Origin: Methylocystis sp.
GTDB lineage: Bacteria > Pseudomonadota > Alphaproteobacteria > Rhizobiales > Beijerinckiaceae
DNA: 61,508 nucleotides
NCBI RefSeq assembly: GCF_021731785.1
Contig: NZ_JAKFWS010000018.1
Location: forward strand, 1-61,508
Direction of reading: 5' to 3'
The position numbers and the translations under genes are program-made. How positions within the stretch are numbered: position 1 is the first letter of the stretch; every line of letters begins with the position of its first letter. Positions 1 to 61,508 of this stretch are shown here, in pieces. The notes beneath the pieces are model-generated. The model ran no database searches, was not told the origin of the DNA, and saw only the letters and a list, made by a program, of their open reading frames with translations.

Positions 1-2
1 AA

Positions 3-110
3 TCCTACGATGATATCGTCGATCACTGCTGTGATGCGTGGAACAGCCTCGTCGAACAACCCTGGCGCATAATGTCCATCGGGCTGCGCGAATGGGCCTA
101 TCGGTTCTAA
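3..110 (+). mobile_element. IS630-family transposase, C-terminal fragment (5' part outside window)
   Basis: An open frame enters from the left edge and ends with TAA at 108-110. Its 35 residues include DDIVDHCCDAWN and end in RIMSIGLREWAYRF, which is the characteristic C-terminal end of IS630-type DDE transposases. Only the tail lies in the window, so I cannot tell whether the element is intact. No obvious terminal inverted repeat follows the stop: the converging gene ends at the very next base, which suggests a degenerate copy or an insertion whose end coincides with the 3' end of the neighbour. Confidence 0.75.
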
Positions 111-437
111 TCAACGCGGGTTGGTATAAGCCGAGCGCGCCAGCGGATGGGCGGCGTCGCCTTTAGCGGCGACGGCGTTCCACTCCTGCTCCCAAAAATC
201 GGCGACGCCGAAGCGCGCGATGACCGCGCCCTTGTCGTCGAGAATGATCACCTCGTCGAAGTCGACGACGTCGAGCGCCTTGGGACTGGAGAGCTCCATT
301 TCGAAGAAGCGGCTGACTTCAGCGATGACGCTGGCCGCATCGGATGATTCGCGCTCATATTCGCGCAGCGGCTTCAGCTTGACATGGCCGCCTTCCCTCT
401 CAATGAATTTGACTTCGCGAACTCGATAAGTCGCCAT
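111..437 (-). CDS. Hypothetical protein, 108 aa
   Basis: I do not recognise this family. The 108-residue protein is acidic in its middle and has no signal peptide or membrane segment. The reading-strand sequence GAGGGTAAG lies about 8 bases before the ATG at 437, which is a good ribosome binding site and supports a real gene. It converges on the transposase tail, with its TGA starting at 111 directly after the transposase stop, so its C-terminus could have been altered by the insertion. It is divergent from the FeSII-ferritin gene across about 400 bases. Confidence 0.55.
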   Translation of the reverse strand: MATYRVREVKFIEREGGHVKLKPLREYERESSDAASVIAEVSRFFEMELSSPKALDVVDFDEVIILDDKGAVIARFGVADFWEQEWNAVAAKGDAAHPLARSAYTNPR

Positions 438-706
438 TTTCTTACCCTCGCTTGCGCCGGGCCATGTGTGTGAAATTGGCTGCGCAACGCGCGCGTCAAG
501 GGGCGGAGCGAGACCTTCGCTTTGAAAGCCGTCTCGCCAACCAGTCCGCAGAACGCATTCATTCGCGAATTTGCTCTGGGTGCCCGGGTCGTGGCGTCAC
601 ACGCATGGAGATGCGCGGCTGTCGTTATCATCGTCGCATCCCGTGCGATTGCATTCGCGTCGGTATCGGGCGTGCGACAATCCGCCGTAGATCGAACCGT
701 ATTTCA

Positions 707-722
707 TGGCGAGAGTTCTGCT
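707..722 (+). promoter_or_regulatory. Possible sigma-54 (-24/-12) promoter
   Basis: The stretch TGGCGAGAGTTCTGCT has the invariant GG-N10-GC spacing of RpoN promoters (GG at 708-709, GC at 720-721). It lies about 130 bases before the FeSII-ferritin start. FeSII-type genes belong to diazotrophs, so RpoN/NifA control is plausible. I found no NifA TGT-N10-ACA site at a suitable distance upstream, so the call is weak. Confidence 0.3.
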
Positions 723-820
723 TTCAAAAGGTCCCGGGCAAGATAACGGGCTCAGCTGCCGCTCCGAAAAACACCGGAGAGCTTACGTTCGACCCGGATC
801 GCCCATCCGATGCCGGACAA

Positions 821-836
821 TGTCTGAGAGCAGACA
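821..836. promoter_or_regulatory. Perfect inverted repeat abutting the ribosome binding site
   Basis: TGTCTG-AGAG-CAGACA is a perfect 6-bp inverted repeat that ends where the AAGGAG Shine-Dalgarno of the 852 gene begins. It could be an operator or a small RNA hairpin controlling translation. It also fits TGT-N10-ACA, but it is far too close to the start codon to act as a NifA upstream activator for this gene. Confidence 0.4.
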
Positions 837-851
837 AAAGGAGCGAATATC

Positions 852-1757
852 GTGGCTAATGTGACATTTTCATCGCCCGTCCTTGCGCGGGACGTCACCG
901 TCTATGCGATCGCCGGAGACCGCGGCACGATCCTGGCGGTGGCCAAGGCCCACAAAATCCCCATTCCATTCGATTGCCAGGATGGCGAGTGTGGCTCCTG
1001 CCTTGTCGAGGTCACCCATCTCAGCCGGAATCCCAAATACGGCATCGCGCTGACCGAGAAGGAAAAGGAGATGCTGCGCCAGCTCGGCAAGATCACCAAA
1101 GCCGAGATCGAGGCCGCCGAAGTCAACGACATGCCGCCGCGCTATCGCCTGGCGTGCCAATGTTTCATCCGCAACGAGGATATCCTCGTCGCGTTCGAGG
1201 GCGATCAAACGCTCCCCGCGCAAGGCCAACATGTCACGCATGCCGCAAAACGCTTTACGGGCGGCATTGATATCGCCACGTTGGATGAATTTCTTGGCTA
1301 CGCCGTGAAGGTCGAAGAGGACGCGGCGATACATTTCGACGAACTCGCGGGCATGATGGAGAGTTGCGGCAACGAAGAAGTCGCCAAACTATTTCGGCAG
1401 CTCGCCGGCTTTTCGCGCCTGCATCTCGCCGAGGCCAAGAAGCGCGCCGGATCGATCGACCTGACGAAGGTCATTCCGCCTGATTACGTGTGGCCAAGTC
1501 ACGCGACCCCGGAACGCACTGAAATCTGGGCCGCCGATCCGTCGCTATCGCGGCTGGATGGATTGAAGGCCGCGCTGCAGGGCGAGCGCCGAGGCTATGA
1601 ATTTTATCGGGCCGTGGTCGCCAAGACCAAGTCGCCCGAGATTGAAGCGATGGCCAAGGAGTTCGTCAGGGAAGAGGCCGAGCACGTCAAAATTCTCGAA
1701 GCCTGGATCACGCGCGAAGAATGGACCATAAAGAACCCGCCGGGCGCCAACGCTTGA
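852..1757 (+). CDS. FeSII (Shethna)-type 2Fe-2S ferredoxin fused to a ferritin-like domain
   Basis: A 301-aa two-domain protein. Residues 1-120 resemble the Azotobacter FeSII protein: an N-terminal VTFSSP strand, cluster ligands C42, C47 and C50 in DCQDGECGSCLVEVTH, then YRLACQ with C102. FeSII proteins lock nitrogenase into an oxygen-protected complex. Residues 140-290 form a four-helix ferritin/rubrerythrin-like domain with candidate iron ligands E155/E156, H191-E194, E245-E250 and E274-E277-H278. The GTG start at 852 is set by AAGGAG eight bases upstream. The next gene encodes a paralogue of the second domain alone. FeSII itself is about 120 aa, so the ferritin-like tail is an addition. 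No nif gene is visible in the window, so a role in nitrogenase protection is inferred; peroxide or oxygen detoxification is an alternative. Confidence 0.85.
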   Translation: MANVTFSSPVLARDVTVYAIAGDRGTILAVAKAHKIPIPFDCQDGECGSCLVEVTHLSRNPKYGIALTEKEKEMLRQLGKITKAEIEAAEVNDMPPRYRLACQCFIRNEDILVAFEGDQTLPAQGQHVTHAAKRFTGGIDIATLDEFLGYAVKVEEDAAIHFDELAGMMESCGNEEVAKLFRQLAGFSRLHLAEAKKRAGSIDLTKVIPPDYVWPSHATPERTEIWAADPSLSRLDGLKAALQGERRGYEFYRAVVAKTKSPEIEAMAKEFVREEAEHVKILEAWITREEWTIKNPPGANA

Positions 1758-1851
1758 GCGACGCCGCCAAACAATAGCAACCCGAAGCGGGAGGCGGCGC
1801 TGTCGCGTCCGCCGCTTGCTTCGGGCATTCGATCACAAAGCGAGGGGTGGG

Positions 1852-2331
1852 ATGGAATCGGTCGAGGAATTTCTTGCTTACGCAATCAATCTCGAACTCG
1901 AAGCGGCGAACCGCTACGCCCTGTTGGCCGACGCGATGGAGGCGGGCGGCAATCACGAAGTGTGTGCGCTGTTTCGTCGCTTGGCGGAGTATTCCAGACT
2001 GCATCTGGCGGAAGCGCGCGCCCGCGGCGGCTTTCGCGACATACCCAAGATGAAACCGGATGATTTCGTTTGGCCCGGATTGGAGAGCCCGGAGACGGCG
2101 GCCATCTGGGCGGCCGATCCGTTCATGGGACGCGAGCAGGCGCTTGAGATCGCGCTGGACGCCGAAACCGCGGGGCTCGACTATTACCAACGCGTTCTCG
2201 ACACGACGTCGGACCCCGAGATCAAGACGCTGGCCAAGGAGTTTGTCGCCGAGGAGCGCAGCCATGTGGCTGAACTCAACAAGTGGATTGCAGCGAATAA
2301 AGCCGGGAAAACGCTGACCGTCGATCCTTGA
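1852..2331 (+). CDS. Ferritin-like (rubrerythrin-type) domain protein
   Basis: A 159-aa protein that aligns along its whole length with the C-terminal half of the preceding FeSII fusion; shared blocks are SRLHLAEA, IWAADP, and AKEF followed by E-rich EE..HV. Candidate di-iron ligands are E15/E17, H51-E54 and the final EERSH motif. It probably packs as a ferritin-like four-helix bundle and may form a complex with the fusion protein. The ATG at 1852 is chosen because the purine-rich GAGGGGTGGG lies just before it; a TTG further upstream at 1816 would add 12 unconserved residues. The 94-base gap and same direction suggest one operon with the fusion gene. Confidence 0.8.
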   Translation: MESVEEFLAYAINLELEAANRYALLADAMEAGGNHEVCALFRRLAEYSRLHLAEARARGGFRDIPKMKPDDFVWPGLESPETAAIWAADPFMGREQALEIALDAETAGLDYYQRVLDTTSDPEIKTLAKEFVAEERSHVAELNKWIAANKAGKTLTVDP

Positions 2332-2453
2332 GCGCGTCGTTGCAACGGGTTCGGCGCGGCCGCGCGCGATGGCTTTGGGTCACAATGATGAGCCAGGCCC
2401 CCGATAGAGATTTGCGTCGCAGATTCTATCCTGGGCGGACAGTAGGATCATAA

Positions 2454-2768
2454 GTGGCAGAGGCGCCCAAGCAAAATATCGAGATATCGGAAGAGAGCAT
2501 TTTGCAGATTGCGGCGCATATTCTGGCGTCCGGAAAAGTTTTGCCTGATGAGGACATCGCGAACCAAAAAATTGTCGCGAGATTGATTCAAGCAATTATT
2601 ACGCGTCCTCAGGCGTCCTCCCGACTGCTGAGCTGTCTTTCGGATTGCGCGCAATTCATGAAAATGAAGGGTCACGAAAATCATTTCGCCGAGGCGAAAA
2701 TTTATGCGGAAGGTCAACGTCGATCGAAACGCGCATCGCCATCAAAACGGGGCGGTTCGCAGCGATAG
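2454..2768 (+). CDS. Hypothetical protein, 104 aa
   Basis: I do not recognise the family. The GTG start at 2454 is preceded by AGGA at suitable spacing. The product is soluble, has a central helical part (residues 10-75) with a Cys near residue 62 and ends in a basic, Ser/Lys/Arg-rich tail. It follows the two ferritin-like genes in the same direction after 122 bases and could be a third member of that unit. There are no transmembrane segments or known motifs. Confidence 0.5.
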   Translation: MAEAPKQNIEISEESILQIAAHILASGKVLPDEDIANQKIVARLIQAIITRPQASSRLLSCLSDCAQFMKMKGHENHFAEAKIYAEGQRRSKRASPSKRGGSQR

Positions 2769-2890
2769 AATGTGAGTCGCGACGGGCGGCTGTCGCTTTG
2801 CAAAATTCAATTCGCCCGATTACCGATTTGCGAGATGCTTCTCCAGCAAGCTTCGCAATCGCCCCAGAGCGATCGAGTGAAGGGCTTATT

Positions 2891-3077
2891 CATCCTGAGA
2901 GCGTGGGCAGCACGCGTCTCGAAGGACGAGGAAGCCCGTTTTCTCGTATCTTTCCTCACCCTCGTCCTTCGAGATTCCCGATCAGGCCTTCGGCCTGTCG
3001 GGAATGACATTGGCGAGCGTCATCCCAACTCGCGCCCTCATGCTGAGGAGGCGCCGAAGGCGCCGTCTCGAAGCATG
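2891..3077. repeat. Cluster of palindromic intergenic repeats
   Basis: Three palindromic elements sit in the roughly 500-base gap between 2769 and 3274, which otherwise holds nothing I can call. At 2918-2931 and 2960-2973 there is a perfect 14-bp inverted pair, CTCGAAGGACGAGG / CCTCGTCCTTCGAG. At 2973-3008 is a hairpin that recurs at 59165-59200. At 3036-3077 is a third element with a GGCGCC-GAA-GGCGCC core flanked by CTCATGCTGAGG and TCTCGAAGCATG, related in its outer parts to the first element (CATCCTGAG ... CGTCTCGAAGGACGAG). These look like dispersed non-autonomous palindromes rather than a terminator. Confidence 0.7.
2973..3008 (+). repeat. Dispersed hairpin repeat, copy 1
   Basis: A 36-base hairpin beginning GATTCCCGATCAGGCC and ending GGCCTGTCGGGAATGAC, with a TTC loop. 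The copy at 59165-59200 is identical except that the loop is TGA. Perfectly kept stems with a variable loop in two places 56 kb apart indicate a repeat family. Confidence 0.8.
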
Positions 3078-3274
3078 CGGCCGCTGTTCTGCAGCGTGTG
3101 CTTTAGGCGCGCATTGGCCGCTGCCCGGCGTTGTCCGGCAACACGCGCCTAGGCATGGTCGTCACCTATAGCGGGAAGCGACAAGCGGCGGTTTTTCGCC
3201 GCGCTATATAGGCAGGCAAGATCCCCGCAGGACGCGGCAATAGCGGCAATCATCGCTGAACATAGGCATGCGCA

Positions 3275-3472
3275 ATGACTGACGCGGAGAGACTGATACG
3301 AGAAATAGAATTGCTGCGAGAGACGATCCGGCGCGAGTGGTTTAACGTTCGGCTGGATACCCTGACGCACGACGATCGAGTCGTCATTCGAGAGAATATC
3401 GAACGCTGCCACGCCGACCTAAAAATCCTGCTGGATCGGCTATGGAATTTGGGCGACGGAAATTCGAAGTAG
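3275..3472 (+). CDS. Small hypothetical protein, 65 aa
   Basis: I do not recognise it. The product is a charged, probably fully helical protein with heptad-like Leu/Ile spacing (LIREIELLRETI ... LLDRLWNL) and no membrane segment. The ATG at 3275 has only a weak AGG upstream. An overlapping frame on the other strand lacks any such pattern, so this is the better candidate, but it may be non-coding. Confidence 0.4.
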   Translation: MTDAERLIREIELLRETIRREWFNVRLDTLTHDDRVVIRENIERCHADLKILLDRLWNLGDGNSK

Positions 3473-3961
3473 GCCGCCGCCCGCCGTCCTTGACATCTCT
3501 GGAATAAATTCCTATCCTCTGCTCGCTTTCGTCAAGCGAGGGCGCGGCTCAGGGTCGAGCGGCGCCGGCGAAGGACGGATCCGGCGGGACGAACGACCCT
3601 CGTTCCCTGGTCCGGCGGCGCGTCGCCGGTCTGGGCTTCTCTCCTTTGCGCGGAGACGCATGAGCCCTTCGATAAGCCGCAAGGCTTGCCGAAACTCATG
3701 TGCAGGCTTTGAAAGCCCGGACCACAATATCCGAGGATGGCGCAGGCGTCGGTTACCCGAACGATGGGGAGCGGCTCCCTCAGCCCGGAGGCGGCGAGAC
3801 GACGCGATCCGTGTCCGGGAGAAACCGGGCGTCGAAAGACATTTCTTTGCGCTGCGGCCAAGCGATGGCCGGGGCGTCCCGGACCGCTCGCCCCCCGCGC
3901 TTCACGGCGGCGGGAAATCTTCGCGCGCGCATTTGCGCGCCCGTTCGCGCGCGCTTTTTCC
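3473..3961. other. Intergenic region without a supported gene
   Basis: About 490 GC-rich bases. Frames on either strand have no ribosome binding site or recognisable product. Near 3925-3957 there is a GCGCGC-rich inverted repeat followed by TTTTT on the plus strand; it is oriented away from the leftward operon that ends at 3962, so I do not call it the terminator of that operon. Confidence 0.5.
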
Positions 3962-6562
3962 TCAGCGCATGTCCGCCGCCACCATGGCGACGTCGTCGGA
4001 CGCCGGCGCCTCGCCGCGGAAGACACGCACGTCGGCGAGCACGGCCTTGATGAGGTCGCCCGGCGAGAGGCTGCGATGCTGCTTGAACGCGTTGGACAGG
4101 CGTTCGAGCCCGAAGAAGTCGCCCTGACGGTTTTGCGCCTCGGTGATTCCATCGGTGTAGAACAGCAGCTTGTCGCCCGCGGCGAGTTCGATGCTCCCCT
4201 CCTTGAACTCGACGGCGCGCATGACGCCGAGCACCAGGCCTTCCGCGTCGAGCCGCGCGCATGTGGCGCCCTCGGCGCGCAGCACCAGCGGCGGATTATG
4301 CCCGGCGTTGGCGTATTGCAGCGTGCGCGTTTGCGGCAGGAATCGGCAATAGAACATGGTGATGAACAGGTCGGCGGCGGTCAGGTCCTCGTGCAAGAGT
4401 TCGTTGAGATCGTGCAAAAGCTCCGCCGGGCCGCTCAAGGCGTTGGTCGCTTTTCGCGTCTCGGCGCGCAGGGTGCTGCGCACTTCGGTCATGATCAGCG
4501 CCGCGCCGACGCTATGGCCGGAGACGTCGGCGATGACGATGTCGATGACGCCGGAATTTTCGAAATAGTCGAAATAGTCGCCGCCGACATGCATCGCCGG
4601 CACGCAGATTCCCGCGATCTCCATATGCGGCGTGCGCAGCGGCGCGTTCGGCAGCAGCGACAGCTGGATTTGCTTGGCGATTTCGAGCTCGTGGCGGCTC
4701 TCCTCGATCCGGCGCCGTTCGGTAATGTCGGCGTGCACGCTGACGAAATGGGTGATGCGCCCCGCCTCATTGGCGACTGGCGAGATGAACAATTCGTCCC
4801 AGAACGGCGTGCCGTCCTTGCGGTAGAATTTCACCGTCACCTGACAGCTCTGTCGATGCGCGATGGCGTTGCGAATTTCTTCGAGCGCCGCAGGATCGGT
4901 CCCCGGCCCGCGCAACAGATGCATGCTGTGTCCGAGCAGCTCCTCGCGGGCGAAGCCGGTGATCCGGCTCAGCGCCGGATTGACGTAAACATTGGGAACG
5001 CCGGGCGCCTGCGCATCCCAGACCGCGATGCCAATCGGGACGGCTTCGATCGCGCGGTTGCGCACGCGCAGCGCATCCTCGAACTTCTTGCGCCCGGTGA
5101 TGTCATGGTCGACGCCGCGCCATTTGACGAGTCGGCCGTCGTCGTCGAAAACCGGCGCGCCTGTCGACTCCGTATAAATGTCGCCGCCGCTCTTATGGCG
5201 ATAATGGTTGACGATGCGGTGGAACGGCCGGCGCGAAGCGGTCGGAGGCTGCGCGCTCGCTGCGGCGGAGCCGCTCGAAGGCGGCCCGGCGAAAAGGTCG
5301 AGATAGGTCTTGCCGATCACCTCTTCGGGCGTCATGCCCAGCACGTCCTCGACGGCGTTGCTGCTATAGGTGTAGCGGCCGTGTTGATCCTGCTCCCACA
5401 GCCAGTCGCCCGCCATCTCGGCGACTTGGCGGAAGCGCTGCTCGCTCTCGAACAGCGCCTCCTTGTCGCGCTTCTGTTCGGTGATGTCCTGCTGGATGGC
5501 CAGAAAATGGGTGATCTCGCCGGCGGCGTCGCGCAGCGGCGTGATGATTTCGGACGCCCAGTAGAGCTCCCCGTCCTTGCGTCTGTCCTGAATCTGTCCG
5601 CGCCACTCGACGCCGGCGCGAATGCTCTCCCACAGGCGCCGATATTGGTCGCTCTCCGTGCGCTTCGACTGAAGCATGCGCGGGTTCTGGCCGATCAGCT
5701 CATGCGGCTGGTAGCCGGTCAGAGTCGCGAAGCGGCTGTTCACATATTCGATTTCGCCATCCTTGTTGGCGATCATCACCGCGATCGGACTTTGCTCGAC
5801 GGCGGCGGAAAGCGTCAGCAGCCGGTCCTCAGCGCGTTTGAGCCGGGTCAGATCATGGGTGACGCCGACAAAATAGCGCGTTCCCTTAAGCCAGATTTCA
5901 CCGATCGAGAGATACATCGGGAAGGTCGTGCCGTTTTTTCGCCGTCCCACGACCTCGCGGCCGACGCCGATGATTTTCTTGACGCCGGTTTTTTGATAGG
6001 CGGCGAGATAGCGGTCATGCGCCTCTCGATAGGGCGGAGGCATCAACAGCTTGACGTTCGCGCCGAGCGCTTCTTTAGCGCGATAGCCAAAAAGCTTCTC
6101 CGCGCCTTTGCTGAACAGCAATATATCGCCGGCCTCGTTGATCACCACGAGGCCGTCGGCCATGCCGCCAAAGATCGTTTCGAGCTTTTCGGTGATGTCG
6201 TCGAGCGCTTCCTGCTCGCTCAGTCCTTCGTCGATCGGGCGAAGTTTAAGCAGCGCGGCGCCGCCGCCGTTGTTAGCCAGCGGATCGATCTCGCAGCGAA
6301 CCTCGATCAGCGTTCGATCTTTGCGTCGAATGCGCAAGGACAGCCGCTCGCGAGCATGCGGCGGCCATGATGGTTCGCCGTCGCCGCCGCTGCGCTCGAC
6401 AAGCTGCGAGAAAAAAGATCGGCCGCGCAGCTCGCTCTCGACATAGCCGGTCAAGCGTTCGGCGGCGCAATTCATCGACTGCAGGGTGCCTGAAGACTCA
6501 ACAACGCAAAGCGCCTCTTCGAAGGCGTCGAGAATGGCGCGATCGGCGGCCAGCGTTTCCAT
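3962..6562 (-). CDS. Five-PAS PP2C-type (RsbU/SpoIIE) serine phosphatase with a FixL-like PAS
   Basis: An 866-aa sensor phosphatase. About five PAS domains occupy residues 1-630, each closing with a D[LI]T[ERG]-type linker, followed by a C-terminal PP2C domain with the metal-binding motifs GGDYFD, ADVSGHS, YTDG and DDVAM. Such proteins dephosphorylate a STAS antagonist in partner-switching modules, and both partners (9973-10753) lie upstream in the same direction. The second PAS reads HDRYLAAYQKTG and then IIGVGR; its His 182 and Arg 202 are 20 residues apart like the haem-binding His and distal Arg of FixL. The ATG at 6562 is preferred because it lies four bases after the glutamate dehydrogenase stop; an in-frame ATG at 6661 would overlap that gene by 95 bases. 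The sensed signal is not known. Confidence 0.85.
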   Translation of the reverse strand: METLAADRAILDAFEEALCVVESSGTLQSMNCAAERLTGYVESELRGRSFFSQLVERSGGDGEPSWPPHARERLSLRIRRKDRTLIEVRCEIDPLANNGGGAALLKLRPIDEGLSEQEALDDITEKLETIFGGMADGLVVINEAGDILLFSKGAEKLFGYRAKEALGANVKLLMPPPYREAHDRYLAAYQKTGVKKIIGVGREVVGRRKNGTTFPMYLSIGEIWLKGTRYFVGVTHDLTRLKRAEDRLLTLSAAVEQSPIAVMIANKDGEIEYVNSRFATLTGYQPHELIGQNPRMLQSKRTESDQYRRLWESIRAGVEWRGQIQDRRKDGELYWASEIITPLRDAAGEITHFLAIQQDITEQKRDKEALFESEQRFRQVAEMAGDWLWEQDQHGRYTYSSNAVEDVLGMTPEEVIGKTYLDLFAGPPSSGSAAASAQPPTASRRPFHRIVNHYRHKSGGDIYTESTGAPVFDDDGRLVKWRGVDHDITGRKKFEDALRVRNRAIEAVPIGIAVWDAQAPGVPNVYVNPALSRITGFAREELLGHSMHLLRGPGTDPAALEEIRNAIAHRQSCQVTVKFYRKDGTPFWDELFISPVANEAGRITHFVSVHADITERRRIEESRHELEIAKQIQLSLLPNAPLRTPHMEIAGICVPAMHVGGDYFDYFENSGVIDIVIADVSGHSVGAALIMTEVRSTLRAETRKATNALSGPAELLHDLNELLHEDLTAADLFITMFYCRFLPQTRTLQYANAGHNPPLVLRAEGATCARLDAEGLVLGVMRAVEFKEGSIELAAGDKLLFYTDGITEAQNRQGDFFGLERLSNAFKQHRSLSPGDLIKAVLADVRVFRGEAPASDDVAMVAADMR

Positions 6563-6566
6563 TGCG

Positions 6567-9500
6567 CTAAGAAGCCCTTGCTTGCGGCGAAGCGCCCCCG
6601 CGCCTTCGCTCTCCTTCCGCGCGCGCGCCGGAACGTTTGCGGTAGGCGGCGTCGCATGCATCGACGAGCGCGTTCAGCTCCGCGACGAACGCCGCAATCG
6701 GCGTGAGCGTCGTGAAGAGGGAAGACTCCAGTTTGAAGGCCAGCCGCTCAAGGCCGGCGAGCCCGAATTCCAGGCCGACGTTACGAAACAAGGCGCGGGG
6801 GTCGGCGATCCCGGTAAGAAACTGCATCGATGCGATGCGCGCGGCCGCATCCCGCATCCTTGCGTCGAGCGCGGCCTGCAACTGCTGTTCCCAGCGGTCG
6901 CGCGGCTTCACCTCCTCCAGAAAGGCGGTAAGCTTTGGCAGTCCGAAGAGATTGGCCGCCCGATCGAAATAGCCGCCGGCCGCGCGCATGTCTTCTCCCG
7001 ACTCCCGGGTGAGCGCGACAAGGAAAGGAAAATCGCCCACCCGATCGAAATAGGATTCTCCCAGCCCGCCAGCCGCTTCGGCGGCTCCCACGCGCGCGCG
7101 GTAGTCGTGAAGATCGGCGCGCCACTGTTCGATCTCTTCATCATCCGGGCTCAGTCGATAGCCGCGCCGCATCGCCCACTGGCACATGTAGGACAAAGCG
7201 TCTTCGAGCTGAAGGAGCAGGCCATATTCATGCGCGGCGTCCAGGCGGTCCTGCGACCGAAAATGCGCGCGCCATCTGTCGCCTTCAAAAATTCGATCGA
7301 AGGACAGATAGAGCTTCACAGCGTAGCTGAGCGGCGCCGGCGCCAGTCCCTCGCCAAGCAGCAGAAAACACACGCCCGTCTGATCGATCACTCTGTTGCA
7401 TATCGCCGTGACCGCGATCTCCCGTGCGAGCGAATGGTTTCTGATCCGGTCCGGAAAATGAGACCGCAAATATTCCGGAAAATAGCTCGCCAGAAACTCG
7501 TTGGCCCAAGACCCTTGCAGGAAGGAATCGTCTTCAAGCAGCCGCTGCTTCAGCGCCAGTTTCGCGTTCGCCATCAGCAAGGCGAGTTCCGGCCGCGTCA
7601 ACTCCTTCGTCTCGCGCGCAGCGACATCTTTGCGCGTCGGGAACGCGTCCGCAGCCGCATTGATATATCCGGCGTTTTCGAGTTGTCCGGCAAGATCCAT
7701 AAATGGATCGAGGTTACCCAGACAACGCGCATGGTCCAACGACAGGCAAAGACTTTGTTGGTCGTTGTCCCGCAGTACGGACGCGCAAACTTCCTCGGTC
7801 AGAGATTCAAGAAGCGCGTCGGCGTCGCCAGGTTCCGGCGCGTTTTCATCAGGGCGGACACGGAGCAAAGTCTTCAAATTGACTTCGTGATCGGAAAGAT
7901 CGACGCCCGCCGAATTGTCGACGGCGTCGGTGTTGGTGCGGCCGCCCTTCAACGCATATTCGATGCGCGCCCTCTGGGTGAACGCCAGATTCGCGCCCTC
8001 TCCGACGACTTTGGCGCGAAGCTGCAGGGCATCCACCCGCGCGCCGTCATTGACACGATCGCCGACGCCTTCATTTGTCTCCGAACTCGCTTTGACATAC
8101 GTGCCAATTCCGCCCATCCACAAAAGGTCCACGGGCGCCGTCAAAAGCCAACGAACAAGCGCTTCGCCGTCGGTCGCGCTGTGCCGCACGCCGAGCCAGG
8201 CCCGCACCTCAGGGCTTAGAGGGACATCCTTGGCTTCTCGCCGATAGACGCCGCCGCCTGGCGAGAGCAGCGCCGGGTTATAGTCGCGCCATGTCGAGTG
8301 TGGCGATTCAAACAGGCGGCGACGCTCAGCGAAGGACGCCAGCGGGTCCGGGTTCGGGTCCAAGAAGATGTACTGGCCGTCGAAAGCGCCGAGCAATCGG
8401 ATGCTTGACGTATGCAACATCCCGTTGCCGAAGACGTCGCCATCCATGGAGCCGACTCCGACGACGGTAATCGGCTCTGTATCAATGTTGCGACCAAGTT
8501 CTCGAAAATGCCGCCTGACACAGACCCACGCGCCGCGCGCGGTAATGCCTAACCGCTTGTGGTGGTAACCATGCGCGCCGCCGCTGGCGAAGGCGTCGCC
8601 GAGCCAGAACCCATAGAAGCGAGAAATGTCATTGGCGACGTCGGCCCAGGTCGCCGTGCCCTTGTCAGCGGCGACGACGAGGTAGGGATCGGGATCGTCA
8701 TATGCGACGAGATCCGGCGGCCGAACGATCTTCGAGTCCTTCAGATTGTCGGTCAGATCGAGAAGTCCGCGCAAGAACTGGGAATATGCCTCTTTCCCCG
8801 CCCGCTGACGCTGCGCCGCCTCCTCATAGGGAAGTTTCAGAATAAAGCCGCCCTTGGCCCCCTGCGGCACAATGAGAGCGTTCTTGATCATCTGGGTCTG
8901 CATCAGGGCGAGGATTTCGCTGCGAAAGTCTTCTGGCCTGTCCGACCAGCGAATGCCGCCGCGCGCGACCTTCGCCCCGCGAAGATGTATGCCTTCCATC
9001 GAGGGCGAATGAACGTAGATCTCAGCCATGGGCTTTGGAGCCGGCATGTTGAACACGCCAAGACTGCTGATTTTGAAAGCGATGAAATTGCGCGCCCAAT
9101 CGCCGGAAAAATAGAAGTTGGCGCGCACCGTCGCGTCGATGAGATTAAAGAGGTCGCGCAAGATGCGATCGTCGCTGCTGTCGACGATCTTATCCAGAAC
9201 CTCGACGAGTTGAGCCCTGATCGGCGTGAGCAGTTCAAGCTCGGTCTCAAAAGCGTCGCGTCCCCCGTGATCGGGTTTGAACCGCGCTTCAAAATAGCGA
9301 TACAACAGCTCGACGGCCGCCGGACTTCGCAACAGTCCATGGTAAATGCGGGCGCGTCCGACCCGGACGCCGAGTTGCTGATAGTAATTGCAGTAAGCGC
9401 GAAAGAGATCGATCTGACGCCAATCGAGCTCAGTCGCCAGGATCAGGCCGTTCAAGGCGTCGCTTTCGACATCCGCGGAAAGCACCGCCTCGAGCGCCTG

Positions 9501-9947
9501 CAACAATCGCCGACGACAGCGCGCGAGGCTCGTTCCAATCTGCATCGAGGGCTCAACCGTAAAGCTGCGTATGAAGCGCGGCCCCATGCTGAGATTAAGC
9601 TTGAATTGTATTTGGTCTAAGACGCGCAGTCCCAGGTTTTGCAGCACCGGCAGGAGTTCGTCGAGCGGACGCTCCTTCCCGCTGATCAGGCGAATCTCAT
9701 AGTTCGCTGCGCCGGCGCCGCCCAGCGGGCGGAGTTCGACAATATCGCGCGCGCTGTCTTGGTTTATCTCGATCAACGCTATGTCGCGCGCGGCGCGCGC
9801 AGCCGGCACGAGATGCCGATAGGACTTAGGCAGCGCGCGAAGCGCATCCGCCGGCAGTTCATGTCCGACACGGCGTTCGGCGCGATGCAGGAAGCGGCGA
9901 ACCGCCGCATCCCAATCTGCGGTGCGGAATGTCTCGATCGCCGACAT
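6567..9947 (-). CDS. NAD-specific glutamate dehydrogenase (large type)
   Basis: A protein of about 1126 aa that interconverts glutamate and 2-oxoglutarate plus ammonium with NAD. Visible landmarks are KVARGGIRWSDRPEDFRSE, the substrate-lysine region VPQGAKGGFILK, VVGVGSMDGDVFGNG for the nucleotide fold, and GEGANLAFTQRARIEYA. Most alphaproteobacterial enzymes of this superfamily are about 1600 aa; this one lacks much of the N-terminal regulatory part and resembles the shorter class of about 115 kDa. The start at 9947 avoids overlap with the upstream kinase gene; an ATG at 10004 would overlap it by 32 bases. It sits inside a partner-switching cassette, with only four bases before the phosphatase gene, implying co-expression. 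Confidence 0.88.
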   Translation of the reverse strand: MSAIETFRTADWDAAVRRFLHRAERRVGHELPADALRALPKSYRHLVPAARAARDIALIEINQDSARDIVELRPLGGAGAANYEIRLISGKERPLDELLPVLQNLGLRVLDQIQFKLNLSMGPRFIRSFTVEPSMQIGTSLARCRRRLLQALEAVLSADVESDALNGLILATELDWRQIDLFRAYCNYYQQLGVRVGRARIYHGLLRSPAAVELLYRYFEARFKPDHGGRDAFETELELLTPIRAQLVEVLDKIVDSSDDRILRDLFNLIDATVRANFYFSGDWARNFIAFKISSLGVFNMPAPKPMAEIYVHSPSMEGIHLRGAKVARGGIRWSDRPEDFRSEILALMQTQMIKNALIVPQGAKGGFILKLPYEEAAQRQRAGKEAYSQFLRGLLDLTDNLKDSKIVRPPDLVAYDDPDPYLVVAADKGTATWADVANDISRFYGFWLGDAFASGGAHGYHHKRLGITARGAWVCVRRHFRELGRNIDTEPITVVGVGSMDGDVFGNGMLHTSSIRLLGAFDGQYIFLDPNPDPLASFAERRRLFESPHSTWRDYNPALLSPGGGVYRREAKDVPLSPEVRAWLGVRHSATDGEALVRWLLTAPVDLLWMGGIGTYVKASSETNEGVGDRVNDGARVDALQLRAKVVGEGANLAFTQRARIEYALKGGRTNTDAVDNSAGVDLSDHEVNLKTLLRVRPDENAPEPGDADALLESLTEEVCASVLRDNDQQSLCLSLDHARCLGNLDPFMDLAGQLENAGYINAAADAFPTRKDVAARETKELTRPELALLMANAKLALKQRLLEDDSFLQGSWANEFLASYFPEYLRSHFPDRIRNHSLAREIAVTAICNRVIDQTGVCFLLLGEGLAPAPLSYAVKLYLSFDRIFEGDRWRAHFRSQDRLDAAHEYGLLLQLEDALSYMCQWAMRRGYRLSPDDEEIEQWRADLHDYRARVGAAEAAGGLGESYFDRVGDFPFLVALTRESGEDMRAAGGYFDRAANLFGLPKLTAFLEEVKPRDRWEQQLQAALDARMRDAAARIASMQFLTGIADPRALFRNVGLEFGLAGLERLAFKLESSLFTTLTPIAAFVAELNALVDACDAAYRKRSGARAEGERRRGGASPQARAS

Positions 9948-9972
9948 TTCGGGAGGGCCAAACACGGGAAGG

Positions 9973-10407
9973 CTAAGCGATCTTCTTGCGCATTTCGAGC
10001 ACATTGCCCGAATCCGTCTTGGAATATTGAACCGAGTCCATCACCGAACGGATGAAGAATATGCCACGGCCGCGTTCGCCGAGTTCGTCAAGGTCGGGCG
10101 TCGGCACGGCGGCAAGATTGAAGCCTCCGCCATGATCAAAGACGCGCACGGAAAGATAGGCGTCCTTGACGGAAAGACAGATCCGAACGGAGTCCTTGGC
10201 GCTTACTGCGGTGCTGTATTGAATCGCGTTGGCGACGGCTTCGGTCAGTGCAAGATTGAGATGGAAAGCGAGAGTTTCGCGCTTATCCTCCTGGACGTCC
10301 AACTCTTTCGCGAGTTGTTCAGCGATCGCGCCAACAAAACGCAGATATCGCGTTTCATTGGGAACGACGATTTCCAAATTGACCGCCGTCTCGCACATTT
10401 CGATCAC
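9973..10407 (-). CDS. RsbW-like anti-sigma factor / serine kinase
   Basis: A 144-aa GHKL ATPase of the RsbW/SpoIIAB type. The N box is ALTEAVANAIQYS, followed by the G1 motif DHGGGFN and the G2 region GERGRGIFFI. In partner switching such a kinase phosphorylates a STAS antagonist and binds either that protein or a client. The STAS gene lies 13 bases upstream and a PP2C phosphatase two genes downstream, so the set is complete. Which protein it controls is not shown; no sigma factor gene is adjacent, so the client may be a different regulator or encoded elsewhere. Confidence 0.85.
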   Translation of the reverse strand: MIEMCETAVNLEIVVPNETRYLRFVGAIAEQLAKELDVQEDKRETLAFHLNLALTEAVANAIQYSTAVSAKDSVRICLSVKDAYLSVRVFDHGGGFNLAAVPTPDLDELGERGRGIFFIRSVMDSVQYSKTDSGNVLEMRKKIA

Positions 10408-10420
10408 CGCCCGTCCCCAT

Positions 10421-10753
10421 TCAGGCGCTCAGCGCCAGTTGCAGGCTTGGATAAATGTCGAAAACTCGATGCAGCCGTGTCAGCTCGAACATCGACCTGA
10501 CGCGCGGCTGCAGACCCGCCAAAGCGAACCCGCTCGACCGCAAATTCGCATTTTTGTAGCCGGAAAGTAGAGCGCCCAAGCCCGAGCTGTCGATAAATTG
10601 AACTCTCGCGAGATCGATCACCACGTTTTTTGCGCCACCTTCTAGCGTTTTCAGGACCAGATTCTTAAGCTCGCCGGAGTTGTGCGCGTCGATGCGATCT
10701 TCCTGGATGCTCAAAACGGTGCGGTCGTCGCGCACTTCCTTAGCTGCTCTCAT
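10421..10753 (-). CDS. STAS-domain anti-sigma factor antagonist (RsbV-like)
   Basis: A 110-aa STAS protein with the phosphoacceptor region VQFIDSSGLGALL (S56/S57), typical of RsbV/SpoIIAA. When dephosphorylated it should bind the RsbW-like kinase and free its client. The ATG at 10753 matches the usual length of the family; an upstream ATG at 10858 would add 35 residues unlike any STAS domain. It is the first gene of the leftward unit STAS-kinase-glutamate dehydrogenase-phosphatase. Confidence 0.85.
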   Translation of the reverse strand: MRAAKEVRDDRTVLSIQEDRIDAHNSGELKNLVLKTLEGGAKNVVIDLARVQFIDSSGLGALLSGYKNANLRSSGFALAGLQPRVRSMFELTRLHRVFDIYPSLQLALSA

Positions 10754-10885
10754 TGTCCAGTCTCGGCTCGATTTCGGACCACGAACGGATATGCCGATTA
10801 CATATGTCTGAGCCCCGCATTTTAACAGGGTCTGATGCAAAGCTTCCGGCTTCCTCATTCCTCGGACGCCTTGAGCTCACGGTTT

Positions 10886-12169
10886 TCAGCCAAACGCCTG
10901 GGTGAGGTCGGCAATGAGGTCGTCCGGGTGCTCGATGCCGATCGAAGCCCGAATGAGCGACGGCGTGATGCCGATTTCCCGCCTGGCCTCCTCGGTCAGC
11001 GCCGAATGCACAGTCGTCGCCGGATGACAGATCAGAGATTCGGCGCCGCCCAGGCTCACGGCGAGCTTGAAAATCTGCAGCCGATTGAGAAAGGCGAAGG
11101 CCTCGGCCTGCCCGCCAGTGACTTCGAAAGAGAAGGTGGAGCCGGCCGAACTCGACTGACGCTCCATCAGCATCCGCTGAGGGTGATCGGGCGGCAGCAG
11201 CGGGGGGTAATGAACGCTGGCCACCTTGGGATGGCTTGCAAGAAATTTCGCGACGATCGCCACGTTCTCCGCAGCCCGGTTCATGCGCAACGACAATGTT
11301 TCGAGCGACCGGCCGAGCATCCAGCAGGAATGCGCGTCGAGTTGCGTGCCGATGGCGCTGCGCATCGCGCGTATCGTCTTGAGATGCGCACAGGCGCCGA
11401 CGACGGCGCCGCCGATCAGATCGCTGTGTCCGCCGACATATTTGGTCAGCGAATAGAGCGACAGATCGGCGCCATGCCGCAGCGGCGACTGGAAAACCGG
11501 GCCGAGCAGCGTATTGTCGCAGCATATGACCGGGCGCGCGCCCTGCTTCGCCGCAATGTCTTCGGCGATGCGCCGCACGAGCGCAATATCGACGAGGCTG
11601 TTCATCGGATTGGACGGCGTCTCGATGAAAATCATCGCAATTCGCCCGATGTCCATTGCGCGTTCGGCCGCGGCGCGGATGTTTTCTTCGTCAAGCCCGT
11701 CCGTGAAGCCGACGCCCGTCAAGCCGAACGGCGCCAGGGTCTTGTCGATGAGAACTTCGGTGCCGCCATAGAGCGGGCGGCTGCGCAGAATCGTTTCTCC
11801 GGACCGCGCAAACGCAAGAATCGTCGTGACGATCGCCGACATGCCGGAGGAAAAGACGAGACCGCATTCGGCGTGTTCGTATATCGCCAGACGATCTTCG
11901 ACAATCTCGAGATTGGGATGGTTGAAGCGCGAATAGACGAGGCCGGACGCTTCGCCCTCGGGCAGCGCGCGACGGCCGGCCATATAGTCGAAGAAGTCGC
12001 GCCCGTCCTCCGCGGTGCGAAACACGAAGGTCGACGTGAGGAACACGGGCGGCTTGACCGACCCTTCAGACAACGCCGGGTCGTAGCCGTAGCTCAACAT
12101 CAGCGTTTCCGGCTGAAGCAGATGGTCGCCGATGCTGGCCTTATGGTATCGCGCGCTGTCCATGGTCAT
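10886..12169 (-). CDS. Cys/Met metabolism PLP-dependent enzyme (cystathionine gamma-synthase family)
   Basis: A 427-aa fold-type I PLP enzyme. [14 protein letters not shown] contains the Schiff-base lysine K243; the phosphate-binding region SSGMSAI, the CDNT motif near residue 217 and the Arg-containing [10 protein letters not shown] segment are all present. The family includes cystathionine gamma-synthase, cystathionine gamma-lyase and methionine gamma-lyase. At 427 aa it is longer than the classic enzymes (about 390 aa), with an insertion at residues 56-75, as in the longer cystathionine gamma-synthase-family subgroup. The exact substrate cannot be fixed from sequence. Confidence 0.88.
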
Positions 12170-12372
12170 TCCCTTGATGACGCCTGCTCATCAAGCGGCG
12201 CCGCTACGGCAAATAGCGCGCCAAACCTCGGTTGCTCGCGCAGACGGAGCGTTCGCCTTATTTTTTCGATACGTCGATTTCGGCAGTTGCGTGACCTGCG
12301 CTCATCTGGAAATCCGCCGCGCGGTGCGTTCCTTAAGTCACGGCTGGTTTCCGTCGCGCCAATATCCGCCTT

Positions 12373-13773
12373 TCAAGGATGAGGTTCGGCGGCGTGATCG
12401 AGGCCAAGCGCCTTGAGGCTTGTCGCTAGAGAGCGCGTTTCCGCCTCTTCATAGAGCGCGAGTTCATCAACGACCGGCGCGCCGAGCACCGCCTCGAAGG
12501 CGCGTTGGTCGGCGCGCTCGATCAAATCTTCCGCGCGTTGATCCCCGAGATTCGAGCGAAAAATGCCGGCGGCGCTGACCGGCAGGAAATCCTCGTAAAG
12601 GATCGGCTCGGCGCGCAGGGCTCCGGCCTGCAGAAGATCGTCCAGCGCCGGACGGGACGCCGGGTCTACTGCCTTCGCACTTGCTTCGGGAGAATAGCGA
12701 AAGAAAGCGAGCTTCTCGCCTCTCAAGGTCTCATCATCGTCGGGGAACGCCGCAAAGCGTCGGGTCAGCGCCGCATTGAAGGCAACCGCATTGGCGCCAT
12801 CTGTCGCGAGCGGAACCTCGGCCTGAGCCTCGGCGAGAAGCCTGTCGTAAAGCGCGCGTCCCTTTGCGGTCAGCGCGGCGCCTCTCTGTTCGATCTCGCC
12901 GAAGCGCGCGGCATGCGCGCCACGCCTCCGGCCGTCTTCCTCGATGAATTCGACGGGCTCGGGGCGCGCCTTGAAGCTCGTCTGGCGCAGGAGGATGGGA
13001 CAGCGGCGACGCGGCGGCCCTTCGATGATCGCTTTAGGACTCATGCCTTTTGCCGCCATCGCCGCGTGCACGGCGTCGATATCGAGCGCATGCAAGGTGA
13101 GATGGTTGATATGCGGCCCTTTGAAGCAAACAATGTCGGCGAGCAGCGGATGCGTCGCATAGAGCTTCTGATAGATGGCGGACGAGACTATCGCCAGCCC
13201 GTTCCAGCGGAACGTCTTTGTCGCTTCAACCACAAATTCGCGCGCCTCTTCGTCGTCGAACCCGCGCACTTCAAAGAGATCGATCAGCTCCCGACAGCGC
13301 AGCGTGAAAATGTCACGCTGCGCGAGAATCTTCGCGGCGATCTCGCGCGCTTTCGCGTCAACGATCAGATCCAGTCTGAGAAGCGAGGCGAAGATCCGAA
13401 ACGGGCACGCCCGCATCGCAGCTTCGCCGATCGGCCGGAATGCGGTCGAATGCACGGGAAGTCCGGCGACCGACAAATCGTAATAGCCGACCGGCGCCAT
13501 CCCCATGATCGCGAACAGCCGGAGCAGCATCGACAATTCTTCGGCCGTCCCGACGCGAATGGCGCCATGGCGCTCGATGTCGAGTCGCTCGAATTCGCCG
13601 CTTTGGCGTAGACGGCGCTTGAGCGGCAAGTCCTCGGCGAGCGCCTGCCGATTCAGCTCGGCGACGAGCGCTTTCATCGCGCGATACTGCGGCGCTTCGG
13701 CCTGATACATGTCCGAGATCGCCGAGGCGAACATCGCTCGAATGGCGTCGGCGGAAGCGGAAGATTCGTGCAT
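12373..13773 (-). CDS. hglS: 2-oxoadipate dioxygenase/decarboxylase (HglS/YdcJ, DUF1338)
   Basis: A 466-aa protein of the HglS/YdcJ family. The family converts 2-oxoadipate to 2-hydroxyglutarate with Fe(II) and oxygen in lysine catabolism. The hallmark stretch FKGPHINHLTLHALDID carries the family's metal-binding His, and the C-terminal YEDFLPVSAAGIFRSNL block is also typical. It reads in the same direction as the aldehyde dehydrogenase at 13855-15393, which belongs to the ALDH7 family of aminoadipate-semialdehyde dehydrogenases, so a lysine to 2-aminoadipate to 2-oxoadipate route is likely. A hydroxyglutarate dehydrogenase is not in the window. Confidence 0.85.
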   Translation of the reverse strand: MHESSASADAIRAMFASAISDMYQAEAPQYRAMKALVAELNRQALAEDLPLKRRLRQSGEFERLDIERHGAIRVGTAEELSMLLRLFAIMGMAPVGYYDLSVAGLPVHSTAFRPIGEAAMRACPFRIFASLLRLDLIVDAKAREIAAKILAQRDIFTLRCRELIDLFEVRGFDDEEAREFVVEATKTFRWNGLAIVSSAIYQKLYATHPLLADIVCFKGPHINHLTLHALDIDAVHAAMAAKGMSPKAIIEGPPRRRCPILLRQTSFKARPEPVEFIEEDGRRRGAHAARFGEIEQRGAALTAKGRALYDRLLAEAQAEVPLATDGANAVAFNAALTRRFAAFPDDDETLRGEKLAFFRYSPEASAKAVDPASRPALDDLLQAGALRAEPILYEDFLPVSAAGIFRSNLGDQRAEDLIERADQRAFEAVLGAPVVDELALYEEAETRSLATSLKALGLDHAAEPHP

Positions 13774-13854
13774 CTCAGCCCTGACCGATCGACTCTTGCT
13801 TCTCGTAACTTAAGTCGTCAGCGTCGCAAAATCACGGGGGCGACGACGCGAAAC

Positions 13855-15393
13855 CTAGGCCCCCAAATCGAATTTGACGCCCTGAGCCAGCGGCAACTCG
13901 CCCGAATAATTGATCGTGTTGGTGGCGCGGCGCATATAGGCCTTCCAGCAGTCGGACCCCGCTTCGCGGCCGCCGCCGGTGTCCTTCTCGCCGCCGAAAG
14001 CGCCGCCGATTTCGGCGCCGGACGGGCCGATGTTCACATTGGCGATACCGCAGTCCGAACCGCTCGCGGCCATGAAAAATTCCGCTTCATCGAGGCGCGC
14101 CGTGAAGATCGACGACGCCAGGCCATGCGCCACATCATTGTTCAGTCGAATTGCGTCCTCGAGGCTGCCGAACTTCATCACATAAAGGATGGGCGCAAAT
14201 GTTTCGCGCCGAACGACCTCCGTCTGGCCCGGCATGTCCACCAGCGCCGGACGCACATAGAAGGCGTCGGGATATTTTTCCGCAAGCAGGCGTTCCCCGC
14301 CGAAAACGACGCCCCCGGCGCCGCGCGCTTCGTCAAGCGCCGCGCTCATCGCCGCATAGGCGCTCTCGTCGATGAGCGGGCCGACGAGGGAGCCGCCGTC
14401 GCGGGGATCGCCGACCGGAACTGAGGCGTAGGCGCGCCGCAATCGGTCGAGTAGCTCCTCATGAACGTCTTCATGCACGATCAGGCGGCGCAAGCTCGTG
14501 CAGCGCTGGCCCGCCGTGCCCATCGCCGCGAAGGCGATTGCCCGCACCGCGAGGTCGAGCGGCGCGGAGGCGCAGACGATCGCGGCGTTGTTGCCGCCAA
14601 GCTCGAGAATCGATCGCGCAAAACGGCGCGCGAGGCGCGGCGCGACGGCGCGGCCCATGGCGGTCGAACCTGTCGCGGAAACCAGCCGAACCCGCGCGTC
14701 TTCGACCAGCGCCTCGCCGATCTCGCGCCCGCCGACGAGCAGGTTGGAAAGACCATCGGGCGCATCGCCGAAACGCGCGGCGGCGCGTTCCACCAGCGCC
14801 TGCGTCGCCAGCGCGACGAGCGGTGTCTTCTCCGAAGGCTTCCAGACAAGGGAGTTGCCGCAGACCAGCGCCAGCGCGGCGTTCCAGGCCCAGACGGCGA
14901 CGGGAAAGTTGAAGCTGGTGATGACGCCGGCGACGCCCAGCGGATGCCATGTCTCCATCATCCGATGGCCGCGGCGTTCGGTGGCGATGGTCAGGCCATG
15001 CAGTTGACGTGAGAGTCCGACGGCGAAGTCGCAGATATCGATCATCTCCTGAACTTCGCCGAGGCCCTCCGTCGTAATTTTCCCGGCCTCGATCGTGACG
15101 AGGCGCGCGAGCTCTGTCTTGGCCGCGCGCAGCTCCTCGCCCAGCAGGCGCACGAATTCGCCCCGGCGCGGCGCGGGGACGTTACGCCAGACCCGAAACG
15201 CAGCCTCGGCGCGCTCGATGGTCTGCTGCGCAATCGTTAAATCGGCGCTCTCCACATGCGCGATGATCTCGCCGGTGATCGGTGAACGCGTGGTCAGAGA
15301 CCCGCGCCTGAACCTGTCAGATTCGACTCCAAATTTTTCCAGAAGGGCCGCAGTTTCGGCGGCCACGTCGGCATGCAGAACGCGCGCCTCCAT
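13855..15393 (-). CDS. amaB: Aldehyde dehydrogenase, ALDH7 type (aminoadipate-semialdehyde dehydrogenase)
   Basis: A 512-aa NAD-dependent aldehyde dehydrogenase. It shows the catalytic Glu motif LELGGNNAAIV, the catalytic Cys in TAGQRCTSLRR, the folding motif ITSFNFPVAVWAWN and the ALDH7-like C-terminus GGGREAGSDCWKAYMRR. ALDH7 enzymes (AmaB/Pcd/antiquitin) oxidise 2-aminoadipate 6-semialdehyde from lysine. The ATG at 15393 is preceded by GGGAG; the frame stays open to 15552 but that extension has no conserved sequence and would run into the divergent aminotransferase gene. Its neighbour HglS acts later in the same pathway. Confidence 0.85.
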   Translation of the reverse strand: MEARVLHADVAAETAALLEKFGVESDRFRRGSLTTRSPITGEIIAHVESADLTIAQQTIERAEAAFRVWRNVPAPRRGEFVRLLGEELRAAKTELARLVTIEAGKITTEGLGEVQEMIDICDFAVGLSRQLHGLTIATERRGHRMMETWHPLGVAGVITSFNFPVAVWAWNAALALVCGNSLVWKPSEKTPLVALATQALVERAAARFGDAPDGLSNLLVGGREIGEALVEDARVRLVSATGSTAMGRAVAPRLARRFARSILELGGNNAAIVCASAPLDLAVRAIAFAAMGTAGQRCTSLRRLIVHEDVHEELLDRLRRAYASVPVGDPRDGGSLVGPLIDESAYAAMSAALDEARGAGGVVFGGERLLAEKYPDAFYVRPALVDMPGQTEVVRRETFAPILYVMKFGSLEDAIRLNNDVAHGLASSIFTARLDEAEFFMAASGSDCGIANVNIGPSGAEIGGAFGGEKDTGGGREAGSDCWKAYMRRATNTINYSGELPLAQGVKFDLGA

Positions 15394-15522
15394 TTCGACT
15401 CCCGATGATGGCCATGACTTATGCGGCTGGCGCCGCCCATCCCTTCTGCCTATGTATGCTTTAATCACGCAAATGTCCGCAGGCGCCTTTCTCATGTGGA
15501 TGCGCGCAAAAAGCTCTCGGAT

Positions 15523-16767
15523 ATGGATAGCTCGGCGTTTAGGAACTCGCACGTCGCCAGAAACTATGATCCGCTGCCCGTCATGCTCGCGCGCGGACAG
15601 GGCGCATATCTATGGGACGTGGAAGGCCGGCGCTACATCGACATGATGAGCGCCTATTCGGCGGTCAGCCTTGGTCACGCACATCCGCGCATTCTTGCCA
15701 CGCTTTCCGAGCAGGCGCAGCGGTTGGCCGTGCCTTCCCGCGCTTTTTGCGATGACAGGCTCGGCCCGTTTCTCGACGAACTGTGCAAAGTCACGGGGCT
15801 CGACGCCGCTCTGCCGATGAATAGCGGGGCTGAGGCTGTCGAGACGGCGATCAAGGCGGCCCGGCGCTGGGGTCACCGCGTCAAAGGCATCGCCGATCCG
15901 GAGATCGTCGTCGCCGACGGGAATTTTCACGGCCGCACCACGACGATCATCAGTTTCTCGTCGGAGAGCGAATATCGCGACGGGTTCGGTCCGTTCATGC
16001 CGGGGTTTCGCGCGGCGCGCTTTGGCGATCTCGCGGCGTTCGAAGCCGCCGTCACGCCTAATACAGCCGCCATTCTCGTCGAGCCGATCCAGGGCGAAGC
16101 GGGCGTCATCGTGCCGCCCGACGGCTGGCTCGCGGGGCTCCGCCGACTGTGCGACGAGCGCGGCGTCTTGCTGCTGCTCGACGAAGTTCAATCCGGGCTG
16201 GGGCGCAGCGGAACCTGGTTCGCCTTCGAACATGAGAAGGTCCTCCCCGATGGCGTCATGCTCGGAAAGGCGCTTGGCGGCGGCGTGCTGCCGGTTTCCG
16301 CCTTCGTCGCCAAGAGCGAAGTGATGGACGTGTTCACGCCTGGCTCGCATGGGTCGACCTTCGGCGGCAATACGCTCGCCGCCGCCGTCGGGCTCGAAGC
16401 GCTGCGCGTCATTCGCGACGAGCGGCTGGTCGAGCGCAGCCAGGCGCTCGGCGCGAGAATGCTGCAACGGCTGAATGCGATGCGCATGCCGGCGATCAGG
16501 GAGATTCGTGGACGCGGCCTATGGGCGGGCGTGGAGCTGGACCCACGCTATGCGAGCGCGCGAGAAGTGTGCGAGAGCCTGATCGACAGGGGCGTACTGA
16601 CGACCGCCACGCATCGCACCGTCGTTCGCCTGGCGCCGCCTTTCGTCATCTCTCAAGAAGACCTCGATCTGGCGCTCGACGCGGTCGAGGCGGCGATCTC
16701 GACATTTGACGCCCCGCGCGATGTCGGCGACGCGGCGGCAGTCGCCGACCAGCAACTCGAAGCGTAG
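15523..16767 (+). CDS. rocD: Ornithine-oxo-acid-type aminotransferase (class III)
   Basis: A 414-aa class III PLP aminotransferase resembling ornithine delta-aminotransferases: N-terminal ARNYDPLPV, MNSGAEAVETAIKAAR for phosphate binding, GNFHGRTTTIIS, LLLDEVQSGLGRSG with the PLP-contacting Asp, and the Schiff-base lysine in MLGKALGGGVLPVSA. The start at 15523 gives the usual family length; an upstream ATG at 15421 adds 34 unconserved residues. It is divergent from the ALDH7 gene across 129 bases, a probable shared control region. Ornithine is the default substrate, but the ALDH7/HglS context makes a lysine 6-aminotransferase role possible; this is inference. Confidence 0.82.
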   Translation: MDSSAFRNSHVARNYDPLPVMLARGQGAYLWDVEGRRYIDMMSAYSAVSLGHAHPRILATLSEQAQRLAVPSRAFCDDRLGPFLDELCKVTGLDAALPMNSGAEAVETAIKAARRWGHRVKGIADPEIVVADGNFHGRTTTIISFSSESEYRDGFGPFMPGFRAARFGDLAAFEAAVTPNTAAILVEPIQGEAGVIVPPDGWLAGLRRLCDERGVLLLLDEVQSGLGRSGTWFAFEHEKVLPDGVMLGKALGGGVLPVSAFVAKSEVMDVFTPGSHGSTFGGNTLAAAVGLEALRVIRDERLVERSQALGARMLQRLNAMRMPAIREIRGRGLWAGVELDPRYASAREVCESLIDRGVLTTATHRTVVRLAPPFVISQEDLDLALDAVEAAISTFDAPRDVGDAAAVADQQLEA

Positions 16768-16776
16768 CCGGCGCGG

Positions 16777-19224
16777 TCAGGCGCGAATGCGTTCGCCTTT
16801 GGGATCATAGAACGGCGAAAGAGAAACGGTCGCCGGCCAGCGCTCGCCAGCGATTTCGAGCTGATAGTCGCCCGAGAGAACAAATGTCGGATCGACGCCG
16901 TCGGGGTGACGAACGTAACCGTAGCCGATCGCCTTGCTGATCGAATAGCCATAGCCGCCGCTCGACAGCCAGCCGACGCGCGCGCCATTGCGATAAATGG
17001 TTTCGCGTCCCAATAGCGCGACGTCAGGATCGTCGACGGCGAAACCGGCGAGCAGGCGCGGCAAGGGCGCGGCGGCGGATTGAACGAGCGCTTCTCTGCC
17101 CTGAAAAGGCGCGCCGGACTTCATCTTGACAGCGAAGCCAAGGCCCGCCATCGGCGGCGTGTGATCGGGACCGATATCAGACCCCCAGGCGCGGTAGCCC
17201 TTCTCCAGACGAAGGGATTCGATCGCCCGGTAGCCGGCGTCGACAAGTCCGAATGGCGCGCCCGCCTCGACGAGCGCGTCATAGACCGAGACCGCGAAAT
17301 CGACAGGGATGTGAAGCTCCCAGCCCAGTTCGCCCACATAAGTGACGCGGATCGCCAGCGCCGGCGCGCCCGCCAGACGAATTTCGCGGGCGCTCATGAA
17401 AGGAAAGGCGACGTTCGAAAGATCATCGTCGCAGCAGGATTGCAGGATGTCGCGGGCGCGCGGTCCCATCAACGCCAGCACGGAATTCGCCGAGGTGACG
17501 TCGACGAGGGTTGCGTCCATGCCTTCGGGAATCGATCGCCTGATCCAATCGAAGTCATGCGTGCCGAAGGCTGTCCCGGTCACGACATAGAAGCGATCCT
17601 TCGCCAAGCGCGTGATCGTCAGGTCGCATTCAATGCCGCCTTTGGCGTTCAGCAACTGCGTATAGGCGACCGCGCCGGGCCGCTTGGCGACATCGTTCGC
17701 GGCGATCCAGGACAGCGCCGCCTCGGCGTCCTTGCCGATCACAAGCGCTTTGGCGAAGCTCGTCTGGTCGAAAAGCGCCGCCGTCTCCCGGCAGGCGCGA
17801 TGCTCTCGTCCGACGGCGTCGAACCATCCCGGCCTGCCGAAGGAATAACGATCCACCGGCGTTTCGCCGACGCTCACATTCGCGAACCAGTTCGGTCGTT
17901 CGAAACCCATTTTCTCGCCGAAGCACGCGCCTTTCGCCTTGAGCCGGTCATAGAGCGGCGAGCGCCGCAGCGGTCGTCCGGACGTAAACTCTTCGAAAGG
18001 CCAGGCGATGCTGTAGTGACGCGCATAGGCTTCGAGCGTCCGCACGCGCACCCAGGCAGGATCCCTGTGCGGCGCGCCGAAACGTCGGATGTCGACCGGC
18101 CAGAGATCGAAGGGCTGTTCGCCATCGGCCGCCCATTCGGCGAGCGCCATGCCGGCCCCGCCGGCAGAGGCGATGCCGAAGGCGTTGAAGCCGGCGCCGA
18201 CGAAGAAGTTTCGCACCTCCGGCGCTTCGCCGATCATCCAATTGCCGTCGGGCGTGAAGCTTTCGAGGCCGTTGATCATCTGCTTGACGCCGGCCCCGGC
18301 GAGCGCCGGCACGCGGCCGAGCGCAAGATTCATGATCGGCTCGAAATGATCCCAGTCGTCTTCAAGAAGCCGAAAGGCGAAATCCTCGGGAACGACGCCC
18401 GATGACCAGGGCACGGGATTGGGTTCATAGCCGCCCATGACGAGGCCGCCGACCTCCTCCTTGTAGTAGGTCAGCCGATCCGGATCGCGCAGAGTCGGCA
18501 AATCGCTAGTCACGCCGTCGATTTTTTCGGTCACGATATATTGATGGTGAACCGCGGAGAGCGGAACGGCGACGCCGGCGCGCGCGGCGAGCGGCTGCGT
18601 CCACAGACCGGCGCAGAGCACGAGCTTTTCGCAAGCAACGGCGCCGCGATTGGTGACGACCCCGCGTACGCGTTGGTTCTCGATGATGAAATCCGTGACG
18701 GCGACGCCTTCGACAAGCCTTGCGCCGGCGAGCCGCGCGCCTTTCGCCAGCGCCTGCGTGATATCGGAAGGATTCGCTTGGCCGTCAGTGGGCAGGAAGG
18801 CCGCGCCGACGACGTCATCGACATTCATCAGCGGCCAGAGCGCCTGCGCCTCCTTGGCGCCAAGGAGCTGCATTTCGAGGCCGAAACTTCGCGCAGAAGT
18901 CGCCTGTCGCTTGACCTCGATCCATCGATCGGCGTTGCAGGCGAGGCGCAGGCCGCCATTGCGCCGCCAGCCGGTGGCATAGCCTGTCTCTGCTTCGAGC
19001 CGATCGTAAAGTTCGACCGAATAGCCAAGCAGCTTGGTGATATTGGCGTTGGTCCGCAACTGTCCGATCAATCCGGCGGCATGCCACGTCGAACCCGATG
19101 AGAGTTGATGGCGTTCAATGAGCAGCGTTTCGACGCCGCGTTTGGCGAGGTGGTAGGCGACCGAGCAGCCGACGATGCCCCCGCCAACGACGACAATCTG
19201 TGCGCTTCGCGGAAGGTCGGTCAT
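16777..19224 (-). CDS. FAD-dependent oxidoreductase fused to a GcvT-like folate domain
   Basis: An 815-aa protein of the dimethylglycine/sarcosine dehydrogenase family. The N-terminus has the FAD-binding motif IVVVGGGIVGCSVAYHLA, the middle contains the DAO fold ending near GAGFNAFGIASAGGAG, and residues from about 430 on form an aminomethyltransferase (GcvT)-like domain with LRLEKGYRAWGSDIGPDHTP. Such enzymes demethylate N-methylated amino acids and pass the one-carbon unit to tetrahydrofolate. Its ATG at 19224 overlaps the stop of the kinase-like gene in an ATGA arrangement, so the two are translationally coupled. The longer frame to 19341 is rejected for that reason. Confidence 0.85.
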   Translation of the reverse strand: MTDLPRSAQIVVVGGGIVGCSVAYHLAKRGVETLLIERHQLSSGSTWHAAGLIGQLRTNANITKLLGYSVELYDRLEAETGYATGWRRNGGLRLACNADRWIEVKRQATSARSFGLEMQLLGAKEAQALWPLMNVDDVVGAAFLPTDGQANPSDITQALAKGARLAGARLVEGVAVTDFIIENQRVRGVVTNRGAVACEKLVLCAGLWTQPLAARAGVAVPLSAVHHQYIVTEKIDGVTSDLPTLRDPDRLTYYKEEVGGLVMGGYEPNPVPWSSGVVPEDFAFRLLEDDWDHFEPIMNLALGRVPALAGAGVKQMINGLESFTPDGNWMIGEAPEVRNFFVGAGFNAFGIASAGGAGMALAEWAADGEQPFDLWPVDIRRFGAPHRDPAWVRVRTLEAYARHYSIAWPFEEFTSGRPLRRSPLYDRLKAKGACFGEKMGFERPNWFANVSVGETPVDRYSFGRPGWFDAVGREHRACRETAALFDQTSFAKALVIGKDAEAALSWIAANDVAKRPGAVAYTQLLNAKGGIECDLTITRLAKDRFYVVTGTAFGTHDFDWIRRSIPEGMDATLVDVTSANSVLALMGPRARDILQSCCDDDLSNVAFPFMSAREIRLAGAPALAIRVTYVGELGWELHIPVDFAVSVYDALVEAGAPFGLVDAGYRAIESLRLEKGYRAWGSDIGPDHTPPMAGLGFAVKMKSGAPFQGREALVQSAAAPLPRLLAGFAVDDPDVALLGRETIYRNGARVGWLSSGGYGYSISKAIGYGYVRHPDGVDPTFVLSGDYQLEIAGERWPATVSLSPFYDPKGERIRA

Positions 19225-20111
19225 GCTGCTTCCATCTGCTGGAACGCCGCCCAGGCGCCCTCGAAGCGACTCATATTTTGATCGGAGTAAGCGACATAGT
19301 CGAAATCGATCGCCGATCGGCTTTCCGACACAAAACTCCACAGCGCTTCACGCAAGAGCGAGGCGCAAAGCATCGCTTTGAACCGCCGGCGCAGCGAATC
19401 GGTGAGCGCCGTTTCGAAATATTCCTCAAGCATCGCGTCGTCTTCCGCGGCGTCGAAGCCATTGTTCGATGAGAGCCCGCCAAGATCGAACAGCGGCGTG
19501 TTCCAGCCGGCATAATCCCAATCGACGAGCCAGAGGCGTCGTCCGTCATCAATGAAATTGGCGGCGAGGAGATCATTATGGCCGAAAACGAGATTGATCG
19601 GGCCGACGGCCTTTTCCAGGACCTCGCTCGCCGCGAGCAAACGCGGCAATTGCGGCGTAATTCGACTTCGGTCCTCAAGGAGCGTGTGGACATAGTCGCG
19701 GATGACATGAAAGACGTTGAACGCCAGTGTCGGCCCGCGCAAATGCCGCGCTACCTCGCGATGAACGCGCTTGACGAGATCGACGCAGCGCTGACGATTT
19801 GCGCGCACGTCCTGCGCTTCGTAAGTACGGCCGGAAATAAAGTCGAGCGCCAGAGCCATAGGCGCCGAATAAAGAACTTGCGGCGACACGCCCGCAGCGC
19901 CCGCGGCCCTGCTCGCCGCCAATTCGTTAAAGCGCATCACGCCATGAACGGGAATGTCGCCGCCCAGGCGAACGACGACGCGACGGTCGCCGTCCGTGAC
20001 GATGTAGTTCTTGTTGGTGATGCCGCCGAGCAAGGGCGCGATCTCGATCGGCCCCCGCCAGAACGGAAGCGCGCGTATCAGAGTTTCAGGGTCTGCGGTA
20101 TGGGCTGACAT
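19221..20111 (-). CDS. Choline/ethanolamine kinase-like phosphotransferase
   Basis: A 296-aa kinase of the APH/ChoK fold. The Brenner motif is visible as FGHNDLLAANF, followed by LWLVDWDYAGWNTPLFDL, the metal-binding Asp region; GGITNKNYIV is the nucleotide loop. The family phosphorylates choline, ethanolamine or similar small alcohols. The ATG at 20111 has GGAG upstream; an earlier ATG at 20213 adds 34 unconserved residues. It is coupled by ATGA to the demethylating oxidoreductase and divergent from eutB, so the neighbourhood concerns amino-alcohol or methylated-amine use. The actual substrate is unknown. Confidence 0.82.
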   Translation of the reverse strand: MSAHTADPETLIRALPFWRGPIEIAPLLGGITNKNYIVTDGDRRVVVRLGGDIPVHGVMRFNELAASRAAGAAGVSPQVLYSAPMALALDFISGRTYEAQDVRANRQRCVDLVKRVHREVARHLRGPTLAFNVFHVIRDYVHTLLEDRSRITPQLPRLLAASEVLEKAVGPINLVFGHNDLLAANFIDDGRRLWLVDWDYAGWNTPLFDLGGLSSNNGFDAAEDDAMLEEYFETALTDSLRRRFKAMLCASLLREALWSFVSESRSAIDFDYVAYSDQNMSRFEGAWAAFQQMEAA

Positions 20112-20269
20112 CGGCTCCGGCGGCGCGAAACAAACTTCGACTTTGCTAGTATATGCGGGCCGGGCGCAAAGGCCATGGGCCGCGACGGCGCTGGGGAAAA
20201 CCATAGGCCGCAAGGTGACATGTTCGCATCGGCGCCCTAGCCTGAGAAACGGTCGTTCGAGGTCGAGCC

Positions 20270-21649
20270 ATGTATGGGACGACGATTCGCGGAACGCGCT
20301 ACGGGTTTCGCGATCTCAAATCGCTGATGGCGAAGGCGACTCCTCTGCGCTCGGGAGATTGCCTCGCTGGAATCGCTGCGACGAGCGCGGCGGAGCGCGT
20401 CGCCGCGCAGATGGCCCTCGCCGATCTCCCGCTGAGCGTGTTCTTGAACGAATCGCTCGTTCCCTATGAGGAAGACGAAGTCACCCGACTGATCCTCGAC
20501 AGTCACGATCGACAGGCCTTTGCGCCGATCGCTTCGCTGACCGTCGGCGAATTTCGCGACTGGCTTCTCTCTGAGGCCGCCGACGCGAATTCGCTCGCCG
20601 CTCTGACGTTCGGACTCACGCCAGAAATGGCGGCGGCGGTCTCGAAAATCTGCCGCAACCAGGACCTCATTCTGATCGCCGCCAAGCGGCGCGTCGTCAC
20701 CAGGTTTCGCAATACGCTCGGCCTGCGCGGACGACTATCGTCGCGCATCCAGCCCAACCATCCGACCGACGACGCGCGGGGGGTTCTCGCGAGCGCGATC
20801 GACGGGCTTCTGCTCGGCAATGGCGACGCCGTCATCGGCGTCAATCCAGCGTCCGACAGTCCGGAACAATGCTACGAACTTTTGCGCCTTCTCGACGAAT
20901 TGCGTGAGACGCTCAACATTCCCACCCAGACCTGCGTGCTCGCTCATGTCACGACGACGCTGCAGCTGATGAAGCGGCAGGCGCCGGTTGATCTGGTTTT
21001 CCAGTCGATCGGCGGAACCCAGGCCGCCAATTCAAGCTTCGGGATTGATCTGGCTTTGTTGCGCGAGTCGCGGGAGGCGGCGCTCGCCCTAAAGCGTGGG
21101 ACGATCGGCGACAATGTCATGTATTTCGAAACCGGCCAGGGCAGCGCGCTTTCAGCCAACGCCCATTGGAATTGCGACCAGCAGACGCTGGAGGCGCGCG
21201 CCTATGGCGTCGCGCGGATGTTCGAGCCTCTGCTGATCAATACGGTCGTTGGATTTATCGGTCCCGAATATCTTTTCGATGGCAAGCAGATCACGCGGGC
21301 GGCGCTTGAAGACCACTTCTGCGGCAAGCTGCTTGGACTGCCGATGGGCTGCGACGTGTGTTACACCAATCACGCTGAGGCCGACCAGAACGATATGGAC
21401 GATCTGCTGACGCTGCTCGCCGTCGCCGGCGTCAACTACGTTATGGGCGTTCCCGGCGCGGATGACGTCATGCTGAATTACCAAAGCACCTCGTATCATG
21501 ACGTGCTCGCCGTCCGGCGCATGCTCAATCTGGCGCCGGCGCCGGAATTCGCGCAATGGTTTGCGGACGTCGGTTTGACCGACGCGCGCGGCGAATTGCA
21601 GTCGCAGGCGCTTCCTGCATCCTTTTCGCCGCTTCTCGAAAGAGCGTGA
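20270..21649 (+). CDS. eutB: Ethanolamine ammonia-lyase, large subunit
   Basis: A 459-aa protein close to the usual length of EutB (about 453 aa). It forms the TIM-barrel active site that, with adenosylcobalamin, splits ethanolamine to acetaldehyde and ammonia. Conserved blocks include the N-terminal GTTIRGTRYGFRDLKSLMAKA, RFRNTLGLRGRLSSRIQPNHP, FETGQGSALSANAHWNCDQQTLEARAYG and MGCDVCYTNHAEADQNDMD. The small subunit follows after two bases. No microcompartment shell genes, eutA reactivase or acetaldehyde dehydrogenase appear in the window, pointing to the simple proteobacterial form of the pathway. The region upstream shows no riboswitch that I can recognise. Confidence 0.95.
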   Translation: MYGTTIRGTRYGFRDLKSLMAKATPLRSGDCLAGIAATSAAERVAAQMALADLPLSVFLNESLVPYEEDEVTRLILDSHDRQAFAPIASLTVGEFRDWLLSEAADANSLAALTFGLTPEMAAAVSKICRNQDLILIAAKRRVVTRFRNTLGLRGRLSSRIQPNHPTDDARGVLASAIDGLLLGNGDAVIGVNPASDSPEQCYELLRLLDELRETLNIPTQTCVLAHVTTTLQLMKRQAPVDLVFQSIGGTQAANSSFGIDLALLRESREAALALKRGTIGDNVMYFETGQGSALSANAHWNCDQQTLEARAYGVARMFEPLLINTVVGFIGPEYLFDGKQITRAALEDHFCGKLLGLPMGCDVCYTNHAEADQNDMDDLLTLLAVAGVNYVMGVPGADDVMLNYQSTSYHDVLAVRRMLNLAPAPEFAQWFADVGLTDARGELQSQALPASFSPLLERA

Positions 21650-21651
21650 GA

Positions 21652-22443
21652 ATGGCGGATCGTCGCCCGGCACTTTTCGACATGATTTTGAAACTGCGTT
21701 CGGCGACGCCGGCGCGAATTTTCCTGCCGCGCGCCGGCGCGGGGCTGACCACGCGCGCCACTTTGGATTTTCAGCTGGCGCACGCCGAGGCGCGCGACGC
21801 GGTCGAAGAGCGGCTCGACGTCGACACGCTCTTCGACGAACTGACGGCGCGCGGGTTGACGGCGGTTTGCGTCAGGAGCGCCGCGCGTGATCGGCGCAGC
21901 TTCCTGCTGCGCCCGGACCTTGGCCGAAGACTGGATGACGAGTCCCGCGAGCGGCTGAAATCTTTCGCAGGCGTTTACGACCTTGCATTCGTCATTGCCG
22001 AAGGACTGTCCGCGCGCGCCATCGCCCGGCATGCGCTTCCGATCCTTGAAAGGACGCTCTCATCCCTCGATCGAACATCGTGGAAGATCGCGCCGATCGT
22101 GCTCGCCGAACAGGGGCGCGTCGCGCTTGGCGACGACATCGGCGAAACGCTTGGCGCCAGACTCGTGGCGGTCCTCATCGGCGAGCGGCCCGGGCTCTCC
22201 TCGCCTGACAGCCTGGGCGTCTATCTGACTTTTGCGCCGCGCGTCGGCCGCACCGACGCCGAGCGCAATTGCCTGTCGAATATCCGCCCGCAGGGCCTCG
22301 CCTATGACGAAGCGACCCGAAAGCTGCTTTATCTTTGCAACGAAGCTCGCCGGCGGGGGCTGACCGGCGTCGAACTCAAGGACGAAGCCGAGACGCTTGC
22401 GCCGGAAGGGCCGCACGCGATCGACGTCAAGAATGAGCCGTAA
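21652..22443 (+). CDS. eutC: Ethanolamine ammonia-lyase, small subunit
   Basis: A 263-aa EutC subunit, which contacts the cobalamin cofactor at the interface with EutB. Typical features are LRSATPARIFLPRAGAGL at the N-terminus, the acidic stretch followed by FVIAEGLSARAIARHALP, VLIGERPGLSSPDSLGVYLTF and RNCLSNIRPQGL near the C-terminus. The ATG at 21652 lies two bases after the eutB stop; the frame extends upstream inside eutB but the extension is not conserved. Confidence 0.94.
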   Translation: MADRRPALFDMILKLRSATPARIFLPRAGAGLTTRATLDFQLAHAEARDAVEERLDVDTLFDELTARGLTAVCVRSAARDRRSFLLRPDLGRRLDDESRERLKSFAGVYDLAFVIAEGLSARAIARHALPILERTLSSLDRTSWKIAPIVLAEQGRVALGDDIGETLGARLVAVLIGERPGLSSPDSLGVYLTFAPRVGRTDAERNCLSNIRPQGLAYDEATRKLLYLCNEARRRGLTGVELKDEAETLAPEGPHAIDVKNEP

Positions 22444-22498
22444 ACGATCTCTCGCCGCGAGCTTGACGCACTAAGTCCACCGCAAGCGCAAACGTGTC

Positions 22499-22523
22499 GG
22501 AACTATCGTCATCGCCATGAGTT
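22499..22523 (+). promoter_or_regulatory. EcfG-type general-stress promoter upstream of the three-gene set
   Basis: GGAAC at 22499-22503, a 16-base spacer and AGTT at 22520-22523 match the GGAAC-N16/17-CGTT pattern of alphaproteobacterial EcfG promoters in all but one base. The element ends 33 bases before the methyltransferase start at 22557, a normal promoter distance. The same pattern recurs six more times in the window in front of stress genes. Confidence 0.55.
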
Positions 22524-22556
22524 GAAACCTCTCTTGCGCTGGGCGTTCGCTGACCG

Positions 22557-23549
22557 ATGCAAACGGATCTCTACTGTGATGACGCTGCTGTCGTTAGCCC
22601 CCGTGCTCTGAGCGCAGCGGATGAAGCTCTTCTGTGGCTGGGCGGCTTTCTTCGGGATCAGAGCTATCGCTTCACCACGACGACCCCATTGACCCACAGC
22701 CGTGTCGTGCAGCGTGGGGCGGTTGACGGCGCATCTCTGATGCGCGTCTTCGGGTGGAGCCTGCCTTTCTCCGCGAGCGATCTGCCCGCAGAGGTGCTGC
22801 AGGCCCTTGCGTTGGCGAAGGCGTTGGCGCATTCCAACGGCCTGTTGCGCAGCAAGGTGCGATTCTCGACGCTTAACGACCAGATTTATGCGCATTCGGC
22901 CTTTCCTACCGAAGCAGCCGATTCAGTTTTCTTTGGGCCTGACACTTACCGCTTCGCGCGCTGCATCGAGTCAGTCCTCAATTCGCAGCCGCCCTCATAT
23001 TCCGCCCAGCGACTCATCGACATCGGATGCGGCAGCGGCGCAGGCGGAATTCTGGCCGCAAACCTCTTGAGGCCCGGCGTCGAGCTTCTGCTCGCCGACA
23101 TCAATCCAGAAGCCGTGCGATTTGCCCGCATCAATGCGATGCTTAACGGGATGACGCGAACTCAAGCGATTCATAGCGATCTTTTCCAGAATGCGCGCGG
23201 CCCGTTCGACTATATCGTCGCCAATCCCCCCTACCTCGTTGATGACTTCCAGCGGCTCTATCGGCACGGAGGCGGCGAACTTGGCATCGAGCTTTCTCTC
23301 GACATTGTCAGGGAAGCTATCCCCCATCTCTCGCGGAACGGACGGCTGCTTCTCTATACAGGCTCGCCGATCATCGGAGGGGTCGACCAGTTCCTTGCCG
23401 CCATGAAGCCGCTTCTCGACGCTTCCCCAGTGACGTTCGATTACGAAGAGGTGGATCCCGACGTTTTTGGCGAGGAGCTGGACCGGCCCGTCTATCGGCG
23501 CGTTGACCGCATCGCTGCGGTCTTTCTCAACATTAAGAAAGAAGGGTGA
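22557..23549 (+). CDS. SAM-dependent methyltransferase with NPPY motif
   Basis: A 330-aa class I methyltransferase. Residues 1-150 form a separate N-terminal domain; motif I is IDIGCGSGAGG (154-164), followed by the acidic LLADINPEAV and by ANPPY (222-226). NPPY is typical of enzymes that methylate amide or exocyclic amino nitrogens, such as PrmB/PrmC/RlmG relatives. It is followed after three bases by a di-iron oxidase-like gene and then by an ATP-grasp ligase. The ordinary housekeeping homologues are not found in such company, so this one probably acts on a small molecule or peptide in a pathway with those two genes. The ribosome binding site is weak. Confidence 0.8.
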   Translation: MQTDLYCDDAAVVSPRALSAADEALLWLGGFLRDQSYRFTTTTPLTHSRVVQRGAVDGASLMRVFGWSLPFSASDLPAEVLQALALAKALAHSNGLLRSKVRFSTLNDQIYAHSAFPTEAADSVFFGPDTYRFARCIESVLNSQPPSYSAQRLIDIGCGSGAGGILAANLLRPGVELLLADINPEAVRFARINAMLNGMTRTQAIHSDLFQNARGPFDYIVANPPYLVDDFQRLYRHGGGELGIELSLDIVREAIPHLSRNGRLLLYTGSPIIGGVDQFLAAMKPLLDASPVTFDYEEVDPDVFGEELDRPVYRRVDRIAAVFLNIKKEG

Positions 23550-23552
23550 CAT

Positions 23553-24401
23553 ATGCGGGACCTCGATTGGACCGCTCTGGCTCCGGCGCTCAGCGGCGCG
23601 GCCTTTGAGCGCTTCCAGAGAGAACTCTGCCGACGCAACGGCGCCCGGCTTGAGCCCTCAACGCCTTCCGGCGACTGGCGTAAGGATGTGAAAGACAGCG
23701 CCGCTCTCGCCGAGGCGGAGATCGCTTATGTGGAGAGCGTTCGTGAGGCGATCGCTCCGCTCGTCGCCGATATCCCGAGCGACGCCGACGCCTTTCTGGC
23801 TTGGTATGAGAAGCTTGCCGAGAATGGGCCTGGCCAAAACGATCCGCTGTTCCCATGGCTCGAGCGACAGGCGAGCTTCGATGAAATGAAATGGCTCCTC
23901 GAACAAGAAGTGTCCGGCGAAGCAGGGTTCGACGATCTCGTCGCCCTCACGCAGATCAAGATGCCTCATATTCCCAAGCTCGAAATGGCGTGCAATTACT
24001 GGGATGAAATGGGCCGAGGCAATGCGCAGGGCATGCACGGACCCATGCTCTCCCGGCTCGCCGCCTATTTTGGCGCAGACGCCAGGCCAGAACGCGTCTG
24101 CCCCGAGTCGCTTGCGCTCGGCAACACCATGGTGGCGCTCGCCAGCAATCGTCACTACGCCTTCCATTCTATCGGGGCGCTGGGCGCAATCGAGATGACG
24201 GCGCCAGGACGCGCGATCCAAGTCGAGCGCGGACTGCGGCGTCTAAAAGTGCCGGGCAAACAGCGACAGTATTTTTCGCTTCATGCGATTCTCGACGTCA
24301 AACATTCCGAAGCGTGGAATCGCGAAGTTCTGCGTCCTCTTGTGAAGGAAGATTCCTGTCGCGCGCAGGCGATCGGCGAAGGCGCCGTTCTTCGGCTATG
24401 A
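23553..24401 (+). CDS. Haem-oxygenase-like di-iron oxidase/oxygenase (iron-containing redox enzyme family)
   Basis: A 282-aa all-helical protein of the HDO superfamily. Candidate iron ligands are E119, E152 and H162 within WDEMGRGNAQGMH, E214, and the third-helix set H244, D248 and H251 in HAILDVKH, which is the HxxxDxxH pattern of this family. Members include UndA, BesC and SznF, which use Fe2 and oxygen to cleave or oxidise unactivated substrates. It is preceded by GAAGG and lies three bases after the methyltransferase. All ligand positions appear to be present, so I expect an active enzyme. The substrate cannot be inferred beyond the gene context. Confidence 0.82.
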   Translation: MRDLDWTALAPALSGAAFERFQRELCRRNGARLEPSTPSGDWRKDVKDSAALAEAEIAYVESVREAIAPLVADIPSDADAFLAWYEKLAENGPGQNDPLFPWLERQASFDEMKWLLEQEVSGEAGFDDLVALTQIKMPHIPKLEMACNYWDEMGRGNAQGMHGPMLSRLAAYFGADARPERVCPESLALGNTMVALASNRHYAFHSIGALGAIEMTAPGRAIQVERGLRRLKVPGKQRQYFSLHAILDVKHSEAWNREVLRPLVKEDSCRAQAIGEGAVLRL

Positions 24402-24481
24402 CATGGCGCGCGATGCTTCGAGCGCTACCGGCGTCACTTCGGCCTGGAAGCGGCGCCACGGAAAGCGGCCTAGGAGCATCC

Positions 24482-25840
24482 ATGCGGGTTCTGGGGATTG
24501 GAGACTATTGCGATCTCGCCGCGCTCTATCTTCGCCTTTCCGCGGCAGGGCATGACGTCAAAGTTTTCATCGACGCGCCGCTTTGTCGAGACATTCTGAA
24601 CGGCATGGTCGCCAAAACGGACGACTGGCGTTCCGTGCTGCAATGGGTGAAGGCAGCGGACAGCGAAGGAATTATCCTCTTTGAAAACGTCGCATGCGGG
24701 GGTTTGCAAGACCGGTTGCGTCGAGACGGATTCAACGTCATTGGCGGAAGCGCCTTCGGCGACCGGCTTGAAATCGACCGAGCCTATGCGCAGAGCCTTC
24801 TCGCCGAGCTCGGCCTTTCCACCGCGACGACCAGGCGCTTTTCGAGTAGGCAGGACGGCTTGCGTTTTCTTCGTGAGCGCCCTGGACGCTATGTCCTGAA
24901 ATTCAATGCGCCGGACTTGGCGCATCGCAACTTCGTCGGCGGTCTCGCCGACGGACGCGACATATCCGCACTCCTTCAAAATCTCCCTGTCAATCCATCG
25001 GACGATGCGGGCTTCATCCTCATGGATTTCCTCGAGGGCGTCGAGATGGGAGTCGGCGCTTATTTCGACGGCGAGAAATTTCTGATGCCGGCCTGTCTCG
25101 ACTGGGAGCACAAGCGCTTTTTCCCGGGCGATCTTGGAGAGCTGACGGGAGAGATGGGCACGGTCGCCACATTCGAGCATTCAACTCTCTTTTTCGAAAA
25201 AACTCTCGCGAGGATCGAGCCGCTGCTCAGGCGCCACGGCCATTGCGGCTATGTGAACCTCAACACCATCGTCAATGAACAAGGTATCTGGCCGCTCGAA
25301 TTCACCTGCCGGTTCGGCTATCCCGGCTTCGCCGTTCTGTCGCCGTTACAGCGAACTTCTTGCCCGGAATTGTTTAAAGCAATGGTCCGCCGCGACAAGG
25401 ATCGTCTGGCTGTCCATGAGGGATTCTCAGTCGGAGTCGTGCTGACCGTTCCGCCTTTCCCCTATTCGCGACGACAAACGCAAGAGCCGATCGGCATGCC
25501 GATCCTCTTGGACGGAGCATTGTCGCGCAAGGACGAAGAAAATCTGCACTATTGCGAAGTGGCTCTCGACAACGGCCAGCTTGTCACCGCCGGCGCCTAT
25601 GGCTGGACGGCGGTGGCGACAGGCAGTGGGCGAACGATTGAGAGCGCCAGACGTAACGCCTATCGTTTGATCGACCGCGTGCACATTCCCAACATGCGTT
25701 TCCGGCGCGACATCGGAGAGCGGCTGATCTCGGCGGATTACGCCAAAATGAAATCGCTTGGACTGCTGGGAGACGAGTTCAGATCTCCTTGTCGCCCCCC
25801 GCCGACCCACGCGCCCGCCCTTCATGCAACGCGCGGCTAG
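24482..25840 (+). CDS. PurD-like ATP-grasp ligase
   Basis: A 452-aa ATP-grasp protein that resembles phosphoribosylglycinamide synthetase: N-terminal MRVLGIGDYCDLA, the ATP-binding region RYVLKFNAPDLAHRNFVGG, MDFLEGVEMGVGAYF, and LEFTCRFGYPGF near the metal ligands. Its gene partners and the divergent N-terminus argue against purine synthesis and for ligation of a carboxylate to an amine in a small-molecule pathway. The ATG at 24482 is preceded by GGAGCATCC. An alternative in-frame ATG at 24398 overlaps the stop of the upstream gene (ATGA) and would add 28 residues. It converges with pdeM, overlapping by four bases. Confidence 0.78.
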   Translation: MRVLGIGDYCDLAALYLRLSAAGHDVKVFIDAPLCRDILNGMVAKTDDWRSVLQWVKAADSEGIILFENVACGGLQDRLRRDGFNVIGGSAFGDRLEIDRAYAQSLLAELGLSTATTRRFSSRQDGLRFLRERPGRYVLKFNAPDLAHRNFVGGLADGRDISALLQNLPVNPSDDAGFILMDFLEGVEMGVGAYFDGEKFLMPACLDWEHKRFFPGDLGELTGEMGTVATFEHSTLFFEKTLARIEPLLRRHGHCGYVNLNTIVNEQGIWPLEFTCRFGYPGFAVLSPLQRTSCPELFKAMVRRDKDRLAVHEGFSVGVVLTVPPFPYSRRQTQEPIGMPILLDGALSRKDEENLHYCEVALDNGQLVTAGAYGWTAVATGSGRTIESARRNAYRLIDRVHIPNMRFRRDIGERLISADYAKMKSLGLLGDEFRSPCRPPPTHAPALHATRG

Positions 25841-26535
25841 TCTCCAACGAGCAGTCGCTCGTCGACCACTGCGCAGGTTCGAACATCGCGTCTGCGCACC
25901 AGCGCGCCGCCCGTAAATGCGCCGAAGGCCGGCAGCACGATCTGGCGTACCTGCAGGACAAAACAGGGGAGACGTAGGCTATCGCGCGCCGCTCCGTTCA
26001 TCCGGACGCAGGGGTGCAAATGCCCGGCAAGCACTGTCACCCCATTATCTTTGCATTCATCAGCCGCAAGCGGGTGATGGCGCGCGACGACCCCTTCCGC
26101 ATCATAGGGCTCATCAACAAGCTCGATTCCGAACTGTTCTGAGGGATCGCCCGCGCGCCGATCATGATTTCCGCGCACCAGGGTGAGGCGCAATGCAGCG
26201 TGACGTCTGCGCCAATCGAGGAACGCGGCCACCACTGCCGGCGCATGCGCCTGCCGCGCGTGAAACAAATCGCCGAGGAAGAGGAGACGCGCGGGATCGA
26301 AGCGAGCCACCAGCGCGTCCAGCCGGTTGAGATTGTCGCGCGTCGTTCCCTTCGGCGCCGGCTGGCCGAGCGCGCGAAATGTCGCCGCCTTGCCAAAGTG
26401 CGCGTCAGCAATGAACAGCGTGCGCGTTTCCGCGCGCCAGACGGCGCGCTGCGGCAGCAAAAGGAGCCCGCGGCGCTCGTGAGTGGAGACCAAGCCGGAG
26501 CCTTCCCGTTCCAACGTCTCGTTGGGCTCTAGCAT
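25837..26535 (-). CDS. pdeM: Ligase-associated metallophosphoesterase (PdeM)
   Basis: A 232-aa calcineurin-like phosphoesterase. The metal-binding motifs are in order: DAHFGK, GDLFHAR, GNHDRR and GHLHP. It is the last gene of the four-gene leftward set with a helicase, an ATP-dependent DNA ligase and an MBL exonuclease, known from Pseudomonas putida and other bacteria as a DNA-repair cluster. Its start at 26535 overlaps the end of the helicase gene by seven bases. Confidence 0.9.
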
Positions 26536-29009
26536 TTGTCCGCGGCGCGCTCCAGCTGTGACGTCATGCGCTCGATGCGCGCCGCAAGCGTTTCGTTGCT
26601 GAGGCGATCACGCATTCTCTCGACCATCAGCGGAAAGGCGAGCGGCGAACAGCGCTGTAGCGTGACATGGACGAGTTCTCTGTTTTGCAATCGTTCGAAG
26701 CTTTCGGCAAGCCGGGCGATGTCGAGCGCGTCTTCCAAGACCTCGCGCTCCGCTTGGCGCAGCAATCCATTGTCTGGATCGAATTTCCGAAATACTTCAT
26801 AGAACAGGCTGGACGACGCCTGCAATTGGCGCAGGCTCTTGTGTTGTCCGGGATAGGTCGTCACGACGAGGCCGGCGATCTGCACGATGTCGCGAAACCG
26901 CCGGCGCGCCAGCTCCGCCGCGTTCAAGCTCGCGAGGACTTCGCAGGTCAAATCATGAACAGCGCGCGGCGCGATCAGTTCCGGCAGAATGACCGCCCAG
27001 TCGCGCGCGTCGGCGCTCAAGAGCTCAAAGCCGTAATCATTCACGGCGATCGAGAATGTGCCAGCTGTCTTCTGCGCGGCGCGCCACGCGATAAGGCTCG
27101 CCATGCCGACATGGGCGTTGCGGCCTGCAAATGGATAGAGAAACAAATGCCAGCCGTCGCGGCTTTTCAGGGTTTCCGCAAGTAAGGTGGTCGGCGTGGG
27201 CAAACGCGACCAGTGCGTCTGCAATCTGAGCATTTTCTCGGCGGCGCGCAGCTCCGGCGTATCAAATCGCCCCTCCGCCGCGCGCTGTAATTGCTCGACC
27301 ATGGCGTCGGCCAAAGTCGTCGAAAGCGGCATTCGTCCGCCATCCCACCGCGGCACGGCGCCGCTGCATGTCTTTGCCGGCCGCACATAGGCGGTAAGAT
27401 CGCGAAGCCGCACGAATTCGAGCAGACGTCCGGCAAACCAGAAACTGTCACCGGGTTTCAGCCGCGCGATAAAGCTCTCCTCCACGATTCCGAGCTTCTG
27501 GCCTGCGGGGGCTGGCCCGTACTGAACAAGCACGCTCGCGTCCGCCGTGATGGTCCCGATGTTGAGGCGATGGCGCAGGGCGATCTGCTTGTTCGTTACG
27601 CGCCATACGCCATCGGCGCCTGGTCCGCAGCGTCGATATTCGGGATAGGCGGAGAGGCTCGGTCCGCCGCCGCTGACGAAATCGAGGCACCACCGCCAGT
27701 TTTCGTCGGAAAGATCGTGGTATGCCGCTGTCGAACGGACTTCGTCGAGCAATTCGTCAGGCCTAAAGCCGCCGCCCAGTCCGATGGTCGCGAGATGCTG
27801 CACCAGCACGTCGAGCGGCGCGTTTGGACTACGGCGGCCTTCGATGCGGCCGTCCCGCACCGCCTGCTGCATGGCCGATGACTCGACAAGCTCCAGCGAA
27901 TGACTTGGCACGAGCGTGATGCGAGACGCGCGTCCCGGCGAATGGCCGCTGCGACCGGCGCGCTGCAGGAGGCGTGCGACGCCCTTGGGCGAACCGACCT
28001 GCAGGACGCGTTCGACCGGAAGGAAATCCACGCCGAGATCGAGGCTCGACGTGCAGACGACCGCTTTAAGCTTGCCGACCTTAAGTCCGTCCTCAACCCA
28101 ATCGCGCGACTCCCGCGCGAGCGACCCATGATGAACCGCAAGGAGCCCAGCCCAATCGGGCCGGGCGCGCAAGAGATTGTGATACCAGATCTCCGCCTGC
28201 GAGCGCGTGTTGGTGAAAACGAGCGATGTCGGAGATTGATCAATCTCTGCGACCACCTGCGGCGCCATCTTGATGCCGAGATGTCCGGCCCAGGGAAAGC
28301 GCGCGGAATCTTCCGGCAACAGCGTGTCGATGACGATGTCTTTTCGCAAGCCGCCGGCGACGACCACGCCGCGCGGCGCATCGGCTGGACCGAGCAGAAC
28401 GCGCTTCGCCTCTTCAAGATTCCCAAGCGTCGCCGACATTCCCCAAATCAGCAGATCCGGGCGCCAACGCTTCAATCGCGCCAACGCGAGCTGCGTCTGC
28501 ACGCCACGCTTATTGCTGATGAGCTCGTGCCACTCGTCGACGACGACGCATCTGATCGCGCCGAGATAATCGCGGGCGTCGGCGCGCGACAGCATGAGCG
28601 ACAGGCTCTCCGGCGTCGTGATCAAAACGCTCGGCGGACGGCGTGCTTGCCGCGCGCGTTCGGCGGACGGCGTGTCGCCGCTGCGAACGCCGACCGTCCA
28701 TCGCTGGCCATAGGCTGAAAGACCGCCGAACGCCTCGTTCAGCGCCTTAGCGGTATCCGCTGCGAGTGCGCGCATCGGCGTAATCCAGAGAACGCAAAGA
28801 CGTGGCGGCTCCTCAGCGTCATCGGCGAATGCCTGCCAGGCGCCGAGCGCAACGGCCAAGGTTTTGCCGGCGCCTGTCGTCGCGTGAAGCAGGCCGCTGC
28901 GTTGCTCCGCCATTTCGCGCCATACTTCCCGCTGGAAGGCGAACGGCTTCCAGCCACGCTCCGCCAGTAACGTCCTTACAGCAGACTGTTTCGCGCGTTG
29001 ACCGCTCAT
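26529..29009 (-). CDS. Ligase-associated DEXH-box helicase (Lhr-Core type)
   Basis: An 826-aa superfamily 2 helicase. Walker A is [13 protein letters not shown], motif II is VVDEWHEL (DEWH), and motif VI is [11 protein letters not shown]. The C-terminal half carries the winged-helix and beta-barrel parts of the Lhr core, without the long extension of full Lhr. It translocates on single-stranded DNA and unwinds duplexes with 3' tails in characterised relatives. The start at 29009 overlaps the ligase stop by four bases. Confidence 0.92.
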
Positions 29010-30736
29010 GCGCCGCCGCCCGGCAGCAGCATCCGCAACGCCTCGATCGTGTCGGCGTCTTCAACGGGCTTATCCTGCCGCCACCGCAACATGCGCGGGA
29101 ATCGAACGGCGATGCCGCTTTTGTGGCGACTGCTCGAACCGATGCCCTCGAAGCCGAGCTCGAAAACCATGGTCGGTCGTACGCTGCGCACGGGCCCGAA
29201 ATTTTCGATCGTCGTCCTTCTGATGGTTGCATCAACCTTACGCATCTCTTCGTCCGAAAGCCCGGAATAAGCCTTGGCGAACGGCAGCAGCGTCCGGTCC
29301 GTCTGCTCCGGCGGGCCGCTCCACACCGCGAAAGTGTAATCGCTGTAAACGCCTGAACGGCGTCCGTGTCCGCGCGCCGCATAGATCAGCACGGCGTCGA
29401 CGCTCATCGGATCGAGCTTCCATTTCCACCACAAATTGGCGCCGCTTTTCTGGCGGCCAACGCCATAAGGCGCGCCCATCGCTTTAAGCATCATCCCTTC
29501 GGCGCCGCGCGCCCGCGCCTCTTCGCGCTGTCGCGCAAAGGCGTCCCAATCGGGCTGCAGGAGCGTAGGACTGAGCCGCAGCGGCAAATCGGCGCCGACC
29601 TGTATCGCGGAAGAATGCGCGCGCGACACGACCTCCTCGAGAAGAACGCGTCGGTCGCGCTGCGGCTCTTCGCGCAGATCGTGGCCGTCCTTCTCAAGCA
29701 GGTCGTAAGCGATCAGCGCTACCGGCCGCTCGCGCAGTATTTTTGGGGTGAGAAGCTTGCGTCCCAGCCGCTGCTGCAGCTCGGGAAATGGTCGCAGATC
29801 GCTAAGATCGTCCACTGCGGGACGCGCGTCCGAACGTGGCGCGACGACGATGAGCTCGCCATCGAGCACAATGTCGTCGGGGAGAAACTCGACGAGCGCG
29901 GCAAGCTCTGGAAAGCTGTCGCTGACCAGCTCTTCGCCGCGCGACCACAGCCACCACTCCCCGGCGCGATGAATGAACTGCGCACGTATGCCATCGAATT
30001 TCCATTCGACAAGCCAATCGTCGACAGGGCCGAGCAGTTCGGGAAAGGCGGGAAACGGCGCTTGAAGCGGATGCGCGAGAAAGAACGGATAGGGCTGCCC
30101 GCGCAGAGGCCGCCCGTCTTCGGCGGCTTCGGCTGGCGCGACGAGAGCGACGAACTCTTGCGCCTGAGGCGTGCGGTTCGCCTGCGTATAGCCCATCATC
30201 CGCTGCGCGACGTGCTTGGCGTCAAGCTGCGTCGCTTCGGCGATCGCCTGAGTCATTTGCAGCTTCGACACGCCGATGCGCAATTCGCCGGTCACGAGCT
30301 TGAAGAACGGCAAGCGATCCCCGGACGGCATCGCATCGACCCAGCCTCGCAGCGCCGACAGCCGGGCGGGTTCATCCAGCTCGCGCAACGGCAAAAGCCG
30401 CTCGTTCATCCAAACGTCGAGCGGGACGTCTTCGACGTGAGTCGGCGGCGGCAGCAGAAGCGCTAGCGTCTCTGCAAGGTCGCCGACGCTGTGATAGCAC
30501 TCGTCAACGAGCCACTCGGGTAGCTCCGTCGCCGCCAAAACGAACTGGCGTAAGAGCTTGGTGGGGATAAGCTGGCGCGGCTTGCCGCCGGCGAGAAAAT
30601 AGACGGTCCAAGCGGCGCTTGCGTATTGCTCAGGATCGCCGATCGCAACGCGCAGATAATCGGTCAGCGCCTGTCTCTTGTGCTGCGTCGACGTCGCGGC
30701 GTCGATGCGTCGGTAAAGCGTCGCGAAGGTCTTCAT
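29006..30736 (-). CDS. Ligase-associated ATP-dependent DNA ligase
   Basis: A 576-aa ATP-dependent ligase. The adenylation motif is [10 protein letters not shown] with the nucleotide-accepting lysine; LDGELIV is motif III and WWKWKLDP is the motif V/VI region of the catalytic core. It has an N-terminal DNA-binding domain of about 200 aa, as in the family annotated as cisplatin damage response ligases. It seals nicks and is independent of the LigD system further right in this window. Four-base overlaps with both neighbours indicate a single translationally coupled operon. Confidence 0.92.
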
Positions 30737-31761
30737 GCGCCGCCCGTATCGACCTCGCCGGCCGGCTCCGCCTCGCCCTCCTCGTCTCCATATTCAGTGG
30801 CCATCGGCCTAGCGTCATATCCTTTTTCGCGCAGATAGCGTGAAAGCGCGTCGTCACTTCCATGCGTGACAAAGATTCGCTCAGCGCCCGTCGCGGCGAT
30901 CGCCTGCAAAAGCCCCGGCCAGTCGGCGTGATCCGAGAGCGCGAAGCCTTGATCGACGCCGAGACGTCGGCGATTGCCGCGCAGCTGCATCCATCCACTG
31001 GCGAAGGCGTCGGAATGGACGCCAAATCGTCGTATCCATGGACTCTCGATCGCCGAATGAGGCGCAAGCGCAAAGCATCGCGCAAGTCCGGCTTTGTCCA
31101 GGGCGGTCACGTTCAAAGTCGGCGGCAGCGCTACTCCGAGATCGCGATGAATTTGATTGAGCGGTTCGATCGCGCCGTGACAGACGATGGGTCCGATATT
31201 CGGGTCGAGATGTCTGAGCAGGCGCTGCGCCTTGCCGAGTCCATAGGCCTGCATGACGCTCGCCCGTCCCGCGCGCGCATTTTCCGCCCACCATGCGTTG
31301 ATGTCGCCCATCACTTCCGCTTGCGGACGCCAGCGATAGATCGGCAAACCGAATGTCGATTCGGTGATGAAAGCGTCGCATCGCACGGGCTCAAACGGCG
31401 CGCTGACGCCATCCGCCTCAAGCTTGTAGTCTCCGGAGGCGACCCAGACCTCGCCGCGATGTTCGATGCGCACCTGCGCCGAACCGAGAACATGGCCTGC
31501 GGGATTCAGCGAGAGCCGCACCTTCCCAATCTCGCGGCTTTCCCCGTAGCGCAGCGTTTCGATGCGAACGTCGCCAAGGCGTTTGCGCAGAATTGGCGCG
31601 CAATCCTCGTGACAGAGATAGGCGCGGCTGCCCCATCGCGTGTGATCGGAGTGCGCATGCGTAATCACCGCAAGCGCCACCGGGCGCCATGGATCGATGT
31701 AAAAGTTTCCGGGAGGGCAGCAGAGGCCTTCTGCGGCAGGAACAATCAGATCCTTGGTCAT
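30733..31761 (-). CDS. Ligase-associated MBL-fold exonuclease
   Basis: A 342-aa metallo-beta-lactamase/beta-CASP nuclease related to the SNM1 and CPSF73 families. The metal motif is THAHSDHTRWG, followed by SGDYKLE and TESTFGLPIYRW; the C-terminal LSDHADWPGLL is the beta-CASP signature. It is the first gene of the repair operon. It probably trims DNA ends for the ligase. The ATG at 31761 faces the divergent ThDP enzyme gene across 221 bases. Confidence 0.92.
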   Translation of the reverse strand: MTKDLIVPAAEGLCCPPGNFYIDPWRPVALAVITHAHSDHTRWGSRAYLCHEDCAPILRKRLGDVRIETLRYGESREIGKVRLSLNPAGHVLGSAQVRIEHRGEVWVASGDYKLEADGVSAPFEPVRCDAFITESTFGLPIYRWRPQAEVMGDINAWWAENARAGRASVMQAYGLGKAQRLLRHLDPNIGPIVCHGAIEPLNQIHRDLGVALPPTLNVTALDKAGLARCFALAPHSAIESPWIRRFGVHSDAFASGWMQLRGNRRRLGVDQGFALSDHADWPGLLQAIAATGAERIFVTHGSDDALSRYLREKGYDARPMATEYGDEEGEAEPAGEVDTGGA

Positions 31762-31982
31762 CTCGCTTTGGCAGGAAAGACGCGCTTAGCGCCATTCGAG
31801 CTTCGAACGGCCGCCACAGCATAGATAGGTAGTCGATTGAATGGATGCACCGTGACAGTGACGGCCGAGGTCGCGCTCTCAACCCAGGCTCGCTCCCTTT
31901 CCAAATACCCGTTGCTCATCAAGCTTACGCTCGACTATAGAATTCGATCTAAGAGGCGCCTCAATCGTGAATTGGAGCAGGG

Positions 31983-33707
31983 ATGTCCCTTGGGGTCGAT
32001 TTTATTCTCGACGCGCTGGCGCGCGAAGGACTCGACCATGTGTTCATGGTCCCGGGCGGGCTTGTCGATCCCTTTCTTCCTGCTTTGGAAAGACAGAAGG
32101 CGATCACGCCGATCGTGGCCGCGCAAGAAGGCGGCGCCGCCTATATGGCCGACGGCTATGCGCGGGCGAGCGGAAATTTCGGCGCCGCGCTCTGCATCGG
32201 CGGACCCGGCCTCACCAATACCGTCACCGCCGTGGCGACCGCGCAGTCCGACGGTTCGCCGCTTCTTCTCCTGAGCGGCGAAGTGGCGACGGTCCTCGAG
32301 GGATTGGGCGTGTTTCAAGACGCCAGTCCCCAGACGCTCGACGACGTCACCGTCATGAAGCCGCTGACGCGCTATTCCTCGTCGATCGACAATCCAAGGA
32401 ATATGCCGCATCTCTTCCAGCACGCCCTACTGCAGCTTCGCACCCGGCCGGCCGCGCCGGTGCATCTCTCATTGCCGGGCGACTGTCTGGCCGCAGAGAT
32501 TTCCGTCAGCCATACGCCCATTGATCGGGCCTTGGTCGATTACAACGCCCTGTCCATGGCTTCCGCCGAGTCGTCGCTCCAGCACTTCTCGGTCGGCGCT
32601 GACGGCAAGCCGCCCGTCAAGATCGCCATTCTGGCCGGCGCGGGCGTGGAGCACTCGCAGGCCGCTAGCGCGCTTAAGGAATTCGCCGAGCTTTGGCGCA
32701 TCCCTGTCGCGACGACGCTGCGCGGAAAGGGAGTCTTTCCAGAGGATCATCCTCTGTCGCTCGGCGTCTTCGGCTATGCGGGCACGCACCACTCCCGCGC
32801 CGCCCTGATGGACCCCTCGCTCGATCTGCTGATCATCTTGGGATCAGGACTGAACGAGCGCGACACGATGCATTGGGCGCTCCAGGTTAAACCCAACGCG
32901 TCGATCTGCGTGAATCTGCTTCCTTCGGCGATCGGGACGCATGTCCATGACGGCGGGATAGTGGGCAGTTGCGGCGCCTATCTTCTCTATCTGCTCGACC
33001 AAAGCGACAAGTTGCGCGGCGCTCTCGAGCCGACGCTGTCAACGCGCGAGATGTGGGTCTCGGAGATCCGCTCGAAGCCTCGCCTGCAAGATACGGAAAA
33101 TTGTGACAGCGACGCAGTTCCGATTCATCCCGCCCGCGTCATCAGCGAGCTGAGAAAGGTCTTTCCCCGCGACGGCGTTCTGGTGGTGGATTCCGGCGCG
33201 CATCGCGCCTTCGCCGGCCATTACTGGGAAGCTTACGAACCAAGAACCTATGTATCCGCCACCAATCTCGGTCCGATGGGCTGGGCGATCGGCGCAGCGA
33301 TCGGCGTCCAATGCGCCCAGCCGCGCCGCCGCGTGGCGGTCATCACGGGCGATGGATGCATGCGAATGGGCGGCATGGAAATCGCCACCGCGGCGCGCTA
33401 TCGGATTCCCGTCATTTATGTCGCTATCAACAATGCGGCGCTTGGAAATGTCTGGCTGCGCGCGCACCAACTCGGTCCGACGCCCGACGAGCTGACGCGA
33501 CTGCCCGACCACGACTGGGCCGGCTTCGCGCAATCCCTGGGCTGTCGCGCCGAGACCGTGCGCGCGCCTGGCGATCTTGCCGGCGCTTTCGAGAGAGCGC
33601 TGCAGGGCGAAGGCCCCTGCCTCATCGACGTCAAAGCCGATAAGGCCTTCACGACGCCGGTGAAAGATTGGGCCGACGCGATCGCGGCCTATTCCTACCA
33701 CGAGTGA
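31983..33707 (+). CDS. Thiamine-diphosphate-dependent enzyme (acetolactate synthase-like)
   Basis: A 574-aa ThDP enzyme with the full three-domain layout. The catalytic Glu lies in IVAAQEGGAAYMADGYAR (about residue 49), the central domain contains VATTLRGKGVFPEDHPL, and the cofactor motif is ITGDGCMRMGGMEIATAARY with NNAALGN about 30 residues later. The family covers acetolactate synthases, decarboxylases and carboligases; the active-site surroundings do not let me choose. No small regulatory subunit follows. GGAG lies six bases before the ATG. The next gene starts 11 bases after the stop and belongs to the carboxymuconolactone decarboxylase family, suggesting a two-step pathway. Confidence 0.85.
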   Translation: MSLGVDFILDALAREGLDHVFMVPGGLVDPFLPALERQKAITPIVAAQEGGAAYMADGYARASGNFGAALCIGGPGLTNTVTAVATAQSDGSPLLLLSGEVATVLEGLGVFQDASPQTLDDVTVMKPLTRYSSSIDNPRNMPHLFQHALLQLRTRPAAPVHLSLPGDCLAAEISVSHTPIDRALVDYNALSMASAESSLQHFSVGADGKPPVKIAILAGAGVEHSQAASALKEFAELWRIPVATTLRGKGVFPEDHPLSLGVFGYAGTHHSRAALMDPSLDLLIILGSGLNERDTMHWALQVKPNASICVNLLPSAIGTHVHDGGIVGSCGAYLLYLLDQSDKLRGALEPTLSTREMWVSEIRSKPRLQDTENCDSDAVPIHPARVISELRKVFPRDGVLVVDSGAHRAFAGHYWEAYEPRTYVSATNLGPMGWAIGAAIGVQCAQPRRRVAVITGDGCMRMGGMEIATAARYRIPVIYVAINNAALGNVWLRAHQLGPTPDELTRLPDHDWAGFAQSLGCRAETVRAPGDLAGAFERALQGEGPCLIDVKADKAFTTPVKDWADAIAAYSYHE

Positions 33708-33717
33708 GAGAGCGCTG

Positions 33718-34275
33718 ATGGCCGAGTTGCCCTTCGATCCTTCAACGCTGTCGCCGGTCGATCACGCGCTCTACGAGCGCATGGCGGAGCGGCGAAAAGC
33801 GCAAGGCGCAGGCTTCGGCGGCCCCTACGCCGCCCTGATGAACCATCCGCAGCTTTGCGAGAAGATCGAAGCTCTTGGCTATTACCTGAAGTTCCAAGGC
33901 CATCTGCCGCGCGAGGTTTATCAATTCGTCGTTCTGTTCGTCGCGCGCCGGACCGGCGCGGGCTTCGAATGGGTCGACCACATTCAGCACGCCGAAGCGG
34001 CCGGCGTCCCATCGTCGCTCATTGGCGCGCTGCAGCGGGGCGAGGATGTGGGCGCGGTTGCCGCTACGCCTTATGACGTCGTCTCAAAAGTGCTCGAGTC
34101 GACATTGTCCTGGCGAAACATTCCGCAGCGCGTTCAAGACGACGCCATCGACATATTCGGCGTCGAAGGGTTCGTCGAACTTGTGGTTTTGTCGGGCTTT
34201 TACCAGATGTTTTCGGGAATCAACCAAGGCTTCAACGTCGCATTGCCGCCAGGCGTGGAAGAGCCATTCGAGTGA
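33718..34275 (+). CDS. Carboxymuconolactone decarboxylase-family protein without CxxC
   Basis: A 185-aa AhpD-like helical protein. The segment RTGAGFEWVDHIQHAEAAGV corresponds to the family signature, but the CxxC redox pair of AhpD is absent, so it should be a decarboxylase-like or binding member rather than a peroxidase partner. It sits 11 bases after the ThDP enzyme and is probably co-translated; a shared pathway is likely, but the substrate is unknown. Confidence 0.8.
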   Translation: MAELPFDPSTLSPVDHALYERMAERRKAQGAGFGGPYAALMNHPQLCEKIEALGYYLKFQGHLPREVYQFVVLFVARRTGAGFEWVDHIQHAEAAGVPSSLIGALQRGEDVGAVAATPYDVVSKVLESTLSWRNIPQRVQDDAIDIFGVEGFVELVVLSGFYQMFSGINQGFNVALPPGVEEPFE

Positions 34276-34355
34276 GCGGCAATTCTTTTTCCCCTTCGCT
34301 AGGCTCTCTCTTTTTCTCGCGCCGAGACTCAAGCTGCGCAAATTGCGCGCCGTTC

Positions 34356-34380
34356 GGAACATAGAACTCTCCCGTCGGTT
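34356..34380 (+). promoter_or_regulatory. EcfG-type promoter upstream of csbD-like gene
   Basis: GGAAC (34356-34360), 16 bases, then GGTT (34377-34380) with further T residues. It matches GGAAC-N16-CGTT except for one base and lies about 60 bases before the ATG at 34440. CsbD proteins are typical general-stress targets. Confidence 0.6.
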
Positions 34381-34439
34381 TTTATCCTGGCGACCGGCGC
34401 CGCCGGTCGGTGGAATTGAGCTTTTGGAGAATAGCGTCA

Positions 34440-34826
34440 ATGGTTGCTTTGACTGAGACTGACGGCGACGGTCCGATCTGCGCCTCCGAAGGATGCAGCA
34501 ACGGCGGCGTCTTGAATTTATCGCCGCCGTCCCAAGAAAAACCCGTGACGATCGAGCCGCCGGCGCGGGCGCGCTACTCGGTCGCCCAAGCAAAGGAATC
34601 GATGCGCGAGACTCTCGACAACATCGCGCAGTCCGCCGCCGCCGACCAAGTGCGCGGCCTCGCCAATCAGGCCATGGGCAAGACCAAATTGACCCTCGGC
34701 ATGGTCACGCAGTCGCCCGATCTCACGTTCTCCGGCTTGGCGCAGATCGTCGTCGGCGAATTCCAAAAATCGATTGGCGAGGCGAAGCTCACCGAAGATG
34801 GGAAGGATGTCTTTCCGGGGCTGTAG
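34440..34826 (+). CDS. CsbD-like stress protein, 128 aa
   Basis: Residues 60-120 carry a CsbD-type repeat (VRGLANQAMGKTKLTLG and IVVGEFQKSIGEAK). The N-terminal 60 residues are Pro/Ser-rich and unlike other CsbD proteins. CsbD proteins are small, hydrophilic and induced by stress; their molecular role is not settled. The ATG at 34440 has GGAG about ten bases upstream; a TTG at 34410 is a weaker alternative. Confidence 0.7.
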   Translation: MVALTETDGDGPICASEGCSNGGVLNLSPPSQEKPVTIEPPARARYSVAQAKESMRETLDNIAQSAAADQVRGLANQAMGKTKLTLGMVTQSPDLTFSGLAQIVVGEFQKSIGEAKLTEDGKDVFPGL

Positions 34827-34865
34827 CAACGACGCAATCTGATCCGAGGTCGGCGCGGCAGCAGT

Positions 34866-34891
34866 GGAACATTGGCTGTTCCCGCTGAGTT
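34866..34891 (+). promoter_or_regulatory. EcfG-type promoter upstream of AI-2E-type permease
   Basis: GGAAC (34866-34870), a 17-base spacer and AGTT (34888-34891). The spacer length is allowed for EcfG. The permease start at 34922 follows 30 bases later. Confidence 0.45.
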
Positions 34892-34921
34892 ACGTCCCAG
34901 CCCAATTGCCGCGCTTCCCCG

Positions 34922-35989
34922 GTGCTCGCCTTGCAGACACAGACGCTTGAAGATCAGTCGCAGGAACCCTCGCTCGATCTGCAGAAAATTTCTGCTTGGG
35001 CGATCATCGGCATTTTTGTGCTGATGCTCGGCGTCGCATTGAGCGCCGCACGAAGTCTCTTGGTGCCGATCGTTTCGGCTAGCGTGCTTGCCTTCATGCT
35101 CGGTCCCTGGGCGAGCGCCATGCGGCGATGGGGGCTGCCGATGAGCATATTTGCATGCGCAGTCGTCTTCGGCGCACTGTTTATTATTCATGCCGCCATT
35201 GTCGAGGGCTCGGCCATCGCCGTTGACTGGGTCGGTCGGGCGCCCGAGTTATTGGCCTCCTTCAGCGACAAGCTGCGATCGGCTTTCGGTCCGGCATTTT
35301 CGCTGGAGCGGCTGCAGAGCACTTTCGCCCGGAGCGACGGCGGCGGCCCTTTTGACGCCGCCGCAATCTTGCAGTCCACGATGAATTTTCTCACCCCCAC
35401 GGTCGGCGAGCTCATCGTGTTTCTTGCCGCCTTGTTCTTTCTCCTCTCCGGAAGAGAAGAGCTGCGCCGTTACCTCATATTCTTCTTCGAGGAGAAGGAG
35501 GCCCGGCTGCGCACGCTGCGCCTCCTCAATAATATCGAACGCGATCTCAAGAGCTATATTGCAGTGATCGCCGCCATCAATCTGGCGCTGGCGCTGATCG
35601 TGGTGGCGGCCGCATTTGCAGTGGGTCTGCCACATCCCCTGCTTTGGGGGCTTATCGCCTTCGCTCTCGAATTCATCCCCTACGTGGGTCCGCTGGCGAT
35701 GTATGCGGCGCTATTTCTCGTGGGTTTCGCTACATTTGGTTCGATTTCGCATGCGCTGGCGGCGCCGCTGATCATGGTGGTCGCGGATACGTTGGAAGCC
35801 TATGTCGTGACGCCCAACGTCATCGGCAGGCGACTGACGTTAAATCCCGGCGTAGTTTTCCTGGCGCTTGTCTTCTGGACGTGGCTCTGGGGACCCGTCG
35901 GCGCAATCCTCGCGACGCCTCTGCTCATCGCCGGCACGATCACGCTCAGCCATTTGTTCCCGCAGCACGAGATCAATCTTCCGGAATAG
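34922..35989 (+). CDS. AI-2E family transporter (PerM/YdiK-like)
   Basis: A 355-aa inner-membrane protein with about eight hydrophobic segments: two near residues 25-70, one near 78-95, a soluble loop, then segments around 155-175, 210-230, 235-260, 265-285 and 305-335. The conserved C-terminal region PNVIGRRLTLNPGVVFLAL followed by GPVGAILATPLL is the signature of this family. Substrates in most bacteria are unknown; the family name does not prove autoinducer export. The GTG at 34922 is the first start in the frame, but no clear ribosome binding site is visible. Confidence 0.85.
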   Translation: MLALQTQTLEDQSQEPSLDLQKISAWAIIGIFVLMLGVALSAARSLLVPIVSASVLAFMLGPWASAMRRWGLPMSIFACAVVFGALFIIHAAIVEGSAIAVDWVGRAPELLASFSDKLRSAFGPAFSLERLQSTFARSDGGGPFDAAAILQSTMNFLTPTVGELIVFLAALFFLLSGREELRRYLIFFFEEKEARLRTLRLLNNIERDLKSYIAVIAAINLALALIVVAAAFAVGLPHPLLWGLIAFALEFIPYVGPLAMYAALFLVGFATFGSISHALAAPLIMVVADTLEAYVVTPNVIGRRLTLNPGVVFLALVFWTWLWGPVGAILATPLLIAGTITLSHLFPQHEINLPE

Positions 35990-36017
35990 AAGCGCGAGCG
36001 AAAGCGCAGCTTTCGGA

Positions 36018-36042
36018 GGAACAATCAAACGCTCCGCAAGTT
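36018..36042 (+). promoter_or_regulatory. EcfG-type promoter of the DUF883-Ku-LigD unit
   Basis: GGAAC (36018-36022), 16 bases, AGTT (36039-36042), 40 bases before the ATG at 36083. All genes from 36083 to 40386 read in the same direction with gaps of 47 bases or fewer, so this one promoter could drive DUF883, the membrane protein, Ku and LigD. Confidence 0.6.
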
Positions 36043-36082
36043 CAGTAGACGACCAGCAGGGCGGTAACAGGGAGAAGAGGAC

Positions 36083-36403
36083 ATGAGCGTAGCATCGCAA
36101 GTCACGAACAAGGTCCAGGAGGCGCAGGACGCCATTGCCAAGGCGTCCGCCAATGCCGCCGCCAGGGCGAACTCTTTCGCGGAAGACGTGAACGCCAAAG
36201 TGGAAGAGACAATAAACAACGCCGACGCGGCGCTGACGACAGTAGCGCAGCAGTCGCGTGACGTAGCAGAGAAAGCGAGAGACGCGACCGAAGGCCTCAA
36301 GGCGACGGTGGAAGACACGGTACGGGAGCAACCTATCACCGCGCTGCTGCTCGCAGTCGCCGGCGGATTTTTGATCGGCGCAATGTGGAAGGGCCGCGGC
36401 TGA
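36083..36403 (+). CDS. DUF883 (YqjD/ElaB)-like membrane-anchored protein
   Basis: A 106-aa protein with an Ala-rich amphipathic helical region (residues 5-80) and a C-terminal membrane anchor, PITALLLAVAGGFLIGAMW, ending in KGRG. This layout is typical of YqjD/ElaB proteins, which attach to the inner membrane and, in E. coli, to ribosomes in stationary phase. The start has a purine-rich AGGGAGAAGAGGA upstream. It is the first gene of the predicted stress operon. Confidence 0.75.
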   Translation: MSVASQVTNKVQEAQDAIAKASANAAARANSFAEDVNAKVEETINNADAALTTVAQQSRDVAEKARDATEGLKATVEDTVREQPITALLLAVAGGFLIGAMWKGRG

Positions 36404-36418
36404 CCTTGGGGTACGACC

Positions 36419-36910
36419 ATGTTCCTGGATGCGATATTCCGCCGGGTTGACGACTCCATCGGGAACGCGACGCGCGGGGCGTGGCGCTTTACGATCGTTC
36501 TCGTCCTCGCTTTATCCGCGCTCGGCTTTGCCAGCGCCGCCGCCCATGCCTACGCGACGGCGACCTGGGGCGAGATCGGCGGAAATCTTGTCATCGCCGG
36601 GGCCTTTCTTGTCGCCGCCATCCTCGTTTATGTCGCGACGGCGAGTCGGCAAGTCGGCATGGCCGAAACTCAACCTGCGGCAGCCGAACTCGAAACCAAG
36701 AGCTTCTCGGTCCTGTCGCTTGCTGATCAGTTGCTAAGGCCGGACAGCGACATGGTGAAGTCGGTCGGGGCGCTCGCGCCGGTCGCCGCCAAGGCTCTCG
36801 CTGAACGGGTCGGGCCTCATCTTCATCTGATCATTGGCGCCGCGCTGGGCTTGATGGTCGCGTCGAAACTTGCAGAAAAGCTTGACAGAACAAAGGCCCC
36901 GGAAGCCTAA
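36419..36910 (+). CDS. Hypothetical membrane protein, 163 aa
   Basis: I do not recognise a named family. It has two transmembrane helices (about residues 21-46 and 55-77), a soluble stretch, and a third hydrophobic segment near 134-150 (LIIGAALGLMVASKL). It lies 15 bases after the DUF883 gene and 47 bases before ku; genes of this kind often accompany DUF883 proteins. A role in envelope stress is inference. Confidence 0.7.
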   Translation: MFLDAIFRRVDDSIGNATRGAWRFTIVLVLALSALGFASAAAHAYATATWGEIGGNLVIAGAFLVAAILVYVATASRQVGMAETQPAAAELETKSFSVLSLADQLLRPDSDMVKSVGALAPVAAKALAERVGPHLHLIIGAALGLMVASKLAEKLDRTKAPEA

Positions 36911-36957
36911 TGCGACAGCGGCGGCCGATGGCCGCGCGAGCGTAAGAGGTATGTGTT

Positions 36958-37818
36958 GTGCTCCCGAGAGCGAATTGGAAAGGCTCTCTCAAGCTCGCTG
37001 AGCTCACCTGTCCGGTGGCGCTCTATTCCGCGACTTCGACATCAGACAGAATTGCATTCCATACGATTAACCGTGAGACGGGCCATCGCGTAAGGCGGAG
37101 CTTTGTCGACAGCGAGACGGGCGAACCGGTAGAGCCCGGCGATCAAGTGAAAGGCTACGAGGTCGATAAGAACGAAAATGTCGTTCTCGAGCCGGAGGAG
37201 ATCGCGCAGGCCAGGCCACAAAGCGACAAGACGCTGACGATCGAGGCTTTCTTGGATTGGGCCGAGATCGACACGATCTATTTCGACAAGCCGTACTATC
37301 TCTCCCCATCGCAGAGCGACGCGAGCGAACTCTTCGTGCTGATACGTGAAGGCCTGCGCAAGAACAAGGTTGCGGCGATCGCCAAAGCGACGCTCTTCAG
37401 GCGCGCGCGCAATGTTCTGATCAGTCCCCACGGCGACGGACTTTTCGCGATCACATTGAATTTCGACTATAAGGTGCGCGCCGCGCAGCAGGCGTTTGAC
37501 GAAATTCCCGAGATCAAGATTGAAGGCGAGATGCTTCGGCTCGCCAAGCATATTATCGACACGAAGAAAGGAACCTTCGATCCGTCGACGTTCCAAGACC
37601 GCTATGAGCAGGCTCTCGCCGAATTCGTGAAGGCGAAGCTCGAAGGCAAGCCGATTGCGCCGCCGCGCAAGGCGCGAGAAGCAAAGGTCGTCAATCTGCT
37701 CGACGCGCTACGCGAGAGCGCGGCGATGTCGGAGCGGCGCGAAAAGCCCGCGACCAAGAAGCGGGCGGCGCCGGCGCGCAAGGCGAAAACAGCCGCCGCG
37801 CGGCGCAAAGCGAGCTGA
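36958..37818 (+). CDS. ku: Ku protein (non-homologous end joining), copy 1
   Basis: A 286-aa bacterial Ku homodimer subunit, beginning ANWKGSLKLAELTCPVALYSA, with DETG-like NRETGHRVRRSFVDSETG and the core ending around residue 255. The last 40 residues are a Lys/Arg/Ala-rich tail as in many rhizobial Ku proteins. Ku binds broken DNA ends and recruits LigD, which is encoded six bases downstream. The start is GTG at 36958. A second ku gene lies beyond ligD on the other strand. Confidence 0.95.
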   Translation: MLPRANWKGSLKLAELTCPVALYSATSTSDRIAFHTINRETGHRVRRSFVDSETGEPVEPGDQVKGYEVDKNENVVLEPEEIAQARPQSDKTLTIEAFLDWAEIDTIYFDKPYYLSPSQSDASELFVLIREGLRKNKVAAIAKATLFRRARNVLISPHGDGLFAITLNFDYKVRAAQQAFDEIPEIKIEGEMLRLAKHIIDTKKGTFDPSTFQDRYEQALAEFVKAKLEGKPIAPPRKAREAKVVNLLDALRESAAMSERREKPATKKRAAPARKAKTAAARRKAS

Positions 37819-37824
37819 CCGCGT

Positions 37825-40386
37825 ATGTCGCTCGCCGATTATCGCAAGAAGCGTGATTTTTCGGCGACCCGCGAGCCGCAGGGACGCGGCGCTCCAAAGA
37901 CGGGCAATCGCTTTGTCATCCAGAAACATTCCGCGCGGCGGCTGCATTACGATCTTCGCCTCGAGATGGACGGTGTTTTGAAAAGCTGGGCGGTCACCCG
38001 AGGTCCAAGCCTCGTGCCTGGCGAAAAGCGCCTTGCGGTTCACGTCGAGGACCACCCTCTCGACTATCGGGATTTTGAAGGCGTCATTCCCGCAGGCCAA
38101 TATGGTGCCGGGGAAGTGATCGTGTGGGACAAAGGCGTCTGGATTCCGGAGGGCGATCCGCACAAGGGCTACGCCAAGGGCCATCTCGATTTCGAATTTC
38201 GCGGCAAGAAGCTCGGGGGCCGCTGGCATCTCGTGCGAATGGCGCGAAAGCCGCGCGAGAAGCACGACAATTGGCTACTCATCAAAAGCGAAGACGATTT
38301 TGCGCGAACGCCTGAAGACGAGGACATCCTCGACGAGATGCCGCGCTCGGTCGACACTGGGCGCACGATCGGCGATGTCGCAGAGGGCAAACCCCCGGGG
38401 CGCTCCGAGAAAAGCGCGGCGCCAAAGCAGAGCGTGGCATCCCCATTGGACAAGAAGAGCTCCACCGAGGCGGCGGCGCCTGCGCCGAACCTGGACCTCT
38501 CGCGCGTGAAAGGCGCAAAGAAAGCTAAGCCGCCAAACTTTGTTGAGCCGATGCAGGCCAGCGCTGGCGCCGCGCCGGCAAGCAAGGAATGGATTCACGA
38601 AATCAAATTCGACGGCTATCGGCTGCAGGCGCGCATTGAGGCGGGACGCGTGCGGCTGCTCTCGCGTGGCGGGCTCGACTGGACGAAGAAGTTTGGCGAC
38701 GAGGTGGTCGCAGCGCTGCGCGCTCTGCCGCTCGGTTCCGCGCTTATCGACGGTGAAATGGTTGTGGAGACGAGTGCAGGCGCATCGGATTTCTCCGCGC
38801 TTCAGGCGGATTTGAGCGCGGGGCGCACCGATCGCTTCGTCTATTGGGTGTTCGATCTTCTTTACCTCGACGGCTACGACCTGCGCGGAGCGAGCTTGCT
38901 CGAACGGAAGGGCCTGCTGGAAAAGCTGCTCCGCGACGCGGGCGGAGACAAAGTTCGCCTGAGCCTCCACTTTCAAGATAGCGGCGCGGTTGTGCTGTCG
39001 CATGCCTGTCGGCTTGGCCTCGAAGGCGTGGTGTCGAAGCTGCGGGATTCGCCCTATCGCTCGGGGCGCGTAAAGAGCTGGGTGAAGGCCAAATGTTTCG
39101 CACGGCAGGAGTTCGTGGTCGCCGGCTATACGCCGTCAACAGTGTCGCGACGCGCGATTGGTGCCCTCATGCTCGGCGTTTATCAGAATGGGGTTCTTTG
39201 CCATGTCGGCCGCGTCGGGACGGGATTTACCGCCGACATGGCGCATGAACTTTTCACCAAGCTCGATCCGATACGAACATCCTCAAGCCCGTTCGGCGCG
39301 CGCCTTAGCGCCGAGGCCGCGCGCAATGTGCACTATGTGCGTCCCGAACTGGTGGCTGAGGTGGAATTTCGCGGCTGGACGGCCGACCAAGTTCTTCGCC
39401 ATGCTTCCTTTCGCGGCCTTCGAGAAGACAAGGCCGCGCGCGACGTCGTTCGCGAAAGTACGCCGCCGGCTGAGCGCCCCGCAGCGGCAAGAACGGAGAA
39501 ACGCGCCGTGACGCTCACCCATCCCGATCGGCTCTATTGGCCCGATCAGGGCGTAACGAAGCAAGGCCTCGCGGATTACTACTCTGAAGTATGGCGCTAT
39601 ATCGCGCCCTTCATCGTCAAACGCCCGCTGGCGCTGCTGCGCTGCCCAAACGGCGTGGACGGAGAAAAATTCTTCCAGAAGCACGCATGGAAAGGCATCG
39701 ATCCAAACATTGTGCTGATCGACGACCCGAAGGAAAAAGAAGAAGAGCCCTTGCTCAGCATCAAGGACCTCAGCGGGCTGATCGCGCTGGTTCAGGCCGC
39801 CGCCTTGGAAATTCACCCCTGGGGATCGACGGCGTCAGACTGGGAGCGTCCTGACGTCATCATCATGGATCTCGATCCCGGTGAGCAAGTCGCGTGGGAG
39901 ACCGTCATTGCGGCGGCGGAAGAAACGCGGGACCGACTGCAAGACTTGGGGCTTAGCGCATTCGTGAAGACCTCGGGCGGGAAAGGGTTGCATGTGCTGG
40001 CGCCGGTGCATCCCAAAGCCGAATGGCCGGAAGTGAAGGCGTTCACTAAAAGCGTCGCCGACGCCATGGCGAGTGACAGTCCCGACAAATACGTTGCGAC
40101 GATCACGAAATCGAAGCGGCGGGGAAAAATACTCGTCGACTATCTGCGCAATCAGCGGGGGTCGACGGCTGTCGCGCCCTACTCGACGCGCGCCCGCCCC
40201 GGGGCGGCCGTATCGATGCCGCTCGCCTGGGACGAACTCAGTCCCGCCATCGGACCGGATTATTTCACGATCGCCAAAACTCTGGCGCGCCTTGATTCTT
40301 TGCAGGCCGATCCCTGGGCGGACTTTCGACGCGCGGCGGCGCCGATCGAATCGCCGAAACCCCGCAGGAAAAAGAAAGCCTCTTAG
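37825..40386 (+). CDS. ligD: DNA ligase D (phosphoesterase-ligase-polymerase)
   Basis: An 853-aa multifunctional NHEJ enzyme in the order phosphoesterase, ligase, polymerase. The phosphoesterase (about 1-170) has HSARRLHYDLRLEMDG and HPLDYRDFEGVIPAGQYGAG; the ligase (about 240-530) has EIKFDGYRLQARI with the adenylated Lys; the primase-like polymerase (about 555-845) has HPDRLYWPDQGVTKQGLADYY and the metal-binding MDLDPG. All three domains look complete. It is coupled to ku copy 1 and converges with ku copy 2, their stop codons overlapping. Confidence 0.96.
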   Translation: MSLADYRKKRDFSATREPQGRGAPKTGNRFVIQKHSARRLHYDLRLEMDGVLKSWAVTRGPSLVPGEKRLAVHVEDHPLDYRDFEGVIPAGQYGAGEVIVWDKGVWIPEGDPHKGYAKGHLDFEFRGKKLGGRWHLVRMARKPREKHDNWLLIKSEDDFARTPEDEDILDEMPRSVDTGRTIGDVAEGKPPGRSEKSAAPKQSVASPLDKKSSTEAAAPAPNLDLSRVKGAKKAKPPNFVEPMQASAGAAPASKEWIHEIKFDGYRLQARIEAGRVRLLSRGGLDWTKKFGDEVVAALRALPLGSALIDGEMVVETSAGASDFSALQADLSAGRTDRFVYWVFDLLYLDGYDLRGASLLERKGLLEKLLRDAGGDKVRLSLHFQDSGAVVLSHACRLGLEGVVSKLRDSPYRSGRVKSWVKAKCFARQEFVVAGYTPSTVSRRAIGALMLGVYQNGVLCHVGRVGTGFTADMAHELFTKLDPIRTSSSPFGARLSAEAARNVHYVRPELVAEVEFRGWTADQVLRHASFRGLREDKAARDVVRESTPPAERPAAARTEKRAVTLTHPDRLYWPDQGVTKQGLADYYSEVWRYIAPFIVKRPLALLRCPNGVDGEKFFQKHAWKGIDPNIVLIDDPKEKEEEPLLSIKDLSGLIALVQAAALEIHPWGSTASDWERPDVIIMDLDPGEQVAWETVIAAAEETRDRLQDLGLSAFVKTSGGKGLHVLAPVHPKAEWPEVKAFTKSVADAMASDSPDKYVATITKSKRRGKILVDYLRNQRGSTAVAPYSTRARPGAAVSMPLAWDELSPAIGPDYFTIAKTLARLDSLQADPWADFRRAAAPIESPKPRRKKKAS

Positions 40387-41189
40387 CGACCTTTGGAGCC
40401 GCGCTTTTCCGCATCGATGCTCTTGCGCAACGCATCCACGATATTGACGACATTGTTCTGGCGCGCCGGGGCCGGCTTCATGCCGCGCGCGGGTTTGCGC
40501 TCCTTCCTTTTTCCGGAAATGATGTCGAGCAGCTGGTCTTGAACGGGATCATGAGCCATCGAAGGACTCCAATGAGTCTTGCGCTCCTCGATCAATTTCG
40601 AAATCAGGTCGAGCGCTTTCGCATTTGGCGTCTCGGCGCGGATGTTGTCGAGATAGTCTTTAGGATCGCGCACTTCGTCGGCAAAGCGTAACGTCCATAA
40701 CACCAAACCCCTATCGCGCGGCTCGACCATCACCGCGCGCTCGCGCCGATACATGACGAGTCGCGACAGGCCAACCGTATTCGTCGCCTTCATCGCGTCG
40801 CGAATGACGGAAAACGCCTCGACGCCGACCGGATCGTCAGGAACGAGATAGTGGGGCTTGTCGAACCATATCCAGTCAACGCTCGCCGCCGGAGCGAAAG
40901 TATTAATATCGATGGTTCGTGTGCTTTCGAGGCTGAGAGCGTCGAGTTCTTCATCTTCAAGGAGCACGTAATCATTTTCGCCGCGCGGATAGCCCTTCAC
41001 CGCATCGTCTTCGCCAATCGGCCCGCCAGTGACCGAGTCGACATATTGGCTGACGACGCGGTTGCCGGTGTCTCGATTAAGGATGTGGAATCGAACCTTT
41101 TCGCCTTCCGTGGCCGCCGGCGTCATCGCGACCGGGCAAGTCACGAGCGAAAGCTTCAAATAGCCCTTCCAGAATGATCGTGGCGCCAC
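40383..41189 (-). CDS. ku: Ku protein, copy 2
   Basis: A 268-aa Ku, beginning SFWKGYLKLSLVTCPVAM, with NRDTGNRVVSQYVDS and a conserved tail ending in VVNIVDALRKSIDAEKR. It differs clearly from copy 1, and the strongly basic Ala/Lys tail is missing. The GTG start at 41189 is preceded by AGAGGGA. A perfect EcfG-type promoter lies 34 bases upstream. In Sinorhizobium meliloti several ku genes exist and some are under general-stress control, so specialised Ku proteins are a sensible reading. Confidence 0.95.
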   Translation of the reverse strand: MAPRSFWKGYLKLSLVTCPVAMTPAATEGEKVRFHILNRDTGNRVVSQYVDSVTGGPIGEDDAVKGYPRGENDYVLLEDEELDALSLESTRTIDINTFAPAASVDWIWFDKPHYLVPDDPVGVEAFSVIRDAMKATNTVGLSRLVMYRRERAVMVEPRDRGLVLWTLRFADEVRDPKDYLDNIRAETPNAKALDLISKLIEERKTHWSPSMAHDPVQDQLLDIISGKRKERKPARGMKPAPARQNNVVNIVDALRKSIDAEKRGSKGR

Positions 41190-41222
41190 CGCAGGTCCCT
41201 CTAGAGCAGGGAGTTCTCCAAT

Positions 41223-41247
41223 AACGCGCTATCGAGCCCATCGTTCC
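41223..41247 (-). promoter_or_regulatory. Perfect EcfG-type promoter of ku copy 2
   Basis: Read on the minus strand: GGAAC (41247-41243), 16 bases, CGTT (41226-41223). This is an exact match to the EcfG consensus. The start codon follows 33 bases later. Confidence 0.7.
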
Positions 41248-41413
41248 GCTTGCGCCCAAGCGGTCAGAACTGAAGAACTAAGAACAACCTTTTCGCTCTT
41301 CGCGGGAACGTTGGCGACTCGCATATTGTTGAATTCAAGCAAAAGGGCTGCGTGGGCGCTGTTGTTATTGAAGCGGGCGGCTCCCATATCCGACCGCTAT
41401 CCAAGGCTGCAAA

Positions 41414-41623
41414 ATGAACAAAAAGGCTAGAAAAGAAACCCAGAGAGATCTGCGGAGGATGGATGCGGGAGGCTGCGACGCGGCGTCCAAGCTGTCGTAT
41501 CTTGGGCTCAATGCGCAACTGACTGCCGAACTGCGACGTTTTTACGAGACCAGCGTCTCGGAGCCGATTCCTGATTCTTTGCGCAGTTTGCTTGCGCAAC
41601 TTTCTCGTTCACCAGCCGGTTAG
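41414..41623 (+). CDS. nepR: NepR-type anti-sigma factor
   Basis: A 69-aa protein whose core, LNAQLTAELRRFYETSVSEPIPDSL, followed by LLAQL, matches the two-helix signature of NepR. NepR holds the general-stress sigma factor EcfG inactive until phosphorylated PhyR releases it. No phyR or ecfG gene is adjacent, which is unusual for the first nepR copy and suggests a second, orphan copy. Upstream, GGAAC at 41304 is followed after 18 bases by TGTT, a poor EcfG match. No strong Shine-Dalgarno is visible. Confidence 0.72.
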   Translation: MNKKARKETQRDLRRMDAGGCDAASKLSYLGLNAQLTAELRRFYETSVSEPIPDSLRSLLAQLSRSPAG

Positions 41624-41745
41624 ATGAGGTGGTGACGCGTTTGATCAAACTCGCGGGCGCAGATGAGAATGAAACCATCAACACAACAAAAAATGATTGC
41701 CTGTCTTCACAACAGGCAATCACCAAAGTTCAATTATCGAACGAG

Positions 41746-41919
41746 TCATTTTCGACTGCGCAGCCAATGTTCGATCTCCGCTTGTCGCGGTTCGCGAACA
41801 AAAATAGGACGCTCGCGCGGCGCTTCGTGCTGCGTAACAAATAGCATTCTGGCGACGGCGCTGGATGCTTCGAGAATAAGCTGTCTCCAGTCCACTCCAT
41901 GCTTTGGCTTCGAACTCAT
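41746..41919 (-). CDS. Small hypothetical protein, 57 aa
   Basis: I do not recognise the family. The ATG at 41919 has AAAGGAG seven bases upstream, one of the best ribosome binding sites in the window, and an EcfG-type promoter ends 36 bases before it, so it is very probably real. The protein is hydrophilic and basic, ending in EIEHWLRSRK. A longer frame starting at 41994 runs through the promoter and is rejected. An opposing frame at 41629-41844 has no such signals. Confidence 0.65.
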   Translation of the reverse strand: MSSKPKHGVDWRQLILEASSAVARMLFVTQHEAPRERPIFVREPRQAEIEHWLRSRK

Positions 41920-41955
41920 TTCGGCTCTCCTTTCAACGGAGACGGATAAGGAAAC

Positions 41956-41980
41956 AACTCTCCCTTTTTTAAAATGTTCC
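41956..41980 (-). promoter_or_regulatory. EcfG-type promoter of the 57-aa gene
   Basis: On the minus strand: GGAAC (41980-41976), 16 bases including an A-rich run, AGTT (41959-41956). One base differs from the consensus. Confidence 0.55.
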
Positions 41981-42041
41981 AGAAATGACGGCAAAGCACC
42001 ATTCTGAGCTCACTTGGCCAGAAGGTGGTGAAAGCGCGCCG

Positions 42042-42068
42042 AAAAAAGCCCGAACCTAAGGTTCGGGC
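42042..42068 (-). terminator. Rho-independent terminator of csbD
   Basis: On the minus strand a perfect 9-bp stem GCCCGAACC / GGTTCGGGC with a three-base loop is followed by six T residues. It lies about 60 bases after the stop of the CsbD gene that ends at 42127. Confidence 0.85.
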
Positions 42069-42126
42069 GGGTCGAGGCGCGCGAGGGCCGCCTCGCGCCT
42101 AAGGCTGCGACGCGCTGAAGCTCAAA

Positions 42127-42333
42127 CTAGTTCAGCGTCTTCAGCCAGGTGTCGACCTCTTCGCGGATGCGATCCCGGCCTTCGCCGTAGCGTTCTTGAA
42201 GAAGGCCTTCGAACTGCTCGCGCTTCCCGTCCAGGCGCGCGAGATCGTCATCCGTCAGCTCGGCCCACTTCTCGCGCACCTTGCCCTTGAACTGTTTCCA
42301 GTTGCCTTCTACACGATTCCAATCCATCGCCAT
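42127..42333 (-). CDS. CsbD family protein, 68 aa
   Basis: A typical full CsbD protein: MDWNRVEGNWKQFKGKVREKW, then LTDDDL and GKREQFEGLLQERYG. It is small, highly charged and stress-related by family. Its gene is flanked by a perfect EcfG-type promoter (42368-42392) and a strong terminator (42042-42068), so it is a single-gene stress transcript. The longer CsbD-like gene at 34440 is a distant relative. Confidence 0.92.
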   Translation of the reverse strand: MAMDWNRVEGNWKQFKGKVREKWAELTDDDLARLDGKREQFEGLLQERYGEGRDRIREEVDTWLKTLN

Positions 42334-42367
42334 GCTCCCAAGGTCAAGAAGTGTTCGACGGCGACAA

Positions 42368-42392
42368 AACGCGGGCGGAGCCGCTTTGTTCC
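42368..42392 (-). promoter_or_regulatory. Perfect EcfG-type promoter of csbD
   Basis: On the minus strand: GGAAC (42392-42388), 16 bases, CGTT followed by TT (42371 leftward). An exact match to the EcfG consensus, 34 bases before the start at 42333. Confidence 0.72.
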
Positions 42393-42432
42393 GACCTTGG
42401 AGCGACGCGAATGTGCGAGGGCTAATTGCTGG

Positions 42433-42948
42433 TCAAGCGGCTGCGCCGCAGCACTTCTTGAATTTCTTGCCGGAACCGCAGGGACATGGATCGTTACGGC
42501 CCGCCTGCTTGCCCTTCACGAGTGGCGCGTTCTTGCGATTGGCCTCTTCAAGAAAATACCAGCGTCCATCCTGCGCGTCGTGTCGAAACAGCGAGCGCTC
42601 CCGATGCGAATAGCGTTCGCCTTCACTGGTGAAATGCGCGACGAACTCCACGTAGCCGGTTTCATCGCCTGTCGGCCCCTGTTCCGTCGACAGGATCTCA
42701 AGTCCGAGCCATTGCGAACTGCGCGACCAGTGCGTGATCGCTTTACGGTCGAAGTCGTGACGCGACTCCGGCGCCAATGAATCGACAAGGTAATCGATGT
42801 CGCCGATGGCGAAGGCGGTGTAGCGCGAGCGCATCAGCGCTTCGGCGCTCGGCGCCGGCAGTCTCTCTTCGATGTAACGCGCGCAGCAGGCCGAATAGGC
42901 GAGCTGTTGCGCCTCCATCGCACGGCAGGGACAGGTCTGGTCGGTCAT
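42433..42948 (-). CDS. ychJ: YchJ family protein with two SEC-C type metal-binding motifs
   Basis: A 171-aa protein of the UPF0225 (YchJ) family. It has an N-terminal Cys cluster ([17 protein letters not shown]), the central NTF2-like segment [20 protein letters not shown] and a C-terminal SEC-C zinc motif [17 protein letters not shown]. The biochemical function of YchJ is not settled; an association with protein quality control or secretion is possible through SEC-C. It lies downstream of the fds operon, 113 bases after fdsD. Confidence 0.9.
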
Positions 42949-43061
42949 TGCTCAGTCGGCGTAAGAATTGTCGCGCGTCGCTGCGCCAAGGCCTCAGACC
43001 TATGCGACGACAGCGCTGTCGTCCAACGTTTTTGCGACATGGCACGTGGAAGCCGCGTTCG

Positions 43062-43334
43062 TTAGCCGTCGGAGCCGCCCTCGCCGGGACGTAACTCCGA
43101 CTCGGCGGCGCCGGCGCGATGTCTGAGACGCTTGACCGCCTCGATTGCGATCGGGTCGAGACCGGCGCCGCCGTGATCGACATGAGCCACGATCGCGTTG
43201 CGCATGCGCGGGTCCCAGAACTTCTTCAAGTGATCCGTCATGCTCGCGACGCCTTCGGGATGTTTCTGAGCCACGAAGAACTTGCCGATCTGGTTGGCCA
43301 TTTTGACGAGCTTGTCGACCGAGTCATGCGACAT
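43062..43334 (-). CDS. fdsD: Formate dehydrogenase delta subunit
   Basis: A 90-aa FdsD protein (KLVKMANQIGKFFVAQ, then HLKKFWDPRMRNAI). It is a small accessory or structural subunit of the NAD-linked molybdenum formate dehydrogenase. The ATG at 43334 lies inside the end of fdhD (11-base overlap), as expected for the last gene of the operon. Confidence 0.92.
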   Translation of the reverse strand: MSHDSVDKLVKMANQIGKFFVAQKHPEGVASMTDHLKKFWDPRMRNAIVAHVDHGGAGLDPIAIEAVKRLRHRAGAAESELRPGEGGSDG

Positions 43335-44151
43335 GTGCGGAAACCTGTTCGAGGATGCGTCCTGGATGGGTGAAGATTTCGAAGTCGCGGCCGCGCATGA
43401 CCGCAACGAGCGTCATGCCGCAGTGCTGCGCATTGCGCACCGCGAGCGCGGTCGGCGCCGAGACGGCGGCGATGATCGGCGAGCCCATACGCGCCGCCTT
43501 CTGCACGAGTTCGACTGAAACGCGGCTCGTCATCAGCACCACGCCTTGCGTCGCGGCGATCGCTTGACGCGTCAGCGCGCCGGCGAGCTTGTCGAGGGCG
43601 TTGTGGCGACCGACGTCTTCGCGCGCGATCAGCGCGCCGGAGGACGGGTTCCAGAAGGCCGCGGCGTGAATCGCGCGAGTCTCCTGATTGTAATTCTGAG
43701 CGGCGGGAAGACGCTCCATCGCTTCGATCAAAGCGTCGGCGCGCACCGATAGAGCATTATCGAGCGTCGGCAGAACGCGCGTCGCTGCTTCAAGACTCTC
43801 AATGCCGCAGAGACCGCAGCCCGTCGGTCCCGCCATCGAGCGGCGACGTTCGGCATAGGCTTCCTGCCGCCCGCCCTTGAGCCAGGCGCGCAGCTCAATG
43901 CCGGCATCGGAAACGACAATCTCGACGTCGCCCGCCTGCTCCGGCGAGTCGATCAGCCCCTCGGTGAGCGCGAAGCCGATCGCGAAATCTTCTAAGTCCG
44001 CCGGCGTCGCCATCATCACCGCGTGCGTGGAGCCGCCGAAGGTAAAAGCGATCGGCGTCTCCTCGGGGATGACGCGAGAAGAACGCGCCGTCACATCGTG
44101 ACGGCGCGCCAGGCATTCTACCCGAAGAGTCGGCGACGGCGTTTCTATCAT
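43324..44151 (-). CDS. fdhD: FdhD/FdsC sulfurtransferase for formate dehydrogenase
   Basis: A 275-aa FdhD protein. CGLCGIESLE is the conserved Cys pair that delivers sulfur to the molybdenum cofactor; GREDVGRHNALDK is the other signature block. The protein is needed to activate formate dehydrogenase. Its ATG at 44151 overlaps the fdsA stop by four bases. The frame extends upstream inside fdsA without conserved residues. In Cupriavidus this gene is fdsC. Confidence 0.93.
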   Translation of the reverse strand: MIETPSPTLRVECLARRHDVTARSSRVIPEETPIAFTFGGSTHAVMMATPADLEDFAIGFALTEGLIDSPEQAGDVEIVVSDAGIELRAWLKGGRQEAYAERRRSMAGPTGCGLCGIESLEAATRVLPTLDNALSVRADALIEAMERLPAAQNYNQETRAIHAAAFWNPSSGALIAREDVGRHNALDKLAGALTRQAIAATQGVVLMTSRVSVELVQKAARMGSPIIAAVSAPTALAVRNAQHCGMTLVAVMRGRDFEIFTHPGRILEQVSAHVA

Positions 44152-47027
44152 TCCGCCGCGTCTATCGTGCTCGCGATGCGACGGCTCTGCTCGGTCAACT
44201 CGCGATACTGATGTTGCCAATCGGTCGGCCCATTCGTGGTCGCGACTTGCACAGCCGTAACCTTGTATTCCGGACAGTTGGTCGCCCAGTCCGAATTGTC
44301 GGTCGTGACCACATTCGCCTGGGTGACCGGATGATGGAACGTCGTATAGACGACGCCCGGCGCGACGCGATCCGTAATTTTGGCGCGCAGCGTCGTCTCG
44401 CCGGCGCGGCTCGCCACCCTCACCCAATCGCCGTCACGCACGCCGCGATCCTCCGCGTCATGCGGATGAATCTCGAGAACGTCCTCAGGATGCCACTGCG
44501 AATTCTCGGTGCGCCGCGTCTGCGCGCCGACATTATATTGCGACAGGATGCGGCCGGTCGTGAGCAGCAGCGGGAACCGCGGCCCGACTTTCTCGTCGGT
44601 CGGAACATATTCGGTGATGACGAATTTGCCCTTGCCGCGCGCGAAGCCGTCTATGTGCATGATCGGCATGCCGTGCGGCGAGTTCTCATTGCAGGGCCAC
44701 TGCACGGAGCCGTCCTCATCGAGCCGCTTGAACGACACGCCCGCGAAGGAAGGCGTCAGGCGCGCGATCTCGTCCATGATCTCGCTGGCGTGCGCGTAGT
44801 TCCAGTTGAGACCCATCTTGTTGGCGAGAAGCTGCGTGACTTCCCAGTCCGCATAGCCGTTCTTGGGCCGCATCACCTTGGTGACGCGCTGGATGCGACG
44901 CTCGGCGTTGGTGAAGGTGCCGTCCTTTTCGAGGAAGGTCGCGCCCGGCAGGAAGACATGCGCATAGTTGGCCGTCTCGACCAGGAAGAGATCCTGAACG
45001 ATGACGATGTCCATATTTGCGAGCGCGCGCGACACATGGCTCGTATCGGGGTCGGACTGCAGAATGTCCTCGCCCTGGACATAAAGTCCCTTGAAGCTGC
45101 CTTCGATCGCCGCGTCGAACATGTTGGGGATGCGCAGGCCTGGCTCGGGATCGAGGGAAACGCCCCAATCCTTCTCGAACGCCTGGCGGGCCGCTTCGTT
45201 GGAGATGTGGCGATAGCCCGGCAGCTCGTGCGGGAACGAGCCCATGTCGCAGGAGCCCTGCACATTGTTCTGGCCGCGCAGCGGGTTCACGCCGACGCCG
45301 CGGCGACCGAGATTGCCGGTGGCCATGGCGAGATTGGCGATGCCCATGACCGTCGTCGAACCTTGGCTATGCTCGGTGACGCCAAGGCCATAATAGATCG
45401 CCCCGTTCCCGCCGGTCGCGTAGAGACGCGCAGCCGCGCGCACGTCAGCCGCCGGCACGCCCAGCGTTGTTTCGAGCGCTTCCGGGCTGTATTGCGGCTG
45501 GGCCACGAACGCCGCCCAATCCTGATATTCGTCCCAGTCGCAGCGCGCCTTCACGAACTCGAGATTGACGAGCCCTTCTGTCACGATCACATGCGCCAGC
45601 GCCGTGACCATGGCGACATTGGTGCCGGGCTTGAGCGGCAGGTGATAGTCCGCCGTGACATGCGGCGAGCGCACGAGGTCGATGCGGCGCGGGTCGATGA
45701 CGATGAGTTTGGCGCCTTCGCGCAGGCGCTTTTTCATGCGCGAGCCGAACACCGGATGGGCGTCGGTCGGATTGGCGCCCATTACCAGAATGACGTCGGC
45801 GTCGTCGACCGAATCGAAATCCTGCGTGCCGGCAGAAGTGCCGAAGGCCTGCGCCAGGCCGTAGCCGGTCGGCGAATGGCAGACCCGCGCGCAGGTGTCG
45901 GTGTTGTTGTTCTTAAAGCCTTGACGCGCCAGCTTCTGGACGAGGTAACTTTCCTCATTGGTGCAACGCGACGAGGTGATGACGCCGACAGAGTTCTTGC
46001 CGTATTTCTCCTGCGTCGCCTTCAACCGGTCGGCGGCGAAAGCGATCGCCTCCTCCCAGGAGACTTCGCGCCACGGCTCGGCGATCGTCTCGCGGATCAT
46101 CGGATTGAGAATGCGGTCGCCGTGATGGGCGTAGCCATAGGCGAAGCGGCCCTTGACGCAGCTGTGGCCGTGGTTGGCCTTGCCGTCCTTCCAGGGCACC
46201 ATGCGGACAACTTCCTCGCCGCGCATCTCCGCCTTGAACGTACAGCCGACCCCGCAATAGGCGCAGGTGGTGACCGCGGAATGCTCGGGCTGGCCGATGG
46301 CGATCACGGACTTTTCGATCAGCGTCGCAGTCGGACAGGCCTGCACGCAAGCGCCGCAGGACACGCATTCCGACTCCATGAAGGCTTCGTCCATGCTGGG
46401 CGAGACGCGCGAGCCGAAGCCGCGGCCGGAAATCGTCAGCGCAAAGGTGCCCTGCACTTCCTCGCAGGCGCGCACGCAGCGGTTACAAACGATGCACTTC
46501 GAGGGATCGTAGGAAAAATACGGATTGGATTCATCTTTCGGCTTCCAATCGAAATTCACTTCGCCATTGTTGCGCGCGAAAACGTGATTGGCGCCGTCAT
46601 AGCCGTAGCGCACGTCGCGCAGCCCCACCGCGCCGGCCATATCCTGCAGCTCGCAATCGCCGTTGGCGGCGCAGGTCAGACAGTCGAGCGGATGGTCGGA
46701 AATATAGAGTTCCATCACGCCGCGACGAATGGCGGCGAGGCGTGGAGTCTGCGTCTTGACGGAGATGCCCTGCGCAACCGGCGTGGTGCAGGAGGCCGGC
46801 GTCCCGTTGCGCCCTTCGACCTCGATGACGCATAGCCGGCACGAGCCGAAAGCGTTGATGCTGTCGGTGGCGCAGAGCTTGGGGATTTCGGTGCCGATCT
46901 CCATCGCCGCACGCATGATCGACGTGCCCTCCGGCACCGTGACAGTCGTGCCGTCAATTGTCAGCGTAACAAGCTTCTCGGCTTTTGACTCGGGTGTGCC
47001 GAAATCGATTTCCTTGATGAGCGTCAT
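44148..47027 (-). CDS. fdsA: NAD-dependent formate dehydrogenase alpha subunit (molybdenum)
   Basis: A 959-aa catalytic subunit that oxidises formate to CO2. Cluster ligands are visible in order: 2Fe-2S C52, C63, C66, C80; His-Cys3 cluster H112, C116, C119, C125; two ferredoxin-type clusters C178-C188 and C221-C231; and the Mo-proximal 4Fe-4S C255, C258, C262, C290. C383 in RVCHSPTGYGL is the Mo ligand, so this is the Cys rather than the selenocysteine form. The C-terminal domain binds the second pterin. The ATG at 47027 is preceded by GAGG that overlaps the fdsB stop. This is the last step of methane/methanol oxidation and supplies NADH. Confidence 0.97.
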   Translation of the reverse strand: MTLIKEIDFGTPESKAEKLVTLTIDGTTVTVPEGTSIMRAAMEIGTEIPKLCATDSINAFGSCRLCVIEVEGRNGTPASCTTPVAQGISVKTQTPRLAAIRRGVMELYISDHPLDCLTCAANGDCELQDMAGAVGLRDVRYGYDGANHVFARNNGEVNFDWKPKDESNPYFSYDPSKCIVCNRCVRACEEVQGTFALTISGRGFGSRVSPSMDEAFMESECVSCGACVQACPTATLIEKSVIAIGQPEHSAVTTCAYCGVGCTFKAEMRGEEVVRMVPWKDGKANHGHSCVKGRFAYGYAHHGDRILNPMIRETIAEPWREVSWEEAIAFAADRLKATQEKYGKNSVGVITSSRCTNEESYLVQKLARQGFKNNNTDTCARVCHSPTGYGLAQAFGTSAGTQDFDSVDDADVILVMGANPTDAHPVFGSRMKKRLREGAKLIVIDPRRIDLVRSPHVTADYHLPLKPGTNVAMVTALAHVIVTEGLVNLEFVKARCDWDEYQDWAAFVAQPQYSPEALETTLGVPAADVRAAARLYATGGNGAIYYGLGVTEHSQGSTTVMGIANLAMATGNLGRRGVGVNPLRGQNNVQGSCDMGSFPHELPGYRHISNEAARQAFEKDWGVSLDPEPGLRIPNMFDAAIEGSFKGLYVQGEDILQSDPDTSHVSRALANMDIVIVQDLFLVETANYAHVFLPGATFLEKDGTFTNAERRIQRVTKVMRPKNGYADWEVTQLLANKMGLNWNYAHASEIMDEIARLTPSFAGVSFKRLDEDGSVQWPCNENSPHGMPIMHIDGFARGKGKFVITEYVPTDEKVGPRFPLLLTTGRILSQYNVGAQTRRTENSQWHPEDVLEIHPHDAEDRGVRDGDWVRVASRAGETTLRAKITDRVAPGVVYTTFHHPVTQANVVTTDNSDWATNCPEYKVTAVQVATTNGPTDWQHQYRELTEQSRRIASTIDAAE

Positions 47028-47037
47028 GGCGGCTACC

Positions 47038-48588
47038 TCACTCGGCGGCTTCAAGGGCCGGCTTGCGGAAGTCCTCGGGAAAATGGCGAAGCGCGCTCTC
47101 TACGGGATAGGGCGCAAAGCCGCCCAATGCACAGAGCGAGCCAAACTTCATCGTATGGCAGAGATCTTTGAGAAGATCGATATTCGCGTCGATGTCCTGG
47201 CCGCTGCGAATCTTGTCGATCGTTTCGACGCCCCGCGTCGAGCCGAGCCTGCACGGCGTGCATTTGCCGCAGCTTTCGATGGCGCAGAACTCCATGCCGA
47301 AGCGCGCCATCCAGGACATGTCGACGGTGTCGTCGAACACCACGAGGCCGCCATGGCCGATCAGGCTGTCCTTGGCGGCGAACGCTTCGTAGTCGATCGG
47401 AAGGTCGAAAAGCGAGACGGGCACATAGGCCCCCAGCGGGCCTCCGACCTGAACCGCGCGGACGGGACGACCCGAGCGGGTGCCGCCGGCGATCTCGTTG
47501 ACGACCGTTCCGAGCGGAATCCCGAAATCCGTCTCGAAGAGACCGCCATATTTTACGTTCCCGGCGATCTGCAGCGGCATCGTGCCGCGCGAGCGGCCGA
47601 CGCCGAGATCGGCATAGTGCTTCGCGCCCTTCTCCATGATCATCGGTATGGTCGCCATGGACAGCACGTTGTTGATGACCGTGGGCTTGCCGAACAGACC
47701 GACATGGGCCGGCAGCGGCGGCTTGGCGCGCACGATGCCGCGCTTGCCCTCAAGAGATTCGAGCAGCGAGGTCTCCTCGCCGCAGACATAGGCGCCGGCG
47801 CCGATGCGCAGCTCGACGTCAAAGTCAAAACCGGAGCCCTTGATGTTGGCGCCGAGCCAACCCGCCTCAAGCGCCTTCTCGATCGCCGACTGAAAGACCT
47901 TGGCCACGATCGGATATTCGGAACGCAGATAGACATAGCCCTTGGAGGCGCCGACGGCGTATCCGCAAATGAGCATGCCTTCGATCAGCGAGAGCGGATC
48001 GCCCTCCATGATCATGCGGTCGGCGAAGGTGCCGGAATCGCCTTCGTCGGCGTTGACGACCACATATTTTTGGCCAGGCGGACAGTCGGCCACCGTCTTC
48101 CATTTGATGCCGGTCGGAAATCCCGCGCCGCCGCGACCGCGCAGGCCTGACTTGGTGACTTCCTCGACGACCGCCGCGGGCCCGACCTCGAAGGCGCGCT
48201 TGAGACCCTTGAAGCCGTCATGCGCCTCATATTCGGCGACCGACAGCGGATCGATCACGCCGCAGCGCACGAAGGTGACGCGGTTCTGCTTCTTCATCCA
48301 GGGATGTTCGTCGACGATCCCAATGCTCAGCCGATGCGCGCCGCCGGCGAGGAACCCGGCGTCGAACAGCGACGCGACATCCTTGACCTTGGCCGGCCCA
48401 TAACCGACACGGCCCGCGGGAGTCTCCACCTCGATCAGGGGTTCGAGCCAGAGCATTCCACGCGAGCCGTTTCTCACGATCTCGATCTTTTCGCCGCGGG
48501 CTGCGGCCTCTTGCGCGACGGCGGCGGCCAGTTTGTCGGCGCCCATCGCGACGGCGGCCATGTCCAGCGGGATATATAGCTTCGCCAT
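47038..48588 (-). CDS. fdsB: NAD-dependent formate dehydrogenase beta subunit (FMN/NAD)
   Basis: A 516-aa diaphorase subunit related to NuoF. An N-terminal thioredoxin-like part of about 100 residues is followed by the NAD/FMN region GLRGRGGAGFPTGIKW and VNADEGDSGTFADR, and the C-terminal 4Fe-4S motif ESCGKCTPCRLGSTRG. It passes electrons from the alpha subunit to NAD. Its ATG shares one base with the fdsG stop (TGATG). Confidence 0.96.
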   Translation of the reverse strand: MAKLYIPLDMAAVAMGADKLAAAVAQEAAARGEKIEIVRNGSRGMLWLEPLIEVETPAGRVGYGPAKVKDVASLFDAGFLAGGAHRLSIGIVDEHPWMKKQNRVTFVRCGVIDPLSVAEYEAHDGFKGLKRAFEVGPAAVVEEVTKSGLRGRGGAGFPTGIKWKTVADCPPGQKYVVVNADEGDSGTFADRMIMEGDPLSLIEGMLICGYAVGASKGYVYLRSEYPIVAKVFQSAIEKALEAGWLGANIKGSGFDFDVELRIGAGAYVCGEETSLLESLEGKRGIVRAKPPLPAHVGLFGKPTVINNVLSMATIPMIMEKGAKHYADLGVGRSRGTMPLQIAGNVKYGGLFETDFGIPLGTVVNEIAGGTRSGRPVRAVQVGGPLGAYVPVSLFDLPIDYEAFAAKDSLIGHGGLVVFDDTVDMSWMARFGMEFCAIESCGKCTPCRLGSTRGVETIDKIRSGQDIDANIDLLKDLCHTMKFGSLCALGGFAPYPVESALRHFPEDFRKPALEAAE

Positions 48589-49061
48589 CAGTCCCGGGCC
48601 TCCGCGGCGATTTCGTCGAGCCTTTCAGCGTCGACGCAGCCGATCGGCTCGCCGTCATAGAGCGCTGAAGGACTATGCGCGCACAAGCCCAGGCAATAAA
48701 TCGGCTCGACCGTTAGAGCGCCATCCGGCGTCGTTCCGCCCCAGTCGAGCTTCAACTTGTCGAGGAACGCCCGCGCCTGCCGTTCCGCTCCCATTGATTG
48801 GCACGATTCGGCCCGGCAAATCTTGAGCGTGTGGCGGCCGTGCGGCGCGCGGCGGAAGTCGTGGTAAAAGGTGACGACCCCATGCATTTCGGCGCGAGAA
48901 ATATTGAGCGCCTCGGCCATTTGTCTTACGGCGGCGTCTGGCACATAACCGAATTCTTCTTGGATCGCGTGCAGAATGGGCATCGCGGGCCCCTCAAGAC
49001 CCATATGGGCGGCGATGATCTCCCGCGCGCGCTCGTCGCTATATTGAGCAGCGCCAGCCAT
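48588..49061 (-). CDS. fdsG: NAD-dependent formate dehydrogenase gamma subunit (2Fe-2S)
   Basis: A 157-aa NuoE-like subunit with a thioredoxin fold. The four 2Fe-2S ligands lie in CRAESCQSMG and CLGLCAHSP. It is the first gene of the fds operon, with AAAGGGAAG before the ATG at 49061. The 126 bases between it and the LysR-type regulator contain the likely promoter and operator. Confidence 0.95.
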   Translation of the reverse strand: MAGAAQYSDERAREIIAAHMGLEGPAMPILHAIQEEFGYVPDAAVRQMAEALNISRAEMHGVVTFYHDFRRAPHGRHTLKICRAESCQSMGAERQARAFLDKLKLDWGGTTPDGALTVEPIYCLGLCAHSPSALYDGEPIGCVDAERLDEIAAEARD

Positions 49062-49172
49062 TTCTTCCCTTTCAGTCCAGAGCGTTGCGCTTAACGGCCG
49101 CTCCTTTTTGGATTAGTTCCGAGGACAGTGCCGGAAATCTATGGCGCGATCAATAGCCACCCTTCGTTACGC

Positions 49173-49189
49173 GATAGGACAAACCTATC
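49173..49189. promoter_or_regulatory. Likely LysR-type operator for the fds operon
   Basis: GATAGG-ACAAA-CCTATC is a perfect inverted repeat with the T-N11-A layout of LysR-family sites. It lies about 112 bases before the fdsG start and overlaps the stop codon of the lysR gene. Confidence 0.5.
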
Positions 49190-50087
49190 AATCTGCAAGA
49201 GCTTGGCTCCCGGCGAGCTTCTTGGCCTCTGCGACCAGCGCCGCGACCAATGGGATCACCGGTTCGCGCTGAGGAGCGACGAGGCCAATTTCGTGCACCG
49301 CTTCCGGCTCGACGATCGGTATCGAGCGAAGGGGCGGCGCGACACCCAACGTTTTGGCGAGCTTTTCCGGCAGCACGGTCGCCCAGCGCCCGGTTTTCAC
49401 ATGATCGAACAGCAGGATGACGCTGTTCGACTCCAGCGCCGGGACCGGTTCTGCGCCGCCCTTGCGAATGAGCTGCTCGACGATGCGACGGTTCTGCATA
49501 TCTGGCGTCAGCAAGCACAGGTCGATGCGGCCGATCTCGGCCCATGTCACGCGTTCGCGGTCGCCGAGCGGCTTGTCCGCGAAGGTCAACAGACGGTAGC
49601 GCTCCGAACACAGAGGCACCGTGCGCACGCGGCCGAGCGGTTCATTGTCGAGATAGGTAATGCCCGCGTCGATCTCTAGATTGTCGAGCATCGTCAGCAC
49701 TTCGCTCGACGAGGCGGAAATCACCGAAAAACGAACGCCGGGGTGCTTCTCGCGATAGGGCGTGGTCAACGACGAGACGATGCCGAGCGCCGTCGGTATG
49801 ACCGCAATCTTCAACTGGCCGGCGAGGCCTTCCTTGAGCGTGCGGACTTCCTGGCGCATCGCCCGCGCGTCGCCGACGATTCGCTTCGCCCACTCGAGCA
49901 CGCGCTCGCCTTCGGCCGTGAGGCCGTGAAAGCGCGAAGACCGGTTGACAAGCAACACCCCGAGCGAATCTTCGAGCTGCTTGACGCCGGCCGAGAGCGT
50001 GGGCTGCGTGACGCCGCAAATCTCCGCCGCGCGCGAGAAGCTCTTCTCTTTTGCGACGGCGATCAGGAATTCAAGCTTTTCGATCAC
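49188..50087 (-). CDS. LysR-family regulator of formate dehydrogenase (FdsR-like)
   Basis: A 299-aa LysR-type regulator. The helix-turn-helix covers KSFSRAAEICGVTQPTLSAGVKQLE, followed by LGVLLVNRS; the rest is a periplasmic-binding-protein-like effector domain. It precedes the fds operon in the same direction, so formate or a related signal is the probable inducer. GTG at 50087 gives the usual N-terminus IEKLEFLIAVA; an ATG at 50165 would add 26 unconserved residues. Confidence 0.85.
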   Translation of the reverse strand: MIEKLEFLIAVAKEKSFSRAAEICGVTQPTLSAGVKQLEDSLGVLLVNRSSRFHGLTAEGERVLEWAKRIVGDARAMRQEVRTLKEGLAGQLKIAVIPTALGIVSSLTTPYREKHPGVRFSVISASSSEVLTMLDNLEIDAGITYLDNEPLGRVRTVPLCSERYRLLTFADKPLGDRERVTWAEIGRIDLCLLTPDMQNRRIVEQLIRKGGAEPVPALESNSVILLFDHVKTGRWATVLPEKLAKTLGVAPPLRSIPIVEPEAVHEIGLVAPQREPVIPLVAALVAEAKKLAGSQALAD

Positions 50088-50326
50088 GAGCCGGAGTCCA
50101 TAGGCGCGCGGACCGCAAAGACGCGCCGGCGTGGCTGGAGCTTCTACAGCTCGCGCGAGCTTCACATTAGCACATTCGCTGCGGCCGCGCCGATATTTTA
50201 AACCGATTCCAATCGGCTGGGACGCTCGGGCAATTTGCCCAAGCGTCGCACAAATGCGCGGCGCGCATTGGTGCGCCTGCCAATTCCTGATCTACTGAGC
50301 GGCGAGTCTTCGCTGGGGAATGAGCA

Positions 50327-51727
50327 ATGCGGTTGATCGTTAGGCTTGTCTTGCAGCTTGTCGGCATCACCCTTGTCTGTCTCGCGCTGACGGCGGGCTG
50401 GGTGATGGTCGACGCTCATCGCGCGATCGAAACCGAAGCGACGACGTCTGCCGAGCGTGTGGCGCACGAACTCGAGAATCTCTACTGGCACGCCATTTTG
50501 TGGCGCGGCAGCATGCGGCGCGACAATATCCTGCCCCGTACGGATTGGGAGTCGCTTTCGACCTTAAAGCTTGTCTCGCCCGGCGTCTGCGTCAGCTACG
50601 CGCCGGCAGGCGACGAGCCGCGCACGCTCTGCAGTCAGCTGGAGGGCGTCGGCGCGGCGGCGCCGGCATGGTTTTCTACCGCCTATCAGCGCGTATTTGG
50701 CGCGCATGCCCCGATCGTTCGCCCTTTAACCGTACGGCAACCGGAAACCGGCGCAATCGTTGTCAAAGCGGACCCGGACGCGGCCATTCGGCAGGCCTGG
50801 CGTCAAATCTCGATCATCGTGAGCGTCGCGGCCTCGATGGCGATTTGCATGTGCGCGCTCGCCGCCCTCGCCATCGTCCATGCCCTGGCGCCGACGCGCG
50901 CCATCGTCGAAGGACTGCGCCAGCTGGAGCAAGGAAATTACGACAGCCGGCTCAACTCCATCCGGAAAGGCGAATTCGGCCTGATTGCGCGCGCCGTCAA
51001 TGATCTGGCGGAAAGGCTGGCGCAAACCACGGCGGAGCGCGCCGCGCTCACGAAACGGCTTTTCGAAGTTCAGGAGGAGGAGCGCCGCGCGCTCGCCCGC
51101 GACCTTCACGACGAATTCGGCCAATGCCTGACGGCGACCCTCGCCTTCGCCGGCTCCATCGAGACGGCGGCGGCCAGGATCGACCCGGGCGTCACGGAGG
51201 ACGCGCGCGCGATCGCGCGCGTCGCCAAGCGCATGATGACGACGCTTCGCGACGCGCTCGCCCGTTTGCGTTCGCAAGACCTTGAGGAGCTCGGACTGGA
51301 AGCCTGTCTGGTTCAGCTCGCCGCCGGCTGGAACGTGAAGGCCGAGCGAAAGGCCGTCGTCCATCTCAGAGTCCTCGGCGACCTCGCCGGCCTTCCGCAA
51401 GCGATTTCGACAAATCTTTTTCGCATCGCGCAGGAATGTCTGACCAATGCGATGCGGCACGGCGACTCGAAAAACGTTTACCTGTGCATCGAGCGCGCCG
51501 CGTCCCTGGATAGCGTCATCGCGCTGACGGTCGAGGATGATGGCGGCGGCGACGCATCGCGCCTCGCGGCCTCTTCCGGTCACGGGATTCTCGGGATTCG
51601 CGAACGCATCGCGGCCTTCGGCGGAAGTCTCTCGATCAGCGACGCTGCGCGAGGCGTCCGCGTCGTTGCGCGCCTTCCGCTGATCCCCGTCGCACCCGCG
51701 CCGATGAGAGGTCTCGCGCTCGCATGA
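50327..51727 (+). CDS. Sensor histidine kinase with MoxY-type N-terminal domain
   Basis: A 466-aa membrane kinase. TM1 is at about residues 5-27, a periplasmic LapD/MoxY-like domain at 28-158, TM2 at 162-187, then HAMP, a HisKA_3 dimerisation helix with H261 in ALARDLHDEFGQCL, and an HATPase domain (AQECLTNAMRHG, EDDGGGD, GHGILGIRER). MoxY controls methanol dehydrogenase genes in Paracoccus, so regulation of methanol or formate oxidation is likely here. It is coupled to its response regulator by ATGA. Confidence 0.85.
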   Translation: MRLIVRLVLQLVGITLVCLALTAGWVMVDAHRAIETEATTSAERVAHELENLYWHAILWRGSMRRDNILPRTDWESLSTLKLVSPGVCVSYAPAGDEPRTLCSQLEGVGAAAPAWFSTAYQRVFGAHAPIVRPLTVRQPETGAIVVKADPDAAIRQAWRQISIIVSVAASMAICMCALAALAIVHALAPTRAIVEGLRQLEQGNYDSRLNSIRKGEFGLIARAVNDLAERLAQTTAERAALTKRLFEVQEEERRALARDLHDEFGQCLTATLAFAGSIETAAARIDPGVTEDARAIARVAKRMMTTLRDALARLRSQDLEELGLEACLVQLAAGWNVKAERKAVVHLRVLGDLAGLPQAISTNLFRIAQECLTNAMRHGDSKNVYLCIERAASLDSVIALTVEDDGGGDASRLAASSGHGILGIRERIAAFGGSLSISDAARGVRVVARLPLIPVAPAPMRGLALA

Positions 51728-52368
51728 CCACGATTCTTCTCGTCGACGACCATCCGATCGTGCGCGAGGGATATCGGCGGCTGATCGAGCGTCAGCCGGG
51801 CTACAGAATTGTCGCCGAAGCCGACAACGCCGCAGACGCCTACCAGGCCTATCGCCGGGTTTCGCCCGACACCGTCATCATGGACCTGTCTCTGCCGGGC
51901 GCGAGCGGCGTCGAAGCCGTGCGCCAAATTCGGCAATGGGATAAGAACGCGCGCATACTGATTTTCACCATGCATGGCGGCGCGGCTTTTGCGCTCAAAG
52001 CCTTTGAAGCCGGCGCCTCGGGCTACGTCACGAAAAGCAGCGACGCCGCCGAACTGCTTCGCGCCGTCGCGATCGTCGCCAAGGGCGGCCGGGCGCTCAG
52101 CGATGACGTCGCGCGCGAGATCGCCGCGGAGCGATTAGGCGCGGGTCGCGCGCTCATCGATGAGCTTGGCCCGAGAGAAACGGAGATCCTGCGGCTTGTC
52201 GCATCCGGCCGAACGACCGAGGACATCGCCGCGATTCTCAATCTCAGTCCGAAAACGATTCAAAACTACCACTATCAAATCAAGGCCAAGATCGGCGCGC
52301 GCACCGACGCGCATCTTGTCTGGTTGGCGATCGGGGCGGGAGTCGTCGGCGACGATCCCACGATCTGA
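51724..52368 (+). CDS. NarL/FixJ-family response regulator (MoxX-like)
   Basis: A 214-aa response regulator. The phosphoacceptor is D54 in VIMDLSLPG, with D8/D9 and K105 (YVTKSSDA) completing the pocket. The C-terminal LuxR-type helix-turn-helix contains LGPRETEILRLVASGRTTEDIA and LSPKTIQNYHYQIKAKIG. It overlaps the kinase gene by four bases. Targets are probably methylotrophy genes elsewhere. Confidence 0.88.
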   Translation: MTTILLVDDHPIVREGYRRLIERQPGYRIVAEADNAADAYQAYRRVSPDTVIMDLSLPGASGVEAVRQIRQWDKNARILIFTMHGGAAFALKAFEAGASGYVTKSSDAAELLRAVAIVAKGGRALSDDVAREIAAERLGAGRALIDELGPRETEILRLVASGRTTEDIAAILNLSPKTIQNYHYQIKAKIGARTDAHLVWLAIGAGVVGDDPTI

Positions 52369-52476
52369 TCGCGCTTTAAAAAAGGGAATTTGCCCAATCC
52401 GCTTGGGGCGATCGTCCGAAGCCGGTCGCGCGTCAAGGAGCTATCGTCATTCTTGAATGAAGAGCGGAGCTTCGCG

Positions 52477-53016
52477 ATGCGCAAAATGCTGACACGCTTT
52501 CTTTTGATGGCGCTGATCCCGGCAATGATCGGCGGCGTGCAGGCTCAGGCGCAATCTATTCAGCGCTTGAAACTCGCCGTCTTCGACATCGAACTCGACG
52601 ATTTCTCCGCCGGCGGACCGATCGCCGGAGAGAGCCCCGAGGAAACCGACCGACTGCAAAGAATGACCGCGCTCGCGCAGGACCTCCTGGCTCAATCAGG
52701 GCTTTTCGACATCGTCGATGGAAGCGCCTCAACCGACCAGAGAGTCAAGGACCACTGGCTGCGCAAATGCAACGGCTGCGACGCCGATATCGCCCGTGCG
52801 CTTGGCGCAGACCTGTCCTTCGTCTGCTTCTTTCGCAAAATCAGTGTGATGGAGCAAAATCTCGAGATTCGCATCCGCGACGCGCGCACGGGGCGATTGG
52901 CGCATGCTTCGCAAACCGATCTGCGCGGAGAAACGGATCAGTCCTGGAGTCGCGCGCTGAAATTCCTCATCCGATATCGCCTTGTCGAGCCGGAGCTCGC
53001 ACGCCGAAAGCAGTGA
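52477..53016 (+). CDS. DUF3280/DUF2380 family secreted protein
   Basis: A 179-aa protein with a signal peptide (RFLLMALIPAMIGGVQAQAQS) and a mature part containing KLAVFDIELDD and two Cys in CNGCDADIARALGADLSF. Proteins of this family often sit beside MoxYX-type systems in methylotrophs. The ATG at 52477 is preceded by GGAG; the frame is open further upstream but lacks a signal peptide if started there. The function is unknown. Confidence 0.72.
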   Translation: MRKMLTRFLLMALIPAMIGGVQAQAQSIQRLKLAVFDIELDDFSAGGPIAGESPEETDRLQRMTALAQDLLAQSGLFDIVDGSASTDQRVKDHWLRKCNGCDADIARALGADLSFVCFFRKISVMEQNLEIRIRDARTGRLAHASQTDLRGETDQSWSRALKFLIRYRLVEPELARRKQ

Positions 53017-53178
53017 TGGCCGCAGCTGGGCCCTTTCTTAAGAATTACGGTTAACAGTCCGCAAACGCCGCCCCCGAATCGCCCAAATCCCCGCCTATTT
53101 CGGCTGTGCGCCTCGCGCGCTATTATACAGTCGGCGTTTTTATGCGATCCCGCGCGTTTCGGCGACGGGTCAGGGGCT

Positions 53179-54636
53179 ATGCGGATGATCTTCTCGAAGT
53201 CCACATTGATCGCGGCGGCTACCGCATTGTTTGTCTCAATTTGCGCCGCTGCGCCCGCCCGCGCGACGCCGTCGATCGTCATCGACGTCTCTTCGGGGGC
53301 CGTGCTCTCGCATGATCAGGCGACCGCCGCCTGGTATCCCGCCTCTGTGACGAAGCTGATGACCGTTTATGTCGCGCTCGAAGCGGTACGGCAGGGCCGG
53401 ATCTCGCTCGACACGCCGGTGATGATGTCGCCGCGCGCCTGCCGCGCGGCGCCTTCCAAGATGGGGTTCAGACCCGGCTCGGAAGTCACCCTGCACAACG
53501 CGCTCGTCATGCTGATGGTGAAATCCGCCAACGACATCGCCGTCGCGATCGCCGAAGGCGTGTCCGGCTCGGTCGAAGCCTTCGCCGACGAGATGAACCG
53601 CGCTTCCGCTTCGCTCGGCATGACTCAGTCGGTATGGTACAATCCTAACGGCCTCCCCGACGAACGGCAGGTCACGTCGGCGCGCGATCTCGCTATCCTC
53701 GGACGCGCGCTCTACCTGCAGTTTCCCGAGCACGCCAATCTGTTCAACATCGGCGCGATGCAGCTCGGCAAGCAGATCATTCCCACTCATAACCATCTGC
53801 TCGGCCGCTATCCCGGAGCCGACGGCATGAAGACCGGCTTCACCTGCTCGGCCGGATTCAATCTTGTCGCTTCAGCCACCCGCGGCGGCCGGCGTTTGAT
53901 CGCCGTCGTCCTCGGCGCGCCCAATCCGATTCTGCGCACGGCGAAGACGGCGGCCTTGCTCGACCGCGGCTTCCAGAGCGGCGCGGCCGTCGCCTCGCTC
54001 GCTTCGCTGCCGTCTTCGGGCCCCACTGCGGCGCCCGACCTGCGCGAAGCGGTATGTCATCATCGCGGCCCCGGCGCGGCCCAATTCATGGCGGAAATCG
54101 AAGACGCGTCGGTCCCTGTCGGCTCCGGCGTTCCGCTGCTCGACGCGCTGAGCGGCGCTCAGCAACAGCAGCGCACGAACGCCAAAGAGATCGCGCACCT
54201 GCCACGCCCGCGTTTTGAGCCGGTCCCGGTTTATGTCGGACGCGCGCCGGGCTACGCCGGCCCTGTGGCCCGGACGCGGGCGCCGGGCGCTCCCGTCGGC
54301 GAACAGCCAGATCTCGCCGCCTATGCGGCGCAACCGGAGCCCGGCGACGCGAACGCTTCGCCGATTGGCAAGCCGGCGCCTGACGCGGTGTCGCTGCGCC
54401 GCGCCAAGCATGCAAAGGCCGTGAAGGCGGCGCGCTCGGCGGCAAGAGCCGCCAGGGCCGACGCCGCCAAATCTGACGCCGGCGGCGCCGACGCAAGCGA
54501 AAGCGCGCCCGCGCCGAAGCCGAAGGCGGCGGCGAGAAGCGCGGCCAAGCCGAAAGCGGCCGCATCTCCCAACGAAGCCCAGAAGCGCGCGGTCGCGCCG
54601 AAAGTTCGCTCCCCCGCCGAACCGGGCAAAAGCTGA
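53179..54636 (+). CDS. D-alanyl-D-alanine carboxypeptidase (PBP5/6 type)
   Basis: A 485-aa serine-type penicillin-binding protein. It has a signal peptide (1-29), the active-site S56-V-T-K59, S116-A-N118 and K218-T-G220. It trims the fifth D-Ala of peptidoglycan stems. The catalytic domain ends near residue 290; the last 150 residues are Ala/Pro/Lys-rich low-complexity sequence that replaces the usual PBP5 C-terminal domain and membrane-binding helix, so its anchoring may differ. Confidence 0.9.
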   Translation: MRMIFSKSTLIAAATALFVSICAAAPARATPSIVIDVSSGAVLSHDQATAAWYPASVTKLMTVYVALEAVRQGRISLDTPVMMSPRACRAAPSKMGFRPGSEVTLHNALVMLMVKSANDIAVAIAEGVSGSVEAFADEMNRASASLGMTQSVWYNPNGLPDERQVTSARDLAILGRALYLQFPEHANLFNIGAMQLGKQIIPTHNHLLGRYPGADGMKTGFTCSAGFNLVASATRGGRRLIAVVLGAPNPILRTAKTAALLDRGFQSGAAVASLASLPSSGPTAAPDLREAVCHHRGPGAAQFMAEIEDASVPVGSGVPLLDALSGAQQQQRTNAKEIAHLPRPRFEPVPVYVGRAPGYAGPVARTRAPGAPVGEQPDLAAYAAQPEPGDANASPIGKPAPDAVSLRRAKHAKAVKAARSAARAARADAAKSDAGGADASESAPAPKPKAAARSAAKPKAAASPNEAQKRAVAPKVRSPAEPGKS

Positions 54637-54740
54637 GCGCGAAAGAAACGCGCGCTCTGGAAAGGCGCGGCGTTTTCAGCGAACATGCGCGCCTTCCGCG
54701 AGCGGAAAATCTCTTCTGCCGCGGCGCGAGTTCCGTCTGA

Positions 54741-55925
54741 ATGAATGATTTGACCACGACCGCCGGCGGTCGCACGGCGCGGTCGGCGCCGCCGCCCATT
54801 CCGCTGACCGTCGTCACCGGCTTCCTCGGCGCCGGCAAGACGACGCTGCTCAATCGATTGCTCGCCTCGCCGGCGCTCGCCGATACGCTCGTCCTCATCA
54901 ACGAATTCGGCGAGATCGGCCTCGATCATCTCTTCATCGAGAAGATCGACGGCGACATGGTGCTGATGAGTTCGGGTTGCGTGTGCTGCACGATCCGCGG
55001 CGATCTGGTGAACACGCTCGAAGACCTGCTGAAGCGCCTCGACAACGGCCGGATCAAGCCGTTCAAGCGGATCGTGCTGGAGACGACCGGCCTCGCCGAT
55101 CCAGCGCCGATCCTGCACGCGATCATGTATCATCCCTATCTGATGATGCGTTATCGGCTCGACGGCGTCGTGACGCTGATCGACGCGGTGAATGGCGAAG
55201 CGACGCTCGACGCGCATGAGGAAGCCGTCAAACAAGCCGCGGTCGCGGACCGGCTCGTCATCGCCAAGACCGATCTGCCGCAGGGCGCCGAGCGGTTCGG
55301 CGCGCTGAAGGCGAGGCTGGCGCGACTTAATCCCGGCGCACTGCAGCTTGACGCGGCCAAAGGCGAAGCGACGCCAGAGGCGATCATTAATTGTGGCCTA
55401 TACGATCTCTCGACCAAGACGCCGCGCGTGAAGGAATGGCTCAACGCCGAGGCGGTCGAAGAAGCGCAGGAGCATGGCCACGCCGGCCACGACCATGCGC
55501 ATCATCACGAAACTCATCACCATCGTCATGACGCGAACCGGCACGACGCGCATATTCGCGCCTTCTGCTTTTCCGCCGACGCGCCGCTGACGCCAGCCTC
55601 CTTTGATATTTTCATCGATCTTCTGCGCCACACGCATGGGCCGCGCATGTTGCGCGTGAAGGGAATCGTGGCCCTCGCCGACGATCCCTCGCGCCCCGTG
55701 GCGATCCACGGCGTGCAGCATGTCTTCCACCCGCCGCATCGACTCGACGCCTGGCCCGACGCCGACACGCGCACGCGCATCGTCTTCATCGTCAAGGATC
55801 TCGACGAAGGCTTCGTTCAGGGACTCTACGGCGCGCTGGTCAATCACCCTGCGCCGGATCGCCCCGACGCCCAAGCGCTCGCCGATAGTCCGCTCGCGCC
55901 GAAGGCGCGCGGTCTGCTCGGCTAA
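54741..55925 (+). CDS. CobW/COG0523 family GTP-dependent metallochaperone
   Basis: A 394-aa G3E GTPase. Walker A is GFLGAGKTTLLNRLL, the metal motif is C80-V-C82-C83 (GCVCCTIRGDL), and DGVVTLIDAVNG and AKTDLPQ complete the GTPase core. Between residues 245 and 271, 13 of 27 residues are His, a probable zinc- or nickel-binding loop. The CobW C-terminal domain follows (RAFCFSADAPL and GVQHVFHPP). Metal identity is not determined; zinc is usual for this family, but cobalt for a cobalamin pathway is possible given eutBC. Confidence 0.9.
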   Translation: MNDLTTTAGGRTARSAPPPIPLTVVTGFLGAGKTTLLNRLLASPALADTLVLINEFGEIGLDHLFIEKIDGDMVLMSSGCVCCTIRGDLVNTLEDLLKRLDNGRIKPFKRIVLETTGLADPAPILHAIMYHPYLMMRYRLDGVVTLIDAVNGEATLDAHEEAVKQAAVADRLVIAKTDLPQGAERFGALKARLARLNPGALQLDAAKGEATPEAIINCGLYDLSTKTPRVKEWLNAEAVEEAQEHGHAGHDHAHHHETHHHRHDANRHDAHIRAFCFSADAPLTPASFDIFIDLLRHTHGPRMLRVKGIVALADDPSRPVAIHGVQHVFHPPHRLDAWPDADTRTRIVFIVKDLDEGFVQGLYGALVNHPAPDRPDAQALADSPLAPKARGLLG

Positions 55926-55964
55926 CGCGCGCGACCTTCCCTTCGACCTGACCGAACGCCCATA

Positions 55965-57287
55965 CTACTTTGCCGAACGGTTGATAAGGTCCCGAACGCG
56001 CCGCTCAAGACCATGCAGGTCCTCGCGCCATTGCGGGGGAAGTCTGGCCAATCCGGCGGACGCCTGCAGCGAGCACCAATCGGCGACGGCGTGGGCGACA
56101 AGCGATACGCTGTCCGCAAGGCGCGATTGTCGATGCGTTCCGCGAAGCCAGAAGGCCAATGTTGGGAACGCCGTGACGGTCACCATCGCCGCGCCGACAA
56201 GCGCCGAGGCCGTCTCATGCGACATCTGACCCCTGCCCACGCCGAGATAAGTCAACGCGACGACCAGCGGTAGCGTGGTCGACGACAATAGCGCCAATGC
56301 CGGCATATCCCGCTCCGGCAGCGTCCCTCGGAAAAGATTGAGCGGCGCCAGGCGAATGAGCAGGAACGCCACGCAAAACAAGATGAAGCGCACGACGCTC
56401 GCCGGACTCGAGACCAGCGCCGGGAAATCGAAAGCCGCGCCGCTCTCGATGAAAAACAGCGGGATGAGGAAACCAGAGCCGATCGCCGTCAAACGCTCCT
56501 TGAGAATTTCCGCCCTGGTGCCGCGCACAAGGACTGCGACAGCCATGCCAGCCATGTAGGAGCCGACCACAAGCTCCATGCCCAGTCGATCGGCGAAGGA
56601 GACGAAACCGAGCAAAACCACAATCGAAATTCGGATGGGAAGCAGTTCGCCGTCGCCAAGCCAAAGAACGATGCTTTCCGCCAATCGATCGGATCGGACC
56701 CGCTTGAGCAGGAAAATCGCCGCGAGTCCGATGGCGATGAACGACGCGCTCAAGAGCGTCTGGTGGAGATGATGATTGTGTTGCGCGAGAACGATTGACG
56801 CGAGAACGAGCGGCCCGAGTTCGCTTACGGCCGCGACGCCAAGGACATAATGTCCAAATTCGTCGTCGAGCTCTCCCGCCTGCCGCAACATCAGGATCAA
56901 TATGCCGAAAGCCGAGGTCGGCAGGATCAGCGCGACGAGAAGCGGCGCCTCGACGAGGCCGAGAAGGTAAAGCGCTCCGGAAATAACTAACGAAAGGCTC
57001 AAGGATACGAGCCATGCATAAAACCCTAGTCGAAGGGGCTTTCCGCTTATTTCCTTCTGGTTGAACTCGAAACCCGCCTGAAAAAACAGATAGACCAGCC
57101 CGAATTCCCTGAGAAAGTCCAAAGCGCTGTCCGCATTCACCAGTCCCGCGCCGCTCGGGCCGACAAGCATGCCCAGGAGAAGTTCGATGGCGACGATCGG
57201 CGCGCGCGCAAAAACCGGAATGCGATTGAGCAGCGGCGCGAGCACGGCGATGCAGGAGATGATGAAGATCGCGTGGAACTCAATCAT
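55965..57287 (-). CDS. Cation:proton antiporter, CPA2 type
   Basis: A 440-aa membrane protein with about 12 transmembrane segments (first at residues 4-22, GPSGAGL re-entrant region near 45). It belongs to the Kef/NhaA-like CPA2 group; there is no TrkA-N domain in the C-terminal tail, which is only about 50 residues. The ATG at 57287 has AGGAG upstream; an alternative ATG at 57326 adds 13 residues. Confidence 0.85.
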   Translation of the reverse strand: MIEFHAIFIISCIAVLAPLLNRIPVFARAPIVAIELLLGMLVGPSGAGLVNADSALDFLREFGLVYLFFQAGFEFNQKEISGKPLRLGFYAWLVSLSLSLVISGALYLLGLVEAPLLVALILPTSAFGILILMLRQAGELDDEFGHYVLGVAAVSELGPLVLASIVLAQHNHHLHQTLLSASFIAIGLAAIFLLKRVRSDRLAESIVLWLGDGELLPIRISIVVLLGFVSFADRLGMELVVGSYMAGMAVAVLVRGTRAEILKERLTAIGSGFLIPLFFIESGAAFDFPALVSSPASVVRFILFCVAFLLIRLAPLNLFRGTLPERDMPALALLSSTTLPLVVALTYLGVGRGQMSHETASALVGAAMVTVTAFPTLAFWLRGTHRQSRLADSVSLVAHAVADWCSLQASAGLARLPPQWREDLHGLERRVRDLINRSAK

Positions 57288-57566
57288 GGGCGTCAATCTC
57301 CTGTTGGGCTCCAATTCGCAGGTCACGGCGGATTGCCGGCAAACCGACCCGCGACCGAATCTTTTCCAGATCCATACGATGCGTTAGGGTTCCGCCTGCG
57401 CTCAACCCCTGATTAGCAATACAGGGGGCGGCCGAGCGTCGGACGATCTCGATCGAACGATTTTGGTCGGCGCGCGAGTGGCGACACAATCCTTCCGGCG
57501 CCGGAATACATGCCGGGACGGCGGCAAATATCGCATTGGAAAGACTGATCGAGCGGGTTTCGACCG

Positions 57567-58334
57567 ATGACGCGGCGCGCCGAGATGGGACTTTTGCGAC
57601 CCTTTGCACGGGCGGGGAACGCGCTTCTCGATCTCGTCTATCCGCCGTCCTGCCTCGTCTGCCGAAGCGCCGTCGCCGTTCATGGCGCGATCTGCGCCGA
57701 ATGCTGGCGCGACATCGCCTTTATCGAGCGCCCCTATTGTGAGCGGCTCGGCACGCCGTTCGAACGCGACCTGGCGCAGCCGGGCTTGATCTCGCTCGAA
57801 GCGGCAGCCAATCCGCCAGCCTTCGGCCGCGCCAGAGCCGTCGCCCGATATGACAGCGACAAGGCCCGCGCCCTGGCGCACCGTCTGAAATATTACGACC
57901 GGCTGGAGCTCGCGGAACCGATCGGCTGCTGGATGGCGCGGGCCGGCGCCGAACTCCTCGCCGACGCCGATGTGATCGTGCCGATCCCCTTACACCGGCT
58001 GTGGCTTCTGGCGCGCCGGTTCAATCAGTCGGCGGCGCTTGCGCAGGCGATTTCCCGCCAGAGCGCCGTGCCGGCGGAGATGATGGCGCTTTTGCGCGTC
58101 AAGCCGACGGCGCCCCAGGTCGGGCTGACGCGGGCGCAGCGCGCCGCCAATCTCTCCGGTGCCTTTCGCGTCTCGCCCGAACGCGCCGACGCGATCGACG
58201 GGCGCAATGTCGTGCTCGTCGACGATGTGCTGACCACCGGGGCGACGGCCAACGCCGCGACGCGCGCGTTACGCAAGGCGGGCGCGGCGCGCGTCGATCT
58301 CCTGGTCTTCGCGCGGGCCGTGACAAGCCCATAG
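57567..58334 (+). CDS. comF: ComF family phosphoribosyltransferase-like protein
   Basis: A 255-aa ComF protein. The N-terminal zinc motif is PPSCLVCRSAV with GAICAECW; the PRPP-binding motif is NVVLVDDVLTTGATANA. ComF proteins support DNA uptake or amidophosphoribosyl-type chemistry; the exact role in proteobacteria is unclear. A second start at 57585 is possible. Confidence 0.88.
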   Translation: MTRRAEMGLLRPFARAGNALLDLVYPPSCLVCRSAVAVHGAICAECWRDIAFIERPYCERLGTPFERDLAQPGLISLEAAANPPAFGRARAVARYDSDKARALAHRLKYYDRLELAEPIGCWMARAGAELLADADVIVPIPLHRLWLLARRFNQSAALAQAISRQSAVPAEMMALLRVKPTAPQVGLTRAQRAANLSGAFRVSPERADAIDGRNVVLVDDVLTTGATANAATRALRKAGAARVDLLVFARAVTSP

Positions 58335-58355
58335 CGGCCGGCGTATAAGCGCGCC

Positions 58356-58628
58356 ATGGCCCCCCGCATCGAAATCTACACCACGCCCACCTGCCCCTAT
58401 TGCGTCGCCGCAAAGCGGCTGCTGACGCAGAAGGGCGCCGCCTTTGAAGAAATTTCGGTGGCGTGGGACCCGCTCGGACGCCGCCGGATGAGCCAGCGCG
58501 CCAATGGCGGCTCGACCGTGCCGCAGATTTTCATCGACGACCGGCACGTCGGCGGTTGCGACGAACTTTACGCCCTCGAACGCGAGGGCGCGCTCGACGC
58601 GCTCCTCGCCGGAGGAGCGCCGGCATGA
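58356..58628 (+). CDS. grxC: Glutaredoxin 3
   Basis: A 90-aa dithiol glutaredoxin with the active site TCPYCVAA (C12/C15), the cis-Pro segment STVPQIFI and the glutathione-binding GGCDEL. It lies 21 bases after comF and overlaps the next gene by four bases. Confidence 0.95.
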   Translation: MAPRIEIYTTPTCPYCVAAKRLLTQKGAAFEEISVAWDPLGRRRMSQRANGGSTVPQIFIDDRHVGGCDELYALEREGALDALLAGGAPA

Positions 58629-59023
58629 TCCGCTATTCGCTCATCTGCGACGCCGGCCACAGCTTCGAAAGTTGGTTTCGCGACAGCGCAAGCTTCGAGA
58701 AGCAGGCGACCGAAGGACGGATCTCCTGTCCCTTTTGCGACTCGACGAAGATCGCGCGCGACGTGATGGCGCCCAATGTCGCCAAGCCGCGCGACGACGC
58801 TGCGCGCGATCTGCGCGCCAAGCTGCGCGAGCTGCACGACACGGTGATCGCCCATACCGAAGACGTCGGCGACCGCTTCCCGGAGGAGGCGCGCGCCATC
58901 GAGGACGGCGAAACCGAACGCCGCGCGATCCGCGGCCATGCGACTTTCGAGGAAGCCAAGGCGCTGCTCGAAGAGGGAATCGAGATTCTTCCGATCCCGG
59001 GGCTGCCAAGCGACGGCAACTGA
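58625..59023 (+). CDS. DUF1178 family protein
   Basis: A 132-aa protein of the DUF1178 family. It begins MIRYSLICDAGHSFESWFRDS and has a zinc-ribbon-like CPFCDST. The ATG overlaps the glutaredoxin stop (ATGA), which sets the start. The function is unknown; the coupling to a glutaredoxin hints at a redox or metal role. Confidence 0.9.
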   Translation: MIRYSLICDAGHSFESWFRDSASFEKQATEGRISCPFCDSTKIARDVMAPNVAKPRDDAARDLRAKLRELHDTVIAHTEDVGDRFPEEARAIEDGETERRAIRGHATFEEAKALLEEGIEILPIPGLPSDGN

Positions 59024-59096
59024 CGCGCGCCTCTTCTCCTGCGCAAAACACGATGCGCGGCTAATGTCGCTCCCAATACGCAGCGCTTTGCACGAT

Positions 59097-59200
59097 GTCA
59101 TTCCCGACGCGCGCAGCGCGATCGGGAATCCAGAAAAGACCAATCATGCGTGGCGTCGCCCCTGGATTCCCGATCAGGCCTGAGGCCTGTCGGGAATGAC
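59097..59200. repeat. Palindromic repeat pair, copy 2 of the dispersed hairpin
   Basis: Two hairpins in mirror arrangement: GTCATTCCCGA ... TCGGGAATCCAG (59097-59133) and CTGGATTCCCGA ... TCGGGAATGAC (59162-59200). The second contains the same 36-base hairpin as 2973-3008 except for the loop. Together they form one large palindrome. It lies between the converging DUF1178 and DUF1254 genes. Confidence 0.8.
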
Positions 59201-59214
59201 AGCGTCCGCGAGAC

Positions 59215-59817
59215 TCACCCCTGCGGCAGATCGAAACTCTGGCAGCTGATCGCGCTCAACCGGTTGCGCGCGCGCTCCTGATCGGAAGGGCGCTTCGCCA
59301 AAGAGCGGATCAGCACGAAGCCGCGCTTCGTCGGCGCGGTGAGCCGCACTTCCGACGGCGGCGGCGCATCGCCCTCATCCGCGCTCTGCATAGCGTCGAT
59401 CTGGCGCGCGTCGCCGACGACGATGTCGATTTTGCCCTTGATCGCCGAGCGATCAGTCATCGAATGATAGATGCGGCCGGCGTTGGCGTGAAACGAAAGG
59501 CCGAGAAAATCCTCGCCGTCGACGCTGGTCTTGACCCGCAGCGGACCCTTGCCGAGATCATAGACGCAGACCGCCTCGGCGAAGGCCGGATCTTCGAAGG
59601 GAAGCGTCTCGTCGCCGGGCGCCATCTGCGGCAGCAGCACCACGCCTTCCGCCGGAGCGGCGCTCTTCACATAGGCTGCAAGCCGCCCCAGCGCGTCGCG
59701 CGGCGCGACAGTCGGCATCAGCAGCACCGAAACGATATGCACGATCCCGGCGACGAGCAGCGTGGCCATCAACCAGGGCAAGAGGTCGAGAAAGCGATCG
59801 GGAATATTCAGGCGCAT
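59215..59817 (-). CDS. DUF1254 domain protein
   Basis: A 200-aa protein with one N-terminal transmembrane helix (about residues 12-34) and a DUF1254-like domain: DPAFAEAVCVYDLGKGPLRV, GLSFHANAGRIYH, and the C-terminal RNRLSAISCQS. Its start overlaps the DUF1214 gene by ten bases. The two domains are often fused or adjacent; the function is unknown. Confidence 0.82.
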   Translation of the reverse strand: MRLNIPDRFLDLLPWLMATLLVAGIVHIVSVLLMPTVAPRDALGRLAAYVKSAAPAEGVVLLPQMAPGDETLPFEDPAFAEAVCVYDLGKGPLRVKTSVDGEDFLGLSFHANAGRIYHSMTDRSAIKGKIDIVVGDARQIDAMQSADEGDAPPPSEVRLTAPTKRGFVLIRSLAKRPSDQERARNRLSAISCQSFDLPQG

Positions 59818-60398
59818 CCGAGTTTCACGATTTTTGGAAAGGAATTGGGATCGGGATTTGAGTCGATGTCGAGCGGCGTATCATAGAGCCGCAGCATGAC
59901 GACGAAACCCTGCGCCTTTCCCGGCGACAGCCAATTGCCGGGCCGCGCGTCCCGAGCGACGTCGATTTCAAAAGCGCCGCCCTCCTTGCGCAGAACGTCG
60001 ACCGAGGAATAGCCGTAACGGTCGGTGGGATTGGCGACGAGCCTTCCGTCAGGACTGGCGAGCGCAATCGTCCAGAAACGCGCGGCTGGCAAGGGATCGA
60101 CGATGCGATATTTGCATTCGGCGTCAAGCGGCGCGCCGTCGGAATCGGTGCGCGCGATGAAGGCCAGTCCCTGATCGCGGCCGAGCGGAGCCTCGCCGGA
60201 ACGCGAGATCACCGCCCGCGCGTAAGGATCGATATCGGCGCCGCCGATATGCGGCCATGACGTCCACGGACCGGCGCGTAAAGAATTGAAGCCGTAGCCG
60301 GCGTTGAGCGACAGCACCGTCGCAAAGAGCCCGATCGCGATGCCGGCGATCATCGCCGAGGCGGCGCGCAGATAATTCGCGTAAGGCTTGAGGTCCAA
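59808..60398 (-). CDS. DUF1214 domain protein
   Basis: A 196-aa protein with an N-terminal membrane helix (about 12-34) and the DUF1214 signature: FWTIALASPDGRLVANPTDR, then SSVDVLR, PGNWLSPG and LRLYDTPL. It is probably a membrane-anchored partner of the DUF1254 protein downstream. It lies 15 bases after the PBP1A gene in the same direction. Confidence 0.85.
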   Translation of the reverse strand: MDLKPYANYLRAASAMIAGIAIGLFATVLSLNAGYGFNSLRAGPWTSWPHIGGADIDPYARAVISRSGEAPLGRDQGLAFIARTDSDGAPLDAECKYRIVDPLPAARFWTIALASPDGRLVANPTDRYGYSSVDVLRKEGGAFEIDVARDARPGNWLSPGKAQGFVVMLRLYDTPLDIDSNPDPNSFPKIVKLGCA

Positions 60399-60413
60399 GA
60401 AGCGCTCCCGAAG

Positions 60414-61508
60414 CTAACGTATGACGCCGCCGTCGGCCGCGTGTGGCGCGCGCATCGCCTCTCGCGGCGCGGCGTCGGACGCTGCAGGTTCGGGCGCCTC
60501 GAGCCCGCTCTGCTTGTCGCCGCCGACCGCCTTGATCTTCATCTGAATCGATTCGAGCGCCTGGATCGCGCTCTTCGACAAGGTCGCTGGCCGCTGCGGC
60601 GCGCCGAGCTCGACGGGCTTCACCACATTGGCGTTGACGACGGCCGTCGCGCCTTTGGGATCCGGCCTCAATCCGACGATCGGCTTCAAGGTCGCGCCCT
60701 GATGCGCATAGGCCATGATGTCGTGCCAGGTGCCGGCCGGCAGCGTGCCGCCGGTCATGTTGTTCATCGGCGCATTGTCGTCATTGCCGTACCAGACGCA
60801 GCCGCCCATCGTTCCGGAATAGCCGCAGAACCATGCGTCCTTGTAGCCGTTCGTCGTGCCGGTCTTGCCGATGACGTCGATGCCCTCGCCAAGCTGGGCG
60901 CGTTTGCCGGTGCCTTCCTCGACGACTTTCTTCATCATGCCGGCGAGTTCGACGACCTTGTCGTAGGGCACCGCCTGCTTTTGCGGCGGGGCGTCGCGGT
61001 CATGGCGATACAGCAGATCGCCCTGGCGGTTGCGGATTTCGACAGCGGCGTAAGGCGTGACCTTCTTGCCGCCGTTGACGAAAGCGGCGTAAGCGGCCGA
61101 ATGTTCAAGCGGAATGACGTCGCTCTGGCCGACCGGCAGCGACGGCGTGTCTTCAAGCGGCGTGCTGATGCCGAGACGCCGGCAGGTGTCGATGATCTTG
61201 GCGCGGCCGATCCGCGAATCGCCATTGCCGATCGCCTGCGACAATTGGATGGCGATAGTGTTCAAGGATTTCGCCAACGCCATGGCGAGCGGCATGGAGC
61301 CGGCGTAGCCGCCGCTGTAATTATGGACGCAATAATTGCCGATGCAGGTCGGCCGGTCGGTGACGATGGTGGTCGGCTTGAATTTGCCGCTCATCAGCGC
61401 CGTCAGATAGACATAGGGCTTGAAGGAGGAGCCGGGCTGGCGCGCGGCGTCGGTCGCGCGGTTGAACTGGCTCGCGCCATAGTCCCGCCCGCCGACGATG
61501 GCGCGAAC
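60414..61508 (-). CDS. mrcA: Penicillin-binding protein 1A, C-terminal part (5' end outside window)
   Basis: The open frame continues to the right edge. It encodes the transpeptidase half of a class A PBP: IVGGRDYGASQFNRATDA, active-site Ser in PGSSFKPYVYL, the SQAIGNG-type SxN region and the KTGTTNGYKDAWFCGYS motif. The C-terminus is an Ala/Pro-rich tail. The glycosyltransferase half lies outside the window. Confidence 0.93.
   Translation of the reverse strand, partial: VRAIVGGRDYGASQFNRATDAARQPGSSFKPYVYLTALMSGKFKPTTIVTDRPTCIGNYCVHNYSGGYAGSMPLAMALAKSLNTIAIQLSQAIGNGDSRIGRAKIIDTCRRLGISTPLEDTPSLPVGQSDVIPLEHSAAYAAFVNGGKKVTPYAAVEIRNRQGDLLYRHDRDAPPQKQAVPYDKVVELAGMMKKVVEEGTGKRAQLGEGIDVIGKTGTTNGYKDAWFCGYSGTMGGCVWYGNDDNAPMNNMTGGTLPAGTWHDIMAYAHQGATLKPIVGLRPDPKGATAVVNANVVKPVELGAPQRPATLSKSAIQALESIQMKIKAVGGDKQSGLEAPEPAASDAAPREAMRAPHAADGGVIR

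What the first reader, a model, noticed from the sequence alone, without database searches (positions are those of the whole stretch)
22499..25840. Undescribed methyltransferase-di-iron oxidase-ATP-grasp gene set under a stress-type promoter
Three adjacent genes encode an NPPY methyltransferase, a haem-oxygenase-like di-iron enzyme with all candidate ligands (E152, H162, H244, D248, H251) and a PurD-like ATP-grasp ligase. No carrier protein, PKS or NRPS gene is near. HDO enzymes such as UndA, BesC and SznF do unusual oxidative chemistry; ATP-grasp ligases join amines and carboxylates. An EcfG-type element (GGAAC-N16-AGTT) lies 33 bases before the first gene, so the product may be a stress metabolite. 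I know of no described pathway with this combination, but absence from memory is not proof.
Basis: partly seen in the sequence, partly recalled or inferred. Interest (0 to 1): 0.8.

Follow-up and report, generated by a model that had tools for sequence, protein, structure and literature searches.

The report
Stress-controlled N-oxygenase, methyltransferase and ligase operon
A methane-eating bacterium carries three side-by-side genes that probably make an unknown small stress compound, by methylating and oxidising a nitrogen atom and joining the result to a partner molecule; the oxidising enzyme recurs under the same stress switch in many related bacteria.

Summary
It is no chance neighbourhood: of the 80 best HDO relatives kept, 35 have the MT in the fetched stretch and 14 also the ATP-grasp gene, in rearranged orders, from Methylocystis to Bradyrhizobium and Myxococcales. 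In 13 of 15 further genomes this MT sits beside a second, larger HDO. The HDO's nearest solved relative is HrmI, which N-oxygenates lysine; the MT's best fold matches are N-methyltransferases. The stress promoter is supported: 8 of 8 Methylocystis copies keep it; 33 of 78 HDO operons against 29 of 699 control genes have it, as do 47 of 49 Sphingomonas HDO genes; one published EcfG-dependent gene is probably this HDO. Best reading: a general-stress pathway to an N-methylated, N-oxygenated amide; substrate and product unknown. Against: this strain's HDO lacks its last ~25 residues, many HDO genomes lack MT and ligase, and 7 of 13 testable trios lack the element. HDO plus ATP-grasp clusters were surveyed in 2026, so this is a new variant.

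The parts
22499..22523 (+). EcfG-type promoter element GGAAC-N16-AGTT of the operon
   Evidence: Sequence; GGAAC and AGTT columns invariant in 8 of 8 Methylocystis upstream regions; family-wide enrichment
22557..23549 (+). NPPY class I methyltransferase (MT), predicted small-molecule or peptide N-methyltransferase
   Evidence: Pfam MTS 9.6e-16; model pLDDT 91.8; the 12 best fold matches are AerE (TMq 0.67-0.71) and the gentamicin N-methyltransferase (TMq 0.56-0.60); below the cut-off of all 25 NCBIfam families shown of 29
23553..24401 (+). Haem-oxygenase-like di-iron enzyme (HDO), predicted N-oxygenase of the HrmI type; reading frame ends early after residue 282
   Evidence: PF14518 2.3e-35; HrmI best by sequence, 4.4e-23 single and 1.9e-41 profile, and by fold of a full-length relative, TM 0.83; ligands invariant; length compared with relatives
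24482..25840 (+). PurD-like ATP-grasp ligase (ATPG), not the housekeeping PurD
   Evidence: GARS_A and GARS_C; TIGR00877 111.8 bits against cut-off 288; the genome's own PurD scores 533.5; EFT and RFGYPG invariant in 10 sequences where the PurD structures shown have EFN and RFGDPE

Best explanation
The three genes form one operon of the alphaproteobacterial general stress response (sigma factor EcfG). The MT most likely puts a methyl group on a nitrogen of a small amino-acid-like substrate. The HDO, a di-iron enzyme of the HrmI type, uses O2 to oxidise a nitrogen of that substrate (N-hydroxyl up to nitro level). The PurD-like ATP-grasp enzyme spends ATP to make an amide between a carboxylate and an amine, giving the final conjugate. 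Shown: gene content, operon layout, conserved clustering, ligand set, closest relatives, promoter conservation and enrichment. Inferred: N-methylation, N-oxygenation, amide formation and their order. Unknown: substrate and product; a basic amino acid (lysine, arginine or ornithine type) is my first guess.
For: Clustering: of 80 HDO loci, MT in 35 and ATPG in 14, with at least four gene arrangements. The trio label on the HDO tree needs 7 changes, at least 3 forced by well-supported branches, against 15.0 when shuffled. Baseline, own genome included: in 398 sampled genomes of the phylum MT occurs in 18, this HDO in 6, ATPG in 1. MT also sits beside a second, larger HDO family in 13 of the 15 genomes of that sample that have MT but not this HDO (two of the 13 confirmed as PF14518 by Pfam), 5 of the 13 with a GCS2-family ligase in the stretch. 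N-oxygenation: HrmI is the top sequence and fold match, followed at a distance by SznF, FlcD and RohS, of which SznF and RohS are N-oxygenases; HrmI oxidises the lysine side-chain amine to nitro (PMC13108848, passages). N-methylation: the 12 best fold matches are AerE and the gentamicin N-methyltransferase. Stress control: element kept in 8 of 8 Methylocystis copies; 33 of 78 HDO operons against 29 of 699 control genes, odds ratio 16.9, p 5e-20, two scrambled motifs 0 of 78; 47 of 49 Sphingomonas HDO genes. EcfG-dependent gene #0787 of S. melonis Fr1 (log2 -3.2; PMC6599016 Table 1, passages) has an element that differs in 1 of 25 letters from the HDO promoter of L145, with the same 54-base gap if the paper counts from the element's end; of 145 same-length elements in all loci (overlapping loci counted twice) the closest one outside an HDO promoter differs in 8.
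Against: 43 of 80 HDO loci have neither MT nor ATPG nor cyanophycin genes in the stretch; I searched the 29 genomes of 30 of these loci and only 9 have an MT anywhere, so the HDO often works without it. Those 9 unlinked MT genes have no EcfG element (0 of 9). Of 13 testable trio loci the element was found at the presumed operon start in 6, all Methylocystaceae; L028, L032, L037, L050, L062, L066 and L077 lack it there, although L037 has one before its MT, and in L032 the stretch tested lies inside an upstream gene. L046 could not be tested. The reverse-complement motif is also mildly enriched (7 of 78 against 22 of 699, p 0.02). The element before the window's trio ends AGTT, not the canonical CGTT, which is not enriched in the window. 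The HDO of this strain lacks its conserved C-terminus. HDOs that share ligands can do different chemistry (PMC13108848, section 11). PrmC and other methyltransferases also align over most of the MT, with lower scores. In the ATP-grasp protein an Asn of the PurD metal site (role recalled) is Thr. The identity of #0787 with this HDO is inferred; the exact element was found in 0 of 34 genomes searched.
Confidence: 0.6

Rival explanations
1. The module is a stress-controlled small-molecule pathway, but the HDO does other HDO chemistry (desaturation, carbon-carbon cleavage, nitrile or ring formation) and the MT works on oxygen or carbon.
For: HDOs with the same ligand set do very different reactions (PMC13108848 sections 4 and 11); identity to HrmI is only 23-24% in the structural match.
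Against: HrmI is far ahead of all other solved HDOs (1.9e-41 against 9e-6 for SznF), and the next matches include N-oxygenases; the best MT fold matches are N-methyltransferases.
Confidence: 0.25
2. The enzymes modify a protein or peptide: MT like AerE, the SET-domain protein as a lysine methyltransferase, and the HDO oxidising methylated side chains.
For: AerE acts on a peptide; a SET-domain gene (PF00856 1.2e-15) lies in 4 of the 14 trio loci and is annotated beside the plasmid trio of Sphingomonas daechungensis.
Against: SET was not found in 10 of 14 trio loci, some of them short contigs; the ATP-grasp, cyanophycin and GCS2 neighbours suggest free amino acids. Small peptide genes were not sought.
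Confidence: 0.1
3. The genes serve nitrogen storage or turnover linked to cyanophycin-type amides rather than a specialised metabolite; ATPG replaces cyanophycin synthetase.
For: Cyanophycin synthetase plus a cyanophycinase-type peptidase (PF03575) lie near the HDO in 9 of 80 loci, 7 of these with MT and 6 with an Asparaginase_2 (isoaspartyl peptidase type) gene, in both Caulobacteraceae and Sphingomonadales, and not with ATPG.
Against: Zero overlap among 14 and 9 of 80 is not significant (about 1.6 expected); most HDO loci have neither; no cyanophycin genes were found in the Methylocystis loci.
Confidence: 0.1
4. Ordinary: three unrelated enzymes that happen to be adjacent (a PrmC-like MT, an orphan oxidase, a PurD paralogue).
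For: Each belongs to a large common superfamily.
Against: Recurrence in rearranged orders over distant hosts; rarity of ATPG (1 of 398); scores far under PurD and PrmC cut-offs.
Confidence: 0.03

Closest known systems
HrmI / BelK (hormaomycin and belactosin; lysine to 6-nitronorleucine)
   Same: Closest solved HDO by sequence and fold; all six ligands align. Reaction from PMC13108848 and PMC10764440 passages.
   Different: 23-24% identity in the structural match; neighbours here are MT and a PurD-like ligase. Cyclopropanase partner not searched for. Substrate not shown.
Mangotoxin mbo cluster (HDO MboA with ATP-grasp ligases MboC, MboD)
   Same: HDO beside ATP-grasp amide ligases (PMC13185094, part 1 and passages).
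   Different: MboA makes an alkyne and has redox partner MboB; the word methyltransferase does not occur in that main text.
Streptozotocin SznF (N-methylarginine, then N-hydroxylation)
   Same: Methylation followed by HDO N-oxygenation would be the same logic (SznF reaction from PMC13108848 passages; the methylating enzyme SznE is recalled).
   Different: SznF has 3H/4C ligands and a cupin domain; only a distant match here (9e-6).
PurD (phosphoribosylamine-glycine ligase)
   Same: ATP-grasp architecture with C domain.
   Different: Far under the PurD cut-off; altered EFN and RFGDPE motifs; a true PurD is elsewhere in the genome.
AerE (aeronamide N-methyltransferase; asparagine side chain, recalled) and gentamicin N-methyltransferase
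   Same: The 12 best fold matches of the MT, aligned over nearly its whole length.
   Different: 15-20% identity; different clusters.

Membership tests
HDO superfamily (PF14518) | Pfam match over gathering score | tested here: met
   122.4 bits against 28.9
HDO superfamily (PF14518) | 3H/3C di-iron ligand set | tested here: met
   E152, H162, E214, H244, D248, H251 invariant in 40 sequences and aligned with HrmI; metal binding itself not tested
HrmI/BelK-type N-oxygenase | HrmI is the closest solved HDO by sequence and fold | tested here: met
HrmI/BelK-type N-oxygenase | Oxidises lysine side-chain amine | not testable with these tools
   Needs an assay; HrmI substrate contacts were not available to me
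HrmI/BelK-type N-oxygenase | HrmJ/BelL cyclopropanase partner gene | not tested
   No search with HrmJ was made
PurD | TIGR00877 score over cut-off | tested here: not met
   111.8 against 288
PrmC/HemK glutamine methyltransferase | NCBIfam equivalog score over cut-off | tested here: not met
   66.5 against 199.1
EcfG general stress regulon | GGAAC-N16/17-(C/G)GTT-type element at promoter distance, conserved | tested here: met
   GGAAC and GTT kept 8 of 8, with A before GTT instead of C or G; family enrichment; consensus from PMC4814048 and PMC7083833 passages
EcfG general stress regulon | NepR-type regulator in the genome | tested here: met
   5 NepR matches over cut-off, one in the window; ecfG and phyR not searched
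EcfG general stress regulon | EcfG-dependent transcript | tested here: inconclusive
   No data for Methylocystis; S. melonis #0787 probably is the HDO
HDO plus ATP-grasp peptide clusters (mangotoxin type) | HDO adjacent to an ATP-grasp amino-acid ligase | tested here: inconclusive
   Adjacent ATP-grasp gene present; that it ligates amino acids is not shown

The most novel reading that the evidence does not exclude
The HrmI-type HDO is a widespread, unrecognised member of the alphaproteobacterial general stress regulon, and with MT and one of three kinds of amide ligase (PurD-like ATP-grasp, cyanophycin synthetase, or GCS2 with the larger HDO) it makes a new class of stress metabolites: N-methylated, N-oxygenated amino-acid amides, a chemistry so far known from antibiotics and toxins but here used for the cell's own protection.
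Probability: 0.3. Interest if true: 0.82.

Novelty: new variant of a known kind. Interest (0 to 1): 0.62.

Why it matters
The roughly dozen HDOs characterised so far come mostly from antibiotic, toxin, metallophore and cofactor pathways (PMC13108848, section 4). Finding one with a stress-sigma element before 47 of 49 Sphingomonas gene copies suggests that this oxidative chemistry also serves ordinary stress survival. It gives a directly testable gene (an 'EcfG-dependent hypothetical protein'), a defined partner set, and a route to an unknown metabolite without NRPS or PKS, which standard cluster finders can miss.

Tried and rejected
Rejected: PurD paralogue, PrmC/HemK, pABA synthase of the CADD type (only E 0.5 to 9pj4), phage gene (no PHROGs match for HDO and ATPG, one weak one for MT). 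A plasmid search with ATPG gave 56 records, 20 of them listed; three of the 20 are closer than 30% identity (54.6, 43.9 and 34.7%), and one of these three has the trio. SznF-like 3H/4C ligands considered: E119 and E123 are invariant here, but E123 is not kept in the HrmI alignment, so 3H/3C is preferred.

Ethanolamine ammonia-lyase (eutBC) and the lysine-catabolic genes upstream were found beside the HDO only in Methylocystis among the loci tested; treated as neighbours, not parts.

Contig C158 of the same assembly holds a second trio (MT 75%, HDO 86%, ATPG 80% identical) with a different sequence downstream; it is about 78% identical in DNA to the window and to two other Methylocystis alike, so contaminant or old second copy could not be decided.

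Led nowhere: text searches with PF14518 or with methyltransferase plus iron-containing redox enzyme; a search joining PF14518, the product name and EcfG terms found 75 papers, of which the 15 listed hold neither HDO term; exact search for the S. melonis element in 34 genomes. All four motif variants tried on the 78 operons were enriched (odds ratios 9.1 to 16.9); the strongest is quoted in the summary. Two of 80 loci (L046, L083) have too little upstream sequence and were dropped there. Control genes in that test include operon-internal genes, which lowers the control rate; the scrambled motifs guard against this.

Full report
What is there. Three + strand genes lie at 22557-23549 (MT), 23553-24401 (HDO) and 24482-25840 (ATP-grasp, ATPG), with eutBC just upstream. 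The window is contig C13 of a 4.2 Mb assembly, 99.93% complete with 3.12% contamination; its nearest named relatives are Methylocystis. Pfam gives MTS, Haem_oxygenas_2 and GARS_A/GARS_C. In the relatives the HDO frame ends a few bases before ATPG and MT ends 3 bases before the HDO, so this is a compact operon.

A defect in this strain. The window's HDO stops after residue 282. The 7 other Methylocystis copies read (L002-L008) go on for about 25 residues, and this tail carries positions conserved at 90% or more in 40 sequences (G285, C288, F289, Y292, R293); in the model of a full-length relative the last helix runs from 269 to 296. The frame after the stop is otherwise open, so this is either a recent loss or an assembly error. 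Claims about function therefore rest on the relatives.

The module recurs. In these 80 loci: HDO alone 43; HDO+MT 13; HDO+MT+ATPG 10; the same plus a SET-domain gene 4; HDO with cyanophycin synthetase and cyanophycinase 9 (7 of them with MT, 6 with an isoaspartyl-peptidase-type gene); one more HDO+MT locus (L063) had a weak cyanophycin-synthetase hit that I do not count. Many loci are cut by contig ends, so these are lower bounds. One of the 14 ATPG hits (L046) is a 43-residue stretch at a contig end. Gene order varies: MT-HDO-ATPG in Methylocystis and Bradyrhizobium; ATPG-MT-HDO, and ATPG-SET-HDO with MT opposed, in Rhodospirillales; MT-HDO with ATPG opposed in Myxococcales. A Sphingomonas plasmid also has MT, HDO, ATPG and SET; its HDO and ATPG match in two pieces each. 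On a tree of 88 HDOs the trio label (16 rows) needs 7 changes, at least 3 of them forced. I take a chance neighbourhood as excluded.

How common. Own genome included, the HDO is in 9 of 101 near relatives and 6 of 398 genomes sampled from the phylum; MT in 18 of 398; ATPG in 1 of 398 and 1 of 397 of the order, each time the window's own. The three searches of 398 appear to use the same draw. Among 29 genomes whose HDO stands without MT nearby, 9 have an MT elsewhere; I found neither HDO kind beside it and no stress element before it.

A second, independent pairing. Of the 15 genomes in the phylum sample that have MT but not this HDO, 13 have MT beside a larger protein family (439-557 residues); two members tested are PF14518 (1e-26 and 4e-27), and the one searched has no solved relative by sequence. 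Five of the 13 also have a GCS2-family ligase in the stretch. So one MT family partners two HDO subfamilies, with three kinds of probable amide-forming ligase in the neighbourhood. I know of no description of this; my text searches did not show one, but most subscription papers are not in that library.

What the enzymes resemble. HDO: HrmI is first by single sequence (4.4e-23), by profile (1.9e-41) and by fold of a confident model (pLDDT 92.2; TM 0.83), and all six ligands align; then SznF, FlcD and RohS. HrmI and BelK oxidise the lysine side-chain amine to a nitro group (PMC13108848, passages; PMC10764440, passages). MT: model pLDDT 91.8; the 12 best fold matches are AerE and the gentamicin N-methyltransferase; PrmC (TMq 0.52) and others follow. 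ATPG: nearest are PurD enzymes but 111.8 bits against a cut-off of 288, with RFGYPG for RFGDPE and EFT for EFN; the genome's true PurD scores 533.5.

The promoter. GGAAC-N16-AGTT is invariant in its two boxes in 8 of 8 Methylocystis upstream regions. Before HDO operons, GGAAC-N15/18-GTT within 300 bases occurs in 33 of 78, against 29 of 699 other genes in the same loci (p 5e-20); two scrambled motifs 0 of 78; the reverse-complement motif 7 of 78 against 22 of 699. With the strict CGTT form the figures are 15 of 78 and 15 of 699. Related genomes are not independent, so the p value is a guide only. In S. melonis Fr1, gene #0787, annotated hypothetical, has a log2 ratio of -3.2 in an ecfG mutant (PMC6599016, passages). 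Its element differs in one letter of 25 from that of the HDO gene in L145, and the distance of 54 bases is the same if counted from the element's end; among 145 same-length elements in all loci the best outside HDO promoters differs in 8. I infer that #0787 is the HDO. Of 13 testable trio loci only the 6 of Methylocystaceae have the element at the presumed operon start, so stress control belongs to the HDO in many lineages but not demonstrably to every trio.

Context in the window. The same window holds a NepR-like gene, ku, ligD and csbD; canonical GGAAC-N16-CGTT elements lie at 41223-41247 and 42368-42392 on the - strand, upstream of the likely starts of ku and csbD. Papers report ku (PMC6599016) and csbD and ku-ligD (PMC7083833) as EcfG targets (passages). 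So EcfG-type control is plausible in this genome.

Mechanism. I propose MT first, HDO second, ATPG last, by gene order and by analogy with N-methylarginine and SznF. The substrate is open. A basic amino acid fits HrmI, the cyanophycin neighbourhoods and, weakly, the lysine-catabolic genes 7-10 kb upstream (HglS and piperidine-6-carboxylate dehydrogenase over their cut-offs), which among the loci tested are neighbours only in Methylocystis.

Novelty. PMC13185094 (part 1 of the text and passages) counts 1447 HDOs near an ATP-grasp ligase and at least 25 clusters; this one may be among them. What seems new here is the MT partnership across two HDO subfamilies, the HrmI affinity, and above all the stress-sigma control.

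Noticed in passing
window 37825-42432: A stress and repair island: ligD, ku, a NepR-like gene at 41414-41623 and csbD, with canonical EcfG-type elements at 41223-41247(-) before ku and 42368-42392(-) before csbD.
   Followed up: partly
window 12376-22443: HglS, L-piperidine-6-carboxylate dehydrogenase, a class III transaminase, a DAO-GcvT fusion, an APH-type kinase and eutBC: a lysine and amine catabolic run, also beside the trio in the other Methylocystis loci as far as these reach.
   Followed up: partly
window 24399-24401: Early stop in the HDO frame; full-length copies exist in the 7 other Methylocystis copies read.
   Followed up: partly
L002 (contig C158 of the same assembly): Second complete trio with eutC upstream and a different sequence downstream (looks like the start of a TPP enzyme, by eye); contaminant or old second copy.
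   Followed up: partly
L035, L043, L044, L053, L058, L080, L086, L098, L100 (and L020): Cyanophycin synthetase, cyanophycinase-type peptidase and often an isoaspartyl-peptidase-type gene near HDO and MT; the main text of the cyanophycin gene survey PMC10206079 has no word beginning with oxygenase or iron-containing.
   Followed up: partly
L124-L136: A larger HDO family (439-557 residues; one member searched had no solved relative) beside the same MT, 5 of 13 with a GCS2 ligase.
   Followed up: partly
L033, L048, L049, L052, L053, L058, L062, L080: A KatE-type catalase within the stretch of 8 of 80 HDO loci, some with a Zn-alcohol dehydrogenase, as in stress-gene islands.
   Followed up: no
L032, L037, L050, L066, L103: Small SET-domain protein (about 140 residues) beside the trio; role unknown.
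   Followed up: partly
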